Position numbers and translations under genes: made by a program. Below, one piece after another: positions 1-64,000 of a stretch of DNA of 64,000 nucleotides. Each line of letters opens with the position of its first letter. The stretch's first letter is position 1. The DNA is taken from positions 62,309 to 126,308 of the forward strand of contig NZ_LMRW01000023.1 of NCBI RefSeq assembly GCF_001428255.1, read 5' to 3'. The notes under the pieces are model-generated. The model was not told the origin of the DNA, ran no database searches, and was given only the letters and a program-made list of their open reading frames with translations. Source of the DNA: Agromyces sp. Soil535 (GTDB taxonomy: Bacteria > Actinomycetota > Actinomycetes > Actinomycetales > Microbacteriaceae).

Positions 1-2
1 CC

Positions 3-74
3 GACCTCGAGCTCGGCCGCCGCCGCGACGACGACCTCGCAAACGCATACCGACGGTGGCTCCACACGGCTTGA
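3..74 (+). CDS. C-terminal end of an unidentified protein (partial, cut by the window edge)
   Basis: An open frame runs from the window edge to a TGA at 72-74 and encodes about 23 residues ending in AYRRWLHTA. It is rich in Arg and Asp. No motif is recognisable. It stops 36 bases before the left copy of the long direct repeat, so it may be the last part of a gene next to the recombination site. It could equally be a chance frame, because the visible part is very short. Confidence 0.3.
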   Translation, partial: DLELGRRRDDDLANAYRRWLHTA

Positions 75-110
75 CAGCCAATAGGAGCGTCATCACATCC
101 CACTTCGATG

Positions 111-323
111 ACTTGATCCGCGCACGTTTATTCAACACTTTTGATCCAAGATCACCCGAGATCGCTCGAGCTGAGCGCATAGGATCGAAGAACTGAAAGC
201 CATTGTCGGGCAAGGAATTCCTGATCAACTCGAGATCGGTCGAGGGTTCCGCTGGTTGGGCGAGACGAAGGATCCGAGGCGAGGAGATCCATCGGTCACG
301 GGTTCAAGTCCCGTCCGCCCTAC
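111..323 (+). repeat. Long direct repeat, left copy (attL/attR-like), ending in a tRNA 3' part
   Basis: This 213-bp stretch has a second copy at 60571-60783. Shared blocks lie at the same offset of 60,460 bases throughout: the ACTTGAT...CAACACTTTTGA block at its left end, CAAGGAA(T/C)TCCTGATCA near its middle, and the tRNA 3' part at its right end. The middle parts have drifted but show no net insertion or deletion. Two direct copies ending in a tRNA 3' end are what site-specific integration at a tRNA gene leaves behind. No integrase gene is visible in the window. Confidence 0.7.
280..323 (+). pseudogene. tRNA 3' fragment (anticodon-stem side, T arm and acceptor strand), left copy
   Basis: The segment contains a T arm (ACGGG, loop TTCAAGT, CCCGT) followed by an acceptor strand CCGCCCT and a terminal AC. 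It is preceded by an ATCC of the kind that closes an anticodon stem. There is no D arm or anticodon upstream, so this is not a functional tRNA. The tail resembles that of elongator tRNA-Met, but without the anticodon this identity is only a guess. The same sequence recurs at 60740-60783. Confidence 0.7.
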
Positions 324-626
324 GGAAACCTGCCTCTGATCAGGGTGTTCGCCGTCAGGGCCATGTCCGATTCCCTGCACGCATATTCGTTTTCTGCCGT
401 GATTTTGAAGGTATTCGGCGGGCTTGGAGTGACCTCGGGTCGGCTGCGAGATCGAGCCCTTCGCGCCGACCGGGCGGCACGAGTCCCTGATGCGGCACCG
501 AGCCAGACTGGATTAATATTCCGCGTGTCGCGGCCATGTGAGATGGCAATCGGGGCCTGGCCCTTGAAAATCGTCTCGTAGAAGGTCCGCCAAACGATCC
601 TTCAGCGGGTCGAATTGCCCAGGGCC
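324..626. other. Non-coding stretch between the left tRNA fragment and the nickel transporter gene
   Basis: No open frame here has convincing coding character or a recognisable product. The frames present are short and overlap each other on both strands. The stretch lies downstream of the urease operon, and I see no strong hairpin terminator in it. It may be decayed DNA next to the recombination site. Confidence 0.4.
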
Positions 627-1733
627 TTACTTCTGGCGCGGTCGCCGCCATACGACAAGAGCGCCGAGCCACATGATGATCAGGCCACCGGCGATTCCGA
701 ACCCGATCACGTTGAGGTCCAAGCTGGCTGCTAGCTGCCACACGCCGCCGTCGAGACCGAGTTCATGGCCGAACATCGCGACAAGCTCGGTGGTTCCGAC
801 TGCGACGGCAACGATGACGGAGATCGCGGTGATGGCCAGGTTGTACCGAAGCTTGCGTGCGCCGTCGGCGAACGCCCAACCGTACGCGTAGCGCATCACC
901 AGTCCGTCGGCGGTGTCCAGGAGGGACATGCCCGCGGCAAAGAGGAGCGGTAACGCTAGCAGGGTGTACCACGCGACACCGGATGCGGTGCTGGTTCCTG
1001 CAAGGACCAGCAAGCCCACCTCGGTTGCCGTGTCGAATCCGAAGCCGAAGAGCACACCGAGCGGATACATCTGCCAGGGTGCGCGGATCGCTTGCATCAC
1101 CGGTGCGAAGAGACGGGTTAGGGGGCCGCGGCTCGTCGCGTGCTCTTCCACCTGAGTCATCGTCATCTCACCGGAGCGCACGTGCCGATATGTTCGCCAC
1201 GTCGATGCCAGCAGGACGACGTTGATTGCCGCAATGATTTCCAGGAACAGGCCCGACACGGTCGTGCCCACGGTGCCGGTGACCTGGTGTAGCGCGGAGT
1301 TGTCGTCTCGGAGCGGACCGGCCAAAGCACCCACGCCGAGCGCGAGAAGCACCACGAACGCCAGCACGACCGTGGAATGGCCTAGGGAGAACCAGAACCC
1401 CACCGACACGGGCTTCTTGCCGTCATTGAGCAGCTTCCGGGTGGTGTTGTCGATCGCCGCTATATGGTCGGCGTCGAACGCGTGCCGTAGGCCCAGGACG
1501 TAGGCGGTGAGCCCCACCCCGACACTGAGGGACGCGCTGGCACCCGCTTCTCGCCCACCTTGTGCCAGAAGGAGACTGAACCCCGCGAGATGGAGGGCCA
1601 GAATGGCCCCAACCATCCCCACGAGAGAGAGGCCGGTTCCGTGGCGATGAGAACGCGTTGACGCGGCGGCGTTGCTGCTCGCCGTCGTCGACATCAGACG
1701 TAGCGCCTCCGCGCCCGTGGAAAGACGAGTCAA
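627..1733 (-). CDS. NiCoT-family nickel/cobalt transporter (HoxN/NixA type)
   Basis: This is a predicted integral membrane permease of 368 residues that imports Ni2+ (or Co2+) across the cytoplasmic membrane. It carries the family signature RHAFDADHIAAIDNTTR, which includes the HxxxxDH metal motif, and several long hydrophobic segments. It is the last gene of the urease operon, and its ATG overlaps the ureD stop by four bases (ATGA), which supports this start over a Met 13 residues further in. Urease needs two nickel ions per active site, so placement with ureABCFGD points to nickel rather than cobalt as substrate. The specificity is inferred from context. Confidence 0.9.
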   Translation of the reverse strand: MTRLSTGAEALRLMSTTASSNAAASTRSHRHGTGLSLVGMVGAILALHLAGFSLLLAQGGREAGASASLSVGVGLTAYVLGLRHAFDADHIAAIDNTTRKLLNDGKKPVSVGFWFSLGHSTVVLAFVVLLALGVGALAGPLRDDNSALHQVTGTVGTTVSGLFLEIIAAINVVLLASTWRTYRHVRSGEMTMTQVEEHATSRGPLTRLFAPVMQAIRAPWQMYPLGVLFGFGFDTATEVGLLVLAGTSTASGVAWYTLLALPLLFAAGMSLLDTADGLVMRYAYGWAFADGARKLRYNLAITAISVIVAVAVGTTELVAMFGHELGLDGGVWQLAASLDLNVIGFGIAGGLIIMWLGALVVWRRPRQK

Positions 1734-2515
1734 TCGACTGCCCTGACCGAGTCAACCCCTCGAGGCGAGGACAGCCCTCCTGCCGTGATAGGCACGGCAA
1801 TGGTCACGGGGGACCCCGCAGATGACTTGGCTCTTTCCGACCACGTCGCCCAGACGTGATCCATTGGCGACTCGTGCGTGAGGTTGCCTAAGTGTCTTGC
1901 CACGCCCCCGGGCTGGTCGAGCAGCATCGCACCAGGCTCGGGGTCGGGGCGAAATCCGACCGCGATGACCGCGTCCAGCACTCGCGCCGAGCCCAATATG
2001 CCTGGCTCAGGGAAGGATCCGTCGACGTCGAGGTCCTCGTTGAGCACGGGGCCGTCGGGATCCGTGATCGAGACGTGGGACTTGAGGCTCCCACCCGTCT
2101 CACCCTGCCGACCCAGCACGATGGTCTCCCGGATGACAGCGCATCCACCCTTATCAAGGTGAATCTGTATGCGGCGCTCGACGCGTGCGCCCTCGGCGAC
2201 GACCAGCGGCAAGGCACGCCACAGGAGAGTTCCCCCAGATCTGACCCGCACATCGAGCGTCCATTGAGAAGCCGACCGCGGAGCGCGAAAGGCGACCATG
2301 CCGCCGACGTCTTCGAGTTCAAGGGTGCAGTCGGGCCCGACGTCCACCTCGACGTGAACGAGGTCGCCGCCGAGGAGGAGCATGCCGGCAGCGCTGAGAG
2401 CAACGTGCGCGGTGCAGGAGGTCCGTCCCACAAGCCGCGGAGCCAGCGCGCCGACCACCAAGTCGACGTGCGCCCGGGGATGCCCGGCCCGCACCGCGAT
2501 CCGCGTCGTCGTCAT
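1730..2515 (-). CDS. ureD: Urease accessory protein UreD (UreH)
   Basis: This 261-residue protein matches UreD, the scaffold that binds apo-urease and with UreF and UreG delivers nickel to the active site. Family features include the ARVERR segment and the conserved [11 protein letters not shown] stretch near the middle. Length is normal for UreD. The start overlaps the ureG stop by four bases and the stop overlaps the nickel transporter start by four bases, so translation of all three is probably coupled. The gene order ureA-B-C-F-G-D is the usual actinobacterial one. Confidence 0.92.
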
Positions 2516-3303
2516 TTCCGAGTGTCGGAATGCGAGCGGACTTGATGTGGCGCACTCGAGTGGTGCTCGTCCCCGCTCTTCTCGTCGTGGGTGTGGACGA
2601 AGCCGCCTTCAGGGTGCTCTTCGTCGGCGTGGAAGTGTGGCGCCATCGGCCCGGGGTCCTGAGGCACGTGCGTGCCGCGTCGGTGGCTATCGAGAACGCT
2701 GAGCACCCAGGCGCGCAGCGCAGCGATGGACGCGACGTCCGAGCGGGACAGCGCCAGGACTGCCCGGCCGTCTCGCGCCGCAGACGCGTCCGCCACCATC
2801 TGCGGAACGTCGACCCCCACGTAGGGGGCAAGGTCGGTCTTGTTGACCACCAGCAGGTCGGCTCGGCCGATGCCCGGGCCGCCCTTGCGGGCCACGTCGC
2901 CGCCACCAGCGACATCGAGCACGAAGATCTGCGCGTCGACCAGCGCCGGTGAGAACGTCGCGGTGAGGTTGTCGCCACCGGACTCGATGAGCACGACATC
3001 GAGGGGGGCGAAGTCACGCTCGAGGTCTTCGGCGGCGAGCAGATTCGTGGTGATGTCATCGCGGATCGCGGTGTGCGGGCACGCGCCGGTCTCGACGGCA
3101 CGGATGCGCTCCGGCTCGAGAACGCCGGCGGAGCGGAGGAATCGAGCGTCTTCGTCGGTGTAGATGTCATTGGTAATGACGCCGAGTCTGAGCTCGTCGG
3201 CGAGGGAGCGGCACACGGTAGCGATGAGCGAGGACTTGCCGGTTCCCACGGGTCCGGCGACGCCGAGTCGAAGAGCGCGGTTCGCGGCGGTGATGTCAGG
3301 CAC
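2512..3303 (-). CDS. ureG: Urease accessory GTPase UreG with a histidine-rich C-terminal tail
   Basis: UreG is a SIMIBI-class GTPase that couples GTP hydrolysis to nickel insertion into urease. The P-loop GPVGTGKSS lies at residues 17-25 and the nickel-binding CPH motif at 75-77. The segments ESGGDN and NKTD (base specificity) follow in the expected order. The protein has 263 residues, longer than the roughly 200-230 of many homologues. The excess is a C-terminal tail from about residue 224 with nine histidines, which probably stores or buffers nickel. The start overlaps the end of ureF by eight bases. Confidence 0.94.
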
Positions 3304-3961
3304 GGAAGAGTCTCCTGGTGGTCAGGGCATGGGCTTCCGACCATGCCTCGCTTTGCGGCGCACTCGCCGCGGGGATCTGGTGGGCAGATGTGATGCTCGA
3401 CACTGCGGCGACGTGCGGCTCGATCGATGAGCAGGCTTCGAGCACCATCGCGACACCGTGCGCGGGATCGCCGGGTTCGAGCTTGAGGAGCGCGGCCACG
3501 GCGCATGCCATGTCGTCGTAGACCGTGAGCCGGACCAGGCTCTCGGCATCGATTCCCGCGTGTGCGGCGATCGCACCGAGCACGAGCGGCCGCGGCGGGG
3601 ACTCGTCGAGGTCGTCGAGCGAGGATCGCACTTCGGGCCAGATCCGCCCGGCAAGCCGAAGAAGGCCGCGTCCGAGATACTTCGAGGCATCACGGATCGC
3701 GCGGCTCGGCGTGCGCGCAGCCCATGCCCGCTCGATCGATGCCATCGGGATGCAGTCGAGCGCCGCGTGCCGGGCGAGCACCGCGGTGCCGGCATCCACC
3801 ATGCCCGTCGTCCGCGCTCTGGCACGCAGGAATGCGGGCACGTCCGCGACCGGCATCCCCGCCAGCAGCGCCGGCTCCACCCCCGACGACTGCGCATGAC
3901 CGCCGCTAGGGAGGCGCGCATCCGCCAGCAGCAGGCTGATCGTGTGCGGTGACGGCTGCAT
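3296..3961 (-). CDS. ureF: Urease accessory protein UreF
   Basis: UreF (221 residues, mostly helical) bridges UreD and UreG in the urease activation complex and regulates the UreG GTPase. The N-terminal [18 protein letters not shown] segment is the typical UreF opening (Asp-x-x-Leu-Pro-x-Gly-x-x-x-x-S-x-G). The ATG shares one base with the ureC TGA (TGATG), so no other start is needed. Its 3' end overlaps ureG. Length and position match the family. Confidence 0.9.
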
Positions 3962-5658
3962 CAGAAGAGGTTGTACAGCTGGGCGAGGGGGAGGGATGCC
4001 GCGGGCGCCGGTTCAACGTCTTCGCCGTCGATCGCGATCTCGAACGTGTCGGGACGAATGCGGATCGCCGGCCGAACGTCGTTGTTCTTCATGTCGGCCT
4101 TGCCGATATGACGCGTGGGCTCGACCGCGGCCAGTCGACGACGCAGGCCGAGCGTCTCGGCGAGGCCGGCATCGAGCGCCGCAGGCGAGACGTAGGTCAC
4201 CGACAGGTCTGCCCCGATCGTGTCACCGAAGGACGGTCGCATCATCACGGGCTGGGGCGTCGGGATGGAGGCGTTCGGGTCGCCGAGCGCCGCCCACGCG
4301 ATCGCGCCGCCCTTGATGACAACGGCAGGCCGGACACCGAAGAACTTCGGGTCCCACACAACGAGGTCAGCCAGCCTGCCGACCTCGATCGACCCCACGT
4401 CGTACGCGATCCCGTGAGCGATCGCGGGGTTGATCGTGTATTTCGCCACATAACGACGCGCGCGCTCGTTGTCTGCCGGCATCCCGCCGCCCAACGGGCC
4501 GCGACGGTGTTTCATGACGTGCGCGACCTGCCAGGTGCGCGTGACCACTTCGCCGATCCGGCCCATCGCCTGCGCGTCGGACGAGGTCACCGACAGGGCT
4601 CCGATGTCGTGAAGGATGTCTTCCGCGGCGATCGTGGTGGCACGGATGCGCGACTCGGCGAACGCGAGGTCCTCCGGCACCGCCGGGTTGAGGTGATGGC
4701 AGACCATCAGCATGTCGAGGTGCTCGGCGACCGTGTTGACGGTGTGAGGGAGCGTCGGGTTCGTGGAACCGGGGATCACGTTGGACAGCCCTGCGATCGA
4801 GAGGATGTCGGGGGCGTGACCGCCGCCGGCGCCTTCGACGTGGAACGCGTGGATCGATCGGCCGCCCATCGCCGCGATCGTGGACTCGACGAATCCCGCC
4901 TCGTTCAGCGAGTCCGAGTGCAGCGCGACCTGCAGTCCCCAGTCCTCGGCCGCACGCAATGACGCGTCGATCGCGGCGGGGGAGGAGCCCCAGTCCTCGT
5001 GCACCTTGTAGCCAGCGGCGCCACCGAGAGCCTGCTCCTTCAGTGCGGCCATCGACACCGTATTGCCCTTGCCGAGCAGCAGGACGTTGATGGGCAGGGG
5101 ATCGAGCGCACGGTGCATGGCTGACAGATGCCACGCCCCCGGGGTGACCGTCGTCGCCTTGGACCCCTCCGAGGGCCCCGTGCCGCCGCCCACGATCGTC
5201 GTGATCCCGGTGGCGAGGGCCTCGTGGATCTGCGAGGGCGAGAGCAGATGGACGTGCGAGTCGATGGCGCCTGCGGTGACGATGCGTCCCTCACCGGAGA
5301 TGACATCCGTGGACGGCCCGATGATCATGTCGATGCCGTCGCTGATGTCGGGATTGCCCGCATGCCCGATCCCGACGATGCGACCATCTCGGATGCCGAT
5401 ATCGGCGCGGATGATGCCCCACCAGTCCAGGATGATCGCGTTCGTGATGACCGTGTCGAGGGCGCCGTCCGCTCGCGTCGTCGTCGCCTGCGCCATGGAC
5501 TCGCGGATCGACTTGCCGCCGCCGAAGACGGCCTCCTCGCCGCCGACGGTGAGGTCGCGCTCGATCTGGATCCACAGGTCGGTGTCGCCCAGCCGCACCT
5601 CGTCTCCTACCGTCGGCCCGTAGATCGCTGCGTACCGTGATCGGTCAAGCCAGACCAT
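3961..5658 (-). CDS. ureC: Urease alpha subunit (catalytic)
   Basis: UreC carries the nickel active site that hydrolyses urea to ammonia and carbamate. From the ATG at 5658 it has 565 residues, the normal length; an open frame extends 51 codons further upstream but that part has no urease homology and runs through ureB. Active-site residues appear one position later than in the Klebsiella enzyme: His135 and His137 (HVH), carbamylated Lys218 (GYKVHED), His247, His273, flap Cys320-His321 (MVCHHL) and Asp361. All are present, so the enzyme should be active. It overlaps ureB by 14 bases. Confidence 0.96.
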
Positions 5659-5995
5659 GGAGCAGCTCCTGTCCGTCGGTCTTGATCTGGATGCCCGGAA
5701 CCCGGCGCGCCCCGCGCAGTGCCACGGCGTCAAGCGCCCGCGACGCGCCCGGCTCGAAGCGCTGCGACGTCCCGGAGGGGATGTCGAGGCGGAATCCGTG
5801 TGCGAGGGCACGGTCGAACTCGAGGGCTCCGTTCACGTCAGGGAGGTGGATGTGAGAACCGATCTGGATCGGGCGATCACCCGTGTTCACGAACACGAGC
5901 CGGATGCGCTCGGCCTCGCTGCGATCGGCGTTGAGCTCGATGCGCCCCGGTTGGATTTGGTAGGCGCCAGGGCCATGCGAGGAAGCGGATGTCAC
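5645..5995 (-). CDS. ureB: Urease beta subunit
   Basis: This is the 116-residue structural beta subunit that packs with UreA and UreC to form the (ABC)3 urease core. It opens with PGAYQIQPG and continues with [15 protein letters not shown] and the FEPG segment near the C-terminus, all conserved in UreB. Here beta is a separate gene, unlike the fused forms of some bacteria. It sits nine bases downstream of ureA and overlaps the start of ureC. Confidence 0.95.
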
Positions 5996-6004
5996 GGCGA
6001 CTCC

Positions 6005-6307
6005 TCAGTCGATCGGGTGGTGGACGGTGATGAGCTTGCGACCATCCGGGAACGTCGCCTCGACCTGAACGTCGGCGAGCATTTCAGGAACGCCCGGCAT
6101 CACCTGATCACGCTTGAGCACGGCGCGGCCCTCCTGCATCAGCTCGGCGACGCCATGTCCTTCTCTGGCCCGTTCGATGACCCAGGACGACAGCAGAGCG
6201 ACAGTCTCGGGGTGGTTGAGCAGGATGCCCCGCTCGAGCCGGTCGCGCGCGACCATCGCAGCGACCGACAGCAGGAGCTTCTCGGTTTCGGCGGGAGTGA
6301 AGTGCAT
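6005..6307 (-). CDS. ureA: Urease gamma subunit
   Basis: This 100-residue structural gamma subunit is the first gene of the urease operon. It has the family opening (M-x-x-TPxExEKLLL) and the conserved LNHPE(T)xAL and [18 protein letters not shown] segments. An AGGCC-type weak ribosome site precedes the ATG. The operon reads leftwards as ureA-B-C-F-G-D and the nickel carrier, divergent from the urea importer. Confidence 0.95.
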
Positions 6308-6771
6308 TCGGGCCTCCGGCGGGTGATGTCAGAAGTGTGCCATATCGAGCCCATTCGCCGGAGGTCCTCGCCCGCCTGATCCCCCGCATTCGATCATGAA
6401 AGCCCGGAATTACGCCGCTTGTGCCTTGAAGCCCGGCTGATGGTTAACAGAATCGGAACAATCGAGAAATGTCAGAGTAATGCCACGGTCCCATGCTGGC
6501 ACTACCGCAGCAGTCGGCGATCACCTTCCGCCGATCCATACCGGCATGCGAGGCCCGGCACCATCCGACATCGAGACGCACGCACCACCGGCCCACCCCC
6601 TGCGCCACGCCCTGATTCACCGATCAGCCCGTTCCGTCACTCCCTCGGCACGCCCTCCTTCGGCGTCCCCCGGAATGGTGCCGGGGCGACGGCGTCATTC
6701 GGCGTGCCTGCAGGACGCAGCACCCAACCCGAGAACGCATCACCCTGCATCACACAGAAACGGAGATCCAC
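6308..6771. other. Divergent regulatory region between the urease and urea-transport operons
   Basis: This 464-bp gap separates ureA (minus) from urtA (plus) and must hold both promoters. It is less GC-rich around 6410-6480, where a GlnR-like site array is found. The part from 6540 to 6770 contains short frames on both strands but nothing that looks like a gene. A good ribosome site (GGAG) lies seven bases before the urtA ATG. Confidence 0.6.
6444..6481. promoter_or_regulatory. Putative GlnR-binding array (nitrogen control)
   Basis: Four pentamers are spaced exactly 11 bp apart: TTAAC (6444), GGAAC (6455), GAAAT (6466) and GTAAT (6477). The actinobacterial GlnR box is gTnAC-N6-GaAAC, also with 11-bp phasing. 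The first pair differs from it at one base in each half. GlnR is known to control urease and urea transport genes in actinobacteria. The site is 137 bp before ureA and about 290 bp before urtA. No binding test exists for this sequence; the call rests on spacing and context. Confidence 0.5.
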
Positions 6772-8079
6772 ATGAAAGCGACACGAACTCGAAGGGCGCG
6801 CAGCCTGCTGGCCGTCCCCGCCCTCGCGGCGGCGGCGGCCCTCGTGCTCGCCGGCTGCGGTTCCCGCGCCGGCGACTCCGCGGAGCCGACCGAATCCGGC
6901 GCCGCGGCGTCCGAGAGCTGCATCGACACGTCCGGCGACACGATCAAGCTCGGCTTCCTCAACTCTCTGACCGGTGGCATGGCGATCTCGGAGCAGACCG
7001 TCTCCAATGTCCTGCACATGGCCGCGGACGAGATCAACGCCGACGGCGGCATCCTCGGCAAGCAGATCGAGTACGTCCAGGAAGACGGCGCCACCGACTG
7101 GCCGACCTTCGCGGAGAAGACGGAGAAGCTGCTCACTCAGGACTGCGTCGCCGCGATCTTCGGCGGCTGGACCTCGTCGTCCCGCAAGGCGGTCAAGCCG
7201 GTCGTCGAAGAGAACAAGGGCCTGTTCTTCTACCCAGTGCAGTACGAGGGCCTCGAGTCGTCGCCGAACATCTACTACACCGGTGCGACCACGAATCAGC
7301 AGATCATCCCCGCGATGGACTACCTCGCCGCGCAGGGCGTGAAGACGCTGTTCCTGGCGGGCTCCGACTACGTGTTCCCGCGCACCGCGAACGCGATCAT
7401 CAAGCTGTACGCCGCCGAACTCGGGATCGAGATCGTCGGCGAGGAGTACGTGCCCCTCGACAAGGATGACTGGACCACTCAGGTGTCGAAGATCGTCGCG
7501 GCGGACCCGGACTTCGTCTTCAACACGATCAACGGCTCGTCGAACGTCGGCTTCATCAAGGCGTACTACGACGCCGGTCTCACCCCGGAGACGACGCCGA
7601 TCATCTCGGTGTCGATCGCCGAGGAGGAGGCGCCGGCCATGGGTCACGAGGTCACCGGCAACTACGCGTCGTGGAACTACTTCCAGTCGCTCGGGACCCC
7701 CAACAATCCGGGCTTCATCGAGCGCTGGCAGGCGTACCCCGACAGCAGCGGGGTGACCTCCGACCCGATGGAGGCCGCGTACATCTCGCTGTACCTCTAC
7801 AAGGCTCTGGCCGAGGCGGCCGGTTCGTTCGACGTCGACGAGATCAATGCCGCCGCTGCGGAAGGCGGAATCACCGTCGACGCGCCGGAGGGCGTCGTCA
7901 CGCTGGACGGCGAGAACCACCACATCTCCAAGCCGGGCAACATCGGCAGGATCAACGCCGACAACCAGTTCGACATCGTCTGGTCGTCCGACGGCTTTAT
8001 CGATCCTGACCCGTACCTCGAGGGGTATGACTGGTTCCCCGCCGACGTCCGCGATGCTCTCGTAGCCGCCGCGGGCTGA
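6772..8079 (+). CDS. urtA: Urea ABC transporter substrate-binding lipoprotein UrtA
   Basis: UrtA is the extracellular receptor that captures urea for the Urt importer. It has 435 residues with a lipoprotein signal: an Arg-rich start, a hydrophobic stretch and the lipobox LAGC, so Cys29 should be lipidated. The mature part is a type I periplasmic-binding fold as in branched-chain amino acid receptors, with UrtA-type segments such as GGWTSSSRKAVKPV and FFYPVQYEG. The ATG follows a GGAG ribosome site. It opens the urtABCDE operon, divergent from urease, so uptake and hydrolysis of urea are neighbours. Confidence 0.94.
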   Translation: MKATRTRRARSLLAVPALAAAAALVLAGCGSRAGDSAEPTESGAAASESCIDTSGDTIKLGFLNSLTGGMAISEQTVSNVLHMAADEINADGGILGKQIEYVQEDGATDWPTFAEKTEKLLTQDCVAAIFGGWTSSSRKAVKPVVEENKGLFFYPVQYEGLESSPNIYYTGATTNQQIIPAMDYLAAQGVKTLFLAGSDYVFPRTANAIIKLYAAELGIEIVGEEYVPLDKDDWTTQVSKIVAADPDFVFNTINGSSNVGFIKAYYDAGLTPETTPIISVSIAEEEAPAMGHEVTGNYASWNYFQSLGTPNNPGFIERWQAYPDSSGVTSDPMEAAYISLYLYKALAEAAGSFDVDEINAAAAEGGITVDAPEGVVTLDGENHHISKPGNIGRINADNQFDIVWSSDGFIDPDPYLEGYDWFPADVRDALVAAAG

Positions 8080-8177
8080 TCGCCTACTGGGCGTGGTGTC
8101 CCGTGCCCACCCGGGTACGGGACCCCACGCTCCAGAACCGCCTCCAGAACTCCTCACCGTACAGAGAGCGACAGCAC

Positions 8178-9062
8178 GTGGATGCACTCATACCGCCGCT
8201 ATTGAACGGCACCGCGCTGGGTGCGCTCCTGCTGCTCGCAGCGCTCGGGCTCACCCTCACCTTCGGTCAGATGGGGGTGATCAATATGGCCCACGGCGAG
8301 TTCATCATGGCCGGTGCCTTCATCGCGTACCTGACCCAGCTGGTCTTCACCTCCAGCAACATCTCGATCGTGCTGGCGCTACCGCTCGCCTTCCTGGGCG
8401 CAGGCCTCCTCGGCCTCCTTCTGGAGGTCGGCATCATCCAGTGGATGTACCGACGGCCACTGGATACCCTCCTCGTCACGGTCGGGGTGAGTCTGATCCT
8501 GCAGCAGATCGCGTTGCAGATCTTCCCCGCCCAGGGCGTTCCCGTGGAGAGCCCAGGCTGGCTGGATGGGCAGGTGGACATCCTCGGCTATGCGTGGCCG
8601 CTTCGCCAGGTGTTCACGATCGTGCTCGCAGCCCTCTGCCTGGCTGCCCTGGCGGCCTGGCTCAAGTACACGTCCTTCGGACGCCGGATCCGAGCGACAG
8701 TCCAGAACCGGGACCTGGCCGAGACCAGCGGTATCCCTACCCGCACTGTCGACCGCATCACCTTCTTCGTCGGATCCGGCCTGGCCGGGCTCGCCGGTGT
8801 CGCCGCATCCTTGATCGGCGGCACGAATTCTCAAATGGGCACGCAGTACATCATCCCGGCCTTCCTTGTTGTCGTCGCCGGCGGCGTGGGCCAGATCAAG
8901 GGCACCGTCATCGCCGCGTGGGCTCTCGGCATCGCGTTGTCGTTCTTCGCCGATTGGACGACCGGAAGCATGGCACAAGTGCTCGCCTTCGTGCTCGTGG
9001 TGATCTTCCTTCAGTTCCGCCCACAGGGCCTGTTCACGGTCCGCACCAGGGGGTTGACATGA
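8178..9062 (+). CDS. urtB: Urea ABC transporter permease UrtB
   Basis: UrtB is one of two membrane subunits of the urea importer, homologous to LivH. The hydrophobic part starts with LLNGTALGALLLLAALGLTLTFGQMGVINMAHGEF, of which the GxxNxAHGE piece is a LivH/UrtB signature. I choose the GTG at 8178 (294 residues); an alternative GTG at 8103 would add 25 polar residues with no family counterpart. The stop overlaps the urtC start by four bases. UrtB in some bacteria has a long N-terminal domain that is absent here. Confidence 0.9.
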   Translation: MDALIPPLLNGTALGALLLLAALGLTLTFGQMGVINMAHGEFIMAGAFIAYLTQLVFTSSNISIVLALPLAFLGAGLLGLLLEVGIIQWMYRRPLDTLLVTVGVSLILQQIALQIFPAQGVPVESPGWLDGQVDILGYAWPLRQVFTIVLAALCLAALAAWLKYTSFGRRIRATVQNRDLAETSGIPTRTVDRITFFVGSGLAGLAGVAASLIGGTNSQMGTQYIIPAFLVVVAGGVGQIKGTVIAAWALGIALSFFADWTTGSMAQVLAFVLVVIFLQFRPQGLFTVRTRGLT

Positions 9063-10162
9063 CAAGACTCAAACCGTGGCTTCCCCTCATCGGCATCGGG
9101 GTGTTCGCCGTTCTCCTGCTGGTCGTCGCCCCCGCGGTGCTCTCCATGCATTGGATCAACAACCTCGGAAAGTACTGCTGCTGGGCGATCGCGGCGGTGG
9201 GGATCGGACTGGCCTGGGGCCGAGGCGGAATGCTGGTCTTGGGTCAGGGTGTCTTCTTCGGGCTCGGTGCCTACGCCATGGCGATGCACCTCACGTTGGA
9301 GACCGCGGGGCCCGACAGCCTGCCGGTCTTTATGATCCTGTACGACCCGTCGGCGCCGCTTCCGGCTTTCTGGGAGCCGTTCCGCAGTGACGTGTTCACA
9401 CTCGTGGCCATCGTGCTGCTCCCGGTGATCGTGGCGTCGATTCTCGGCTACGCGCTGTTCAAGCGTCGCGTCAAAGGGGCGTACTTCGCGATCCTGACTC
9501 AGGCGCTCGCTGTGGCGCTGGCCGTCCTGATCAGTTCGACGATCCGGGAGACCGGTGGCGACACGGGGCTCAGCGACTTCAAGTACTTCTTCGGATTCGT
9601 CCTGGACGACGACGCGAACAAGATCATGGTCTTCATGATCGCCGCCGCGCTGCTCATCGTGTGCCTTCTGGTGGTGTGGCAGCTCAACCGCAGCCGTTTC
9701 GGCGAACTGCTGATCGCCACGCGGGATGCGGAGGAGCGCGTTCGGTTTCTCGGCTACGACCCCGCCAACATCAAGCTGGTCGCCTTCGTGGTCGCCGCCG
9801 TGATGGCCAGCATCGCGGGGGCCATGTTCGTCCCCATCGTCGGCATCATCACGCCGGCGGAGATCGGCGCCTCCGCCTCGATCCTGATGATCGCCGGTGT
9901 GGCGCTGGGTGGGCGCGCGTCGCTGTTCGGTCCGGCTCTCGGGGCGATGGCGATTGGATGGGGTCAGTCGAGCCTGGGTTCCAGCTGGCCCAGTGGGTGG
10001 ATCTACATCCTGGGCCTCGTCTTCATCCTGGTGACCCTCTTCCTACCGATGGGATTGTCCTCGCTGTTGGGCAGAGCGAAAAGCTTGGGGTGGCGCTCAC
10101 GCGCAACGCCAACCGCGCCCGCCACCGCCTCGGCACCTGTGCTCGATGAGGTGAAGAAGTGA
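9059..10162 (+). CDS. urtC: Urea ABC transporter permease UrtC
   Basis: UrtC (367 residues) is the second membrane subunit, homologous to LivM. It shows the family segments LGQGVFFGLGAYAMAMHL and a cytoplasmic loop with ATRDAEERVRFLGYDP, which contacts the ATPases. The frame is open well upstream through urtB, but the ATG at 9059 overlaps the urtB stop (ATGA) and starts directly before the first hydrophobic segment. The C-terminus is an Ala/Pro/Thr-rich tail after the last membrane segment. The stop overlaps the urtD start. Confidence 0.93.
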   Translation: MTRLKPWLPLIGIGVFAVLLLVVAPAVLSMHWINNLGKYCCWAIAAVGIGLAWGRGGMLVLGQGVFFGLGAYAMAMHLTLETAGPDSLPVFMILYDPSAPLPAFWEPFRSDVFTLVAIVLLPVIVASILGYALFKRRVKGAYFAILTQALAVALAVLISSTIRETGGDTGLSDFKYFFGFVLDDDANKIMVFMIAAALLIVCLLVVWQLNRSRFGELLIATRDAEERVRFLGYDPANIKLVAFVVAAVMASIAGAMFVPIVGIITPAEIGASASILMIAGVALGGRASLFGPALGAMAIGWGQSSLGSSWPSGWIYILGLVFILVTLFLPMGLSSLLGRAKSLGWRSRATPTAPATASAPVLDEVKK

Positions 10163-10977
10163 CCATGACTGGTTCGCTCGTCGTCACCGATCTGCGCGTC
10201 GAGTTCGATGGATTCGTCGCCGTCGGCGGCGTCTCCTTCGACGCCCACCCCGGCGAGGTCCGATTCCTCATCGGCCCCAACGGCGCCGGCAAAACGACGT
10301 GCATCGACGCCGTCACCGGCTTGTCCAAGGGCTCCGGATCGGTGAAGCTCGGCGACCAGGAGCTGCTGGGCAAGTCCGTCAACAAGATCGTCCGGCTCGG
10401 AGTCGGCCGAACCTTCCAGACCGCGAGCGTCTTCGAGCAGCTCTCGGTTCTGCAGAACCTCGACATCGCGGCAGGGCTCCACCGCTCTTCGCTCTCCCTG
10501 TTGCGTGCCCGACGCGGCGTCGATCCGGCGATCGAGCTGGCGCTGGAGGAGACGGGACTCAGCAAGGAGCGCGAGACGCCCGCAGGCATCCTGTCTCACG
10601 GCCAGAAGCAGTGGTTGGAGATCGGGATGATGCTCGTGCAGGAGCCCCGCGCTCTGCTGCTCGACGAACCCGTCGCCGGTATGAGCCAGGACGAGCGGAC
10701 CGGCACAGGCGAGCTGCTGCAGCGCATCGCCCAGCGCCGCATCGTGCTGGTCGTCGAGCACGACATGGATTTCATGCGCCGTTACGCGTCGCGCGTCACG
10801 GTGCTGCACCAGGGCAAGGTGCTCTCGGAGGGCGCCGTCGCGCAGGTGCAGGCCGACCCCAAGGTGCAGGAGGTCTACCTCGGCACCGCCGGGGCCGCGA
10901 CCACGACCGCCATGCTGGCCGTGGCCGACACGACGACCGCGGTAACGGATACCGCTACGCAAGGGGAGGGGGCCTGA
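10159..10977 (+). CDS. urtD: Urea ABC transporter ATP-binding protein UrtD
   Basis: UrtD is one of two ATPases that power urea import. Walker A (GPNGAGKTT) lies at residues 39-47, the signature motif appears as LSHGQKQ, a UrtD hallmark in place of LSGGQ, and Walker B (LLLDEP) follows near 167-171. The start is a GTG overlapping the urtC stop (GTGA); an ATG two codons on is possible. The last 30 residues are a Thr/Ala-rich tail that goes beyond the usual ABC domain. Confidence 0.93.
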   Translation: MTMTGSLVVTDLRVEFDGFVAVGGVSFDAHPGEVRFLIGPNGAGKTTCIDAVTGLSKGSGSVKLGDQELLGKSVNKIVRLGVGRTFQTASVFEQLSVLQNLDIAAGLHRSSLSLLRARRGVDPAIELALEETGLSKERETPAGILSHGQKQWLEIGMMLVQEPRALLLDEPVAGMSQDERTGTGELLQRIAQRRIVLVVEHDMDFMRRYASRVTVLHQGKVLSEGAVAQVQADPKVQEVYLGTAGAATTTAMLAVADTTTAVTDTATQGEGA

Positions 10978-10978
10978 A

Positions 10979-11665
10979 GTGCTCGAGTTGAACGATATCC
11001 AGGCCGGCTACGGACGCACGCTCGTGCTGCACGGCGTGACGCTGCCCGACTCCGACAAGGTGGTCGCCGTGCTCGGCCACAACGGCGCCGGAAAAACGAC
11101 GCTGCTGCGCGTCGCGATCGGACTTATCAAGCCGCGCAGCGGCCATGTGATCTTCGACGGCGAGGACGTGACAGTGCTGCCACCCAACAAGCGCGTCGCG
11201 CGCGGCATGGCATACGTGCCGCAGGGCCAGCAGTCGTTCTCGCAGCTCACGACGATGGAGAACCTGCAGCTCGTCGCCGACGGCCGCAAGCGGGGCAAGT
11301 TGCTCATCGAGCAGCAGCTTTCGCGCTTCCCCGCCCTGGAGAAGTTCGCCACCCGCAAGGCCGGCCTGCTCTCGGGCGGCCAGCGTCAGCAGCTCGCGAT
11401 CGCCCGGGCGCTCATCACCGAGCCGAAGATGCTCATCCTCGACGAGCCGACCGAGGGCATTCAGCCGACGATCGTCGCCGAGATCGAGCACACGGTGATG
11501 CAGCTCGCGAGCGAGGGCCTTTCCGTGCTGCTCGTCGAGCAGCACATCGGCTTCGCGCTGGAGGCCGCGGACAAGTACCTCGTGCTCGCGAGCGGCTTCG
11601 CGTCGAGCACCGGCGAAGGCGGAGCATCCGCGGCCGAAGGCGTGCGCGCGGCAATGGCGATCTAA
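10979..11665 (+). CDS. urtE: Urea ABC transporter ATP-binding protein UrtE
   Basis: UrtE (228 residues) is the second ATPase of the urea importer, homologous to LivF. Walker A is GHNGAGKTT (33-41), the signature LSGGQRQQ is near 131-138 and Walker B LILDEPTEGIQP near 152-163; the EGIQP piece is typical of UrtE. It starts with GTG one base after the urtD stop. The C-terminus has a short Gly/Ser/Ala-rich tail. No clear hairpin follows within the next 130 bases, so readthrough into the NCS1 permease is possible. Confidence 0.93.
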   Translation: MLELNDIQAGYGRTLVLHGVTLPDSDKVVAVLGHNGAGKTTLLRVAIGLIKPRSGHVIFDGEDVTVLPPNKRVARGMAYVPQGQQSFSQLTTMENLQLVADGRKRGKLLIEQQLSRFPALEKFATRKAGLLSGGQRQQLAIARALITEPKMLILDEPTEGIQPTIVAEIEHTVMQLASEGLSVLLVEQHIGFALEAADKYLVLASGFASSTGEGGASAAEGVRAAMAI

Positions 11666-11739
11666 CTAGCGTCCGAGGATCGGAGGCATCAGAGGCAGCC
11701 CGAGCGGGAATGGGGGTCCAAAACGCTGTCTGCGCGCAA

Positions 11740-11754
11740 TGTGTCGGAAACACA
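11740..11754. promoter_or_regulatory. Inverted repeat upstream of the NCS1 permease (possible operator)
   Basis: TGTGT-CGGAA-ACACA forms a perfect inverted repeat 46 bp before the GTG of the NCS1 permease. Two TetR-family genes at the end of the same transcription unit are obvious candidates for binding it. TetR operators are usually longer than this, so it may be only the core of the site, or unrelated. Confidence 0.35.
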
Positions 11755-11799
11755 GTGCGGCGACAATGAGCCCAACGTGCGAGGCGCAGGGAGTGCGAC

Positions 11800-13506
11800 G
11801 TGGCGAGGGCAGACAACGCGCGGGCAGCCGCCGAGGACAGCCTCGAGGACTATGCCTTCCGCTACGTTCCGCGGACGTTCCGGCGCTGGAGCGCCGGCTC
11901 GATCGGGGTCACCGCCCTCGGCTCGATCGCCTTCCTCGCCGATTTCTCGATCGGGGCCAGCGTCGGGATCGAGCACGGAACGAACAACGCCGTGCTCGGC
12001 ATCCTGTTCGCGTCGGTCACCATCTTCATCGTCGGCCTGCCCATCGCGTATTACGCCGCTCGCTACAACCTCGATTTGGATCTGATCGCGCGCGGGTCGG
12101 GGTTCGGCTACTACGGCTCGTCGATCACGACCGTGATCTTCGCCGTGTTCACGTGTATCTTCTTCGCCCTCGAGGGGGCGATCATGGCGCAGGGGCTCCA
12201 CATCGCGGTCGCTATCCCGCTCCCGATCGGCTACCTCATCTCCACCGTGGTGGTGATCCCGATCGTGATCTACGGGATGCGCGCGCTCGAGCGCCTGCAA
12301 TTCTGGACCACACCGCTGTGGCTCGCGCTCGCTCTGCTGCCGCTGCTCTGGGTGATCGTGTCCGACCCCGATGCGGTGAGCGCGTTCGTCGCGTTCACGG
12401 GCGCGTCCGACGGCGCCGTCAGGTTCGAGGCGATCGTCGCGAGTGCCGCCGTCTGCTTCGCGCTGACGCCGCAGCTGGCCGAGCAGATCGACGTGATCCG
12501 GGCGATGCCGCCGCGCACGCGCTTGAATCGGCGGTCATGGTGGGCCTCGCTCTTGTTCGCGGGGCCCGGCTGGGTGCTCTTCAGCGGCATCAAGCAGGTC
12601 ATCGGCGTCTTCCTCGCGGTCTACCTCATCACCCGCGTCGACCCGGATCTCGGCCAGCAGGCCGCCGAGCCGGTCCGCCAGTTCATCGCCCTCTACGAAT
12701 CGATCATGCCGGAGTGGCTGGCGATCGGGTTGGCGCTCGTTCTCGTCGTCGTCGCCCAGGTCAAGATCAACGTCACTAACGCATACTCCGGGTCGCTGGC
12801 GTGGTCGAACGTGTACACCCGGCTCACCAAGACCTACCCGGGCAGATCGATCTTCATCTTCTTCAACCTCGCCATCGCGCTCGCGCTGATGTGGATGGAC
12901 GTCTTCAGTCTCATCAGCTTCGTGCTCAGCCTCTACGCGAACGTCGTGATGGCGTGGCTGGTCACGATCGCCACCGATATTGCGATCAACAAGCATTTGC
13001 TGCACATGTCGCCGATCTACCCCGAGTTCCGTCGCGGCATGCTGCGCGATTGGAATCCGGTCGGCCTCGTGTCGGTCGGCCTGGCGTCGCTCCTGTCACT
13101 GGCGGCGTTCGGGGGCCTGTTCGGCGAAGGGCTGCGGCCGTTCTCGGTGCTGATCGCCATAGGCGTCGCGGTGATCACGACCCCGCTCATGGCAGTGGCC
13201 ACGGGCGGCAGATATTACCTGCGACGCCAGACGGATGGCATCGCCTCGCCGATACTCGATGCCGACGGCAACCCGTCCGGGGACCGGCTGCGCTGCCATG
13301 TCACTGGTTACACATTCGAGCGTCCGGATATGCTGGCATCGGCGGAGCGCGGGGCTCATGGCGAGACGCAGTATGTGTCGTCACTGGCGCTGACGCTAGA
13401 CGACTCGGATCATTATGTGCTGCCTGCCGAGCCGACGTCGCGGCGGGACCATCCGCCAGGGCGGACGGCCGAAGAGACCAGACGGCCGAAGGGAAGGGGC
13501 GGATGA
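11800..13506 (+). CDS. NCS1-family nucleobase/allantoin-type permease
   Basis: This 568-residue protein looks like a twelve-helix NCS1 permease, which imports nucleobases, hydantoins or allantoin by cation symport. The opening (FRYVPRTFRRWS) and the long hydrophobic middle fit the group. The GTG start follows AGGGAG. After the last membrane helix there is a soluble tail of about 85 residues with CHVTGYTFERPDM. As far as I recall, some actinobacterial NCS1 proteins carry a Cys-rich module at this place with a Cys-x-x-Cys pattern before (F/Y)ExxDM. Here nearly all the cysteines are replaced. The downstream gene's ATG overlaps the stop. Confidence 0.8.
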   Translation: MARADNARAAAEDSLEDYAFRYVPRTFRRWSAGSIGVTALGSIAFLADFSIGASVGIEHGTNNAVLGILFASVTIFIVGLPIAYYAARYNLDLDLIARGSGFGYYGSSITTVIFAVFTCIFFALEGAIMAQGLHIAVAIPLPIGYLISTVVVIPIVIYGMRALERLQFWTTPLWLALALLPLLWVIVSDPDAVSAFVAFTGASDGAVRFEAIVASAAVCFALTPQLAEQIDVIRAMPPRTRLNRRSWWASLLFAGPGWVLFSGIKQVIGVFLAVYLITRVDPDLGQQAAEPVRQFIALYESIMPEWLAIGLALVLVVVAQVKINVTNAYSGSLAWSNVYTRLTKTYPGRSIFIFFNLAIALALMWMDVFSLISFVLSLYANVVMAWLVTIATDIAINKHLLHMSPIYPEFRRGMLRDWNPVGLVSVGLASLLSLAAFGGLFGEGLRPFSVLIAIGVAVITTPLMAVATGGRYYLRRQTDGIASPILDADGNPSGDRLRCHVTGYTFERPDMLASAERGAHGETQYVSSLALTLDDSDHYVLPAEPTSRRDHPPGRTAEETRRPKGRGG

Positions 13507-14072
13507 TGGCGGAGGGGGTGGATACTCCGACCGCGATCCTTGCCAACGCCGCCGCGGCTCTGCGCGAGAATCCGTTCGACGAGATCTCGTACCGCACCCT
13601 CGGCGACGCGGTCGGCGTGTCGGAGAGAACTGTCTACCGTCACTTCCCGACGAGATCGCATCTCCTGGAGGGCGTCGCGGGGTGGATCGAGTCCACCGAG
13701 TTCCCGTTGCCCCCTTTTGTCACGATCCTGCAGTTCCAGGAGGCGTCCCGCGCCCGGTTCCGCGCCTTCGATTCGTCGCCGGCGTTCGCCTTCGTGTGTG
13801 CGCGCGCGGCATCCATCTCACCTACCGGAGAATTGGAAGCCACTTTCTTCACACGCGCCCTGGTGGCGATGCTCGCGACGAATCACCCCTCGGTGAACGA
13901 ACGCGATCTGCGCCGCGTGGCAGCCACGCTGCGCTATTTCGCGTCGGCCCAGTTCTGGGCTCGCATGCGGACGGGCTTCGAGATGAGCGCGCCGGAAATC
14001 TCGGATGTCTTCGATCGCACTGTCGTCCAGGCACTGAGTGGCCTTCCCACCCTGTCGCGGACATCGAGATGA
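13503..14072 (+). CDS. TetR/AcrR-family transcriptional regulator
   Basis: This 189-residue regulator has an N-terminal helix-turn-helix (ISYRTLGDAVGVSERTVYRHFPTRSHLLEG, about residues 26-55) of the TetR type. The C-terminal ligand domain is divergent. The ATG overlaps the stop of the NCS1 permease (ATGA) and is followed by a second ATG, so start choice shifts by only one codon. Coupling to the permease suggests control of that gene in response to the imported compound or a product of it. A second TetR gene follows in the same direction. Confidence 0.82.
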   Translation: MMAEGVDTPTAILANAAAALRENPFDEISYRTLGDAVGVSERTVYRHFPTRSHLLEGVAGWIESTEFPLPPFVTILQFQEASRARFRAFDSSPAFAFVCARAASISPTGELEATFFTRALVAMLATNHPSVNERDLRRVAATLRYFASAQFWARMRTGFEMSAPEISDVFDRTVVQALSGLPTLSRTSR

Positions 14073-14103
14073 ATCGCTCCTCCTCGCGAGCGCGGCCGTG
14101 ACG

Positions 14104-14691
14104 ATGTCCGTCACTTCCGAACCCGATGACCGTTCGACGAGCGACGTCAACCGCACCCAGGAGGCGATCCTCGCCGCCTACGCCGAGCTGATCGAAGAGC
14201 TCGGCACCGACGACGTGTCGTTCCGGCTGATCGCGAGACGTGCGGGGGTCGGCGAGCGCACGATCTTTCGCAACTATGCGACAAGGGTCGATCTGCTGCT
14301 CGCAACGGCGGCATGGATCGAGCGCAGGATCTTCCCGCGGCAGGACTCCCCGAGCATCTTCGACATGCCTCTCACGATTCGGGCGGCGATGGAGTCGTAC
14401 GACCATCGCCCGGAACTGGCGCACGTCGTGGCCGAGACCACGATGCGAGGGATCGGCGGTGCCGCGCCCAGCCCCCGGCGGGCGATGCTCGAGGAGATGA
14501 TCGATGCCGAGATCTCTGCGCTCGGAGACGCTGAGCGCAGGGCGATCGTTGCGGCCCTGGCTCACCTCGATTCGGCTGCGACGTGGGTCACCTTCCGTCG
14601 GGAGTTCGGTATGACCCGCAGCGACATCGCCGACGCTGCAGCGTGGGCGGCGGAGGCGGTGCTCGATCCGATACGCTCCCGCGTCGGCTGA
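14104..14691 (+). CDS. TetR/AcrR-family transcriptional regulator (second of a tandem pair)
   Basis: This is a 195-residue TetR-type regulator with the helix-turn-helix VSFRLIARRAGVGERTIFRNYATR near residues 39-62. The preceding TetR gene shows the same layout, and the two recognition helices (SERTVYRHF and GERTIFRNY) are similar but not equal, so the pair looks like an old tandem duplication. A GTG six bases upstream is an alternative start. No ligand is known. It ends the NCS1 transcription unit. Confidence 0.8.
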   Translation: MSVTSEPDDRSTSDVNRTQEAILAAYAELIEELGTDDVSFRLIARRAGVGERTIFRNYATRVDLLLATAAWIERRIFPRQDSPSIFDMPLTIRAAMESYDHRPELAHVVAETTMRGIGGAAPSPRRAMLEEMIDAEISALGDAERRAIVAALAHLDSAATWVTFRREFGMTRSDIADAAAWAAEAVLDPIRSRVG

Positions 14692-14960
14692 GCCGAGTGA
14701 GTCCTCGACAGTAGGGGAAGGGTGATGCCCAACCTCGGTGGGCGCGCACGCGTGGACGCCGCATCGAGCACTTTTCGCAGCGCATCTAGGATTGTGGTGG
14801 GTCTACGGGAATCTCACTCCCACCAAACTTTGCGCCACCGCGCAGCTCGGTGCTTCGGTTGTGCACGTTCAGGATGTCGACCGTTTGCGGGCGCAATGCG
14901 AGACGCGTGTTAGTGCGCGATGGAGCCGCCGCGATGACGACGCTGCATCGTTCATCGTGT

Positions 14961-16157
14961 TCACTCGTGTTCGGGCAGCAGCGGCGGTGACCAGCCCGGA
15001 TCGCGACCGAGTTGCGCAGCTCGCGCGACGGACGCCGCGCCGAAGCGATCGCGTACCGCGTCAAGCACCGTGTCGAGGCGCACCCCGTCGTCCCAGTCGA
15101 TTGGCAGCTCCGGCTGGAGGCTGTCGGCGCGCGCCAGCAGCGACAGCGAGACGCCGATCAGGGTGATGCCGCGCTCAGCGATCTCGGGCTGCGCGCCGGC
15201 GAGCAGCCCCCGTGCGACGGCGAGCAGCACCGCGGTGCGGTCGGACGCGGAGCGGAGGGTGCGCGATCGGGTGGCCTTCGCGAAGTCGCCGTAGCGAAGA
15301 CGCAGCACGACCGTGCGGCACACCCGGTCCCCATCGCGGAGGCGGCGGGCGAGCCGATCGACGATCTGGGTGAGGATGAGGTCCAGTTCGTCGGCCGGGC
15401 GCGGGCGGCTGCCGAGCGCGCGCTGAGAGCCGATGGAGCCGCGGCGGCGCGTGGTGTCAACCGGGCGCGGGTCCCGTAGCCGGGCCAGCGCGTGCAGATG
15501 CGCGCCGGTCGCCTTGCCGAGCAGCTTCTCCGCGGTCGCGGCTTCGAGCTCGGCCAGTTGCCCGACAGTGCGAATGCCGAGCCGATGCAGTTTCTCGGCG
15601 GTCACGGCACCGACTCCCCACAACCGTTCTACCGGCAGCGGGAGCAGGAACGCCTGCTCCCGCTCGGGCTCGACCACCAGCAGCCCGTCGGGCTTGCTGA
15701 CCGCGCTGGCGACCTTGGCGAGGAACTTGGTCCGCGCGATCCCGACCGAGATGGCCAACCCGACCTCCGCACGAACCCGCTCACGCAATCGCACCGCGAT
15801 CTGCTCGGGCGTGCCCGCGATGCGTCGGAGACCCCCGACTTCCAGAAACGCCTCGTCGATGGAAAGCCCCTCCACGAGCGGCGTCGTATCGCGGAAGATC
15901 GCGAACACGGCTCGACTGGCCGCCGAATATGCGTCCATCCGTGGCGCGACGACCACGGCTTCCGGGCACAGGTCGCGCGCCTGCCGGCCGCCCATCGCGG
16001 TGCGCACCCCACGGGCCTTCGCCTCGTAACTCGCCGCCAGCACGACACCACCGCCGACGATAACAGGCCGGCCGCGCAGCTCGGGCGCGTCACGCTGCTC
16101 GACTGAGGCGTAGAACGCGTCGAGATCCGCGTGCAACACGGTCGCCTCGCCCCGCAT
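14961..16157 (-). CDS. dinB: DNA polymerase IV (Y-family translesion polymerase)
   Basis: This 398-residue Y-family polymerase copies damaged templates and is error-prone. Catalytic acidic residues are visible: Asp11 in HADLDAFYASVEQ and Asp100-Glu101 in SIDEAF. The HhH region (ERLWGVGAVTAEKLHRLGIRT) and the little-finger domain follow. The ATG at 16157 is preceded by a strong GGGAGGGCGGG ribosome site; the 29 residues further upstream in frame are not Pol IV-like. No beta-clamp motif is obvious at the C-terminus. It stands alone, convergent with the TetR pair. Confidence 0.93.
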   Translation of the reverse strand: MRGEATVLHADLDAFYASVEQRDAPELRGRPVIVGGGVVLAASYEAKARGVRTAMGGRQARDLCPEAVVVAPRMDAYSAASRAVFAIFRDTTPLVEGLSIDEAFLEVGGLRRIAGTPEQIAVRLRERVRAEVGLAISVGIARTKFLAKVASAVSKPDGLLVVEPEREQAFLLPLPVERLWGVGAVTAEKLHRLGIRTVGQLAELEAATAEKLLGKATGAHLHALARLRDPRPVDTTRRRGSIGSQRALGSRPRPADELDLILTQIVDRLARRLRDGDRVCRTVVLRLRYGDFAKATRSRTLRSASDRTAVLLAVARGLLAGAQPEIAERGITLIGVSLSLLARADSLQPELPIDWDDGVRLDTVLDAVRDRFGAASVARAAQLGRDPGWSPPLLPEHE

Positions 16158-16354
16158 CCCGCCCTCCCACCGATCGCCCGTCCTACGGATCGTCGCACGC
16201 ACCGGGGACACGGGGATGCTCCATTCCCTGGCGTCCCCGGACATTGAGCGAGCTCAATCCCCACCGCGGTCCGCCCTGAGCTCCGGAGAAGCCGTGGAAC
16301 TCACACGAGAAGCCGGCCTGCCGGAATTCCATCTCGGGCTCCGGGGCGTCCAGC

Positions 16355-18943
16355 TTGAACCAAGCGAGAATCACAGGTTGTTGCGCTCCGGAACCGGCTA
16401 ACGGGCGTCTCGACGATGCCGGCCGCTGGCGAAGCACGAGTCCCCAGCTCTGGTCACAGAACCCGGCGGTGGCGGTGCGATCGTACGATCCATCCCGCTT
16501 CTTGACATATCTGGTCACTGCGCTGCGGGGCGCCGTTTCGGGCGAAGGAGTGGATCCACTTGCCACGCAGGTCACTGAACCGCTGTCAGTCGAAGCGTCG
16601 CTGACGGCACTTCTCAACGAAGCTGCACAGGCCTCTCACCGCGTCGTCCTGGTACTCGATGACTTCCAGTCGATGGAAGTCGCCCCAACCGCCCTCACGT
16701 TCCTCCTGGACCATCTTCCATCAGCGCTGCATATGGTGATCGCGAGTCGCTCGGATCCTCCTCTACCGCTGGCTCGGATGCGTGGCCGGGGTGAGCTGAC
16801 GGAGCTGCGCGGCGCCGATCTGCGTTTCACGCCGGAGGAAGCTGCCGCATTCCTCAATCAGGTCATGGCCTTGGGGCTCGCCGCCGAGGACATCGCTGCG
16901 TTGGAAACCCGCACCGAGGGCTGGATCGCCGGCCTGCAGCTCGCCGCCTTATCGATGCGGGACCGCTCCGATATCCCGGGGTTCATCAAGGCGTTCACCG
17001 GCAGCCATCGCTTCGTGATCGACTATTTGGGCGAAGAGGTGCTGCAACGCCAGCCTGACCACGTCCGCGATTTCTTGGTCAGCACCGCCTTCCTGGACCG
17101 TCTGAGTGCTCCGCTCTGTGAGGCTGTCACTGGGCGGACGGATAGCAGCGAGCTGCTGGAGATCCTCGAGCGCGACAACTTGTTCGTCGTGCCATTGGAT
17201 GACCGGCGCGAGTGGTACCGCTATCACCATCTCTTCGCCGACGTTCTCAGGGCGAGGTCGTTGAGGGATGGCCCCGATCGCGTGCGGGCCCTCCATCGCC
17301 TCGCCAGCGACTGGTACGAGCGGAACGACCTGCCAGAGGACGCGGTGCGCCATGCGCTCGCCGCGGCGGATTTCGAGCGCGCCGCGGGCCTCGTCGAGCG
17401 GGCAATGCCCGAAATTCGCCGTCGCAGACAAGACGCGACCCTGCTCGGTTGGCTCAAACTGCTGCCGGATGAGGTCGCCAGTCGCAGGCCCGTGCTCAGC
17501 GTCTACTACGCCTGGTCGATGCTCATCTCGGGGGAGCTGGACGAGGTTGAGCGCCGACTCGACGACGCCGAGCGGGCACTCGGCGGGAGTGCGCACGCGC
17601 ATGCATCGGCGGACGGTGAAGAGCTTCGCATGTTGCCGGTGATGATCCCGGTCTACCGGGCATCGTTGGCCCAAGCACGAGGAGACGTTGCCGGCACATT
17701 GGAGCACGCGCGACGCGCACTGGACCGGGCGCAGCCTGGCGATCACCTCGGGCGCGGGGCGGCAGCCGGTTTTCTGGGGATGGCGTTGTGGGCGAGCGGG
17801 GACCTCGAGCCGGCCGTGCGCACCTTCGCCGATGCCAGAACAAGTCTGGGTCTGGCCGGCAATACGGCCGATGTCCTCGGCAGCACGCTGGTCCTGGCTG
17901 ACATGTTCGTCGTGCAGGGTCGACGACGGGAGGCACGACGGGCGTACGAGCACTCGCTGCAACTCGCGACAGCACAGGGTGAGCTGGTCCCGCAGTCAAC
18001 CGCCGACCTCCACGCGGGTGTCAGTGAGCTCGATCGTGAGCAGGATGAACTGGAAGCCGCTACGGAGCACCTGCGGGCAAGCAAGGCCCTTGGCGGGCGA
18101 GCCTCGTTACCGGAGAACCGGTACCGGTGGTTCGTCGCGATGTCTCGAATCCGGGAAGCTGAGGGTGAGCCCGACGCCGCACTCGACCTGCTCGACGAGG
18201 CGGAACGCTTGTACCTGCGCGGGTTCCTTCCAGAGACCCGCCCGATCGCGGCGATGAAAGCGCGCATCTGGATCGCGCAAGGCAAGCTGGCCGAAGCCCG
18301 TGCGTGGGCAGATGGGCAGGGACTGTCCGCCGCAGACGATCTGAGCTATCTGCGGGAGTTCGATCACATCACCGTCGCGAGACTGCTCATCGCGGAGCAC
18401 CGAGCAGATCGTCAGGATGGCGTGATTCGCGAAGCCCTCGACCTACTGGAACGGCTGCTGGGAGCCGCGGAAGCAGCATCGCGCACTGGAAGCGCAAATG
18501 AAATCCTCGTGCTGCAGGCACTCGGTCACCAAGCGAAAGGGCACACCGCCTTGGCGCTCGTGCCCCTCAACCGCGCGCTCGTCCAGTGCCAGCCGGAAGG
18601 CTACATCCGTCTCTTCGCAGATGAGGGGACACCGATGGCGGCACTGCTGAAGGAGGCCGAGCAACAGGGGATAGCCCCTGGTTATGTGCGCCGTCTGCTC
18701 GGCGCCTTCGGCCCTGCCGAAGGCAAGAGCCCTCTCACACCGACCGAGATGGAGGCATTGAGCGAGCGCGAGGTGCACGTGCTCAAGCTGTTGTCGACCG
18801 AGCTGAGCGGGCCCGAGATCGCCCGTGAACTCTTCGTATCCCTGAACACCGTCCGCACACACACGAGCCACATCTTCCGCAAGCTCGCTGTCAACAGCCG
18901 TCCGGCTGCAGTCCGGCGCGCACGAGAGCTGGGCCTGCTCTAG
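16355..18943 (+). CDS. MalT-like LuxR-family regulator lacking its N-terminal P-loop
   Basis: The protein has a STAND-type ATPase middle, a long helical TPR-like region and a C-terminal LuxR helix-turn-helix (LSEREVHVLKLLSTELSGPEIARELFVSLNTVRTH). It resembles MalT-type regulators. Those begin with about 60 residues containing a Walker A loop before the (D)PxRFLTYLV segment. Here that segment is at residues 45-53 and what precedes it is unrelated, so the nucleotide-binding loop is missing. Walker B (VVLVLDDFQ) is present. The gene is either a 5'-truncated pseudogene or has lost ATP control. The true start is uncertain. Confidence 0.75.
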   Translation: MNQARITGCCAPEPANGRLDDAGRWRSTSPQLWSQNPAVAVRSYDPSRFLTYLVTALRGAVSGEGVDPLATQVTEPLSVEASLTALLNEAAQASHRVVLVLDDFQSMEVAPTALTFLLDHLPSALHMVIASRSDPPLPLARMRGRGELTELRGADLRFTPEEAAAFLNQVMALGLAAEDIAALETRTEGWIAGLQLAALSMRDRSDIPGFIKAFTGSHRFVIDYLGEEVLQRQPDHVRDFLVSTAFLDRLSAPLCEAVTGRTDSSELLEILERDNLFVVPLDDRREWYRYHHLFADVLRARSLRDGPDRVRALHRLASDWYERNDLPEDAVRHALAAADFERAAGLVERAMPEIRRRRQDATLLGWLKLLPDEVASRRPVLSVYYAWSMLISGELDEVERRLDDAERALGGSAHAHASADGEELRMLPVMIPVYRASLAQARGDVAGTLEHARRALDRAQPGDHLGRGAAAGFLGMALWASGDLEPAVRTFADARTSLGLAGNTADVLGSTLVLADMFVVQGRRREARRAYEHSLQLATAQGELVPQSTADLHAGVSELDREQDELEAATEHLRASKALGGRASLPENRYRWFVAMSRIREAEGEPDAALDLLDEAERLYLRGFLPETRPIAAMKARIWIAQGKLAEARAWADGQGLSAADDLSYLREFDHITVARLLIAEHRADRQDGVIREALDLLERLLGAAEAASRTGSANEILVLQALGHQAKGHTALALVPLNRALVQCQPEGYIRLFADEGTPMAALLKEAEQQGIAPGYVRRLLGAFGPAEGKSPLTPTEMEALSEREVHVLKLLSTELSGPEIARELFVSLNTVRTHTSHIFRKLAVNSRPAAVRRARELGLL

Positions 18944-18973
18944 AGCGAGACCGGGCCTCAATCACCACGTCAG

Positions 18974-18989
18974 TCACCAGATCTGGTGA
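18974..18989. promoter_or_regulatory. Perfect 16-bp palindrome after the LuxR gene
   Basis: TCACCAGATCTGGTGA is its own reverse complement. It starts 31 bases after the LuxR stop and is followed by the inverted repeat GATGA-CCAG-TCATC. It could be a dimeric regulator site or, less likely, a short terminator stem; there is no loop and no T run. Confidence 0.35.
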
Positions 18990-19185
18990 TGACCAGTCAT
19001 CACACGCCTCCATAGATTCGGGTCGTCCCTCGGCGCCCGCTGGGCTACCCCGGGACAAGAGCGCGCCCGTGAAGTTCACAAGATTCACCCTCGCCGCGGT
19101 CGCGCCATGGTCTGGGGCCGGCCGTACCCCGCGGCCGGGGAAGCAGAGAGGTTCTGCTCATTGATTCGAAGACAGGAGAAGCGCG

Positions 19186-19290
19186 ATGAGCGACACAGCT
19201 GGGCCCGGACGAGACGACCGGTATGAGATTCGCATCGAGGGCCTCCTCGAGGCGCACTGGGGCGAGTGGTTCGGCGGCCTCACTGCCCTA
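19186..19290 (+). pseudogene. Broken small gene of a YEIR-type protein often found after LuxR regulators
   Basis: An ATG behind AGGAGA opens a frame reading MSDTAGPGRDDRYEIRIEG and then a Trp-rich stretch ending in WFGGLT. As far as I recall, small actinobacterial proteins with a YEIRVxG opening and WxxWFxGL often lie next to LuxR-type ATPase regulators. After about 35 residues the sequence stops resembling anything and switches frame. I read it as the 5' remnant of such a gene, decayed like its LuxR neighbour. Confidence 0.35.
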
Positions 19291-19617
19291 CCTCGAAATC
19301 GATCTGATCAGGGTTGTCGAAGAGCTACCCACCAGTCGTTTGACCGTTCAGGATGCTCGGAGGGCCGCGCGGGCGGTCAAGCTTCGAGTCCCACTTCCGG
19401 TCGAACGGTCAACCTGGGCGGCGAGCGACTCCGCTCAGCGCCAGCCTCCTGGGTAGGAGTTGCCCGAGAGAAGGTATTGCTCGAGCGGTGGACGGCAGCC
19501 GGCGCATATCCTCGGGGATCCGAGCGTGATGCGTGCGGTTGTCGTCGATCGCACCGGGTCGGAGGGTCGAGTGCAGCGCGACTCTCATGACGCTGCGGAC
19601 GAACGGCGCGGCCGTGC

Positions 19618-20706
19618 TCACGCCACCCTGAGGTTTTCGAGGGCGTCGGCATCCCACGATATGCCGATGCCGGGCTCATCAGGCACGATCGTGCCGCCGC
19701 CGATCACACGCAAGTCGGTGGCCGTGACGGCGCGCAGCTGCGGGATGTACTCCACGATGCGGCCGTTCGGCACGGCGGCCACGAGGCTTACATGGAGCTC
19801 CATGAGGAAGTGGGGGCACACGGGCACGTTGAACGCTTCGGCGAGGTGGGCGATCTTCAGCCACGGCGTGATTCCGCCGACTCGTGCGACGTCCGGTTGG
19901 ACGATCGTCGCGGCATCCCTCGCGAGGTACTCCTTGAACTGGCCGACCGAGTACAGCGACTCGCCGACCGCGATCGGAATCGTCGTCGATTCGACCAGTC
20001 GTGCGTGCGCCGATACGTCATCGGCGGGGAGCGGCTCCTCGAGCCAGGTGATGCCGGACGGCTCGAGTGCACGCGCAAGCGCGCGCGCGTCGGCGAGGCC
20101 CAGCCCCTGGTTGGCATCGACCATGAGCGAGTAGCCCAGACCGACGGCATCGCGCACGGCCGCGAGGCGGTCGACATCGCGGCGCGGATCCGTTGAGCCC
20201 ACCTTGAGCTTCGAGCCGTGCCAGCCGCCGTCTCGTGCCGCCACGGTGTTGGCGACGAGCTCTTCCGTGTCGATGTGGAGCCACCCGCCTTCGGTGTCGT
20301 AGAGCGGCACTTCGGGTTGGCTTCCACCCGCTGCGCGCCAGAGCGGCTCGCCATTGCGACGACAGCGGGCGTCCCACACTGCGGTGTCGATCGCGGCGAG
20401 GGCGAGCGACGTCACGGCGCCGACGGTCGTCGCCCGCGTCTGTGAGAACATATGGCGCCACACGGCTTCGGGGCGGCGCACGTCCTGCCCGACGACCGCC
20501 GGCAGGAGGTGGTCGTGCAGCATCGACAGCACGGCCCGGCCGCCGGTGCCGATCGTGTACGAATAGCCTCGGCCGGGAGTTCCGTCGTCCGTCTCGATAT
20601 CGACGATGATCGTCTCCTGCTTGACGAACGACTGCACCGCGTCGGTGCGGACGGTCTCGACGGGAATGTCCACGAGCATGGCATGGGCGTGCCTAATGAT
20701 GGGCAT
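19618..20706 (-). CDS. Mandelate racemase/muconate lactonizing-family enzyme (sugar-acid dehydratase candidate)
   Basis: This 362-residue enolase-superfamily enzyme abstracts the proton next to a carboxylate, with Mg2+ help. The catalytic KxK motif lies at Lys166-x-Lys168 (SKLKVG), metal ligands at Asp197 (VDANQ), Glu223 (EEPL) and Glu249 (VGES), and the His base in CPHF at 299. This places it in the mandelate racemase subgroup, which includes dehydratases of galactonate, fuconate and related acids. With galactosidases and a fucosidase nearby a sugar-acid substrate is likely, but which one cannot be told. It reads leftwards, away from the ROK/GH95 remnant. Confidence 0.87.
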   Translation of the reverse strand: MPIIRHAHAMLVDIPVETVRTDAVQSFVKQETIIVDIETDDGTPGRGYSYTIGTGGRAVLSMLHDHLLPAVVGQDVRRPEAVWRHMFSQTRATTVGAVTSLALAAIDTAVWDARCRRNGEPLWRAAGGSQPEVPLYDTEGGWLHIDTEELVANTVAARDGGWHGSKLKVGSTDPRRDVDRLAAVRDAVGLGYSLMVDANQGLGLADARALARALEPSGITWLEEPLPADDVSAHARLVESTTIPIAVGESLYSVGQFKEYLARDAATIVQPDVARVGGITPWLKIAHLAEAFNVPVCPHFLMELHVSLVAAVPNGRIVEYIPQLRAVTATDLRVIGGGTIVPDEPGIGISWDADALENLRVA

Positions 20707-20745
20707 GGCTCCTCCGGGTGGAGATATGGATGCCGCGGCGCGGCG

Positions 20746-20810
20746 TCATTGGACGAGAGACCGGATCGCGGCGGAGGCGGCGTCGCGAGCCCGATCGTGT
20801 ATGGCCCGGC
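20746..20810 (-). pseudogene. Remnant: C-terminal end of a ROK-family regulator
   Basis: Read on the minus strand, this segment encodes a tail ending ARDAASAAIRSLVQ and a TGA. It aligns with the tail of the intact ROK gene at 27146 (ARGAAAAAIQSLVR). The 21 bases covering the stop and its downstream side (20728-20748) are identical to 27128-27148. It is joined, in another frame, to a GH95 N-terminal remnant. This is the trace of a second ROK gene lost by internal deletion. Confidence 0.6.
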
Positions 20811-21154
20811 GTCGCGTTCGCGATCCGCAGCTCGAGGTCGGCAAGCGGGAGGAACTCCTGCGAGTAGCGGCCCTGGAACGCCATGACGAGATCCTCGGCT
20901 GCGCGCGCGTCACCCGCGTTCAGAGCCGCACGCACTTCGTCGAGACGTGCCGGCCCCGCTCCGGCAGCCACCACGTCGCGAAGTCCTTGGGCGTGACCGT
21001 CCGGCGTTCCCGACCACACCGTCGCGTCGTTGAGCTGATAACGCCTCGACGCGCCCCCGAAGATCATCGCCCCGATCCGGCCGTTGCCCAGCGGCACGGC
21101 CTCCTCCCACCGCGTGGCGGGGGAGTCCCAGGACAGATGAAGCGTGTCGGTCAT
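20811..21154 (-). pseudogene. Remnant: N-terminal part of a GH95 alpha-L-fucosidase gene
   Basis: The first ~113 residues match the N-terminus of the intact GH95 gene at 29419-31848 (shared: EEAVPLGNGRIGAM / DEAVPLGNGRIGAM, NDATVWSGTPDG, GRYSQEFLP, LADLELRIANA / FADLELRIANA). The match stops near 20811, where the sequence runs into the end of a ROK gene in another frame. All catalytic parts are lost. Its promoter region is also kept (21244-21273). It is a product of segment duplication followed by deletion. Confidence 0.8.
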
Positions 21155-21243
21155 TTCGTGTGCGAATCCGATTCGGTAAGTTGTCCGCCAGCATGCGGGG
21201 ATGTCGGTGCGGGACTGAACCCCGGATCCTCGCTTGCGACGAC

Positions 21244-21273
21244 AGAGTAGACGCGATTAATTACCAATGTCAA
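21244..21273 (-). promoter_or_regulatory. Promoter of the lost GH95 copy, conserved with 31937-31966
   Basis: On the minus strand TTGACA (-35, 21268-21273) and TACTCT (-10, 21244-21249) are separated by 18 bp. The surrounding 56 bp (21225-21280) match 31918-31973 at 46 positions without gaps. The -10 lies 90 bp before the old GH95 start. The -35 overlaps the stop codon of the GH110 gene. It now drives only a remnant and possibly the racemase-family gene. Confidence 0.6.
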
Positions 21274-23057
21274 GAAACTCGCCACGGCGTTTCTCCGAGG
21301 TCGCGCAGCACGGTCGGAAACGGCGAATCGGAGCCGACGCCCTCCCACTCCACAAGGACATCCGGGTCTGCGGAGACGACGGCGAGCACATGTCCTGGCG
21401 CAGCACGACGCGACCACGAGAGGACGTTGTCTCGCGCGATGAACGAGCGCAGGCCGCGCAGCTCGGCGATCAGTGGCTCCGTGAGCTCGACGTCGTTGGC
21501 CTCGAACACGATCGCACCGTGGACCGCAGGGCCTTCGGCCGGTATGCCCGGAGCGACCACGAGCGTGCCGGCCGAGACGTCCCGGAACGTGTTCCCGATG
21601 ATCGCGACGTCGGTCACGGGGCCGGACTCCCACCAATCCACGGCGTCGCCGGCGATCTGGATGCACGGCATCGTGATGCTCTCGAATCGGCACGTTTCGA
21701 TGCGGATGGATCGCCGGGTCGTCACGAGGATCGCGCGTGTGGGCACATGCCGGAAGACGCAGCCGACGATCGCGACCTCGGGCGTCCGGGTCGTGTTCTC
21801 GGCCGCGAGCTCGCCAGCCCTCGCGGCGGCGAGGACGTCGGCGGGCAGGTCGCCCGCCACGCCGACGCGCATCGGGCTCGACGACGACGCCGTGTCGCGC
21901 CCGGTCGGACCCGTCACGTGTTCGACGGTCGCGGTGTGGACAGGCTGGAGCGTGCGACGACGCACGAGCTCGATCGTCTCGCCCGGTGCGAACTGCGGGA
22001 AGCCGCCGGTCTGATCGTGGCGGTATTCGAGATCGAGCTGGTTCGCCTCGGCCGTGGCGACGGCGAGATACGTGCCGTGCACGTTGATGGCGTCGTCGTG
22101 GGGTCCGTCGAACTCGCAGCCGCGGATGTCGACACGCCCCCGCATCCCCGAGCACTGCACGAAGTCGGCGAATCCCGCCGTCACGCGACCGGTGCCCTCG
22201 GGTGGGCGGAAGACGACGCCGTCCAGTGTGAGGTCTGCGCTGTTCTGCGCGACAAGGCCGAATCCGTGCAGGTAGCCGATGCGCAGTCGCTGCAACGCGA
22301 CGTCGGCCGAGTCGAGCACGAGCATGCCCGGATGGTCGCGATCCGTTTCGCGCAACTGGTAGACGAGACCCCGATCGTCGTGTGCGGATGCGGATACGTA
22401 GGACACCAGGATCGTCCGCGCATCGACCCTCTCGATGTGCGCCACGTCGCCGAACAGCGGGCACGCGGCGCGTTGGACCCTCCCGCTGACCGGATCGAGG
22501 ATCTGGCTGTAGCCGAGGGCGGCGCGACCCGACCAGTAGAGCTCGCCCGTGTACGGCGATTCCTCCGACATCCAGACGACGTCCGTCCCGTCGATGCGGA
22601 ACCGGGTGCACGCGGGGAGGCTCAACAACCGCCACGCTCCGCCGGCATCGACGCCGGCATCCATCACGGTGACGTCGATGACCGTGGGGACCGCCCAATC
22701 GACCTCGAGCTCATCGATGGCGACGCGGCTGCTGTCGATCACGGCGAGGGCGCTCTGGCGGCCGTGGACGATGAGCCGGGCGCCCTGGGCTGCGACCTCG
22801 AGGTCGCGGACATCTTCGAGCAGCAGACCGATCGCCTTGGTCGAGAACCGCGGATCGGTTCCGACGGTGTTCGAGACGAACAGCTCCCGGTGAGCCGACG
22901 TTTCGGGCCACACGTGGTAATCGCCGGCCGGAAGCTCGAGCCGCGTGCGTCCTGTGCTCTGGCGTGCGGCCTGCACCGCGTCGCGGAGCGCTGCACCCGC
23001 GTCCTCCGTGGAGCCGGGCTCGAAGCCGAAGTCGCGTATGTCCAGGGACATGGGCAT
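21270..23057 (-). CDS. GH110-like alpha-1,3-galactosidase
   Basis: The 595-residue protein has the parallel beta-helix character and the DDAINVHGTYL segment (in FDGPHDDAINVHG) that marks GH110, retaining enzymes' acid-rich site aside, known for removing alpha-1,3-linked galactose from blood-group B and linear antigens by inversion. There is no signal peptide, so it probably acts inside the cell on imported oligosaccharides. It is divergent from the sugar importer at 23177. Its stop codon overlaps the conserved GH95 promoter. A related right-handed beta-helix hydrolase with other specificity cannot be excluded. Confidence 0.75.
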   Translation of the reverse strand: MPMSLDIRDFGFEPGSTEDAGAALRDAVQAARQSTGRTRLELPAGDYHVWPETSAHRELFVSNTVGTDPRFSTKAIGLLLEDVRDLEVAAQGARLIVHGRQSALAVIDSSRVAIDELEVDWAVPTVIDVTVMDAGVDAGGAWRLLSLPACTRFRIDGTDVVWMSEESPYTGELYWSGRAALGYSQILDPVSGRVQRAACPLFGDVAHIERVDARTILVSYVSASAHDDRGLVYQLRETDRDHPGMLVLDSADVALQRLRIGYLHGFGLVAQNSADLTLDGVVFRPPEGTGRVTAGFADFVQCSGMRGRVDIRGCEFDGPHDDAINVHGTYLAVATAEANQLDLEYRHDQTGGFPQFAPGETIELVRRRTLQPVHTATVEHVTGPTGRDTASSSSPMRVGVAGDLPADVLAAARAGELAAENTTRTPEVAIVGCVFRHVPTRAILVTTRRSIRIETCRFESITMPCIQIAGDAVDWWESGPVTDVAIIGNTFRDVSAGTLVVAPGIPAEGPAVHGAIVFEANDVELTEPLIAELRGLRSFIARDNVLSWSRRAAPGHVLAVVSADPDVLVEWEGVGSDSPFPTVLRDLGETPWRVS

Positions 23058-23176
23058 AGAACGCCTCCTTGCCGGCCGCGGAACGCCCGAAGCGAGATGT
23101 ATCGGAGGATCCAGTAGCGGAATCGCGATCGACCATATAACATTCCGACGTAAAGTAAATGCCCGGGAGGGTTCAG

Positions 23177-24148
23177 ATGACGCTCAGCGTTGAGCAAGCA
23201 CCACGTGTCGAGGTGACGCCACGACCTCGGCAGGCGTCGAATCGAGCGCGATTCGCAAGAAGCCTGCGCCGTTACTGGCAGCTGTATCTGCTGCTGCTCG
23301 TACCCATCGTGTGGTTCATCGTCTTCCGGTACGTCCCGATGGCCAACGCGATCATCGCGTTCAAGAACTACAACCCCATCGACGGCGTGTGGGGAAGCCC
23401 GTGGGTCGGCTTCGACAACTTCGAGCGACTGTTCGGCAACCCGGTGTTCCCACGCCTGGTCGGCAACACGTTCATCCTCGCCGCGTACACCCTGATCGCG
23501 AGCCTGCCGTTGCCGATCATCCTCGCGCTGGCCCTGAACGAGGTGCGCCTGCGCTTCTTCAAGCGCACAGTGCAGCTGGTGACCTACGCTCCCTACTTCA
23601 TCTCGACCGTCGTGATCGTGTCGATGACGATCCTGCTGCTCTCACCGCGCGTCGGACTGCTGGGGCGAACATTCAGCTTCTTCGGTGCCGGTCAGGTCGA
23701 TCTGTTGGCGGATGCAGATTTCTTCCGGCATATCTACGTGGCCACCGACCTCTGGACGACCACCGGGTACTCCGCGGTCATCTATCTGGCTGCACTCGCC
23801 TCCGTCGATGTGTCGCTGTACGAAGCGGCGAAGATCGACGGAGCCACCCGGCTGCAGAAGATCAGGCATGTCGATCTGCCTGCGCTCATGCCGACGGCGA
23901 CGATCATCCTCATCCTCGGTGTCGGAAACATCATGGCCATCGGGTTCGAGAAGGCGTTCCTGCTGCAGAACGCTCTGAACCTCTCGACGTCCGAGATCAT
24001 CCCGACCTATGTCTACAAGACGGGCATCCTGAACGCGAACTTCAGTCTCGGCGCGACCATCGGCTTGTTCAACGCCGTGATCAGTCTGGTCCTCCTCCTC
24101 GTCGTCAACACAGTGTCCAAGCGGGTCACGGGAAGCGGGCTCTGGTGA
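23177..24148 (+). CDS. Carbohydrate ABC transporter permease, LplB type
   Basis: This membrane subunit (323 residues) belongs to a CUT1-type sugar importer of the LplB/YtcP branch. It has the opening FRYVPMANAIIAFKNY and the EAA loop segment YEAAKIDGATRLQKIRHVDLP that docks the ATPase. The ATG at 23177 follows GGGAGG; a start 18 bases upstream is in frame but weaker. The stop overlaps the next permease gene. No ATPase gene is in the operon, as is usual for this branch, which shares a common MsmX-like ATPase. Confidence 0.9.
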   Translation: MTLSVEQAPRVEVTPRPRQASNRARFARSLRRYWQLYLLLLVPIVWFIVFRYVPMANAIIAFKNYNPIDGVWGSPWVGFDNFERLFGNPVFPRLVGNTFILAAYTLIASLPLPIILALALNEVRLRFFKRTVQLVTYAPYFISTVVIVSMTILLLSPRVGLLGRTFSFFGAGQVDLLADADFFRHIYVATDLWTTTGYSAVIYLAALASVDVSLYEAAKIDGATRLQKIRHVDLPALMPTATIILILGVGNIMAIGFEKAFLLQNALNLSTSEIIPTYVYKTGILNANFSLGATIGLFNAVISLVLLLVVNTVSKRVTGSGLW

Positions 24149-25137
24149 GCAACGTCATCAGCAAGGAGGCCGTCCTTGTCGAAGAAGCAGCCGTCGGCGC
24201 GGCCGCCGCGCCTTCCCTGACGGGGGGTCGGGGCAGGAGGTCCGAGCCGCGCGGGGTGCGGATCAAGGAGATCAAGGCGGATCGCGCCTTCGTGGCGGTG
24301 GCCTACGTGCTGCTGACGGTCTTCCTGCTGGTCGTGCTGCTGCCGCTGCTGAACATCGTCGCGAGTTCGTTGTCGAGCCCGCACGCCGTCTCGTCGGGCC
24401 AGGTGCTGTTCTGGCCCGTCGACATCACGTTCCGCGGCTATACGGAGGCGCTCGGCAATCCAGCAATCGTGCGCGGTTTCGCGAACTCGATCTTCTACAC
24501 CGTGGTCGGCACCGTCATCAGCGTGGCCGGCACCGTCGCGATCGCCTATCCGCTGTCGCGGCAGAACCTGTTCGGCCGGAAGGTGATCACCGGCGCCGTG
24601 GTCTTCACGATGCTGTTCAGCGGCGGCGTGATCCCGATGTACCTCGTCGTGCAGTCGCTCGGCCTACTGGACACCCGGTGGGCGATGCTGCTCCCGAACG
24701 CGATCGGCGTATGGCAGGTCATCATCGCGATGGTCTTCTTCCGCACGTCGATCCCCGACGAGGTGTACGAGGCGGCGCAGCTCGACGGGGCGAGCGAACT
24801 GCGGATCCTGTGGACGATCGTGCTGCCACTGGCCAAGCCTCTGATCGCCGTGATCGCGCTGATGTACGCGATCATGCAGTGGAATTCCTACTTCGACGCT
24901 CTGCTCTACCTCCGCGACGCCGACCTTCAACCGTTGCAGCTCGTGCTCCGAGGTCTCCTCGTCCTCAACGACATGGGCGGCGGCGGCGATGTCAGCGAGC
25001 AGCTCAGGAGACGCGAACTGGCGGACCTGCTGCGGTACTCGACGGTCGTCATCGCGACGGTGCCGATGCTCGTCGCCTACCCGTTCGTCGCGAAGTACTT
25101 CAACAAGGGGATCATGGTCGGCGCCGTCAAGGGCTGA
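24145..25137 (+). CDS. Carbohydrate ABC transporter permease, LplC/YtcP type
   Basis: This is the second membrane subunit (330 residues) of the importer. It shows FSGGVIPMYLVVQSLGLLDT and the EAA segment YEAAQLDGASELRILWTIVLP. The GTG start overlaps the upstream stop (GTGA). The N-terminus has about 50 polar residues before the first membrane helix, longer than usual, so an internal start is possible. It ends NKGIMVGAVKG, the typical C-terminus of the YtcP group. Confidence 0.9.
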   Translation: MSNVISKEAVLVEEAAVGAAAAPSLTGGRGRRSEPRGVRIKEIKADRAFVAVAYVLLTVFLLVVLLPLLNIVASSLSSPHAVSSGQVLFWPVDITFRGYTEALGNPAIVRGFANSIFYTVVGTVISVAGTVAIAYPLSRQNLFGRKVITGAVVFTMLFSGGVIPMYLVVQSLGLLDTRWAMLLPNAIGVWQVIIAMVFFRTSIPDEVYEAAQLDGASELRILWTIVLPLAKPLIAVIALMYAIMQWNSYFDALLYLRDADLQPLQLVLRGLLVLNDMGGGGDVSEQLRRRELADLLRYSTVVIATVPMLVAYPFVAKYFNKGIMVGAVKG

Positions 25138-25196
25138 CCTCCCCACCACCGACCCACCACCATCACCCATCAACCGGGCAAAGGAGACACCGGCAA

Positions 25197-26822
25197 ATGA
25201 AACACAGCATGATCCGAGGTGCGATCGCGGCGACCGCGATCGTGGCGACCTCACTCGCCCTGACCGCCTGCACCCCGCCCGCCGACAACGGACAGCTCGT
25301 CGCTTTCGGGCCGCAGGGCGACAACGGAACGCTCAAGGACAACTCGTTCACCAAGGAGGTCGAGGAGAAGTTCGGCATCGACTTCGACTGGCAGACCACG
25401 ACCTACGACGGCAGCGTCGCCGGCGAGAAGCGGCAGGTCTCGCTGGCCAGCGGCGACTACCCCGACGCGTACTTCCTGGTGCCGTGGGTCGACGCCTTCT
25501 CGCGCAGCGAGCTCCTCAAGTACGGCAAGCAGGGCGTGCTGGTGCCGCTGGAGGACCTCATCGACGAGTACGCGCCGACGCTGAAGGAGCGTTTCGAGGA
25601 GAAGCCGGACTGGAAGGAGTCGGTCACGGCTCCCGACGGGCACATCTACGCGATCACGCAGTGGAGCGAGTGCTACCACTGCAGCTTCCCGTCCAAGCTG
25701 TGGATGAACACGTCGTGGCTGAAGAAGCTCGGCCTGGAGCAGCCGACGACGACCGAAGAGCTCCGCACCGTGCTGCGCGCGTTCAAGAACGACGACCCCA
25801 ACGGCAACGGGGCGCAGGACGAGGTGCCCCTCAGCGGTTCGGCCACGCAGCCCATCATCAACTACCTCATGAACGCGTTCAGCTACGCGCCGGTGGCGGG
25901 GCCGTCGAGCCCGCCACCGCTGGTCATGGACAACGGCGATGTGAAGCTGGCCGCGACCTCGGACGAATGGCGCGCGGGTCTGGAGTACATCAACTCCCTC
26001 GCGGCCGAAGGCCTGCTCGACACCGCGGCGTTCACGCAGAACGGTGAGGCGCTCAAGGCACTCGGCGACAACGCCGGCACCGAGCTCCTCGGCTCCGCGG
26101 TCGATCTGCACCCGTACGACTTCGTGACGGCGGACTCTCCGGACGGCCGCGACAAGAACTACGACGCGGTCGCCCCGGTCGCCGGGCCCGACGGCACGCA
26201 GCTGGCCACGTGGCGATCGCCGGTGAACCCGCTCGGGATGTTCGCCCTCACCAACAAGTCGACCGAGGAGGAGCGCATCAAGGCGATCAAGCTCATCGAC
26301 TACCTGGTGACCGACGACGGCGACAAGCGCGGTGCCATGGGTCCCGAGGGCGAGGCGTGGGTTCCCGCAGTCGACGGCGACGTCGCGCTCGACCCCGAGC
26401 TGGACCCGACCTTCAAGCCGCTCACGTACGATGAGACCTCGAATGCCGCATGGCGGTCGATGGCTCAGTACTGGGACTCGCTGGAGTACCGCAACTCGCA
26501 GGTCGTGCCCGAGGATGTCTACTCGCCGGACGGCTACGAGCGCCGCCTCCTCATCGCGTCGCAGGCGTACGACCCCTACAAGCCGGACGAGAGCATCCTG
26601 TTCCCGTCCGAGAAGCTGTGGCCGAACGAGGACACGTCCGCGGATCTCGCCGATCTGCAGACGAACATCGCCAACTATGTCACGCAGGCGCAGGCCGAGT
26701 TCGTCACCGGGCAGCGCGACATCAACGATGACGCAGCATGGCAGGCGTACCTCGACGACCTGAGCGGTCTCGGGGTCGAGCAGTACCTGCAGATGCAGCA
26801 GGACCTGTACGACGCGCTGTAA
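25197..26822 (+). CDS. Sugar-binding lipoprotein of the LplA type
   Basis: The receptor of the importer has 541 residues, the long form that goes with LplB/LplC permeases. The lipobox LTAC puts the lipidated Cys at residue 25. Segments such as DYPDAYFL and ITQWSECYHCSFPSKLWMN fit the extracellular solute-binding family. The ATG follows AAGGAGAC. The ligand is likely an oligosaccharide from the glycans cleaved by the neighbouring glycosidases. A strong terminator follows. Confidence 0.9.
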   Translation: MKHSMIRGAIAATAIVATSLALTACTPPADNGQLVAFGPQGDNGTLKDNSFTKEVEEKFGIDFDWQTTTYDGSVAGEKRQVSLASGDYPDAYFLVPWVDAFSRSELLKYGKQGVLVPLEDLIDEYAPTLKERFEEKPDWKESVTAPDGHIYAITQWSECYHCSFPSKLWMNTSWLKKLGLEQPTTTEELRTVLRAFKNDDPNGNGAQDEVPLSGSATQPIINYLMNAFSYAPVAGPSSPPPLVMDNGDVKLAATSDEWRAGLEYINSLAAEGLLDTAAFTQNGEALKALGDNAGTELLGSAVDLHPYDFVTADSPDGRDKNYDAVAPVAGPDGTQLATWRSPVNPLGMFALTNKSTEEERIKAIKLIDYLVTDDGDKRGAMGPEGEAWVPAVDGDVALDPELDPTFKPLTYDETSNAAWRSMAQYWDSLEYRNSQVVPEDVYSPDGYERRLLIASQAYDPYKPDESILFPSEKLWPNEDTSADLADLQTNIANYVTQAQAEFVTGQRDINDDAAWQAYLDDLSGLGVEQYLQMQQDLYDAL

Positions 26823-26861
26823 CCCCCGCCCGACGCGGCGGTCGCCGCCCGCGCCGAGCCG

Positions 26862-26897
26862 CTCCTGCCCGGTGGTCGCCAGACCACCGGGCAGGAG
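26862..26897 (+). terminator. Strong hairpin terminator after the sugar importer operon
   Basis: A perfect 16-bp stem (left arm CTCCTGCCCGGTGGTC, 26862-26877; right arm 26882-26897) closes on a GCCA loop 40 bases after the stop of the binding-protein gene. It is followed by TCATT rather than a long T run, which is common in GC-rich actinobacteria. Confidence 0.8.
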
Positions 26898-27145
26898 TCA
26901 TTCCGGGAGGCGTCGGTCGGCTCAGCGCACGCGCAGATCCTCGAGTGTGTCGTCGTCCGGGGCACCGGTGCCCGGCTCGATTGGGCGCGGCGGGTGCGGT
27001 CGGCACTTCGCGAGCAGAGCCGAAGCCCGGAACCGAGTGCCGATCATTACCCCGGGACGCGGAATCGAGGCCGTGGCACGGCGTGTGTGCGCCCGCGGTG
27101 CGGAATTCCCCCGAGGGCGGCGTGAACGGATGCCGCGGCGCGGCG
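26898..27145. other. Decayed stretch between the importer terminator and the ROK gene
   Basis: Apart from the short racemase-family tail (26922-26984) and a 21-base block at 27128-27148 shared with 20728-20748, no gene is visible. The block includes the ROK stop codon. The stretch matches the position where the duplicated cluster would carry its racemase-family gene. Confidence 0.5.
26922..26984 (-). pseudogene. Remnant: C-terminal end of a mandelate-racemase-family gene
   Basis: On the minus strand this encodes a tail with EPGTGAP-DDDTLEDLRVR and a stop. The intact racemase-family protein at 19618 ends EPGIGISWDADALENLRVA. The shared pattern EPGxG...DxDxLExLRV, plus the location just downstream of the ROK gene, indicates the last ~20 residues of a second copy. 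The remainder of that copy is gone or unrecognisable between 26985 and 27127. Confidence 0.5.
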
Positions 27146-28312
27146 TCAGCGTACGAGCGACTGGATCGCTGCGGCGGCAGCGCCCCGCGCCCAGTCCTGG
27201 AACGTGTGCGGCCGCGTCACGATGCGGCAGCGGGCGGCGGCGCCGAACGCGTGTTCGTCGAATGCGCCGCGGAGCGTCTGCTCGAAGAGGTCGAAGTTCG
27301 ACACCCCTTCTCCGCCGATGATGACGAGTTCGGGCCCCGCGAGGTTCACGAGGGTCGCGATGGCGGTGCCGATGATCGCGGCCGCCTCGCGGAACGCGTC
27401 CTCGGCCGCCGGATCGCCGGCGTGGGCGAGTCGCACGGCCTCTTCGATGTCGATCGCGCGACCGTGTGCCGCCGAGACTGCGGCTTCGATCGCTCCGGTC
27501 GAGGCGACGGCCTCGACGCAGCCGCGGCGGCCGCACGTGCAGACCCGCTCCGGGTCCGCGAGGGGCAGGTGGCCGATCTCGCCCGACACGCCGTACGCCC
27601 CGGTGACGACCTGGCCGTTCAGGTGCAGGCCGCTGCCTATGCCACGACCGATCGTGACGATGGCGAACGACGCCGTGCCGAGTCCGACCCCGAACCAGTG
27701 CTCGCCCACGGTGAGAGCGTGGACGTCGTTCTCGAGCGTCACCGGGTGGCCGAGCCGCTCCTGCAGCGTTGCGCCGAAGTCCTCGTCGCTCCACCCCATG
27801 ATCGCCGACTCGCGCACGATACCGGTCGCCGTGTCGACGTCGCCCGAGACCGAGACCCCGATGCCGGCGATTGCGGCGGTCTTGTCGCCGAGTCCGCGCT
27901 CGAGCGCGTCGACGACGTCGACAATCGCATCGGCGACCGCCTGCGGATCGTGTGCGGCGAGGGGCTGCCGCTCGCTGACCAGCACGTGGGTGGCCAGATC
28001 GGTCGCGACCGCGATCACCTCGTCGACGTTGACCTTGATGCCCAGCATGACCATCGCGTCCGGGACGATCGAGACCGGGGCTGCAGGTCGCCCGGGATTG
28101 CCGTCGTGGTGCGTCGCGGGCGGAGCGTCGACGAGTCCCGCTGCGACGAGCGGCGAGACGGCCTTTGTGACCGCGGCCTGCGACAGCCCGGTCTGCCGCG
28201 CGATGTCGATGCGGCTGATGGGGCTGCGGGTCAGAATCGTCGCGAACACCCTCGAGCCGGCGTCCGACGCCGATCGGATCAGCGTCGTGCGCGTGGCGGT
28301 GTCGTAGTCCAT
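27146..28312 (-). CDS. ROK-family transcriptional regulator
   Basis: This 388-residue protein combines an N-terminal winged helix (RSPISRIDIARQTGLSQAAVTKAVSPL, about 29-55) with a sugar-kinase-like ROK domain. Zinc ligands of the ROK signature are present: His248 in GEIGH and Cys258, Cys260 and Cys265 in CTCGRRGC. The sugar-kinase acid residue region (LENDVHAL) is also kept. Such proteins repress sugar-use genes and release DNA on binding sugar. It lies behind GH95 and the CE7 esterase but after a hairpin, so it may be expressed on its own. It is the likely regulator of the glycan locus. Confidence 0.88.
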   Translation of the reverse strand: MDYDTATRTTLIRSASDAGSRVFATILTRSPISRIDIARQTGLSQAAVTKAVSPLVAAGLVDAPPATHHDGNPGRPAAPVSIVPDAMVMLGIKVNVDEVIAVATDLATHVLVSERQPLAAHDPQAVADAIVDVVDALERGLGDKTAAIAGIGVSVSGDVDTATGIVRESAIMGWSDEDFGATLQERLGHPVTLENDVHALTVGEHWFGVGLGTASFAIVTIGRGIGSGLHLNGQVVTGAYGVSGEIGHLPLADPERVCTCGRRGCVEAVASTGAIEAAVSAAHGRAIDIEEAVRLAHAGDPAAEDAFREAAAIIGTAIATLVNLAGPELVIIGGEGVSNFDLFEQTLRGAFDEHAFGAAARCRIVTRPHTFQDWARGAAAAAIQSLVR

Positions 28313-28348
28313 CGAAACCCTCGATCGTTGTCGGATACGGTAGCGGAT

Positions 28349-28379
28349 CGCGGGCCGGATGCCACGCATCCCGCCCGCG
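28349..28379 (-). terminator. Hairpin between the CE7 esterase and ROK genes
   Basis: The arms 28349-28362 and 28366-28379 pair over 14 positions with one mismatch and a three-base loop (CAC). It stands 49 bases after the esterase stop and 37 bases before the ROK start, and probably separates the two transcription units. Confidence 0.6.
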
Positions 28380-28427
28380 GACACATCATGCAGCCGCGCG
28401 CTGACGCGATGGCGCGTCGCGGTCTCA

Positions 28428-29429
28428 TCAGGGCTCCTCGCTCCGCCGCGGCCGGCGCCCCACCCCGACGGCCGGATCTGCGCCGGGCGCAAGGTGCGTC
28501 GCGGCGAAGTCGAGCGCGTTCTCCTCGTCGAGGTCGCCGCCAGCTTCATGGCCGTTGTAGGGCCACAGCACGATCTGCTTCGAGCCCGCGTATGCCGTGA
28601 ACGCGGGAAAGACGGATGCCGGAGGCGTGATTCCGTCGCGCAGTCCGGTGCTGAGGAGCGCCGGCGCGGTCGCGCGCTTCGCGTGGTTGACGCCGTCGAA
28701 GTAGCGCAGCGTCTCGAGGGCAGTCGCCGTGTCGAACCGCCGGTCGGCGAAGTATTGGGTAAGCAGCGCATAGGGGATCTCGGTGCTGAGGTCGGCGGCC
28801 CTGTTGAGCTCGCACAGGAACGGCGCCTGGACGATCGCAACGGCGAGGTCGGGGACGAGTCCCGCGATGGCGAGCGAGATGCCGCCACCCTGGCTGGCCC
28901 CGACGGTGCCGACACGCGATGCGTCGACGCCCTCGAGCGACCGCAGTGCGTCGACGGCCCGGACCGCGTCCGCATACACACGCCGGTAGTAGTACTCGTA
29001 CGGCGAACGCAGGCCGCGCGTGAGGAACCCGCCAGCCGAGGGCCCGCCGTCGGGGTGGTCGTCGTCCGTGTCGCCATGGCCCTGGCCCCGCGCATCGACC
29101 ACGAGGTGGGCATACCCGGCGGCCGCCCACCGCAGATCTCGCAGCGCGTGCCCGCGGCCGTTGCCGTAGCCGAAGAACTGAACGAAGCCGGGAAGCGGTC
29201 CGGACGCGCCGCGCGGCATGCGCAGCCATGCGCGGATGCGCGTGCCGCCGAATCCCGTGAAGGCCACGTCGAAGACGTCGATGACGGTCAGGCGAGTCTC
29301 GCGCGGCTTGATCGTCACGTCGAGCGGGCGGCGCCGGGTCTCGGTGAGCGTCTCGGCCCAGAAGGCGTCGAAGTCGGCCGGCTCGGTCTGCGTGGTCGGG
29401 GTGTCGACGAACGTGAGGTCACCGCGCAT
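28428..29429 (-). CDS. CE7-family acetyl esterase (acetyl xylan esterase/cephalosporin deacetylase type)
   Basis: This 333-residue alpha/beta hydrolase removes acetyl groups from sugars. Ser179 sits in the nucleophile elbow GASQGG, the family RGQG motif is in DARGQGHGD, a catalytic Asp in GLRDG and His in NGHE near the C-terminus. There is no signal peptide, so it acts on imported, acetylated oligosaccharides. The ATG at 29429 follows CGGAGG and overlaps the end of GH95 by 11 bases; the longer frame upstream is not CE7-like. This operon position suggests glycans that are both fucosylated and acetylated. Confidence 0.88.
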   Translation of the reverse strand: MRGDLTFVDTPTTQTEPADFDAFWAETLTETRRRPLDVTIKPRETRLTVIDVFDVAFTGFGGTRIRAWLRMPRGASGPLPGFVQFFGYGNGRGHALRDLRWAAAGYAHLVVDARGQGHGDTDDDHPDGGPSAGGFLTRGLRSPYEYYYRRVYADAVRAVDALRSLEGVDASRVGTVGASQGGGISLAIAGLVPDLAVAIVQAPFLCELNRAADLSTEIPYALLTQYFADRRFDTATALETLRYFDGVNHAKRATAPALLSTGLRDGITPPASVFPAFTAYAGSKQIVLWPYNGHEAGGDLDEENALDFAATHLAPGADPAVGVGRRPRRSEEP

Positions 29430-31848
29430 GGCGGCCTCCGGGCGCGAGGGACGCGGCATCCGTGAACCCCTCCTCCGGAACGTCGACGCTCGCGCCCGCG
29501 GGCACGCGCACCAGTGCATCGCGCCCGGCGTACTCGACGGCGACCTTGCGGTCTTCGGCGCCGCGGTTGTGCAGCCGCGCCGAGGCGAGGGAGCCGCCGT
29601 GCCAGGCGAGGTCTGCGACGAGGCCGGTGCGAACGCCCAGTCCCTGTACTTCTCCTTCGGTCCAGGTCGAGGGCAGGGCGGGAAGTAGCCGGGTCACGCC
29701 ACCGTGGCTTTGGACGAGCATTTCGGCGATGGCGGCGGGGAAGCCGAGGTTGGCGTCGATCTGGAACGGCGGGTGGGTGCTGAACAGGTTCGGCAGCAGG
29801 CCGCCCCACTCGGAGCCGTCGACGGGTCCGTGGCGGGTGGCGTCGCCGTCGAACGGGGTGAGGGCCTCGTCGAGGAGCGCCGCAGCGCCGTCGCCGTCGC
29901 CGGTGCGGGCGCGCAGCGCGATCTTCCATGCCCACGACCAGCCCATCGCGCCGGGACCGCGGGCGTCGAGCAGTCTCACGCTGGCGTCGAACAGCTCGGG
30001 TGTGCGTTCGCGGGTGATCACGTCGAGTGGGTACATCCCGACCAGCGGTGAGAGGTGACGGTGCAGCGGCTCGACCTCGACGACATCCGCCGACCACTCC
30101 CGCAGCCGTCCGTCGGGCCGGATGCCGACGGGGGCGAGCGCGGCCAGGGCGCGATCGATGTCCGCCGCGAGCGGGTCGTCCACGCCGAGCGCCGCGATCG
30201 CGGCGAGCGCCCGTTCGAACAGGCTGGCGATGAGGTGCAGGTCGGATGTCGCGGTGAGGCCGATCGCGGTGGGCTCGCCGTCCGGCCCGATGAACGAGTT
30301 CTCCGGGGCCGTCGACGGGGACGTCCTGAGTTTCCCGTCCGGTCCCGGAACGAGCCAGTCGAGGCAGAACTCGACCGCGCCGCGCATGACGGGCCAGATC
30401 CGGGTCCGGAGCAGCTCGATGTCGCCGCCGAACTCGTACGCGTCCCAGAGGTTGTGGGTGAGCCACACGCCGCCCATCATCCAGATCGCCCAGCTCGGCG
30501 CTCCGTGGCCCATCCCGACCGGAAGGCTCCAGCCCCACATGTCGGTGTTGTGATGGGCCACCCAGCCACGTGCGCCGTACAGCTCGCGCGCCGTGTCGGC
30601 GCCGGTGCGCGCGACGTGCTCGACGAGGGCGATGAGCGGCTCGAACGCGTCGTCCATGCCGAGTACCGGTGCCGCCCAGTAGTTCATCTGGGTGTTGATG
30701 TTGATGGTGTAGTTCGACGACCAGGCGGGGCGCAGTTGGTCGTTCCAGATGCCCTGCAGGTTGGCCGCCGTGCCTCCGGCACGCGAGGAGGAGGCGAGCA
30801 GGTACGCGCCGAACTCGGCCGCCATCGTCGCCTTGAACTGCAGATCCGTTCCGTGTCGGATGTCGCGGTCGACGTCCCATGTGCCTTCCCGTCGACCGCC
30901 GATCGCGAACCGCGCCCGAGCGACGTGCCGACGGTCGGCGACGTGCTCGGCGAGCAGTGCGGACGGGTCGCGGCGCACCGCGGCATCCGCCTGCCCGATG
31001 GCGAGGTCCCGGATCGCCTCACGAGAGGCGGTCCGCCACTCCCCGTCTTCACCGGCCCACCACGACGCGGCGCGAGACGATGTGGAGAGGGCGACCAGCA
31101 GTCGCCGAGCCCCGTGGACGGTCGCCCCTGAGGGCTCGAAGTCCACGAAACCGTCGGTGTCCACCCCGACGGCGACGGCCGCGAAGGCGTCGAAGTCGGT
31201 GTCGGACTCGGCGTACCGCAGGGGCGGTTCCACCGAAGACTCGTGCAGCGGCGCGCCGTCGATGGGCGCCGTGATGTCGAGCGTCACCCCTTGCGCTCCG
31301 TGCCCGGCCATGACGACATCGCCGCGCAGGGGCGTCGTGAGAGCGATGGATGCCGCGAACTCGACGTCTGCGGTCAGCTCGATGAGCAGCGCCTGGGCGG
31401 GGGCCGACACCCACGACCGCCGCCGCACCGTGCCGGCGGGTACGCGCAGCGTCTCGGTCAGCACGGCATCGTCGAGGTCGAGCACGCGGGGGGAGTCGTC
31501 GGCCGACGCATTTGCGATCCGCAGCTCGAGGTCGGCGAACGGCAGGAACTCCTGCGAGTACCGGCCCTCGAACGCCATCAGAAGGCCCTCGGCCGTGCGG
31601 ACGTCGCCCGCGTCCAGCGCCGCACGCACCTGTGCGAGGCGGGCCGGGCCGGCGCCCGCCGCGATCAAATCGCGCAGCGCCTGGGCCGGCCCATCGGGCG
31701 TTCCCGACCATACGGTGGCGTCGTTGAGCGCGTACCGCCCGGACGGGCCACCGAACGCCATCGCGCCGATGCGACCGTTGCCGAGCGGGACCGCCTCATC
31801 CCATCGCTCGGCGGGAGTCGGCCACGAAAGCTGGAGGGTCCGGGTCAT
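29419..31848 (-). CDS. GH95 alpha-L-fucosidase (or alpha-L-galactosidase)
   Basis: This 809-residue GH95 enzyme cleaves terminal alpha-1,2-L-fucose (some members act on alpha-L-galactose) by inversion. Family segments include EAVPLGNGRIGAM at the start, NINTQMNYWAAPV in the (alpha/alpha)6 barrel and NLGFPAAIAEML near the end. No signal peptide is seen, so it is probably cytoplasmic. A sigma-A-like promoter with a possible operator lies 89 bp upstream. A truncated paralogue is at 20811-21154. Confidence 0.9.
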   Translation of the reverse strand: MTRTLQLSWPTPAERWDEAVPLGNGRIGAMAFGGPSGRYALNDATVWSGTPDGPAQALRDLIAAGAGPARLAQVRAALDAGDVRTAEGLLMAFEGRYSQEFLPFADLELRIANASADDSPRVLDLDDAVLTETLRVPAGTVRRRSWVSAPAQALLIELTADVEFAASIALTTPLRGDVVMAGHGAQGVTLDITAPIDGAPLHESSVEPPLRYAESDTDFDAFAAVAVGVDTDGFVDFEPSGATVHGARRLLVALSTSSRAASWWAGEDGEWRTASREAIRDLAIGQADAAVRRDPSALLAEHVADRRHVARARFAIGGRREGTWDVDRDIRHGTDLQFKATMAAEFGAYLLASSSRAGGTAANLQGIWNDQLRPAWSSNYTININTQMNYWAAPVLGMDDAFEPLIALVEHVARTGADTARELYGARGWVAHHNTDMWGWSLPVGMGHGAPSWAIWMMGGVWLTHNLWDAYEFGGDIELLRTRIWPVMRGAVEFCLDWLVPGPDGKLRTSPSTAPENSFIGPDGEPTAIGLTATSDLHLIASLFERALAAIAALGVDDPLAADIDRALAALAPVGIRPDGRLREWSADVVEVEPLHRHLSPLVGMYPLDVITRERTPELFDASVRLLDARGPGAMGWSWAWKIALRARTGDGDGAAALLDEALTPFDGDATRHGPVDGSEWGGLLPNLFSTHPPFQIDANLGFPAAIAEMLVQSHGGVTRLLPALPSTWTEGEVQGLGVRTGLVADLAWHGGSLASARLHNRGAEDRKVAVEYAGRDALVRVPAGASVDVPEEGFTDAASLAPGGRHAR

Positions 31849-31936
31849 CTCTCGTTCCTGGTCAAGTCAGCTCGTGGATCGGGTCCGTGCAAGTCGATCC
31901 TGCGACAGCAGACCCTCGATCCTTGCTTGCGATGTC

Positions 31937-31966
31937 AGGGTAAACATGATTAGTTACCGTTGTCAA
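31937..31966 (-). promoter_or_regulatory. Promoter of the GH95-CE7 operon with an inverted repeat in the spacer
   Basis: On the minus strand TTGACA (31961-31966) and TACCCT (31937-31942) are 18 bp apart. Within it GGTAA-N10-TTACC (31939-31958) is an inverted repeat that a dimeric repressor, plausibly the ROK protein, could bind. The same 56-bp region recurs at 21225-21280. It also lies 15-50 bp upstream of the divergent GH36 gene, so one operator might serve both directions. Confidence 0.65.
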
Positions 31967-31987
31967 GAAACTCATGGAGGAGTCCGG

Positions 31988-34180
31988 ATGCTCAACGGCA
32001 AGGCCACGGTCCACGCATTGCGGGCCGCAGGTGTCTCGCTGGTCGTCGATCTCACGGGCGCGCTGCCGCGCGTGCTGCACTGGGGCGTCGACCTCGGTCC
32101 GCTCGACCCGGCGACCGCGGCCGCACTGTGTGCGACATCCGTCCCTGCCGTGCTCAACAACTCTCCCGATGTGCCCCGCGCCTTCTCCGTATGGCCGACC
32201 GAGCAGGACGGCTGGGCGGGCACTCCGGCGCAGGCAGGCAACCGCGGCGGCACCGCGACCACACCCCGCCCACGGCTCGTCGACGCGGCCGTGGAGCACG
32301 ACGCCGAGGGCGGGCGCATCGCACTCCAGCTCGACGACGTCGTCGCCGGCACAAGAGCCCGCTTGGAATACCGACTCGATGCCGCCGGTGTGCTGTCCGC
32401 GGACCTGTCGATCGAGAACGACTCGGACGCGGCATCAGCCGGCCCCTACTTGGTCGACGGCCTGCGCGCCCTTCTGCCCCTGCCGGATCGCGCGACCGAG
32501 CTGCTGGACTTCACCGGTAAGTGGTGCCGCGAACGCGCACCACAGCGCCTGCCCTTCGCCTTCGGCACCTACGCGCGCCGCGCGCGCCGCGGCAAGCCCG
32601 GGCACGACTCGCCGTACCTGCTGGCAGCGGGCACCGCGGGCTTCGGATTCGCACACGGCGAGGTGTGGGGGATGCACCTCGCGTGGAGCGGCGACGGCGA
32701 GTACCTCGCCGAACGGCTGCCCGAGGGCGCCGGCGTCCTCTCGCGCGTGATCGGCGCGGGGGAGCTGCTGCGTTCGGGCGAGCTGATCCTGCAGCCCGGC
32801 GAGCGCTACGACGCCCCGACGGTGCTGTTCACGTGGTCGGACCGCGGGCTCGACGGCGTCTCGGCACGCTTCCACCGCCGCCTCCGCGCCCGCGCCCACC
32901 ACCCCGGCACTCCGCGGCCGCTCCTGCTGAACACGTGGGAGGCCGTCTATTTCGACCACGAGCTCGACCGGCTCGTCGAGATCGCCGACCGTGCCGCCGA
33001 GGCCGGGGTGGAGCGGATCGTCCTCGACGACGGCTGGTTCCAAGGGCGGCGCGACGCGACCACCGGGCTGGGCGACTGGCTGGTCGACGAGACGGTATGG
33101 CCGGACGGCCTCGGCCCGTTCGTCGAGGCGGTACGCGCCCGGGGCATGCAGTTCGGCCTGTGGTTCGAGCCCGAGATGATCAGCCCCGACTCCGACCTCG
33201 CCCGCGCCCACCCCGACTGGGTGCTCGCGCCCCGCCAGGGCGCCGGCGCCACGGCGCGCAACCAGCAGGTCCTCGACATCGCCAACCCCGACGCGTACCA
33301 CCTCGTGCTCGAACGCATCAGCACCCTCGTTGCCGAGTACGGCATCGACTATCTCAAGTGGGACCACAACCGCGACCTCATGGAGCCCGTAGCCCGCCGC
33401 AACGGGGGAGATCGTCCGCTCGTCCACGCGCAGACGTTGGCGCTCTATCGAATGCTCGACGAATTGCGCTCGCGCCATCCGAAGCTCGAGATCGAGACCT
33501 GCTCGGGCGGCGGCGGACGCGTCGACCTCGGCATCCTGGACCGCACCGACCGGGTCTGGGCCTCTGACTGCAACGATCCCGTCGAGCGCGCCCGCATCGA
33601 ACGCTGGACGCGCATGCTCGTGCCGCCGGAGCTCATCGGCTCGCACGTGGGCGCCCACCGCTCGCACACCACGTCGCGCGAGACCGATCTGTCGTTTCGG
33701 CTCGCTGTCGCGCTCACGGCGCATGCCGGCATCGAAACCGACTTGACCGCCGCGACCGACGACGACCTCCGCACGATCACCGCGTGGTCGGCGCTGTACC
33801 GCGAGCTGCGGGGGCTCCTGCACACCGGAGACGTCGTCAACGCCGACCTCGCCGACGACGACGCCATGCTCACCGGCATCGTCGCTCCCGGCGGCGAGCG
33901 CGCTCTCTTCACGTGGGCGCGCCTGGCCACCTCGCCCGACGGGCAGAGCGGTCGCGTGCGCTTCCCGGGGCTCGACGCCGGCGCACGCTACCGCGTACGA
34001 GTGCGCACCGAACTGGGCCCGGTGAGTCGGCACGAGGCGTCCGACCCGGCCTGGATCGAGGAGGCCGTCAGCGACGCGGGCATAGAACTGCCCGGCGCCG
34101 TGCTCGCCGTGGCCGGTGTGCCGCTGCCCACGCTCAACCCGCAGCAGGCGCTGCTGTTCGACGTCAAGAGGCTCGCATGA
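31988..34180 (+). CDS. GH36 alpha-galactosidase
   Basis: This 730-residue retaining alpha-galactosidase has the nucleophile Asp459 in KWDHNRD and the acid/base Asp527 in SDCND, both typical of GH36. The N-terminal supersandwich and the segment DDGWFQGRRD of the TIM barrel fit as well. It has no signal peptide and should act on imported alpha-galactosides such as melibiose- or raffinose-type sugars. The ATG follows GGAGGAG. It is divergent from GH95 and followed 80 bases on by a secreted GH27 enzyme in the same direction. Confidence 0.92.
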   Translation: MLNGKATVHALRAAGVSLVVDLTGALPRVLHWGVDLGPLDPATAAALCATSVPAVLNNSPDVPRAFSVWPTEQDGWAGTPAQAGNRGGTATTPRPRLVDAAVEHDAEGGRIALQLDDVVAGTRARLEYRLDAAGVLSADLSIENDSDAASAGPYLVDGLRALLPLPDRATELLDFTGKWCRERAPQRLPFAFGTYARRARRGKPGHDSPYLLAAGTAGFGFAHGEVWGMHLAWSGDGEYLAERLPEGAGVLSRVIGAGELLRSGELILQPGERYDAPTVLFTWSDRGLDGVSARFHRRLRARAHHPGTPRPLLLNTWEAVYFDHELDRLVEIADRAAEAGVERIVLDDGWFQGRRDATTGLGDWLVDETVWPDGLGPFVEAVRARGMQFGLWFEPEMISPDSDLARAHPDWVLAPRQGAGATARNQQVLDIANPDAYHLVLERISTLVAEYGIDYLKWDHNRDLMEPVARRNGGDRPLVHAQTLALYRMLDELRSRHPKLEIETCSGGGGRVDLGILDRTDRVWASDCNDPVERARIERWTRMLVPPELIGSHVGAHRSHTTSRETDLSFRLAVALTAHAGIETDLTAATDDDLRTITAWSALYRELRGLLHTGDVVNADLADDDAMLTGIVAPGGERALFTWARLATSPDGQSGRVRFPGLDAGARYRVRVRTELGPVSRHEASDPAWIEEAVSDAGIELPGAVLAVAGVPLPTLNPQQALLFDVKRLA

Positions 34181-34260
34181 GCCGCTGACGTCCCGCTGTT
34201 TCTGGGAACCGCGCGATGGGGCGCGGGGTTCACCGTCGAACCCACCGCAGAGAGGAAACC

Positions 34261-36729
34261 ATGAACACCAGGAACCGCCATGCCCACGGGCAACGGTGGC
34301 ACGCGGCGCTGGCTGCCGCTGCCGTCGGCACCATAACCCTCGGGGTCGGAGGAGCGGCAGCGAACGCCGCACCTCCAGCCGAGGCATCCGCTCCCGCTCC
34401 GGCAGTCGTGCCCGCCGCGACGACTCCCGACGACGAGCTCGGCGCCCACCCCTACATGGGGTGGAGCAGCTACAGCATGCAGGTCTACGCGGGCAACGGC
34501 TCGAAATGGATCACCGCGGACCAGATCATCGCCCAGTCCGACGCGATGCACGAGAAGCTGCAGTCGGCCGGCTACGAATACATCAACATCGACGCCGCCT
34601 GGAACGACGGCGTCGACGAGTACGGCCGGCCCGTTCCGAGCGCGACGCTGTACCCGGACGGGCTGCAGGCGGTCATCGACCACATCCACGGCAACGGGCA
34701 GAAGGTCGGACTCTACGCGATCCCGGGCATCTCGCCGCAGGTGTACGAGGCCGATCTGCCCATCTACGGCGCGCCCGACTGCTCGACGGGCGATATCGTG
34801 AAGCAGCCGATCCAGAAGGCCGACTACTGGGGCATCGGGTATCGTATCGACTTCTCGAACCCGTGCGCGCAGGCGTACGTCGACTCCATCGCCGACATGT
34901 TCGGCGAATGGGGGATCGACTTCCTCAAGTTCGACAGCGTAACCCCGGGGTCGGGCATCGGCGACCTGTCGCTCGACGCCCGCGACGACGTCGCGGCGTG
35001 GGCGCAGGCGCTGGAGCGCAACGGCATCTGGTTCGAGCTGTCGTGGGCCCTCGACATCCGCTACGCCGACTACTGGGCCGAGCACGCGCAGGGCTGGCGT
35101 GTCGACTGGGACGTCGAGTGCTACTGCGAGGGCGTCTCGCTCACCACGTGGCAGAACATCGCCCGCCTGTTCCCGCGCGCGGCCGACTGGTGGCGCTACG
35201 CCGGGCCCGACCGGGGGTGGAACGACCTCGACTCCCTCAACGTCGGCAACGGCAAGATGGACGGGCTGACCCGCGACGAGCGGCGCACGGCGACGACGTT
35301 ATGGGCGGTGTCGGCGGCGCCGATGTACGTCGGCAACGACATGACGCAGCTCGACGAGTACGGCATCCAGCTGCTCACGAACCCCGAGGTCGTCGCGGTG
35401 AACCAAGCGGGGCGTCCCGCGCACCCGGTCTCGACGGGGTCGCAGAGGCAGACCTGGTACGCGGTGAACCCGGATGGGTCGGTGACGGTCGCCGTGTTCA
35501 ACCTCGGTCAGACCGACGCCGACATGAAGGTGTCGTTCGCCGACATCGGGCTGGAAGGCTCGGCGAAGGTGCGTGACCTGTGGGCGCAGAAGAAGCTCGG
35601 CACGTTCGACGGTGAGTTCGTCGCCAAGGATGTCCCGATCCATGGCACGCGCCTCTTCACCTTCACGCCCGCCGAGGGCGCCACGGTCACGCTCAACGAC
35701 GATGACGCGCGACTGTCGTACGACGGCGTGTGGTCACGGAACGGCGGCGAGGAGTCGGCCGCGGCATCGCAGACGCTGACCGTGTCGGTGTTCGACTCCT
35801 CGCAGGGCGGATCGTCGCCTGGAACCGGCTCGTCAAACGTGCTCGCGATCAATGACGATGACTCGGCGATCGTCTACCACGGCACCTGGGGCCACAGCAC
35901 CGGCCGCGGCCTCGGCGACCACGACGACGACGTGCACTACAGCGAAGCCGACGGCTCGGCCTTCGAGTACTCGTTCGTCGGCGCCGGTATCGACTGGGTG
36001 ACCGAGACTCACGAGTCGCAGGGCGACGCCGAGGTGTACCTCGACGGCGTGCTCGTCGACACCGTGAGCACCTACCTCGATCCGTCGCAGGGTCGCGGGG
36101 TGCAGCAGGTCGTCTATAGCGCGCGGGACCTTCCCAACGGCAGCCACACGATCCGCGTCGTGAAGAAGTCGGGGCAATTCATGCTGCTCGACCGGCTCGA
36201 CGTGGTGCAGGAGAGCCTCATCGACGTCGACCACGTCGCATTCGACCGTGCGGCGCCGGCCGACGCGACCGTGCACGTGCTGCGTGATCCGGGCGAGCTC
36301 GTCGGGGTCTACCTCGACGGCGCCGCGCTCAAGGCCGGTACCGACTACACCGTCGAGGACGATACCGTCACCTTTGGTGCCACGTACCTGTCGGCGCTTG
36401 CGGAGGGCGACACGGCACTGGAATTCCGGTTCCGCGGCGACCTGCGCGACGACGTGCATTGGACCGCCGATGACGGTGCCGCCGTCGAGCTCGGGTTCTC
36501 GGGCACGGCGATCTCGGTCACCGGTCCGGTCGGTCCCGACCAGGGCACGCTGGAGGTCTACCTTGACGGCGAGCTCGTCGACACCGTCGACGTGCACGGC
36601 GACGCCCGGCTGACCCAGCAGCCGCTGTTCTCCCGCGCCGACCTCAAGGAGGGCGAGCACACCATCCGTCTGGTGAAGGCGTCGGGCGAGGTGCTGCGCG
36701 TCGATGCGATGACGTACACCGTCCGATGA
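34261..36729 (+). CDS. Secreted GH27-type alpha-galactosidase with C-terminal accessory domains
   Basis: This 822-residue protein has a Sec signal peptide (N-terminal Arg/His stretch, Ala-rich core, ANAAP cleavage region near residue 38). The GH27 barrel starts with HPYMGWSSYS; the nucleophile is Asp225 in FLKFDSV, and the acid/base is probably Asp282 or Asp284 in VDWDV. After the C-terminal beta domain come a jelly-roll-like module (about 540-655), an X2-like domain (VYLDGAALKAGTDYTV) and a second, similar module to the end. Repeated YLDGxLVDTV and HTIRxVKxSG segments show the duplication. It is the only clearly exported glycosidase here. The start follows AGAGGAAA. Confidence 0.88.
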   Translation: MNTRNRHAHGQRWHAALAAAAVGTITLGVGGAAANAAPPAEASAPAPAVVPAATTPDDELGAHPYMGWSSYSMQVYAGNGSKWITADQIIAQSDAMHEKLQSAGYEYINIDAAWNDGVDEYGRPVPSATLYPDGLQAVIDHIHGNGQKVGLYAIPGISPQVYEADLPIYGAPDCSTGDIVKQPIQKADYWGIGYRIDFSNPCAQAYVDSIADMFGEWGIDFLKFDSVTPGSGIGDLSLDARDDVAAWAQALERNGIWFELSWALDIRYADYWAEHAQGWRVDWDVECYCEGVSLTTWQNIARLFPRAADWWRYAGPDRGWNDLDSLNVGNGKMDGLTRDERRTATTLWAVSAAPMYVGNDMTQLDEYGIQLLTNPEVVAVNQAGRPAHPVSTGSQRQTWYAVNPDGSVTVAVFNLGQTDADMKVSFADIGLEGSAKVRDLWAQKKLGTFDGEFVAKDVPIHGTRLFTFTPAEGATVTLNDDDARLSYDGVWSRNGGEESAAASQTLTVSVFDSSQGGSSPGTGSSNVLAINDDDSAIVYHGTWGHSTGRGLGDHDDDVHYSEADGSAFEYSFVGAGIDWVTETHESQGDAEVYLDGVLVDTVSTYLDPSQGRGVQQVVYSARDLPNGSHTIRVVKKSGQFMLLDRLDVVQESLIDVDHVAFDRAAPADATVHVLRDPGELVGVYLDGAALKAGTDYTVEDDTVTFGATYLSALAEGDTALEFRFRGDLRDDVHWTADDGAAVELGFSGTAISVTGPVGPDQGTLEVYLDGELVDTVDVHGDARLTQQPLFSRADLKEGEHTIRLVKASGEVLRVDAMTYTVR

Positions 36730-36733
36730 AGAG

Positions 36734-36768
36734 CCGGGTGGCGGGGGCGGACGGCTCCCGCCACCCGG
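36734..36768 (+). terminator. Hairpin terminator after the GH27 gene
   Basis: A perfect 12-bp stem (CCGGGTGGCGGG at 36734-36745 with 36757-36768) starts five bases after the GH27 stop codon. It ends the GH36-GH27 transcription unit. Confidence 0.75.
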
Positions 36769-36780
36769 GGAGATGCGGGA

Positions 36781-36996
36781 GGTGCTCGACTATTTTCGAA
36801 TGGCCTCGAGTGCCCTGAGACAGCGCCCCCTTTCGGCGCCGACACGATCGTGGTCGGCGCGACCATCGCGCTGCTCGTCCTCCCGCCGGCGACGCTGACC
36901 TCGGCGACAGCGACGCAGCGCAGTATCAACAGTGGTCTTCCGGCGGACTCCGACCTCGTGCAGTCGCTGAACGCGCTGGCGGACACGTTCCGCTGA
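36781..36996 (+). pseudogene. C-terminal remnant of an unidentified membrane protein
   Basis: A frame closing with TGA at 36994-36996 encodes a tail with one hydrophobic stretch (DTIVVGATIALLVLPP) followed by a soluble end (DLVQSLNALADTFR). It has no start of its own and begins inside the region just after the GH27 terminator. It looks like the last part of a membrane protein gene cut off by rearrangement. I do not recognise the family. Confidence 0.35.
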
Positions 36997-37013
36997 CGGG
37001 CGCGGGGAGGCCG

Positions 37014-37042
37014 GGCGCCGGCGGCGACCGCGGGGCGGCGCC
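37014..37042. terminator. Possible hairpin between the remnant and the PucR gene
   Basis: GGCGCCG (37014-37020) pairs with CGGCGCC (37036-37042) around a GC-rich loop. It directly abuts the stop codon of the PucR gene and could end that operon. The stem is short and the loop long, so the call is weak. Confidence 0.3.
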
Positions 37043-38557
37043 TTACGACTGTGTCACCCGGCAGGCGAGGTGCAGCGCCAACCGCGCCTCGGGGTCAGTT
37101 ATGTCAACGCCGAGGAGCTCCTGCGCGCGCTGGATGCGGCTCGACACCGTGTTGCGGTGCAGGCCGAGCGCCGCCGCTGTCGCCGCGATGCCTGACTCGT
37201 GATCGAGGTACGACGAGAGGGTCGTGAGCAGTTCGCCGCTGCCCTCCTGCAGCGGCGCGAGCAGCGACTGCGCGGCCGGCACGAACGTGTCATTGCCCGT
37301 CCACGCGAGCAGCAACTGCTCGAGCCCGAGTCCGTCGACGCGAACGAACCAGCCGGTCGTCGAGCGGTTGACCGCGATGCGGGCGGCATCCGTTGCCTCG
37401 CTGAGGCTCGTGTAGAGGCCTGTCGACCCGCTCTCGAGCGACCCGACTCCCGTCGCGATGTTGAATGCGCGGCGCGCAGCGACGTGGAGTCCGCGCAGAG
37501 CCAGGATGTGCGTCTCCACCTGTGTCGGGGTGGGCGGCTCGACGAATGTCAGCCAGCCGCTCACGCCGCGGCCGCTCGTCGTCGCGTGCGAGTCGGCGGC
37601 GATCTCACCGATTCCGCCGGTCACGAACCGGAGCAGCTGGAATGCATCGAGGCGGGTACGGCCGATGATGCGGAACGCGAGGTGGTACCCGGTGGTGCGC
37701 CACCCGCGCTCGAGCATGCGACGCTCGACGTCGGCATCGGGCGTACCACGGAGGTCGACGAAGTCCCGAAGTACCCCGGATGAGACCGATGTTTCGTTCA
37801 CCGCCGCGACTTCGTCGATGAGGATCCGCGCCGCCACCGCCGGCATGGCGACCTCGGCAGCGACGGCGAGCGCGCTGAGCTGCGGGTCGCTGAGCCCGTC
37901 GCCGAAGAACGCGAGGCGCAGGCCCTCACGGCTCGGACTGTCGACGCGCACGGATGCCGCGGTGCCGCCGCCTTCGGCGCGCGCGAGATCGACCCACGGG
38001 GCGAAGTCGACCACCGCATGCACCGCCCGATCGAGGCTGCCGCCGGCTTCGAACAACACGCCCTCGGAATCGATGAGGGCGATGCCGTGGCCCACGCTCG
38101 CCGACAGATGGCGCAACAGGTCGGGCAGGCTCTCTGCGGGATACTCGATCGACTGGGCGACCTTTCGCACATAGCCCAGGGTGAGCGCGTCGCGCGCCTC
38201 GAGGAGATGCCAGCAGGCCTTCGCGAGCACCATGGGCCGTTCGACGTGCAGCAGCGTGAGCCCGAGGCGTGCGGCGAGCGTGCGGGTTCCCGAGCCGAAT
38301 CGATCGGCCTGCGGCACGGCGAGGGCGAGGAATCCACGGTCACGAGTGCGGCGCACGAGCGCATCCTGCTGCCACGGCGTGCCGGGTGTCGGCACGGTGA
38401 GGATCGCCAGCCCACCCGCGCCGTCGGCGGGTAGTTCCGATTCGGTCGACTCGATACTCACGTCGGTCCATTCCGCGTCGTCGGGTCCGACGATGACGCG
38501 CAGGCCGCCGTTCGCCGGATGGGCGAGGAGGGCGCTCAGGCGCAGCGACTCGTTCAT
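37043..38557 (-). CDS. PucR-family transcriptional regulator
   Basis: This 504-residue regulator ends in a PucR-type helix-turn-helix (YLDHESGIAATAAALGLHRNTVSSRIQRAQELLG). The N-terminal half resembles the purine-catabolism PucR sensor domain. PucR proteins activate purine or related nitrogen-compound degradation. The ATG overlaps the stop of the last DUF917 gene by four bases (ATGA); the open frame runs 26 codons further upstream but is Arg-rich and not family-like. It is the last gene of the permease-hydantoinase-DUF917 operon, which it probably controls. Confidence 0.85.
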   Translation of the reverse strand: MNESLRLSALLAHPANGGLRVIVGPDDAEWTDVSIESTESELPADGAGGLAILTVPTPGTPWQQDALVRRTRDRGFLALAVPQADRFGSGTRTLAARLGLTLLHVERPMVLAKACWHLLEARDALTLGYVRKVAQSIEYPAESLPDLLRHLSASVGHGIALIDSEGVLFEAGGSLDRAVHAVVDFAPWVDLARAEGGGTAASVRVDSPSREGLRLAFFGDGLSDPQLSALAVAAEVAMPAVAARILIDEVAAVNETSVSSGVLRDFVDLRGTPDADVERRMLERGWRTTGYHLAFRIIGRTRLDAFQLLRFVTGGIGEIAADSHATTSGRGVSGWLTFVEPPTPTQVETHILALRGLHVAARRAFNIATGVGSLESGSTGLYTSLSEATDAARIAVNRSTTGWFVRVDGLGLEQLLLAWTGNDTFVPAAQSLLAPLQEGSGELLTTLSSYLDHESGIAATAAALGLHRNTVSSRIQRAQELLGVDITDPEARLALHLACRVTQS

Positions 38558-39591
38558 GCGGCGCCGTCGAGGTCGGGGATCCCGTAGGCGGACGGCACGA
38601 CGTGGCGCATGCGTTCGGGCGAGCGCGACCACCACTGGGGTGCGGGCAGCTCGAGTACGGCGACGGTCCGCGCCAGAACGAGATCGGTGACCTCGAGGAT
38701 GTCGCGGGTAACGGCGTCGAGCACCACGATGATGGACGGCGCGGATGCCTCGAGCCTGCCGTCGGTCATGAACGCGAGGGTCTCGGAGCGGGTGATGATG
38801 CGGTGCACCTCGCCGCCGACCCCGTCGACGCCGATCGCGTGCACGTGCGGGTCACGGGCGTCGGGCACGACCGAGGTGATGCGGCCGAGTCCGAGAACGC
38901 GGCCGCCGAGCGCGGCGGCGAGCTCGGGCAGGGGAGCGGATGCCGTCGCCGTGAACGCCTCACCCAGCTCGAGCGCCCGCACGGTGCTTCCGTGTATCGA
39001 GTGCTCGACGAGGTCGCCGACCGTGAATCCCGCGAACACGGTTCCGCCGGCTCCGCCAGCTTGGACCGTCGCCGAGCGGATGACCCGCTCCATGTCGATG
39101 GGCCGATCGGTCTGCACGAGCATCACGCCTCCCGCCCCCGTGTCGCACGTCGCGATGACGCCCGGCACCCGATCGACGAGCAGTGACATCTGGTCGAGGC
39201 TCGGTACTGCCCGCCCGGTGAGGTCGGCGTCGACGACCATTCGCTCGCCGGCGAAGGTCAGCGGGGTGAGACCGTTGAGACCGCCGCCCTCGAGGGAACA
39301 CACCACCGGCACCGGCTCGCCGAGCCAGCGTTCCGCGGCCGCGACGAGTCGCGCGAACGGTGCTTCGGCGACCAGACGCTCGCCGAGGAGCATGGTCGAA
39401 CCGACGAACGCCGCTCCGAGGCACGGCATCGAAGGGTCGAGGTCGTCGAGCTCGTACAGGGTGATCGGCCAGGTCGCGGCATCCGGCAGCATCAACTCGA
39501 GCATGATGGTGGTGCCGCCGCCGCCCGAGCCGAGCAGCGAGAACCCCCGCGCGAGCGCGGGCAACTGCGCCAGCTCGAGGGTTCTCGCCAT
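38554..39591 (-). CDS. DUF917-family protein, third tandem copy (divergent)
   Basis: This 345-residue protein belongs to DUF917, a family found with hydantoinase/oxoprolinase genes and linked to thiohydantoin or hydantoin breakdown. It keeps the opening LARGxxLLGSGGGG and later GLGRITSVVPD. It is clearly less similar to the two upstream copies than they are to each other; for example the GDPYIG segment after the Gly-rich stretch is replaced by TTIMLE. It may bind a different substrate or act as a partner. It starts ten bases after the previous DUF917 gene. Confidence 0.82.
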   Translation of the reverse strand: MARTLELAQLPALARGFSLLGSGGGGTTIMLELMLPDAATWPITLYELDDLDPSMPCLGAAFVGSTMLLGERLVAEAPFARLVAAAERWLGEPVPVVCSLEGGGLNGLTPLTFAGERMVVDADLTGRAVPSLDQMSLLVDRVPGVIATCDTGAGGVMLVQTDRPIDMERVIRSATVQAGGAGGTVFAGFTVGDLVEHSIHGSTVRALELGEAFTATASAPLPELAAALGGRVLGLGRITSVVPDARDPHVHAIGVDGVGGEVHRIITRSETLAFMTDGRLEASAPSIIVVLDAVTRDILEVTDLVLARTVAVLELPAPQWWSRSPERMRHVVPSAYGIPDLDGAA

Positions 39592-39600
39592 GCCCCAAGC

Positions 39601-40713
39601 CTAGGCTCGAGCGACCGCCGAGGCGCCTTCGACCGCGGTGAAGGGTTCGGACAGCCCGAAGGCCGTCGGCCCGAACGCATCGAGCGCCGCCGGCGTGCGC
39701 ATCATGTCGGGCGTCGAGATGCCGAGCACGCGCACCCGCTGCCCATAGCGAAGTCCCTCGGTAGTGATCGGTTCGGCCGTCTCGTGGTCGACGACGCAGA
39801 TGAGGTCGGGAACGATCGCCACCACCTCGCCCCCGTGCCGTGCGATGAGGTTCTCGTTCTGGAACGAGATCTCGAACGTCTCGGCATCGGCCGGGTCGAG
39901 CGGTGAGATCACCGCGCGGCCCTTCGCGAACCCCTCGGTCGTGCGCCGTTCGATATCGATCACCTTGCCCACGAAGAGTTCGCGTAGGTGCGAGTAGAGC
40001 GTCGGCGCAAGCGTCTGGGCGATGGCCTCGAACGGCGAGCGGTGCTGTTCGCGAGCGAGACGGATGCCTCGACCGAGCGCCAGGGCCATCGAGATGGTGC
40101 GCGGCACGGCGGTGCGTCTCACGTCGGCGCCGGTCATCGCATACTCGGCGATGTGCCCCACGCCTCCGAGTCGCATGGTGATGGCGCGGGCGAGCCACTC
40201 CATCTGGCGGTCGTCGTCGCCGGTGTCGATGACGACCCGTTCGCCGCGTTCGCCGGCGAGTGCGAGGGGCGAGCCATGCACGCCGTAGACCGCGAACGTC
40301 TCCATCGAGAGCTCGGGGAACGCACGGCCCATCCCGTCGGCGTCGACGACCGGGAGTCCGGTCTCCACGGCGACCACGAGCGGGATCATCGAGTTGATTC
40401 CGCCGCATTCGATCGGCATCGTGGCATCCGCTCGCCTGCCCAGGTGCTCCTCGAGCGTGCGCAGCGCGAGCGTCGACTCGGTGCCGGCCGGGATCTTCTC
40501 GACCATGACCGTCGGCGCACCCATCTGTGCCGTGGGGATGACGAAGAGGTCGTCAGCGAGCTCGTCGGGGTCGAGGATCGTGATCGACCCCGCGCCGAGC
40601 ACCCGTTCGACGAGCAGCTTACCGATGTAGGGGTCTCCGCCGCCGCCGGTGCCGAGCAGGGTTGCGCCGCGCGCGAGATCGGGAAGGTCGGCCGCGGTCA
40701 GCCGCCAGCTCAC
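39601..40713 (-). CDS. DUF917-family protein, second tandem copy
   Basis: This 370-residue DUF917 protein carries LGTGGGGDPYIG near residue 20, MGAPTVMVEKIP, and DADGMGRAFPELSM, all shared with the first copy. Pfam lists the family as unknown or as S-methyl thiohydantoin desulfurase related. The GTG start overlaps the upstream stop by four bases (GTGA). The frame is open upstream through the first copy in another reading, so the overlap decides the start. The enzyme activity is not established. Confidence 0.85.
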   Translation of the reverse strand: MSWRLTAADLPDLARGATLLGTGGGGDPYIGKLLVERVLGAGSITILDPDELADDLFVIPTAQMGAPTVMVEKIPAGTESTLALRTLEEHLGRRADATMPIECGGINSMIPLVVAVETGLPVVDADGMGRAFPELSMETFAVYGVHGSPLALAGERGERVVIDTGDDDRQMEWLARAITMRLGGVGHIAEYAMTGADVRRTAVPRTISMALALGRGIRLAREQHRSPFEAIAQTLAPTLYSHLRELFVGKVIDIERRTTEGFAKGRAVISPLDPADAETFEISFQNENLIARHGGEVVAIVPDLICVVDHETAEPITTEGLRYGQRVRVLGISTPDMMRTPAALDAFGPTAFGLSEPFTAVEGASAVARA

Positions 40714-41801
40714 GCTGCCACCTTCAAGGGTTCTTCGACGCTGCCGTCGAAACGGTGCGAGGGCTGGTCGTAGCCGAAGTATGCCGGGCCGACCATCGCG
40801 AGGGCCTCGGGCGCGTGCCAGCGTTCGTCGCTCGGTGCGCTGATCACCCGCACGCGCTGGCCGTAGCGCAGCGCTTCGGTGGTGATCGGCTCGCCCGAGT
40901 CGTGTTCGAGCACGATGATCAGGTCGGGAGTGGTCACGAGCGTGCGACCATCGGCCTCTGCAATCAAGTGCTCGTTCTGGAACGACAGGGACAGCGTGGC
41001 ATCGGCGCCCTCGATGCGCGCTCGGCCTCGCGAAAAGCCTGTCGTGGTCCCGCGCTGTACATCGACGACCTTGCCGGCGAAGAGCTCCCGTCCGCCGAGC
41101 AGGGCGACGGTGCGCTCGACCGGGTCGGCCTTTGCCTCTTGAGCCGCGACGATGCCGCGCCCGATCTCGATGCAGTGGGCGAGCGAACCCGGCACGAGTG
41201 CCTCCTGGGCCTGCTCGCCCGACATGGGGAAGCCCGAGATCATTACCGAGCAGCCCATCTCGACGCAGGCGACCCGGGCGATGCGCTCGGTCCAACTGTT
41301 GTCGATGGTCTGCAGGACGCCGACGTTGCCCTTCTCGTCGCTGAACGCCAGCGGTGAGGCCGTGATGCCTGAGAGCGTCGGCAGCACCATCTGCAGCTCG
41401 GGGAACGCGCGGCCCATGCCGTCGGCATCGAGCAGCGGCAGGCCGAGCGCCGCCGCGGCGGCGATCGGTATGGTCGAGTTGACCCCGCCGATCTCGGCGC
41501 ACGCGATGTGCGTGACCGGCGAGCCGAGGTAGGTGCCGAGTGCGTGCACTGGTGCCGTCACCTCGTCGAGGCTCGGGAGCTTCTCTACCATGACGGTCGG
41601 TGCTCCCATCATCGCGACCGTGAGCACGACCGCGTCGGCCGGCACTTCGTCGAGCGTCACGACCGTGACGTCGCCGTGCTCGCGGAGCGCCTGCGTGGCG
41701 AGGAGTGCTCCGATGTACGGGTCGCCGCCTCCTCCGGTGCCGAGCACCGCGGCGCCGCGTGCGAGGTCGGGGATCAGGTCGGAGGTGATCTTCCAGCTCA
41801 T
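40710..41801 (-). CDS. DUF917-family protein, first tandem copy
   Basis: This is the first of three consecutive DUF917 genes (363 residues). It has LGTGGGGDPYIG, MMGAPTVMVEKLP and DADGMGRAFPELQM. Similarity to the next copy runs over the whole length, so the two arose by tandem duplication. It follows the hydantoinase-type gene by one base. In other bacteria a single DUF917 gene beside a hydantoinase/oxoprolinase gene is common; three in a row is unusual in my experience. Confidence 0.85.
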   Translation of the reverse strand: MSWKITSDLIPDLARGAAVLGTGGGGDPYIGALLATQALREHGDVTVVTLDEVPADAVVLTVAMMGAPTVMVEKLPSLDEVTAPVHALGTYLGSPVTHIACAEIGGVNSTIPIAAAAALGLPLLDADGMGRAFPELQMVLPTLSGITASPLAFSDEKGNVGVLQTIDNSWTERIARVACVEMGCSVMISGFPMSGEQAQEALVPGSLAHCIEIGRGIVAAQEAKADPVERTVALLGGRELFAGKVVDVQRGTTTGFSRGRARIEGADATLSLSFQNEHLIAEADGRTLVTTPDLIIVLEHDSGEPITTEALRYGQRVRVISAPSDERWHAPEALAMVGPAYFGYDQPSHRFDGSVEEPLKVAA

Positions 41802-41802
41802 G

Positions 41803-43350
41803 TCACACCGCCATGTCGAGGTCGCCGACGGCCTTCACGCGGATCCGCGTGGCATTGCCGGGGAGGTAGGGAATCGGCACTTCGTCGAAGTCGACGATGG
41901 CGACCGACCGCGGTGAGGCCCCGGCGGCGATGGCCTTGTCGACGGCCTCCGCGCGCACGTCGGAGAGCGCCTCCTCGCGTCGGCCGGGTTCGATGGAGTA
42001 GACCTTGTCGATCTCACCGCCGACCTGCGCGATGGATGCGCCGATCGCGTTCGCCACGGCGTAGTTCTCGGGCCGATGCACCTTGCCGAACAGCGGGAGC
42101 AGCTCGGGCAGGAGGATCGATCCACCGCCCACGGCGACCACGGGGATCGGTTCAGGAGAGGTGCGCATGCGGTCGACGGCCTCGGCGACGCGTTCGGCGA
42201 TGCGGGCTAGCACCCTCGACACGAGGTCGGGGTCGAGGTGCGCGACCTTCGACGGGTCTCCGACATCGGCACGGCCAGCCGCCACCGCGATGTCGGTGGC
42301 GGTCAGGGTAGAGCCGCCGAAGACGAGCGCCTCGGTCGTGAGCCGGTAGCCCACCGACTCGGGCCCGACCTCGCCGGTTTCGGTGTCGACGATGCTGCCG
42401 CCGCCGATGCCGAGCGAGAGCACGTCGGGCATGCGGAAGTTCGTGCGGATGCCGGCGACCTTCACCACGTTGGCGGTCTCGCGGGGAAAGCCGTTGATGA
42501 GCAGGCCGATGTCGGCCGTCGTTCCGCCGACGTCGACCACCGCGCACGTCTCGAGTCCACTCGTGACGGCGGCGCCTCGCATGGAGTTCGTGGGGCCTGA
42601 GGCGAACGTCGCCACCGGGTAGAGGCGCACGTAGTCCTCGTCCATCAGCGTTCCGTCGTTCTGGCTGAGGAAGATCTGTGCGTCGATTCCCTGCCTGCGT
42701 ACCGCGGTCGTCAGACCGTCAACGATCTCCGACGCGAGCTCACGAAGGGCCGCGTTGATGATCGTCGCGTTCTCGCGTTCGAGCAGGCCGATCCGACCAA
42801 TCTCATGCGAGAGGGAGATCGCGACGTCGGGCCCGAGCTCTTCGGCGATGATGCGGCCGGCCTCGACCTCGAGGTCGTGGTTCACCGGACTGAAGACCGA
42901 GGAGATCGCGACCGAGCGGATTCCGTTGGCCTTCATGTCGGCCGCGTGCGCCCGCAGCTCATCGGGGTCGAGGGGCGAGATCGGACGGCCGTCGAACTCG
43001 TAGCCGCCGTGCGCGAGGTAGCTCCTGGCACTGATCGCCTCGACGAGCGCCTCGGGCCAGTCGACGAGCGGCGGCAGCGCCTTGGTCGCCGGCAGTCCGA
43101 GCCGGAGGGCCGCGGTGGGCGCCAGGCGCTTCGCCTGCACGAGCGCGTTGATGAAGTGCGTCGTACCGATCATCACCGCGTCGATCTGCTCGCCCTCGAA
43201 GTGGTGTCCGGAGCGGAGATCCTCGATCGCCTGCACGATGCCGCTCGTGACATCCGGGGTGGTGGAGTGCTTCACGCCCGCGAGGGTGTGCGTGCCATCC
43301 ATGAGCACTGCGTCGGTGTTTGTTCCGCCGACATCGATGCCGATGTGCAT
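41803..43350 (-). CDS. Hydantoinase/oxoprolinase-family protein (HyuA-like, actin-fold N domain)
   Basis: This 515-residue ASKHA-type ATPase has the phosphate loop IGIDVGGTNTDAVLMDG at its N-terminus, a second phosphate motif VVDVGGTTADIGLLING and the adenosine loop VVAVGGGSILLPEL. HyuA/oxoprolinase alpha-type proteins open five-membered imide or lactam rings using ATP. The length is shorter than true HyuA (about 700), and the partner HyuB is absent; DUF917 proteins may take its place. It lies between the CodB-like permease and the DUF917 copies. Confidence 0.87.
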   Translation of the reverse strand: MHIGIDVGGTNTDAVLMDGTHTLAGVKHSTTPDVTSGIVQAIEDLRSGHHFEGEQIDAVMIGTTHFINALVQAKRLAPTAALRLGLPATKALPPLVDWPEALVEAISARSYLAHGGYEFDGRPISPLDPDELRAHAADMKANGIRSVAISSVFSPVNHDLEVEAGRIIAEELGPDVAISLSHEIGRIGLLERENATIINAALRELASEIVDGLTTAVRRQGIDAQIFLSQNDGTLMDEDYVRLYPVATFASGPTNSMRGAAVTSGLETCAVVDVGGTTADIGLLINGFPRETANVVKVAGIRTNFRMPDVLSLGIGGGSIVDTETGEVGPESVGYRLTTEALVFGGSTLTATDIAVAAGRADVGDPSKVAHLDPDLVSRVLARIAERVAEAVDRMRTSPEPIPVVAVGGGSILLPELLPLFGKVHRPENYAVANAIGASIAQVGGEIDKVYSIEPGRREEALSDVRAEAVDKAIAAGASPRSVAIVDFDEVPIPYLPGNATRIRVKAVGDLDMAV

Positions 43351-43392
43351 AGTGGGTGTCGCTTTCGTTCCGTTTCGTACTCGTGCGAGTGG

Positions 43393-44748
43393 TCAGTGCG
43401 TGGGGGACGGGGTCGGCGTCGACGCCGCGACCGGTTCCTCAGCCTGGATCGTGCGTGCCGACCCGATGCCGCGCACCCAGCCGAGCTTGCCCGCGATGAT
43501 GTAGAGCACCATCGAAACGACGAGCGAGAGCACCGGGGGGATCCCCCAGGTGACGAAGTAGCCGATGAGCGCCGAGGCCGCCCAGATGACGATCGTCGCC
43601 GGCACGATCCGAGGTGCCGTGTGCGGGAGAGTACCGGCCGGACGGGTGCCGTCGAGCTCACCGCGCCAGCGCTTCACGACGAAGTACTCGGCCACCATGA
43701 TCCCGGCGATCGGCGGGAAGGCGACGCCGAGGATGATGAGGAACTCAGTGAACTGGCCGAGGATGCCGGCTGCCGCGAGGACCGACCCGACGACGCCGAG
43801 CACGATCGTGGTCGTCACGCGGTGCAGGTTGCGGTTGAACGCCGTCGAGATGAAGTTCACGAGGCCGAGCGTCGACGAGTAGAGGTTCCAGTCGTTGATC
43901 TTCAGCGTGCCGGTGATCACGATGATCAGGCCGACGAAGCCGATCGACGAGGTGACGATCGCGACGATGTTTCCGGACGCGGCCGCGTGGGCGAGCAGCA
44001 CACCCGAGAGGCCGATCACGAACTCGCCGAGCGAGACGCCCACGACCGTCTGCTTGACGACGTCGGCCTTCGAGCGGTTGAAGCGCGTCATGTCAGCTGT
44101 GATGATCGCGCCGACGATGAGGCCGCCGGCGACGATGCCGGTTCCCTGCCACACGGTCACGGTCGGGCCGGGAGCGGGTCCGGTGATGAGCTCGACGAAG
44201 TCGTGGTTGGCGAGCTCGCTAATCACCGACCAGCCGACGAGGATGAGGAACAGCGGCACGGTGATGTTCGCGAGCCACTGCATTCCCTTGAACCCGAAGG
44301 CGACGATCGCCGTGACGGCGAGGCCGAAGATGAGGCTCCACGCCCAGGCGGGCATGACGCCGGGCATGAGGGCGTCGAGCGATTCCGCGGAGATGGCGCT
44401 CTGGATGCCGAACCACCCGATGAGGCTGATGCCGATCGCCAGGCCGACGAGCGAGGCGCCGATCTCGCCGAAGCCCGTCCAGCGGGCGAGCAGCGCGGTG
44501 TTCAGGCCTTCCTTCTGCCCGATGATGCCGACGATGCACATGATCACCTCGAGGATGATCGAACCGAGCAGCAGGGCGAGGAAGGCTTCGCCGAACGTCA
44601 TGCTGTAGCCGAGGGTGGCGCCGAGGAGGAACTGCGAAAGCGCAGAGACCTGCCCGAACCGTTGCACCGCGATGCCGAACCAGTGCTTCTGTGCGCTGGG
44701 GTTGACGCGGGACAGAGCGAAGTCGTCCGCGTGGACCATGCGAGACAT
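43393..44748 (-). CDS. NCS1-family permease, cytosine permease (CodB)-like
   Basis: This 451-residue membrane protein is an NCS1 symporter of the CodB branch. It opens with the FALSRVNPSAQKHWFGIAVQRFGQ stretch and shows TLGYSMTFGEAFLALLLG and ADMTRFNRSKADV. The ATG follows AAGGAG. It is the first gene of the operon, and the imported compound is likely the substrate of the hydantoinase-type and DUF917 proteins: a hydantoin, thiohydantoin or pyrimidine-like ring. It is not closely similar to the other NCS1 permease at 11800. Confidence 0.87.
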   Translation of the reverse strand: MSRMVHADDFALSRVNPSAQKHWFGIAVQRFGQVSALSQFLLGATLGYSMTFGEAFLALLLGSIILEVIMCIVGIIGQKEGLNTALLARWTGFGEIGASLVGLAIGISLIGWFGIQSAISAESLDALMPGVMPAWAWSLIFGLAVTAIVAFGFKGMQWLANITVPLFLILVGWSVISELANHDFVELITGPAPGPTVTVWQGTGIVAGGLIVGAIITADMTRFNRSKADVVKQTVVGVSLGEFVIGLSGVLLAHAAASGNIVAIVTSSIGFVGLIIVITGTLKINDWNLYSSTLGLVNFISTAFNRNLHRVTTTIVLGVVGSVLAAAGILGQFTEFLIILGVAFPPIAGIMVAEYFVVKRWRGELDGTRPAGTLPHTAPRIVPATIVIWAASALIGYFVTWGIPPVLSLVVSMVLYIIAGKLGWVRGIGSARTIQAEEPVAASTPTPSPTH

Positions 44749-44777
44749 GAGGCTCCTTCAAGAATGTGGGGGATGAG

Positions 44778-44788
44778 TTGGACCAACC
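44778..44788. promoter_or_regulatory. Inverted repeat before the CodB-like permease (possible operator)
   Basis: GTTGG-A-CCAAC is a perfect inverted repeat 30 bp upstream of the permease start. It resembles the core of GntR/FCD-type sites. The PucR protein encoded in this operon is another candidate binder. There is no further support. Confidence 0.3.
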
Positions 44789-44789
44789 G

Positions 44790-45444
44790 TAGTGAGCGAC
44801 TGGATCACGGCCCATGTGCAGATCGCACCAATCCGGACTGAGATTCAGCGGAATGCACAGCGGCTTCGTGCTTCAAACCGAGGTCCGCCCGGAGTCCAGC
44901 CCGGATCATCCGATTCGCATTCGGGCGCTGGCCGCTGCCGGGCCATGCGACGATGCGAGCGAAGGCGCGGCGCAGTGATCGGCAGCCAACGCCACAACCC
45001 GGACACCGCGCACCTCGAAGCCGCGTATGTTGCGAACGCCACCGACCTGCTGAGCGCTGTGTTTCGGTTGCGGATGTCCATGATGTCGACCGGCATGCGG
45101 GCTCGGCGGCGTACAGCATCCTCGCCCCGATGTACACCGCCAGCCCGGCAAGGACCGGGATCATGTACCGCGGCATCCATCAGTTCTGATCGGCCGTCTG
45201 CCCGGGGGAGTCGGGCGACCAGCTCATCCCACCACGGCGCGAACCTGTCCCCGGCATGTTCCCTCTTGCGCATGGTGGCTCACGTGCTGAGGTTGGCACG
45301 GGTACCGTGGGCGCATGAGTTCGCGCGGTCGTCCGTACCTGGAGCGCCCGCCGAGCCCGACTGATGCGCTACGCGTGATGGCGGACATGGCTGGCAGGCT
45401 CGACCAACTCGATGATCTGTCGAGTCCGATGTCAGGGTCCGGTC
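44790..45444. other. Scarred stretch with no intact gene
   Basis: About 650 bases upstream of the CodB-like operon carry only overlapping short frames. One small plus-strand frame (45315-45455, 46 codons, MSSRGRPYLERPPSPTDALRV...) and a minus-strand piece near 45090-45176 with a hydrophobic start (MPRYMIPVLAGLAVYIGARM) look like gene pieces, but I cannot name them. The stretch ends in a truncated DUF1275 gene. Confidence 0.4.
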
Positions 45445-45661
45445 CGGGGCTGTAGCCGGGCGCCCCGGCCAGGGCGAAGCCGATGAACACGATGTTGCCG
45501 GTCATGTTGGCGATGAACACGCGACCCAGACCGAGGACGCTGATGGCGTCGATGAGACCGGTGCCAATGGTGAGCAGGAGCAGGATTGCGGGCAGTGGGC
45601 CGTGCAAGGGATCTGCGAAGTAGCTGTTGGCCCTGGCCGGACGAGCGCCTTCCACACTCAT
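45445..45661 (-). pseudogene. Truncated DUF1275 (YoaK-type) membrane protein gene
   Basis: The first ~70 residues contain the DUF1275 N-terminus: LLLLTIGTGLIDAISVLGLGRVFIANMTGN followed by IVFIGFALAGAPG. Homology stops near 45445 and the remaining three quarters of the gene are absent. The ATG overlaps the stop of the upstream oxidoreductase gene by four bases, so it was once the second gene of a two-gene operon. The break marks a deletion end point. Confidence 0.7.
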
Positions 45662-46584
45662 TTCCCGTTGGAGTCCGTGGCTGTCGATGGGGTCGTGAGG
45701 GGCGGCGCAGTGATCGCGTCGTACACCCACGCGACGTCCTCGTGGCCGTGCCCTTGCTCGCTCGCGGTTGCATAGACGTGTTCGAGCGCGTCGAGATAGG
45801 GGGTTGCGCTTGTGGGGCCGGCGGTCGCCTGGGCCAGACGCAGGTCCTTCAACAGGCCATCGAGCGCGAACTGCGAAGCACGATCCCCGTCGAGGATGGT
45901 CGCGCCCTTGATGCGCGCGTACGGGCTGTCCGAGGCGGAATCGTGGATGGCGTCGAGGAACAGGCTGGGCTCGAGCCCGAACCTCCGGGCGAGCGCAATC
46001 GACTGCGCGATCCCTGCGGTCAGGCTCCCAACCCAGGTGTTGCACACCAGCTTGAGATTCGAGGCCGCGCCCAGACGATCTCCGACGTTGATCGTTCTCG
46101 ACCCGATCGCGTCGAAGATCGGCTGCAGGATGGCCACAGCTGCTCCGTCCCCTGACGCGAGGACGGTCAATTCCCCATGCTCAGCTGGGTCCTTCGTGCC
46201 CAGCACCGGGGCATCGACCACGGTGACGCGATTCTCCGATGCGGCGGCGACGGCCTGCATCCCTTTCGAGCCGATCGTGCTGCTCTGCATCCAGATGGCT
46301 CCCTCGCGAACAGCCGGGAGAAACTCCGCCGCTACCGTCAGCACGGCGTCAGCATCGAACAACATCGTCAGGAGGACGTCGGCGTCTCGCACCGCGTCGG
46401 CCGGCGAGCCCGCCATTCGTGCACCAGCGTCCACAAGCGGTCTCGTCTTCTCAGGGCTCCGGTTCCACACGGTGACACTGAAACCAGATCTGAGCAGCGC
46501 GCGTGCCATCGCCGCTCCCATCGTTCCCGTGCCGAGCACTGCCACCCGCAACGTCTTGGTATCGGTGTGCGCTGAATCAGTCAT
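45658..46584 (-). CDS. NAD(P)-dependent oxidoreductase of the beta-hydroxyacid dehydrogenase family
   Basis: This 308-residue enzyme has the Rossmann motif GTGTMGAAMARALLRSG near residue 15 and the family substrate/catalytic segments DAPVLGTKDPAEHG and KLVCNTW, where the Lys is the catalytic residue of this family (as in 6-phosphogluconate and 3-hydroxyisobutyrate dehydrogenases). The classical GGxxGAxxGxL piece is altered to LGTKDPAEHGELT. The ATG at 46584 follows GGCGAGAGAG; upstream in-frame sequence includes the divergent TetR promoter. The substrate is unknown. It is divergent from the TetR gene, its likely regulator. Confidence 0.85.
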   Translation of the reverse strand: MTDSAHTDTKTLRVAVLGTGTMGAAMARALLRSGFSVTVWNRSPEKTRPLVDAGARMAGSPADAVRDADVLLTMLFDADAVLTVAAEFLPAVREGAIWMQSSTIGSKGMQAVAAASENRVTVVDAPVLGTKDPAEHGELTVLASGDGAAVAILQPIFDAIGSRTINVGDRLGAASNLKLVCNTWVGSLTAGIAQSIALARRFGLEPSLFLDAIHDSASDSPYARIKGATILDGDRASQFALDGLLKDLRLAQATAGPTSATPYLDALEHVYATASEQGHGHEDVAWVYDAITAPPLTTPSTATDSNGK

Positions 46585-46625
46585 TGCTCTCTCGCCATCA
46601 GTTGTCTCTTGCTGGGCCTTCCACA

Positions 46626-46638
46626 TATACTGTACAGC
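46626..46638. promoter_or_regulatory. Operator candidate between the oxidoreductase and TetR genes
   Basis: The 54-bp gap between the two divergent starts contains the palindrome CTGTACAG (46630-46637) inside an AT-rich patch. Read on the minus strand, TACAGT could be a -10 with TTGCGA 16 bp upstream. A TetR dimer bound here would block both genes. TetR family members often bind such divergent gaps. Confidence 0.4.
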
Positions 46639-47262
46639 GTGTCCACTAATTCGCAACCAGTGCCCCGCCGGGGGCGTCCGCGCAGCGAGAACGCGAGGCG
46701 GGCCGTGCTGGATGCCGCAGCCGAACTCGCCCTCGACGGCGCCGCGGGCGCGGGAGTGGACGCGATCGCCGCGCGTGCAGGCGTTAGTCGAACCACCGTG
46801 TACAAGTGGTGGCCGTCGGCCGCAGCCGTGCTGCTCGAGGGACTTCTCGATCGCACGCATGCCACCATCGAATCGGCGCCGTCAGCGACGACGAGCGAGG
46901 CACTCCACACCTATCTCGCGCGGCTCGTCGCCCTCGTGCGCGATACGCCAGCCGGTGCGTTGCTCAAGGGACTCATCGCTGCCTCTTCAGCCGATCCGGG
47001 CGTCGGCCGCGCTCTCGTGGACGACTGGCTCGCACCACGTCGGACCGCCGTCGTGAACCTTCTCGCAGAAGGTGTCCGGCGCGGCGAAGTGCGGGCGGGC
47101 CTCGACTACGGCGCCGTCGCCGATGTGCTGTTCGCCCCGATCTACTACCGGCTGATGTTTCAGCACCAGCCGCTCACCGACGGGCTACCGGCGGAAATCA
47201 TGGCCGTGTGCTGGCCCGGCATCGCGCCATCCGACGAGATTCAAGGAGCGAAGACCGAATGA
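46639..47262 (+). CDS. TetR/AcrR-family transcriptional regulator
   Basis: This 207-residue regulator has an N-terminal helix-turn-helix (GVDAIAARAGVSRTTVYKWWPSAAAVLLEG) and the TetR_C_33-like ligand domain with TPAGALLKGLIAAS. The TVYKWW recognition helix is common in a group of actinobacterial TetR proteins that sit next to oxidoreductases. The GTG at 46639 is chosen because a 10-codon upstream extension would start inside the shared operator. It is divergent from the oxidoreductase gene. Confidence 0.83.
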   Translation: MSTNSQPVPRRGRPRSENARRAVLDAAAELALDGAAGAGVDAIAARAGVSRTTVYKWWPSAAAVLLEGLLDRTHATIESAPSATTSEALHTYLARLVALVRDTPAGALLKGLIAASSADPGVGRALVDDWLAPRRTAVVNLLAEGVRRGEVRAGLDYGAVADVLFAPIYYRLMFQHQPLTDGLPAEIMAVCWPGIAPSDEIQGAKTE

Positions 47263-47286
47263 GAATGAACCCATGACGCCTTCACT

Positions 47287-47493
47287 TTGCTACAGACGAC
47301 TCTCGAAGCTTCTCACGTCATCCTTGGACTCATGCGGATCTCCATACTCGACGATCAGGAGATCTGTGTCCTCGTCGGAACCGCGCGAGACGCCAGCATC
47401 GTATTCTTCGACCACGCCGACGTGTACGGAGGCGATCATGGATGCGAGCGGCGCTTTGGCGATGCGGTCCCTGGAACGGCAGGGACTCAATGA
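47287..47493 (+). pseudogene. Fragment of an aldo/keto reductase gene
   Basis: The 68 codons contain VILGLMRI, a (D)xEIxxLVGTARDA segment, FFDHADVYGGDHGCERRFGDA and then stop. This is the first quarter of an aldo/keto reductase, including the DxxxxYG active-site region with Asp and Tyr. The N-terminal strand and three quarters of the barrel are missing. No full gene follows. It is another truncated gene in the scarred stretch between the DUF917 and the ten-gene operons. Confidence 0.65.
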
Positions 47494-47552
47494 GTTCAAC
47501 GCTCAATCAAGGGAAATCCGTCGGCACCCGTGCACTGTGACGAACATGATTG

Positions 47553-48245
47553 TCAGCCCATCTCGAGTTGGAAGGCGCTGAGTACTCGGTCGGCGGAGGC
47601 TTGGATGTGGTCCCGTACGAGTCGGTGCACCAGATCGCCATCGCGCTGCTCCATCGCGGCGAGGATCGCCCCGTGGTCAGCGGCGAGATCAGGGGTCGGC
47701 AGATGCGTTCGCACCTCGGGCATGATGTGGTGGAGTCGGCGCACCTCGTCGAGCAGACCGGACACGATCACGCTCGCCCGCGTGTTGTCGGCCATTCGCA
47801 CTGCGGCCATATGGAACTCACGGCCCGGTGAGGCTTGTGAGTCGTCGGGGTCCTCTTCTTCCGCCGTGCGCGTCACGAGCTGCCGCAGAAGTTCGAAATG
47901 AGCTGCCGCACCGCCGCGGGCCGCATGGGCGAACAGCCCGGGTTCGAGCAGCAACCGCAGCTCGAATACCTCCTTGATGTCGTGCAGTCGCAGCGGCCGG
48001 ACGAGGTATCCCTTGCGCGGAATGGTGACGATCCAACCCTGCTCGGCGAGCAGTCGAAGCGCCTCGCGCACCGGGGTCTTGGAGACGCCGTAGCGAGCGG
48101 CCAATTCCGCCTCCAGGAGGAGGTCGCCGGGTCGCCACTTCGCAGACAGGATCTCCTCGCGCAGCCGGGCCTGGACCTGATCGGTGAGTGACACCGGTCG
48201 GTCCGTCGCTCGCTCGGCGCCGGTGGGCAGGATCTGCGTCGTCAT
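47553..48245 (-). CDS. GntR-family regulator, FCD subgroup
   Basis: This 230-residue regulator has an N-terminal winged helix (LLEAELAARYGVSKTPVREALRLLAEQGWI) and a helical FCD ligand domain with likely metal ligands (REFHMAA, later HHIMPE and DHGAIL, DHI). FCD proteins usually bind organic acids and repress their own catabolic operon. It is the last gene of the ten-gene operon, 11 bases after the DUF5624-like gene. It is the probable sensor of the substrate or product of this pathway. Confidence 0.88.
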   Translation of the reverse strand: MTTQILPTGAERATDRPVSLTDQVQARLREEILSAKWRPGDLLLEAELAARYGVSKTPVREALRLLAEQGWIVTIPRKGYLVRPLRLHDIKEVFELRLLLEPGLFAHAARGGAAAHFELLRQLVTRTAEEEDPDDSQASPGREFHMAAVRMADNTRASVIVSGLLDEVRRLHHIMPEVRTHLPTPDLAADHGAILAAMEQRDGDLVHRLVRDHIQASADRVLSAFQLEMG

Positions 48246-48256
48246 TTCGTCCCAGC

Positions 48257-49456
48257 CTACTGTCGCTGTTCTGGAGCCGCGAGGGCGACTGGCGGGTATG
48301 GTTCGCCGTCAAGACCGGGCACCGTTACGGCCATCGGATCGTTGCCGGCCTCGAGCAGTTGTTCAGCAACGAAGTCCGTCACCCCTGCCGCAAGCAGCTG
48401 TCGCGGATCCTCCAGCGTCAGCCGGAGGCGGGTGAACATCGTCAGCCAGTCATCTGGTCCGTGGATCCGCGGCATCTCGGTCACCGAGCTCGCGCCGACG
48501 TGAAGGTCGGGACCGTAGAGGCCGGGCTCAGCGAATCGTGGATACCCGTCGTACATGATCGGGGCGAGCTCCGCCGAGGACATCACGCGTGCGAGTTGCC
48601 ACCGGATGGGCTCCTCGGCCGCGACCACCTCCGAGAGATCGCCGTCGCGCGGGGTCTCGAATCCAGGCATGGTCGGGGCAACGAAGATGCGGTCGACGGA
48701 GAGGCGACCACCCGACACCAGGTGCATGATGCGGGCGAGATTCGTCGTCGCCTTCGAGGTGCCGGCGGTGGGGCGGCCCTGGCGGCCGGTGATCGCGAAC
48801 AGGGTGCGATCCCAGTCCACGCGGATCTCGTCGAGCCAGTTCACGAGCCGGTGGGTGAAGTCCAGTGCATACAAGGCGAACGTGGCGATCATGATCCTGT
48901 TCATTGAAACCGGGAGCCCGGTCGACCGACCGTCGAGCAGATCGTCGCGGAGCGTCGCCGGGCTCAGGTATCCGGGCTCCGCGAGTGCGCGCACGAGGTA
49001 GCGCTCCGAGATCGCGCACGCATAGTCGACCATCGCCGCGATGCGTTCTTCGCGACCTTCGAAGGCCGTGATCTCGAGTGATTCCTGCCAGAGCTGTGTG
49101 CCATCGGCGGCTCGTACGCGCCTGGTGTCGTCGATAAGTCGCTGCGCGTCGCGGCGCCACAGCTCGTCCTCACCGCGCAATGAGATCGCGACGATGCTCG
49201 CGATCGCCGGTCCGAGGTGCGAGATCGCGGTCAGTTCGGTGAATCCCGGGATATTGATCCGGAATCCCTGCACCTGAGGCGGAGCGCCCCCGCCCGGGTA
49301 CACGGCGAGGTCGGTCGCGGTGGCGACGATGAGCGTGTCGTCGCGGTGCTCTGCCATCGACAGTGTTGAGAGGTGATCCGCGATCGATTCGCGTCCGGGC
49401 GTCTTCGAGTTGCTGTAGGTCGAGAAGAGGCGTCGGAGTTCGGGACTCTCGTACAT
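48257..49456 (-). CDS. Conserved protein of unknown function (DUF5624-like)
   Basis: This 399-residue soluble protein has no signal peptide or membrane segment. Conserved-looking segments include the N-terminal YESPELRRLFSTY, ATATDLAVYPGGG, ELTAISHLGPA, AMVDYACAIS, TGRQGRPTAG and a C-terminal DPRQLLAAGVTDF. From memory these fit the DUF5624 family, whose function is unknown. The many invariant-looking Arg, Asp and Gly positions suggest an enzyme. The ATG follows AAGGAGA. It stands between the propeller protein and the GntR regulator in the operon. Confidence 0.72.
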   Translation of the reverse strand: MYESPELRRLFSTYSNSKTPGRESIADHLSTLSMAEHRDDTLIVATATDLAVYPGGGAPPQVQGFRINIPGFTELTAISHLGPAIASIVAISLRGEDELWRRDAQRLIDDTRRVRAADGTQLWQESLEITAFEGREERIAAMVDYACAISERYLVRALAEPGYLSPATLRDDLLDGRSTGLPVSMNRIMIATFALYALDFTHRLVNWLDEIRVDWDRTLFAITGRQGRPTAGTSKATTNLARIMHLVSGGRLSVDRIFVAPTMPGFETPRDGDLSEVVAAEEPIRWQLARVMSSAELAPIMYDGYPRFAEPGLYGPDLHVGASSVTEMPRIHGPDDWLTMFTRLRLTLEDPRQLLAAGVTDFVAEQLLEAGNDPMAVTVPGLDGEPYPPVALAAPEQRQ

Positions 49457-49458
49457 GT

Positions 49459-50550
49459 TCAGTCTCCTTCCGAGTCGTCGAATCCGTAGACGACCGTCTC
49501 CGCCGCGAAGGTGGCACCCGGTTCCGGTGCCGCGGACAGCCCGTTCGAGACCGCGATGCGGATCCCGTCCCCGGGGAGCACGGTGACGTCGGTGCCACCG
49601 GTAGTGCGGAATCGCGCGACCGTCTCCAGGCGCCCGCCCTCGTAGCGGTAGATGTGGGAGCGAAGGTCCGGCTGCGGTTCGGCGGGGGTGCCGTAGATGA
49701 AGTCGACTCTGACCAGATACCGGCCGCGCGGTGTCTCCACCCATGCGAACTCCCTGCCGCCCGGTCCGCCCGGCAGGGTGTCGTGCGGCACGAACTCCGT
49801 GCCGTTCCAGCGCAGCAGCACCGAGTCGCCATCGATCCGCGCTACGGCTAGATAGCGCACGGCGCCGTCCTCGATGAGCTGGAATGCCCGGCCGCCGGCA
49901 GGGAGGAGCGACTGGTGTTCGACGAAGCGATCGCCGTCGAATCGGTAGAGGCGGGTCGGGAGCACGTGGTCGGCGTGGGCGAGGTAGGTGTCGCCATCGA
50001 TGTCGAAGGCGGCGAAGTTGTATCCGGCCTTCGACGCGATCTCCTGGAACGGTGCGAACCGCGTTCCGTCCCAATGCAGCACCAGGCTCGACCCGTCGCC
50101 CGAAGGAAGATTCTGGGCCAGTCCGAGGAACGCCGACCCGCCCGCACGAAAGAATCGCCACTGCTTCGCGGCGAAGCTGTCCACGCTCTGGAACGGGACG
50201 AAGCCGCCGCCTTCCGAGACGAAGATCGGCGACCGGGTCGCGAAGTCGTACGGTCCGGACCCGCTCCGGATGGAGGCGACGGCGAGAAACGACCGGCCGT
50301 CCAGTTCGAACGCCTCTGCGTCCTCGCCGCCGCCGACGGGGAGCGTTCCGACGGGCGCGAAGCCGTTCGGGGTGTCGCGGAGGAGCAGCACCTCGGTGTC
50401 CGAGCTTCCGCCGTTGATCCCAGGCGGGCTTCCGGCCGCGTCGGCGGCGAGCTGTGGGATGGCGAGCCAGTGCTGCCCGGCGTGGGTGAAGGCGCTGACC
50501 GCTCGAGCGCCGGTGGTCGGAATGCGCTGGATCTCGGTCAGCAACGCCAT
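49459..50550 (-). CDS. EAR-type beta-propeller repeat protein
   Basis: This 363-residue protein consists of seven repeats of about 45-50 residues, each with a pattern like G..A.AF...G...YLAVA. Examples are ARAVSAFTHAGQHWLAI, GEDAEAFELDGRSFLAV, GYNFAAFDIDGDTYLAH and GREFAWVETPRGRYLVR. This fits the EAR (EPTP) repeat, which forms a seven-bladed propeller. Such propellers bind partners or ligands and some bacterial ones are enzymes. There is no signal peptide, so a cytoplasmic role within the pathway is likely, perhaps as a lactonase-like enzyme. The start follows AGGAGGAGATC. Confidence 0.75.
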   Translation of the reverse strand: MALLTEIQRIPTTGARAVSAFTHAGQHWLAIPQLAADAAGSPPGINGGSSDTEVLLLRDTPNGFAPVGTLPVGGGEDAEAFELDGRSFLAVASIRSGSGPYDFATRSPIFVSEGGGFVPFQSVDSFAAKQWRFFRAGGSAFLGLAQNLPSGDGSSLVLHWDGTRFAPFQEIASKAGYNFAAFDIDGDTYLAHADHVLPTRLYRFDGDRFVEHQSLLPAGGRAFQLIEDGAVRYLAVARIDGDSVLLRWNGTEFVPHDTLPGGPGGREFAWVETPRGRYLVRVDFIYGTPAEPQPDLRSHIYRYEGGRLETVARFRTTGGTDVTVLPGDGIRIAVSNGLSAAPEPGATFAAETVVYGFDDSEGD

Positions 50551-50559
50551 GATCTCCTC

Positions 50560-51435
50560 CTAGCGCCCGAAGAACAGCAGGTCGGGTGACCTCACGAGGA
50601 TCCACTCGCGATCCGCGGCATCCGGTGCCCAGTCGGCGAGTAGACGGAGAAGCTCGCCTGTGTCGCGCTGCCCGTCGGGGAGGTGCGGCCAATCGGTGCC
50701 CCAGAGTAGCCGGTCGGCGCGGGCCGCCACGAGTGCCCGCCCCAACGACGCGACGCTCGAGAGCGGCTCGTCGCCCGCGACACGGTACGGGCCGGTCAGC
50801 TTGATCCAGCAGTTGCCGGCGTGGAGCAGCCCGAGGAGGTTGGTGAAGTCCTCGTCGACGAACCCATCCGACTTCCGCATGTAGCCCATGTGGTCGATGA
50901 CGAAGCGCACCTCGAGGCCGGCGAGGAACGGCAGCAATTCACGGATGACCGAGCCAGGGGCGTAGAACTGCAGATGCCAGTCGAGGGATGTGGCGAGCCC
51001 GGCCATTCGTGTGATGTAGGCCTCGATCTCCGCCAAGGGCAACGATCGCCGTGCGAACAAGTCGAGGCGTATTGCGCGGACCCCGGCCCGGTCGTACTCG
51101 TCCAAGGTTGCCGAGTCGGTGTCGTCGGGCAACCGCACGACACCACGTGCACGGTCGCCGAGCCGGGCCAGTGTGTCGAGGGTGAGCGAATTGTCGTCGC
51201 CGTAGTACGTCGGTTGCACGAGCACCATGCGGTCGATGCCCAGCACTTCGGTCATCGCGAGGTACTGGTCCAGGGTTCCCTCGGGAAACGTGTATTGCGG
51301 ATCCGGAACGTGAGGATAGCCGGCCTCGAAGACGTGGAAGTGGCTGTCGCACGTGCCCGCGGGGAGTGTGAAACCGGGCCTGGAGTACGTGTCGGCCGAG
51401 CGCATCGGCGTCGTGACGGCGAAGGGCAGGTCCAT
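50560..51435 (-). CDS. Amidohydrolase-family protein, LigI-like lactonase/dicarboxylate hydrolase
   Basis: This 291-residue TIM-barrel hydrolase has the N-terminal metal-type motif DSHFHVF, a second His in VIDHMGY and the C-terminal Asp in LLWGTDWPH. This is the layout of the amidohydrolase-2 group that includes 2-pyrone-4,6-dicarboxylate lactonase (LigI), which works without bound metal. The Tyr-Gly-rich segment LVQPTYYGDDN is also typical. A lactone or pyrone substrate is plausible. It abuts the aldolase gene with no gap. Confidence 0.83.
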   Translation of the reverse strand: MDLPFAVTTPMRSADTYSRPGFTLPAGTCDSHFHVFEAGYPHVPDPQYTFPEGTLDQYLAMTEVLGIDRMVLVQPTYYGDDNSLTLDTLARLGDRARGVVRLPDDTDSATLDEYDRAGVRAIRLDLFARRSLPLAEIEAYITRMAGLATSLDWHLQFYAPGSVIRELLPFLAGLEVRFVIDHMGYMRKSDGFVDEDFTNLLGLLHAGNCWIKLTGPYRVAGDEPLSSVASLGRALVAARADRLLWGTDWPHLPDGQRDTGELLRLLADWAPDAADREWILVRSPDLLFFGR

Positions 51436-52248
51436 TCAGGCCTCCTGGCTCATTGAGTCGTACCAGCCGAGCCACCGTTCAACCCGGGTCTTCGCACCCT
51501 CGAACAAGAGGTCGGAATCGGTGCCGGTGAGCAGGAACGGCGCGAACCCCATGTCCAGATACTCGGCGAGCACGCGGGTGTCCGAGATGCCGCCGATCAT
51601 TCCGAGCTTCCCAGTCGACGCGACAGCCGACGCAACCTCCCGTGCAGCGCCCTTCACGCGAGGGTCGTCGTAGCGGCCGGGGATTCCGAGCTCTGCGGTG
51701 AGGTCGTTCGCCCCGATACCGACGATGTCGATGCCGTCGACGGCCGCGATGGCGGCGGCGTTCTCGATTCCGCGAGGCGACTCGAGCAGCACCTTGACGA
51801 TCGTGCCCCGGTCGACGACCGGCGCGAGCTCGATGGACCGCGTCGGTACCATTCCCAGTTGGGGCAACTGCGCCGTCTGCGAGCGATGACCGCGCGGTGG
51901 GAATCGGCACGCGCCGGCGAGGAGTTCGGCCTGCGCGGCGGTCTCGACCCGCGGCACGACGATGCCGTGCGCGCCGCCGTCGAGCAGTCGGCCGATCACC
52001 CCGTAGTCGTTCTCGGGAACCCGAGCGAATGCCGTCAGCCCGAGGTCGTCAGCCGTTGCGCAGAGCGTCGCCGCGGTGTCGATCGACATGGTCGAATGCT
52101 CCAGGTCGATCATGATCCCGTGGTGCCCGGTCGACTTCGCGATGCGGACCACGTCGGTGCTGCGGGAGATGCGGACGCCGAGCACGAGCTGCGGGCGCCC
52201 GGCGCGGAGCTCGGCGACCAGGCGCGGCTCACCTGCGGTCGACGCCAT
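51436..52248 (-). CDS. HpcH/HpaI-family aldolase (class II, citrate-lyase-type fold)
   Basis: This 270-residue enzyme belongs to the HpcH/HpaI family, which cleaves 4-hydroxy-2-oxo acids to pyruvate (or a keto acid) and an aldehyde using a divalent metal. It has the general-base region IMIDLEHSTM, ARVPENDYGVIGRLLDGGAHGIVVPRV and a metal-ligand stretch VLLESPRGIENA followed by GIGANDL. The ATG shares a base with the stop of malate synthase (TGATG). A product such as glyoxylate would feed the neighbouring malate synthase. Confidence 0.87.
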   Translation of the reverse strand: MASTAGEPRLVAELRAGRPQLVLGVRISRSTDVVRIAKSTGHHGIMIDLEHSTMSIDTAATLCATADDLGLTAFARVPENDYGVIGRLLDGGAHGIVVPRVETAAQAELLAGACRFPPRGHRSQTAQLPQLGMVPTRSIELAPVVDRGTIVKVLLESPRGIENAAAIAAVDGIDIVGIGANDLTAELGIPGRYDDPRVKGAAREVASAVASTGKLGMIGGISDTRVLAEYLDMGFAPFLLTGTDSDLLFEGAKTRVERWLGWYDSMSQEA

Positions 52249-54425
52249 CACGATGCCGCCTTCGCCCGGCGCCGATAACCGTGCAGCACCGGCTCGGTAT
52301 AGCCATTCGGCCGCTCGGCCGCTTCCAGGATGAGATCCCGGGCCGCACGGTACGCGAGGGTGGGTGCCTCGGAGCTGCCGAGCGAGCGGTATGCCGGGTC
52401 GTCCGCATTCTGTGCGTCGACTCGTGGCGCGATCCGATCCATGCTTGCGGTCACGTCGTCCCGATCGATCAGGCCGTGCTCGAGCCAGTTCCTGAGCAGC
52501 TGGCTCGAGATCCGCAGGGTTGCCCGGTCCTCCATCAGCGCGGTGTCCGAGAGGTCGGGGACCTTGGAGCATCCGATGCCCTGGTCGATCCACCGCACGA
52601 CGTAGCCGAGGATGGACTGCACGTTGTCGTTCAGCTCGGCCAGTCGCTCGTCTGCGGTGTAGGTATCGGCGACGGCGATCGGGGGTTCGAGAATCGGGCG
52701 GATGCCTCGGCGTGCCCGCCCGGCGAGTTCACGCTGCACCGCGGCGACATCCGTTCGGTGGTAATGCGTCGCGTGAAGCGTGGCCGCCGTCGGTGACGGA
52801 ACCCAGGCGGTGCTGGCGCCGGCGCGAAGCTGGGCGGCCTTCTGATCGAGCATCGCGGCCATGAGGTCGGGCATCGCCCACATCCCCTTGCCGATCTGCG
52901 CACGACCGCCGAACCCCGCCGCGAGGCCGACATCGACGTTGTGGTCCTCATAGGCGGAGATGAACGGGTGGGTTCGCAGTTGCGCCTTGCGGGGGAACGG
53001 GCCGGCGACGGAGGACGTGTGGATCTCGTCGCCAGTTCGGTCGAGGAATCCGGTGTTGATGAAGACGACGCGGTCGCGCGCCACGGCGACGCATGCGGCG
53101 AGGTTGAGAGTGGTTCGTCGTTCCTCGTCCATGATGCCGAGCTTGAGGGTGCGTTCGGGGAGTCCGAACACCCGCTCGACCGCGGCGAACAGGTCGACGG
53201 TCAGGGCAACTTCGTCGGGGCCGTGCATCTTGGGCTTGACGATGTACATCGACCCAGTCCGTGAGTTCCGCAGTCTTGACCGGGCGTGCAGGTCGGGGAG
53301 CGCGGCCGCCACGGTGATCATCGCGTCGAGCACGCCTTCCGGGATCGGCCTGCCGTCGGGGTCGAGCACCGCGTCGATGAACATCGCGTGCCCGACGTGG
53401 CGGATGAACTGCAGTGACCGGCCGGGCAGGACCGCGGGCTCCCCGTCGGCCCCAGTGTGCGGGCGGTCGGGCTCGAGCACCCGCATGAACCTGTGCCCGT
53501 CCTTCTGGACGGCGGCTTCGAGCGTGCCGGTCATGAGCCCCAGCCAGTGGCGGTACGCGCCTACCTTGTCGGCGGCGTCGACCGCGGATGCCGCGTCCTC
53601 GAGGTCCATGATCGTCGTGACCGCGGACTCCAGCACGACATCGCGCACGCCCGCGGCATCGGAAGCGCCGATCGGGTCCTCACGGTCGATGAGGATCTCG
53701 AGATGCAGCCCGCGGTTGGCCAGCAGGATCGCGGTGGGGGTCGCGGGGTCTCCGCGATAGCCGACGAACTGGTGTGGAGCGCGCAGCGCCGTGGTGGGGC
53801 CGTCGGGGAGTGAGACGTGCAGCGTGGAGTCGACCACCGCGTAGGCGGTCGCGTCGGCGTGGGATCCGCGCTCCAACGGGGCTGCGTCGTCGAGGAGGCG
53901 ACGGGCCCAGGCGATCACGGCCGCACCGCGGGCGGGATTGAACGACGAACCGGGTGCGAGGGTTCCCTCGCGTGGGATCGCGTCGGTGCCGTACAGCGCG
54001 TCGTAGAGGGAGCCCCACCGTGCGTTCGCGGCATTCGCCGCGAAGCGGTCGTTCGTGAGCGGCACCACCAGTTGCGGGCCGGCGATCTTCGAGATCTCCT
54101 CGTCGACGCGGTTCGCGGGGATCCGGGTGTCGGCGGCATCCGGCTCGGGCAGGAGGTACCCGATCTCCTCCAGGAACTCGACGTAGCCGTCCAGATCGGC
54201 GATCGGGCCTGGGTGCTTGCGATGCCATCCATCGAGCTGCGCCTGAAGGGCATCACGGTGCTGGAGCGCGGCTTCGATCCGCGGCCGGAACTCCGCGACG
54301 ACGTTGGCGGTACCGGTCCAGAACGTGTCGGGGTCGATGCCGGCGGCGGGCAGCAGTTCGTCGGAGACGAAGTCGTCGAGTCGCGCGTCGACGCTGAGTC
54401 CGGCTCGGATGCGGTGTTCGATCAT
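52248..54425 (-). CDS. glcB: Malate synthase G
   Basis: Malate synthase G condenses glyoxylate with acetyl-CoA to malate. The protein has 725 residues, normal for the G isoform. Family segments are [45 protein letters not shown] (catalytic acid and Arg region) and, near the C-terminus, the [18 protein letters not shown] stretch with the catalytic Asp/Glu surroundings. It lies inside the ten-gene operon, with no isocitrate lyase nearby, so it probably consumes glyoxylate made by this pathway rather than serving the glyoxylate shunt. Confidence 0.94.
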
Positions 54426-55159
54426 CAGTGCTCCTCGGTGGTGGATGCGGCGTGACCACCCAGGAACACGGCGCGCAGGCCAGGGTCATCGAGGAGGCGG
54501 TCGGCGGGGCCGCTGGCGACGAAGCGCCCGCTTTCCATGATCACGCCGGTCGCGGCGAGCGAGAGGCCGAACCGGACGTTCTGCTCCACGAGCACGACGG
54601 TCGTCCCCGCTTCAACGAGCGCGCGGACTGAGCCCGCGAGCGTCTCCCGGGATTTGGGGTCAAGCCCGATCGAGGGTTCGTCGAGGAGGACGACTCGGGG
54701 GCGACTCATCAACGCCCTGGCGAACTCGACCATCCGGCGCTGTCCGCCGGAGAGCAGGCCGGCATGCGCCGATGCCCGCTCTCGGATGATCGGGAACATC
54801 ACGGCCAGTTCGTCGAACCGCTGGCGGGCTGCGCGCCCGCGGATCCGTATGGCGTGACCGCCGAGCAGGATGTTCTCCCGAACGGTCATTCCCGGAAACA
54901 GCGCATTCGTCTGGGGGATCATCACGACTCCGCGGCGGATCGCGGCTGCCGGCCCGATGCCGGTGACCTGCTCGCCGTCGATCTCGATGGTGCCGGACAC
55001 CGGCCGGAGGTCATCGCAGATGACCTTGAGCATGGTGGATTTTCCGGCGCCGTTGGGTCCGACGATGCAGGTCGCTCGGCCCGCTTCAACGGTGAGCGAC
55101 ACATCGCGGAGGACCAGGCCGCCGCCGTAGCCCGCGCTGACGCTGTTCATTCGGATCAC
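54425..55159 (-). CDS. livF: Branched-chain-amino-acid-type ABC transporter ATPase LivF
   Basis: This 244-residue ATPase of the HAAT importer family has Walker [10 protein letters not shown], signature [11 protein letters not shown] and Walker [14 protein letters not shown]. The start is a GTG that overlaps the stop of the permease-ATPase fusion by four bases (GTGA); an ATG three codons later is possible. Its stop shares a base with the glcB start, which ties transport to central metabolism. The imported compound is probably the substrate of the operon, not leucine. Confidence 0.9.
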
Positions 55160-57021
55160 TTCGCACCCCCGGTCACGGGTTCGGAATCCCCGAGGTATGC
55201 GTCGAGCACCACCGGGTTGGAACGGATGTCGTCTGGAGAGCCGCTGGCGATGAGTCGTCCGGCGGCAAGGACATGCACCACGTCGGCGCATCCGAGCACG
55301 AAGGGCATGTTGTGCTCGACGATCAGGACGGTCTTGCCGGCATCGCGCAGCGCGAGGATGATCTCGGTCATCCGATCGATGAGGGCCGGGTTGATGCCGC
55401 TGGCGGGCTCGTCAAGCAGCACCAGGTCGGGGTCGAGCACGAGGACCTGGGCGAGTTCGACGAGCTTCTGCTGGCCGTAGGAGAGATCGCCGGCGCGCAC
55501 GTCGAGGTACCGCGTGAGCCCGACGAGGGCGATCGCGGCCTCGGCTCGTTCCCGTTCGACACCGGACATGGCCGGACTCGCCAGACGTGACCAGCGGAAC
55601 TCGCGGAGCGGGGCGACGAGGTTCTCCCGGACCGTGAGCGCGGGGAACAAGCGGGTCGACTGGAAGGTGCGGCCGACGCCTCGATACGCGTGCTCCCAGC
55701 GGGAGAGGCCGTCGATGCGCTCGCCGTTCAGTCTCACGGTGCCGTCGTCGGCGCGCTGGCTCCCGTCGATCACGTTGAACGCGGTGGTCTTTCCCGAGCC
55801 GTTGGGGCCGATCAAGGCTGTGATCGAGCCGCGGGGTACGGCGAAGGAGCACCCGTCCAACGCGGTGACGCCGCCGTAGCGTTTCGAGAGGCCTGCGACG
55901 ACGAGGATGTCTGGCGACCGGTCGTGGGTCCGGCCGTGGTCCGAGGTCGCCAGCCTGCGAAGGGCCTCACCGATCGGGAGCGTCTCTTCGTCGTCGAAGC
56001 GCCGCCCGGTCAGTGCGTCGTCGGTGCGCTGACGAAGTCTCCCGAGCAGGCCACCGATCGTGGGGATGATTCCCCGCGGCAGGAGCAGGATGACGGCGAG
56101 AAGGATGGCGCCGAAGATCACGAGCTTCCATGCGCCGCCGTCGGCCCCCCCGACCAGTGAGTTGGTGAGCTGCGAGAGCGGTTCGACGATGGCCGCCCCC
56201 AGGAGTGGTCCGACGATCGTGCCGCGGCCGCCGAGGAGCACGGCGAGCACGATCTGCATGCTCACCGCGATCAGGAACATTCCGCGTGGCTCGACGAAGC
56301 CGATGTAGTACGCGTAGATGCCGCCGGCGAGCCCCACCGGCACGCCGCTCAGGACGAGCGCGATGAGCTTGTAGCGAGAGGTCGGGATGCCCACCGAGGC
56401 GGCTTTGTCCTCATCCTCGCGGATGCTCAGCAGTCCCGCTCCGAACTTGGATCGACGGATCACGATCACAAGCGCGACCGTGAGCACCAGCAGTGCCAGT
56501 GTGCCGAAGTAGTACGGCCAGAGCTGGTACTCGGGGTCCACCCTCAGGAACGGCATGACCAGCCCATGGTTGCCGTTGGTGATGGCGGTCAGGTTCATCG
56601 CGAGCACTTTGAGGAGCTCGAGCGCGGCGAAGGTGACGATGATGTATGCGTGCCCGCGGGCGCGCCGTGTGGCGAGTGCGAAGCATCCGGCCAGGAGCGC
56701 GGAGGTGACCGCCGAGGCGGCGATTCCCGCCCACCATGGCATGCCGAGTTGGACGACGAGGACCGCTGTCGTGTACGCGCCGACGCCGAGGAAGGCGCTG
56801 TGGCCGAGGGAGATGTATCCGGTGAATCCGCCCATCACGTTCCAGGTCGAGGCCATGATGGCCAGCAGCATGATCAGGATGAGCACGTTCTGGATGTAGA
56901 GGTCGCTCCAGGTGAGTGGGCCGATGGCGAGGAGGACGATGACGAGCGCGGCGCCGGCGATGGCGATCCAGTGGCGGCGGGGCGTGGCGTTCGTCGGCGG
57001 GGTGGCGGTTGCGATGCTCAT
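55156..57021 (-). CDS. LivM-LivG fusion: ABC transporter permease joined to an ATPase
   Basis: This 621-residue protein joins a LivM-type permease (residues 1 to about 350, with GYISLGHSAFLGVGAYTTAV) to a LivG-type ATPase (from about 375: Walker A GPNGSGKTT, signature LSYGQQK, Walker B LVLLDEPASGINP). LivM-LivG fusions are known in several bacteria. The ATG overlaps the livH stop by four bases. The linker (about 350-375) is Arg/Asp-rich. Together with LivH, LivF and LivK this makes a complete importer. Confidence 0.92.
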   Translation of the reverse strand: MSIATATPPTNATPRRHWIAIAGAALVIVLLAIGPLTWSDLYIQNVLILIMLLAIMASTWNVMGGFTGYISLGHSAFLGVGAYTTAVLVVQLGMPWWAGIAASAVTSALLAGCFALATRRARGHAYIIVTFAALELLKVLAMNLTAITNGNHGLVMPFLRVDPEYQLWPYYFGTLALLVLTVALVIVIRRSKFGAGLLSIREDEDKAASVGIPTSRYKLIALVLSGVPVGLAGGIYAYYIGFVEPRGMFLIAVSMQIVLAVLLGGRGTIVGPLLGAAIVEPLSQLTNSLVGGADGGAWKLVIFGAILLAVILLLPRGIIPTIGGLLGRLRQRTDDALTGRRFDDEETLPIGEALRRLATSDHGRTHDRSPDILVVAGLSKRYGGVTALDGCSFAVPRGSITALIGPNGSGKTTAFNVIDGSQRADDGTVRLNGERIDGLSRWEHAYRGVGRTFQSTRLFPALTVRENLVAPLREFRWSRLASPAMSGVERERAEAAIALVGLTRYLDVRAGDLSYGQQKLVELAQVLVLDPDLVLLDEPASGINPALIDRMTEIILALRDAGKTVLIVEHNMPFVLGCADVVHVLAAGRLIASGSPDDIRSNPVVLDAYLGDSEPVTGGAK

Positions 57022-57902
57022 GCGTGGATCACGTCCGTTCGACCGCGCTGACCCAGGATGCCGGTCGGGCGGACCATGAGCACCACGATGATCACCAGGT
57101 AAGGTACGACGACGGTCCAGCTGAGGGAGACGTACGTCGTGATGAAGGTCTCGAGGATCCCGAGGATCAGTGCTGCGATGAATGTGCCGGCGAGGCTGCC
57201 GAGGCCGCCGAGCACGACGATGGCGAGTCCTCGGCCGAGCCACTGCGCCCACGCGTCGGGACTGAGCGGATAGATCAGGCTCACCAGGGCGCCGCCGGCG
57301 CCGGCGGTGGCCGCGCCGATCGTGTACGTCAGCGCGTTGATCCGGCCGACTTCGATTCCGACGAAGCGTGCGCCCGCCGGGTTGGCGGCTGCTGCCCGGA
57401 TCGCCCGTCCGAGCCCGGTGCGCAGGAGCAGCAGGAGCAGCGCCACGAGCACGAGGACCGCCACGATCGCCGCGTAGAGCTGCGCCTCCGGAATGTTCAA
57501 TTCACCGATCGTGAACGAGGCCCGTGTGTATGGCACCGCGACCGTGAGCGGGGTGTTGCCCCAGATGAGCGCGAAGGCACCCTGGCTGGCGATCATGAGG
57601 GCGAACGTGGCCATCATGGTCCCTCCCTCGCCGCCCGGCATCGCCGGGCGGATGAAGGCCAGGTAGAGCAGGCCGCCGAGTGCCCCCACGGTGATGGCTG
57701 ACAGCGGCACGCTCGCGATCGGGTCGAGCCCGATGGATGACCAGAGGGTGTAGGTCACGTACCCGCCGGCAATGAGCAGGGAGCCGTGGACGAGGTTCAC
57801 GATCCGCAGCACCCCGTAGGTGAGTGACAGGCCGGACGAGGCGAGCGCGTAGACGCTGCCGAGGAGTACGCCGAAGACCAGCGTCTGGAGCAAGAGACCC
57901 AT
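57018..57902 (-). CDS. livH: Branched-chain-amino-acid-type ABC transporter permease LivH
   Basis: This 294-residue permease has the LivH opening (GLLLQTLVFGVLLGSVYALASSGLSLTYGVLRIVNLVHGS) and the cytoplasmic loop GRAIRAAAANPAGARFVGIEV that contacts the ATPase. The ATG at 57902 follows GAAGAAG; the 21-codon upstream extension is polar and not family-like. It lies ten bases after the binding-protein gene. Confidence 0.92.
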   Translation of the reverse strand: MGLLLQTLVFGVLLGSVYALASSGLSLTYGVLRIVNLVHGSLLIAGGYVTYTLWSSIGLDPIASVPLSAITVGALGGLLYLAFIRPAMPGGEGGTMMATFALMIASQGAFALIWGNTPLTVAVPYTRASFTIGELNIPEAQLYAAIVAVLVLVALLLLLLRTGLGRAIRAAAANPAGARFVGIEVGRINALTYTIGAATAGAGGALVSLIYPLSPDAWAQWLGRGLAIVVLGGLGSLAGTFIAALILGILETFITTYVSLSWTVVVPYLVIIVVLMVRPTGILGQRGRTDVIHA

Positions 57903-57912
57903 GGGAGCTTCT

Positions 57913-59151
57913 TCATCCCACCCATGCGGGCTTCGGGTAGACGACGCTCGAGGTCTCGGCGGCATCCTCCGGCAGCACGATCACGAGTCGGCCGTCTTGC
58001 CACTGAGCGAGCGACAGGGAGCCCTGCGGAACGCCTCGTTCGTCCCAGGACATCGGTCCGGCGATGGTCTCGACGGTGTTGGCGTGCAGCCACTCGGCGA
58101 TGCCGTCCTGGTCGATCTCGCCGACCGCTTCGACCGCGGTCTGCAGGATCTGTGCGGCGGCGAACGACGACGATGCGTCATCGTTCGGCGTGGTGCCGTA
58201 CTTCGTCTCGTACGCCTCGACGAACTCCTGGCTGCCCGGGAACTGGGCGCTCGGCGTCCAGCTCACCGGGGTGAAGATCCCCTCGGTGTTCTCCGCGCCG
58301 ATCGAATCGGGGTAGTTGACCGTGTCCGTCGGCGCGTTGGTCTGGAACAGCACCTCTGGGGTGAAGCCGACCCGCTGCAGGGCCTGCACGAGCGAGGCGC
58401 CGTCTTCGGCGACTGCGCCGTGGATCAGTACCTGCGGTGCCGCTCTGCCGATGGCGTCGGCGACCGCGTCGAACGAGGTCTGCTCGACCGGGTAGGAGTC
58501 GTCGTAGACCGTTTCGACTCCCAGTGCCTCGAGTCCGTCCTGGATTCCCTGGACGGCCGGCTCGGTGTTCGGGTCGGTCTGCGTCAGGAATGCCGCGGTG
58601 GCCGGTCGCTCGTCTTCGGGCAGCGACTCGACCCACTCGAGGAACCGGTCGGGCAGTGTCTCCGAGGTGCCGGGCTGCGCGAAGAACAGACGTGTGAAGC
58701 CCTGCTCGAAGATCTCCTGTGCGCCGCCGGACGGCTCGACGTAGACCATGCCGTTCCGCTCCGCGACCGCGGAGGCGGGGAGGTTCAGGGCCGATGAGAA
58801 TGTGCCGAGTAGGAGGTCGACCCGATCTTGACTGATCAGGCGGGTGTAGTTGGATACCACCTGGTCTTGATCGAATCCGTCGTCGAGTACGACGAGTTCG
58901 ACCGGCCGTCCGAGAAGACCGCCGCTTTCGTTGACCTGTTCCGCCCAGAGCTCGTAGCCGTTGTAGCCGGGGCCGGATCGATCGGCGACCGGGCCGGTCA
59001 GGGGCAGCGAAGCACCGATGCGGATCGGGTCATCGGTGTCCGACTCGTTGCCGCTTGCTCCAGCTGTGCAGCCGGCGAGGACTGCTGCGGCCGCAAGAGC
59101 TGTGGTTCCGGCCAGGATTCGGGCGCTGGTGCGCCGGTGGTGCAGGGACAT
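57913..59151 (-). CDS. livK: Substrate-binding lipoprotein of the LivK type
   Basis: This is the receptor of the importer: 412 residues with a lipobox LAGC (Cys28) behind a Leu/Ala-rich core, then a type I periplasmic-binding fold (IRIGASLPLTGPVADRSG, NGYELWAEQVNESGGLLGRPV). The ATG at 59151 follows GGAGAG; a longer frame upstream enters the promoter. It is the first gene of the ten-gene operon. The ligand is unknown. HAAT receptors near aromatic or organic-acid genes often bind those compounds. Confidence 0.9.
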   Translation of the reverse strand: MSLHHRRTSARILAGTTALAAAAVLAGCTAGASGNESDTDDPIRIGASLPLTGPVADRSGPGYNGYELWAEQVNESGGLLGRPVELVVLDDGFDQDQVVSNYTRLISQDRVDLLLGTFSSALNLPASAVAERNGMVYVEPSGGAQEIFEQGFTRLFFAQPGTSETLPDRFLEWVESLPEDERPATAAFLTQTDPNTEPAVQGIQDGLEALGVETVYDDSYPVEQTSFDAVADAIGRAAPQVLIHGAVAEDGASLVQALQRVGFTPEVLFQTNAPTDTVNYPDSIGAENTEGIFTPVSWTPSAQFPGSQEFVEAYETKYGTTPNDDASSSFAAAQILQTAVEAVGEIDQDGIAEWLHANTVETIAGPMSWDERGVPQGSLSLAQWQDGRLVIVLPEDAAETSSVVYPKPAWVG

Positions 59152-59185
59152 GTGCTCTCCTTCGTCGTTGAAAGGTGCCAGCGGT

Positions 59186-59214
59186 ATTCTACTGATATAT
59201 GTGTAAGATAGCAA
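59186..59214 (-). promoter_or_regulatory. Sigma-A-like promoter of the ten-gene livK operon
   Basis: On the minus strand TTGCTA (-35, 59209-59214) and TAGAAT (-10, 59186-59191) are 17 bp apart in an AT-rich patch that stands out from its GC-rich surroundings. It lies 35 bp upstream of the livK ATG. The spacer contains a partial inverted repeat around ATATATGTGTAAGATA that could serve the GntR protein. Confidence 0.55.
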
Positions 59215-59313
59215 TGTCGGAGCAGGTGCGGCATACTCGACCTACTGTCGAGCTGGCGTCTGATGCCGTTCGAATCCAGATCGTGAGCGTGCGCTGACCC
59301 GGAGGCCGCCGAG

Positions 59314-60330
59314 ATGAACATCCCCACCCTGATGACGAAGGTTGCCGCGCTGAGTGGACATCCCGTGCCGGTCTCGAAACAGCCTGCGCCGTACGACGCC
59401 GAGGACTGCGTCGTGATCGCCGCGAATGCCGCCGGTCAGATCGGCCGGGTCCGAGGGCTGCGGGAGATCCGGAATCGCGCGTTCGTCAGCTATGAGGGGG
59501 CCGGGAAGGGTGGCGCCCCGCTGGTGCTGCGGATGGACATCATTGTTCCCGAGACGCCGGGTCCGCACCCACTCGTGGTCTTCGTCCCGGGAGGTGGATT
59601 CGTCAGGTCGCCCAAGGCAGCCGGTCGGCGGATGCGCCGCGTGCTCGCCGCCGCCGGCTACGTGGTCGCGAGCATCGAGTACCGCACTACCCGGCACGGG
59701 GCCACCTACCTGGACGGACTGGCGGACGTCAGGGCCGCCGTTCGGTTCTTGCGGGCGAACGCCGACGAGTATCGCATCGATCCCACGCGGGTGGCGCTCT
59801 GGGGTGAATCCGCGGGCGGGTACCTCGTCGCGCTGGCCGGAGCCACCAACGGCGATCGCCGGTTCGATCCGGATGGCAACGCCGAGGTCCAGGCGATCAT
59901 CGACAAGTTCGGCGGGTCCGACCTGCGTCGACTCGCCGACGGATTCGACCGGGCGACGATCGACGCCGTCTACGCCCCCGGGAACGCGATCGCCCGATAC
60001 GTGCACGGACCCGGGGCCGTGACCCTCGATGACGACTCGGAAGCGGTGATCGCCGCCGACCCCGCGACGCACGTGAATCCGTCGACACCGCCGTTCCTCA
60101 TCTTCCACGGCAGCGACGATCGAATCATCTCGCCGGTGCAGACCGCACTGCTGCACCAGGCCCTCCTGCGGGCTGGAGTCAACAGCACCCGGTACGTCGT
60201 CACGGGCGCCGGGCATGGGGACCTGGCGGTCAAAGGCGGGGAGGAGAAGTTCTGGACGACCGCATCGATGCTGAAGATCATGACGGACTTCCTCGCCCAA
60301 AGCTTCACCGTCCACGGTCGGGGCGTGTAA
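59314..60330 (+). CDS. Alpha/beta hydrolase (carboxylesterase/lipase-like)
   Basis: This 338-residue esterase-type enzyme has the nucleophile motif GESAGG, an oxyanion PGGGF in place of the usual HGGG(F/W), Asp in HGSDDR and His in GAGHGD. There is no signal peptide, so it is cytoplasmic. The ATG follows CCGGAGG. It is divergent from the livK operon, so it may release the pathway substrate from an ester or lactone. It is the last intact gene before the right repeat. Confidence 0.85.
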   Translation: MNIPTLMTKVAALSGHPVPVSKQPAPYDAEDCVVIAANAAGQIGRVRGLREIRNRAFVSYEGAGKGGAPLVLRMDIIVPETPGPHPLVVFVPGGGFVRSPKAAGRRMRRVLAAAGYVVASIEYRTTRHGATYLDGLADVRAAVRFLRANADEYRIDPTRVALWGESAGGYLVALAGATNGDRRFDPDGNAEVQAIIDKFGGSDLRRLADGFDRATIDAVYAPGNAIARYVHGPGAVTLDDDSEAVIAADPATHVNPSTPPFLIFHGSDDRIISPVQTALLHQALLRAGVNSTRYVVTGAGHGDLAVKGGEEKFWTTASMLKIMTDFLAQSFTVHGRGV

Positions 60331-60570
60331 CGCAGGCGTCGGCAGCGCGATCGATGCTGCGGCTGACAGCGAACGGATCAGAGTCACACGCTCGCTGCCT
60401 GTATAGCTCGACGACGATGCCAGTGGTTGACCTCGCTGGATGAATCGCGCCCAGGTCGACACGCTGCGCCGCTACGTCGAGGCCGTCGGCGGGCTCCTCC
60501 GCATCGAGGTCGGACTCGGCGACGAACGTATCCAGATCGCCTGACGGAGGGCTGGCCGGCCCGGTCGGTG
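60331..60570. other. Stretch between the esterase gene and the right repeat
   Basis: About 240 bases hold no complete gene. The only coding-like piece is the XRE-type tail at 60440-60544. No hairpin is evident after the esterase stop. The right direct repeat begins at 60571. Confidence 0.4.
60440..60544 (+). pseudogene. C-terminal remnant of an XRE/HigA-type antitoxin
   Basis: An ATG-led 34-codon frame reads VDTLRRYVEAVGGLLRI and ends with ERIQIA and a stop. The segment TLRRYVEAxGGxLxIxxxxGDExIxI is the typical end of HTH antitoxins that pair with a RelE-type toxin. The DNA-binding domain and the toxin are missing. It ends 26 bases before the right direct repeat. Confidence 0.45.
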
Positions 60571-60783
60571 ACTTGATTCGCGCACGTCTATCCAACACTT
60601 TTGACCCGAGGCGCCTCGAGCACGGTCGAGGTCACCGGGCAACATCGAGACTCGACAGTGACGATCGTGACAAGGAACTCCTGATCACGTCGATACTGTT
60701 CGAGGCATCCCGGGCCAGGCCGACACGGCGAGTCCGGGCCGAGGAGTTCCATCGGTCACGGGTTCAAGTCCCGTCCGCCCTAC
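60571..60783 (+). repeat. Long direct repeat, right copy, ending in a tRNA 3' part
   Basis: This is the partner of 111-323 with a constant offset of 60,460 bases. The left end (ACTTGAT, CGCGCACGT, CAACACTTTTGA) and the 44-bp right end are strongly conserved, while the middle has drifted. The right end carries the tRNA 3' fragment. As a pair the copies delimit the accessory island. Confidence 0.7.
60740..60783 (+). pseudogene. tRNA 3' fragment, right copy
   Basis: The 44 bases differ from 280-323 at one position only (GAGGAGTTCC against GAGGAGATCC) and include the complete T arm and acceptor strand. No D arm or anticodon precedes it. On the minus strand it supplies the last residues (RADGT) and the stop codon of the DUF4062-STAND gene. 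Confidence 0.75.
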
Positions 60784-63334
60784 CGAATTCGCGCGGATCC
60801 TCGTCGAGCGCGTACGCTGCACCCCCGATCGTGCCGAGATCCGCCCCCGCCGCCACCCGCCCGAGGAACATCGGATCGTCGTCGTGGGCCGCCTCCAGGC
60901 GCCGGGCGGCGAGGTCGAAGGCCAGCAGCGGCGGACTGTTGTACACGCCGCTCATTCCGCGCGCGGCGCGTGCCGCGCCAAGCAGCGTGGCGGCCCGCTC
61001 GACGTCCTGCCGGCCGGCCGCGACGGCGCACAGGGCTTCGAGGGCGTGGGCGATGCCCTCCGCGTAGGAGAGTCGCACCGAGCGCCTGAGGCTGTTCCGG
61101 AATCGGGGCTCGGCGGTCTCAGCGTCGCCGGCGAGCATCTCGGCGACGCCGACGAAGTGCTCGCTCATCGCGCGGCTGAATTCGTCCCGACCGGCGGCGG
61201 CGATCTCGTCCCCGCGGACGAAGCTCCGGTGCGCCTCGTCGAGGTCGCCGGCGGTGAGCCGCATTTGGTCGTGGATGACGAATGCGAGGCTCTCGCCCAA
61301 TGGGTGGCGCCGCGTGTGGAAGAGCTCGAACGCGCGCGCGATCTCGCGCTCCGCCGCGGCGAGGTCACCGACGGACTGATCGGCGAGCGCGAGGGCGAGG
61401 GAGTTGCGGGCGAAGGCTTCCCCGAGCACGTCGCGCGCGGTACGGAACCCCTCGGCGCTTTCGCGCAGCTCGCGCACCGGGTCGGTGCGGTCGGCGTCGC
61501 CGAAGCTGATCGAACCGGTGAAGTACAGCGCGGATGCACGGGCCCGACCCTCGAGCCGGCGGGTCGCGAGCAGCTCCCGCATCCAGGCTCGCACCTCGCC
61601 CTGCCGTCCGGAGGCCCACCAGTACGGGAAGAGCCGCCAGGCCAGCACTCCGAGTTGGTCGGCCAGGCCCTGATCGAGAAGCGTCCTCGCTGCGGCACGC
61701 AGGTTCTCGTAATCGGCGCGGAGGCGCCAGAGGGTGTCGACTCCGCCCGGGCCGTACAGCAACGGGCCCTGCTGGCGTGCGACGGCAATGAAGTGCGCCG
61801 CGTGCCGCTCGGCCAGCTCCGCTGCGAGACCCTGTGCTGCCGCTCGATCCAGGGATGCTGTTCGCACGGTGCTCAGCATCGTGAACCGGCTCGATCGGCC
61901 GGCGGTCTCGTGAACCACGAGACTGGCGTTGACCAGCCGTCCGACGGTTTCGAGGGCGTCGTGCCCCACGACGGCGGATGCGGCGTCGAGGTCGAACCCG
62001 CCCGAGAACACGCCGAGCGCGTCGAACACCGCGCGGGCGTCGTCGTCGAGGAGCTCGACGCTCCAGTCGATCGTGCGGGCGAGGGTGCGCTGCCGCTCCG
62101 GACGGTCGGCGCCCGCGGTGGGCAGCACGTCGATGCCCTCGCTGAGCCGTTCGCGCAGCTCCGCCGGCGTGAGCAGGCGGGTGCGTGCCGCCGCCAGCTC
62201 GATCGCGAGCGGCAGTCCGTCGAGCGCACGGCAGACGGCGCGGACGTCGGCGAGGTCGCTTCCGTTGAGCGCCCTGCCACCGGCGGCGAGCGCACGGTCG
62301 AGGAAGAGTCGTTCGGCCGGACCGACGGCGGTGGCATCCACCCCGTCGCCGCGCGTCGCGAGCGGTCTGACCTCGAAACGACGCTCGCCGGCGGCCCCGA
62401 GGGCGACTCGGCTCGTTGCGAGTACGACGGCACCGGATGCGGCGACGAGCAACCGGGCGACCTGCGGCGTCGATTCGAGCAGGTGCTCGACGTTGTCGAC
62501 GACGAGGAGCGTGGCCCGGTCGCCGATGGCCGACGCGACGCGGTGCTCGAGGCGGCCGTCGCCGACGTCGATGACGCCGAGCGACGCCGCGATCGCCGAG
62601 ATCACGGGCGCCGGGTCGTGGAGCGGCGCGAGATCGATGAAGCGCACGCCCGCCGGGTACGCGTCGGCAACGCGGGACGCCGCCGCCACCGCGAGCCGGG
62701 TCTTGCCCACTCCGCCGGGCCCGGTCAGCGTGACGAGTCGATCGCGCCGCTCACGAAGCAGGGACTCGAGGAGATCGAGATCGTGCTGTCGGCCGACGAA
62801 GGAGTCGAGAGGAGCGGGGAGCGAGTCGCCGGTCGGGGCCGGATCGGCGGCGTGTGCCCGGTCGAACCGTTCGCCGATCATCAGGGCGAGGTCATGGGCC
62901 ACGAGCGCGCCCAGCTCCTCGGGGTCGCGGAACGTCGCGTAGGCGACGTCGTCGTGTTCCCTGATGCGGTCGATGAGTGCGTCGAGGCGTTCCTCCCGCG
63001 GACCGTGCGAGGAGGTGAGGTACACGAGTCGAGGCTTGCCCTCGGCCAGCCGGTACTCGTCCTCGAGGCCGGAGATCTCCTCGCCCGGCGCGATCCAGCC
63101 GTAACTCGCTCCGTAGATGCCGACGAAGATGTCGCTCTGCGCGAGATAGGCCCGGTAGAGGTCCCGCGGGGGATGAGGGCGTGAGCCTGTCTCGAACATC
63201 ACGGGACTCAGCATGAGGCGTTCGATGGCGGCGCGTGCCGCCGCGCGCTCTGCCGCGAGTTCGCGAAGGGTCGAGCTGACGAAGACTCGAAGCCGCTGAT
63301 CGGGAGTCCGGATCCCCGTCGTGTGCACCGCCAT
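60764..63334 (-). CDS. DUF4062-STAND ATPase with helical repeats (possible defence or signalling protein)
   Basis: This 856-residue protein has three parts. An N-terminal DUF4062 domain (about 14-155) opens with LRVFVSSTLRELAAER. A STAND/NB-ARC ATPase follows with Walker A TGPGGVGKTR (204-213), Walker B LLVVDNVEHL and the GLPLAIELAAAR motif. The rest is TPR-like helices. It lacks a DNA-binding domain, unlike AfsR- or LuxR-type proteins. STAND proteins with such N-domains occur in bacterial conflict systems. The C-terminal residues and stop are encoded by the tRNA fragment, so the natural end may have been lost. It is outside the repeat-bounded island. Confidence 0.8.
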   Translation of the reverse strand: MAVHTTGIRTPDQRLRVFVSSTLRELAAERAAARAAIERLMLSPVMFETGSRPHPPRDLYRAYLAQSDIFVGIYGASYGWIAPGEEISGLEDEYRLAEGKPRLVYLTSSHGPREERLDALIDRIREHDDVAYATFRDPEELGALVAHDLALMIGERFDRAHAADPAPTGDSLPAPLDSFVGRQHDLDLLESLLRERRDRLVTLTGPGGVGKTRLAVAAASRVADAYPAGVRFIDLAPLHDPAPVISAIAASLGVIDVGDGRLEHRVASAIGDRATLLVVDNVEHLLESTPQVARLLVAASGAVVLATSRVALGAAGERRFEVRPLATRGDGVDATAVGPAERLFLDRALAAGGRALNGSDLADVRAVCRALDGLPLAIELAAARTRLLTPAELRERLSEGIDVLPTAGADRPERQRTLARTIDWSVELLDDDARAVFDALGVFSGGFDLDAASAVVGHDALETVGRLVNASLVVHETAGRSSRFTMLSTVRTASLDRAAAQGLAAELAERHAAHFIAVARQQGPLLYGPGGVDTLWRLRADYENLRAAARTLLDQGLADQLGVLAWRLFPYWWASGRQGEVRAWMRELLATRRLEGRARASALYFTGSISFGDADRTDPVRELRESAEGFRTARDVLGEAFARNSLALALADQSVGDLAAAEREIARAFELFHTRRHPLGESLAFVIHDQMRLTAGDLDEAHRSFVRGDEIAAAGRDEFSRAMSEHFVGVAEMLAGDAETAEPRFRNSLRRSVRLSYAEGIAHALEALCAVAAGRQDVERAATLLGAARAARGMSGVYNSPPLLAFDLAARRLEAAHDDDPMFLGRVAAGADLGTIGGAAYALDEDPREFGRADGT

Positions 63335-63393
63335 GACGTCCCAGGGCCGCTGACTGGCAGCAGTCTAGCCCTGCGAGCGCGACAAGCGGCAGG

Positions 63394-63413
63394 CGGGCGG
63401 TAGCTCAGCCGGT
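63394..63413 (+). pseudogene. tRNA 5' fragment (acceptor strand and start of D arm)
   Basis: CGGGCGG-TA-GCTCAGCCGGT has the layout of a tRNA 5' end: seven acceptor bases, T8-A9 and a D arm. GGGCGG can pair with the CCGCCC of the 3' fragments at 280-323 and 60740-60783. The tRNA likeness ends within the D loop. It lies 2.6 kb downstream of the right 3' fragment, so the order is reversed for a single split gene. Confidence 0.5.
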
Positions 63414-63471
63414 CTCGCTCTACTGCGTCTGCTGTATGAGGTCGCGGATCCCGTGCGCCAGACTCGAGGTC

Positions 63472-64000
63472 ATGCGTGCTCGCAACCCCCTGACGGACTG
63501 GCTCCGAGATTCCATGTGGGCGCGACGCGCACAGCTCATCCGGCGCGGCGGCTATGCGTTCACAGTGCTCGCCGCTGCATCGGTGGAGGTCGTCAGGGTC
63601 GTCTACTACGGCCTTGGACCCGTGGTGCTCGCCGGGGTCGCGCTCACGGTGGTCGGCGCCGCCATCGTGTGGAAGTGGCCGTGGATCGGCCTGCTGACGG
63701 TGGCGTCGAGCTGTCTCGTCGTCGCGAGCACCGGCTGGATTCCGATCGTCGAGTGGTCGCTCGCGGTGATCGTGCTGTTCGTGTTCGTGGTGCGAGGCAA
63801 GCCTCCGGTACTTGCAACGGTGATCGTCGCGGTCACCGTATGGGCGGCGGTGGCGCTCGCCACCGGTGAAGTGTTCAGCCCCGACGCCCTCGCCGCGGTC
63901 GTCTCAACGCTGGCCGGCGGCGCCACCGCGATCGCGGTGCGGCTCCGGCGGCAGTATTGGGCATCGCTCGAACAGCGCGCGACTGACGCGATCGCGACGC
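63472..64000 (+). CDS. Sensor histidine kinase, N-terminal membrane part (partial, runs off the window)
   Basis: The frame stays open to the window end (176 codons). It encodes a short basic start (MRARNPLTDWLRD), then several hydrophobic segments, among them AGVALTVVGAAIVW, VIVLFVFVV and a third around AVTVWAAVALATG, and finally a charged helix (RRQYWASLEQRATDAIAT). That last helix resembles the signalling helix before the DHp domain of DesK/NarX-type kinases. The kinase domain itself is outside the window, so the call rests on the pattern alone. It does not belong to the island. Confidence 0.5.
   Translation, partial: MRARNPLTDWLRDSMWARRAQLIRRGGYAFTVLAAASVEVVRVVYYGLGPVVLAGVALTVVGAAIVWKWPWIGLLTVASSCLVVASTGWIPIVEWSLAVIVLFVFVVRGKPPVLATVIVAVTVWAAVALATGEVFSPDALAAVVSTLAGGATAIAVRLRRQYWASLEQRATDAIAT

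Follow-up and report, generated by a model that had tools for sequence, protein, structure and literature searches.

At this locus, ten genes on the minus strand of the window (the whole stretch of 64,000 nucleotides that was analysed) run from livK to the gene of a GntR-FCD regulator (Table 1). All ten genes named in the preliminary description were found, and with corrected starts the gaps between them are at most 11 bp. Gaps separate LivK from LivH (10 bp, corrected starts), LivMG from LivF (5 bp, or an overlap of 4 bp if the alternative GTG at 55159 is used), the amidohydrolase from the EAR protein (9 bp), EAR from DUF5624 (2 bp) and DUF5624 from GntR (11 bp). The aldolase and amidohydrolase genes adjoin with a gap of 0, and overlaps are found between LivH and LivMG (4 bp), LivF and malate synthase G (MSG; 1 bp) and MSG and the aldolase (1 bp). 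Judging by this spacing, the tight cluster is real and the ten genes probably form one operon.

Table 1. Coordinates of the ten operon genes and the promoter-like site within the window, listed from the livK end.
Feature	Position	Strand	Basis or remark
Sigma-70-like promoter site, TTGCTA-17-TAGAAT	59186..59214	-	upstream of livK; 9/12 consensus matches
LivK-type solute-binding protein, Peripla_BP_6	57913..59151	-	ATG start, corrected
LivH-type permease	57018..57902	-	domain match
LivM-LivG fusion, permease + ATPase, 621 aa	55156..57021	-	BPD_transp_2 + ABC_tran
LivF-type ATPase	54425..55150	-	domain match
Malate synthase G	52248..54425	-	PRK02999 + TIGR01345
HpcH/HpaI-family aldolase, own subfamily	51436..52248	-	PF03328, conserved residues
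LigI/4-sulfomuconolactone-hydrolase-like amidohydrolase (lactonase), own subfamily	50560..51435	-	Amidohydro_2 family, LigI alignment
EAR/EPTP propeller protein	49459..50550	-	PF03736 repeats, structure model
DUF5624 protein	48257..49456	-	PF18538
GntR-FCD regulator	47553..48245	-	domain and family-model matches

The operon had also been credited with one good promoter. Its placement upstream of livK holds, with 9 of 12 consensus matches, but the scan returned 2 sites against 1.5 ± 1.1 expected by chance. The start of LivK is most likely the ATG at 59151 and not the in-frame TTG at 59214, which falls inside the promoter-like site. A footprint comparison upstream of livK between the window and two further Microbacteriaceae loci (L005 and L006) gave no convincing operator; it brought up the ribosome-binding region and a weak likeness near the -10 box.

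The Liv set is complete, with a Peripla_BP_6 binding protein, two BPD_transp_2 permease domains and two ABC_tran domains in the domain search. LivM and LivG are encoded by a single fused gene, which joins one permease to one ATPase. The top-scoring solved relatives of LivK are generic Leu/Ile/Val-binding proteins. The malate synthase G is bona fide, as had been assumed (PRK02999: 1080 bits, cut-off 565; TIGR01345: 996.8 bits, cut-off 989.15), and it is the only MSG above the cut-off in the genome. A malate synthase A is encoded elsewhere in the genome (707.3 bits, cut-off 594.5), which makes the operon MSG look dedicated and led us to reject a housekeeping role in the glyoxylate shunt.

Of the related loci, 34 were found with two DUF5624 peptide patterns, so that the set is non-exhaustive and conditioned on DUF5624. 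Before counting, the window itself (L001) and two entries of the same short record (L002, which lies wholly inside L007, and L007) were dropped, leaving 35 loci. Distances between genes in these loci, and in the regions of the genus draw described below, are distances between matched regions and not between annotated genes. In 32 of the 35 other loci the EAR gene immediately precedes that of DUF5624 and shares its strand, with 14-152 bp between the matched regions. The exceptions are L018 and L026, which have no EAR match, and L027, where the EAR match is in pieces; L026 contains DUF5624, aldolase and lactonase. The aldolase-lactonase pair of the module occurs within 10 kb in 22 of the 35 loci, and in all 22 loci having both genes their matched regions are 5-133 bp apart. 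The remaining 13 loci carry the EAR-DUF5624 pair, or DUF5624 alone, without aldolase and lactonase, and 12 of these 13 contain an alpha/beta-hydrolase.

A similar picture was obtained from 295 genomes drawn from one other genus. DUF5624 is found in three of them, and the EAR subfamily in the same three (564-600 bits, next match 69). The lactonase subfamily is likewise present in three genomes (517-529 bits, next 203) and the full-length aldolase subfamily in two (416-425 bits, next 143), and both are complete in two of the three DUF5624 genomes. One genome has the lactonase but no DUF5624, and a remnant of the module is found there: half of LivK, then the terminal part of the aldolase, then an intact lactonase. 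Genome G725 is not among the aldolase and lactonase matches listed, and its 18-kb region has neither match. Between-locus distances correlate among the module proteins with r of 0.81-0.96, values reached in 0 of 2000 permutations. Chance clustering was rejected on the basis of this correlation and of the co-occurrence in the 295 genomes. The preliminary description had named the absence of a conserved neighbourhood elsewhere as a refuting test, and the neighbourhood proved to be strongly conserved in other loci and genomes. It had also treated EAR and DUF5624 as add-ons supplying unassigned steps, which the comparison reverses: as judged from sequence, the pair is the conserved core, travelling with the LigI-like lactonase and the HpaI-like aldolase. 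Importers and downstream enzymes swap around this one fixed core, and this marks which step is unexplained.

The DUF5624 protein matches PF18538 with 139.6 bits (gathering cut-off 25). Its alignment comprised the window and 33 of the 35 loci, with L027 and L035 left out, and 36 columns are invariant in these 34 rows. Twelve of the 36 are charged or histidine: D49, R66, E74, H80, E136, E281, R285, D336, R343, R345, E349 and D350. For the EAR protein, which has four EPTP/EAR repeats (PF03736) above the cut-off, the window and all 32 loci were aligned. The alignments for structure prediction contained the window with 30 loci (A6) and the window with 28 loci (A7). The DUF5624 model has the same fold as Legionella lpg1979 (PDB 4jx2; Z 34.0, 3.0 Å over 372 residues), a DUF5624 protein 23% identical to ours, for which no function is given. 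With Foldseek and VIA-align no relative stands out beyond lpg1979 (next Z 7.3), which does not imply a new fold. The EAR model is best matched by the EPTP/EAR propeller of LGI1, a human protein solved with ADAM22 (Z 36.3, 2.3 Å over 314 residues, 13% identity). Unlike LGI1, the EAR protein of the window is encoded in a catabolic operon and has no visible signal peptide; by eye, none is seen at the N-terminus of either the EAR (MALLTEIQ...) or the DUF5624 protein (MYESPEL...) of the window.

The LGI1-ADAM22 complex is an instance of a binding role, and lpg1979, the one DUF5624 relative with a solved structure that the searches returned, bears the title 'putative secreted protein'. Both would suit a reading in which EAR and DUF5624 are a binding, sensing or transport partner and catalysis is left to the lactonase and aldolase. 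We regard this as improbable, given that neither protein of the window has a signal peptide visible by eye and that the invariant DUF5624 columns, with their charged and histidine residues, suggest an active or binding site over a plain scaffold.

The aldolase is of the HpaI type, as first described (PF03328: 96.7 bits, cut-off 25). The residues D48, H51, R76, E156 and D182, which we take to correspond to the catalytic and metal residues of HpaI, are invariant in all 23 rows of its alignment. It belongs to the HpcH_HpaI family together with HpaI, GarL and 2-keto-3-deoxy-L-rhamnonate aldolases, but scores 99.2 bits against the model of HpaI 4-hydroxy-2-oxoheptanedioate aldolase (TIGR02311, cut-off 368.8), 92 against GarL (cut-off 407) and 68 against 2-keto-3-deoxy-L-rhamnonate aldolase (cut-off 441). 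Position 154 is a leucine in 21 of the 23 rows, unlike the matching position of HpaI, presumably Q147.

The assignment of the amidohydrolase as a LigI-like lactonase is supported by its alignment to LigI and by the conserved residues. LigI, the 2-pyrone-4,6-dicarboxylate hydrolase of the protocatechuate 4,5-cleavage pathway (PDB 4d8l, 4di8), shares the Amidohydro_2 family with it, at a similarity of just E 2e-35. We assume the active site of LigI to consist of H31, H33, R124, R130, Y156, H180, R217 and D248. In the alignment to 4d8l, seven of these eight residues have counterparts in H32, H34, R123, Y158, H182, R218 and D248 of the lactonase, all invariant in 23 of 23 rows. The column of LigI R130 adjoins an alignment gap and is ambiguous, with arginine at lactonase position 129 in 23 of 23 rows and at position 130 in 5 of 23. 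Several features set the protein apart from LigI. In the 295 genomes the next match trails its subfamily by more than 300 bits, and none of the ten operon genes is of the LigA, LigB, LigC, LigJ or LigK type, whereas the LigI cluster has LigAB, LigC, LigJ and LigK. The only NCBIfam model matching the amidohydrolase is 4-sulfomuconolactone hydrolase (NF042924), yet with 165 bits against a cut-off of 500. Lactonase and aldolase thus lie far under the cut-off of every curated name, and therefore their substrates cannot be named.

Our preferred reading, to which we would give somewhat less than an even chance, is a catabolic route that starts with EAR and DUF5624 supplying a carboxylated lactone or pyrone. 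Ring opening by the LigI-like enzyme would follow, and then aldolase cleavage of the product to pyruvate and glyoxylate. The compound entering through the Liv importer would be small and carboxylated, probably a lactone or a piece of a phenolic from plants or fungi, and EAR and DUF5624 would jointly convert it to a carboxylated lactone or 2-pyrone. Hydrolysis of the ring by the LigI-like enzyme would give a 4-hydroxy-2-oxo acid or its precursor, and the metal-dependent aldolase would split this acid into pyruvate and glyoxylate, or another aldehyde. Malate synthase G would then use the glyoxylate together with acetyl-CoA, while an acid formed along the route would be the signal through which the GntR-FCD protein regulates the operon. 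The activity of EAR and DUF5624 is purely what we infer; no enzyme of the operon obviously makes a lactone, and the propeller may be no more than a scaffold. To our knowledge, no EAR propeller has yet been assigned a part in catabolism. That glyoxylate is formed is plausible because MSG lies in the cluster although the genome also has a malate synthase A, and its dedicated removal by the operon MSG is plausible from the gene content.

The loci without aldolase and lactonase allow a further proposal, possible but somewhat unlikely in our estimate, that EAR and DUF5624 form a new two-protein enzyme. One common step, in which a phenolic-derived acid is for example dehydrated or turned into a lactone, would feed two different downstream routes. 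Type A would comprise the LigI-like lactonase and the aldolase, and type B an alpha/beta-hydrolase, which is often accompanied by an EncM-like oxidase and a hydrolase of the isochorismatase type; this split was drawn after inspection of the data.

Aromatic-catabolism genes lie near 7 of the 22 aldolase and lactonase loci and near 0 of 20 control stretches, drawn from five genomes of one genus, and counting a CoA ligase near 8 of 22 and 1 of 20, both comparisons being indicative only as the queries came from the loci themselves. Neighbours in some loci are PobA-like and Pca proteins, HPPD, FAH, ring hydroxylases, an MhpB-like dioxygenase and an EncM-like oxidase. In L005, L006 and the loci from alphaproteobacteria, none of the aromatic-gene queries had a match. 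The preliminary description did not anticipate the aromatic genes around some relatives. EDTA degradation, hinted at by a Chelativorans locus (L034) of which the luciferase-like neighbour alone was examined, was dropped as weak.

The neighbours of one locus, L003, do not point to aromatics and are of the acid-sugar type, namely a PdxA-like gene, an Fe-ADH and an SBD_N/NBD_C pair that we take to be a DUF1537-type kinase. They would fit the uptake of an aldonic or aldaric acid lactone, with an amidohydrolase like D-galactarolactone isomerase or a sugar lactonase, an aldolase like GarL or RhmA yielding pyruvate and tartronate semialdehyde or a similar aldehyde, and EAR and DUF5624 as dehydratase or epimerase. 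The aldolase score to GarL nearly equals that to HpaI (99), and the solved relatives of the amidohydrolase include PDB 4mup, titled just AMIDOHYDROLASE and presumably a D-galactarolactone isomerase. Aldos-2-ulose dehydratase, a propeller enzyme, matches the EAR fold with Z 28.7, at rank 24 among generic propellers. We nonetheless hold a sugar-acid substrate to be unlikely in view of the aromatic neighbours counted above and of the 4mup columns of R129, Y158 and R218, which are not R, Y and R, while in LigI the second and third of these columns do have Y and R.

The aromatic neighbours would also agree with a module that forms the ring-cleavage end of a pathway for one particular natural product, aromatic or N-heteroaromatic, in which EAR and DUF5624 act as hydratase or isomerase between pyrone hydrolysis and retro-aldol cleavage. 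The order of pyrone hydrolase, hydratase and retro-aldolase has a precedent in the tail of riboflavin catabolism, where LumW, LumY and LumX lead to pyruvate and acetoacetate as described in PMC12746152. The logic of pyrone hydrolysis followed by a retro-aldol step to pyruvate is the same as proposed here. In that description, however, LumW is a cobalt enzyme of 40 kDa and LumY belongs to the cupins, unlike the proteins of the window, and the word 'propeller' is absent from the main text. By domain and family models, the ten operon genes include no ring-cleaving dioxygenase, and EAR-DUF5624 is also found where aldolase and lactonase are absent, which makes this alternative quite unlikely. Identity with the naringenin and isoflavone (fde/ifc) pathways was rejected; by word search, PMC11069340 mentions neither EPTP, amidohydrolase nor aldolase, and PMC8552027 does not mention EPTP.

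In a literature search covering few subscription journals we found no paper on the ten-gene set and nothing on DUF5624 or lpg1979. By title and abstract, the literature found for EPTP domain-containing proteins concerns human or animal genes. The module is conserved in bacteria and apparently undescribed. It offers a setting to test DUF5624 and the bacterial EAR propeller, for both of which no described bacterial function was found, and suggests an undescribed breakdown route for a lactone- or phenolic-derived compound, common to Actinobacteria and Proteobacteria.

The Liv importer and MSG, which the preliminary description made part of the pathway, turned out to be accessories. Among the 35 other loci, MSG lies inside the cluster only in the two Microbacteriaceae L005 and L006, and therefore glyoxylate may not be a product elsewhere. 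The importer is swappable, the type beside the module being Liv, Opp or MFS depending on the locus. The LivMG fusion is matched in one piece, over 578-618 residues, in 11 other loci.

The ten minus-strand genes of the window lie head to tail, and Pfam and NCBIfam models identify them as LivK, LivH, a LivM-LivG fusion, LivF, malate synthase G (MSG), an HpcH/HpaI aldolase, an Amidohydro_2 protein (here called lactonase) whose sole NCBIfam match is 4-sulfomuconolactone hydrolase, an EPTP/EAR repeat protein (EAR), DUF5624 and a GntR-FCD regulator. The tight packing reported in the preliminary description was borne out: once the starts were corrected, no gap at a junction exceeds 11 bp and the overlaps span 1-4 bp. 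The livK start had been placed at 59214, which is a TTG within the promoter-like site; we replaced it by an ATG preceded by the Shine-Dalgarno-like GAAGGAG. The site itself, described as one good promoter, does lie upstream of livK, although the match by itself is not above chance.

Features with coordinates in the window and in two further loci
Feature	Sequence	Position	Strand	Basis or remark
LivK	window	59151-57913	minus	Pfam and NCBIfam; first of the ten genes
LivM-LivG permease-ATPase fusion	window	55156-57021	minus	one-piece match in 11 other Liv-carrying loci
GntR-FCD regulator	window	48245-47553	minus	Pfam and NCBIfam; last of the ten genes
Alpha/beta-hydrolase	window	59314-60330	plus	divergent from neighbouring livK
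TetR-like regulator	window	46609-47262	plus	by eye; without NCBIfam match
3-hydroxyisobutyrate/L-threonate-dehydrogenase-like protein	window	45658-46587	minus	under all cut-offs; just beyond the GntR end
5' ureB small RNA	window	5219-5508		Rfam, 60.1 bits
EAR in pieces, IS21-type transposase pair	L027	2778-7730		pair adjoins DUF5624 gene
LivK-aldolase-lactonase remnant	L086 (G600:C19:64500-84400)	~8568-10440

Relatives of the alpha/beta-hydrolase beside livK are found near the module genes in L008, L011, L015, L022 and L029, and the L008 copy is BD-FAE-like. The TetR-like gene beyond the other end of the operon adjoins the dehydrogenase-like gene.

DUF5624 is rare. It was found in two of 199 genomes drawn from the family of the window, its own genome included, in one of 396 drawn from the phylum, which is again the window genome, and in three of 295 drawn from a single genus belonging to that class. 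In the window genome (4.8 Mb, 29 contigs) the single DUF5624 match falls inside the operon, as does every one of the four EPTP matches.

The preliminary description suggested searching other genomes for a conserved neighbourhood, and one was found. The locus set was drawn from two plasmid records with DUF5624 relatives and from 34 further loci that a four-row alignment picked up in a genome collection, and 35 of these loci besides the window were usable. The ten window proteins were matched to them, and a match entered the counts if it covered 80% of the protein or more. EAR and DUF5624 are same-strand neighbours in 32 of the 35. Aldolase and lactonase are present in 22, always adjacent to each other and on the same strand in 20, and LivK is present in 11. 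Two loci, L005 of Microbacterium sp. 2FI and L006 of a metagenome-assembled genome of Rhodoglobus, a genus of Microbacteriaceae, have all ten genes in the window order with 56-78% identity. Among 239 plasmid records that encode a relative of the lactonase, the closest relative (47.9% identity, the next 41.3%) belongs to L003, the one that also has DUF5624 and EAR. The observation of a putative ten-gene operon is correct and the linkage of the module genes is far beyond chance.

The same linkage appears in the 295 genomes drawn from one genus. DUF5624 is found in G704, G725 and G846, and the EAR subfamily in the same three genomes at 564-600 bits (next match 69). The lactonase subfamily is found in G600, G704 and G846 at 517-529 bits (next 203) and the aldolase subfamily in G704 and G846 at 416-425 bits (next 143). 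The modules of G704 and G846 are full, save that MSG is missing and GntR has no match, and G725 carries the EAR-DUF5624 pair. G600 has about half of LivK, then the last 98 positions of the aldolase (132.9 bits) and then the whole lactonase, an arrangement that looks like the outcome of an internal deletion. When distances between loci are compared among the four proteins, r is 0.81-0.96 over all loci, 0.84-0.96 in non-proteobacterial and 0.83-0.96 in proteobacterial loci, and none of 2000 permutations reached any observed r. Shared species history contributes to this correlation; the sporadic distribution argues that the module genes also move together.

The true core of the module is EAR together with DUF5624. 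Their near-obligate adjacency and their distance correlation, the highest of all pairs (0.96), suggest that the two may form one enzyme. The AlphaFold2 model of EAR (mean pLDDT 93.3, 29 rows) matches the EPTP propeller of LGI1 (Z 36.3, 2.3 Å, 314 residues). The only clear match of the DUF5624 model (mean pLDDT 90.9, 31 rows) is Legionella lpg1979 (Z 34.0, 3.0 Å, 372 residues; next Z 7.3). Across 34 aligned rows of DUF5624, 36 columns are invariant, and 12 of these hold a charged residue or His. By eye, no signal peptide is visible at either protein.

The proposed pathway, in which an imported lactone or dicarboxylate is opened, cleaved by the aldolase and the resulting glyoxylate removed as malate, finds partial support. 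Its lactonase, its aldolase and the removal of glyoxylate agree with the results, but EAR and DUF5624, which had been given unassigned steps, are the core. The lactonase residues H32, H34, R123, Y158, H182, R218 and D248, invariant in 23 of 23 rows, align with H31, H33, R124, Y156, H180, R217 and D248 of LigI, which we take to be its active-site residues; the D248 column is A or N in two LigI crystal entries. Likewise, D48, H51, R76, E156 and D182 of the aldolase are kept in all 23 rows; in HpaI these residues are the catalytic pair, the carboxylate arginine and the metal ligands. Both proteins score far under the curated NCBIfam cut-offs of named enzymes. By curated cut-offs the MSG is a true malate synthase G. 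A true malate synthase A is encoded elsewhere in the window genome, scoring 707.3 bits against a cut-off of 594.5, and few genomes of the window's taxonomic family possess MSG (10 of 199 over the cut-off). These results point to glyoxylate, or an acid very like it, as a likely product in the organism of the window. Among the 35 loci MSG is found in L005 and L006 only; in G113, a genome listed in the window's family that shares an identical stretch with a Schumannella record (L002 within L007), the module is split across short contigs and MSG lies on another contig.

The importer varies as well. Actinobacterial loci with an importer match have a Liv importer beside the module, six alphaproteobacterial loci (L003, L030 and L032-L035) have a common set of transporter genes, identified in L003 as an Opp-type importer, and by clustering a single MFS transporter type is common to L031, L036 and L037 (family searches on L031 and L036). 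After inspecting the data we divided the loci into type A, the core pair with lactonase and aldolase, and type B, the core pair with an alpha/beta-hydrolase. Of the 13 loci lacking aldolase and lactonase, 12 carry an alpha/beta-hydrolase whose solved relatives are arylesterase-like (partial match in L027), as does one of the 22 with them (L014); an EncM-like FAD oxidase and an isochorismatase-like hydrolase each occur in seven of the 12. The thirteenth locus, L012, contains LivK, and its contig stops 4.4 kb past DUF5624, so it may represent type A cut short. Genes of both types are mixed in L014, L016 and L026. The EncM-like oxidase marks a second setting of EAR-DUF5624, which comprises L004, L017, L020, L021, L023, L024 and L038, and also L026, with the alpha/beta-hydrolase (except L026), mostly the isochorismatase-like hydrolase (not in L017), and in some loci an enzyme resembling luciferase (L004, L017, L026, L038) or xanthine dehydrogenase (L017, L038).

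For substrate clues, curated cut-offs were applied to proteins surrounding loci with Liv or aldolase-lactonase genes. Both L015 and L019 have a 4-hydroxyphenylpyruvate dioxygenase over its cut-off, and so have L012 and L019 a fumarylacetoacetase, of which the L015 copy is 82% identical to that of L019. Also over cut-off are the subunits of protocatechuate 3,4-dioxygenase and a 3-oxoadipate enol-lactonase near L022 and, near L016, a member of the benzoate-CoA-ligase family. A 4-hydroxybenzoate 3-monooxygenase-like protein is over the TIGR02360 cut-off in the type B locus L028; the L010 protein is under it and over the broader PRK08243 cut-off, and that of L022 is 61% identical to the L010 protein. 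PcaB-like and PcaR-like proteins of L022 and an MhpB-like dioxygenase of L031 are under their cut-offs, and L014 and L026 have FAD_binding_3 ring hydroxylases. With queries taken from the loci themselves, an aromatic gene other than the ligase was found in 7 of the 22 aldolase-lactonase loci versus none of 20 random stretches from one genus, and in 8 versus one if the ligase is included. The queries had no match in L005, L006 or the alphaproteobacterial loci, Pfam and NCBIfam gave no aromatic gene in the window operon, and L003 has acid-sugar-type genes nearby instead. The nearest described logic that we found is a riboflavin route, which as outlined in PMC12746152 ends in pyrone hydrolysis, hydration and a retro-aldol step to pyruvate and acetoacetate, but the protein families outlined there differ.

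Away from the operon, the window holds an Rfam match to the 5' ureB small RNA, a family described from Helicobacter; the match may merely mirror conserved urease coding sequence.
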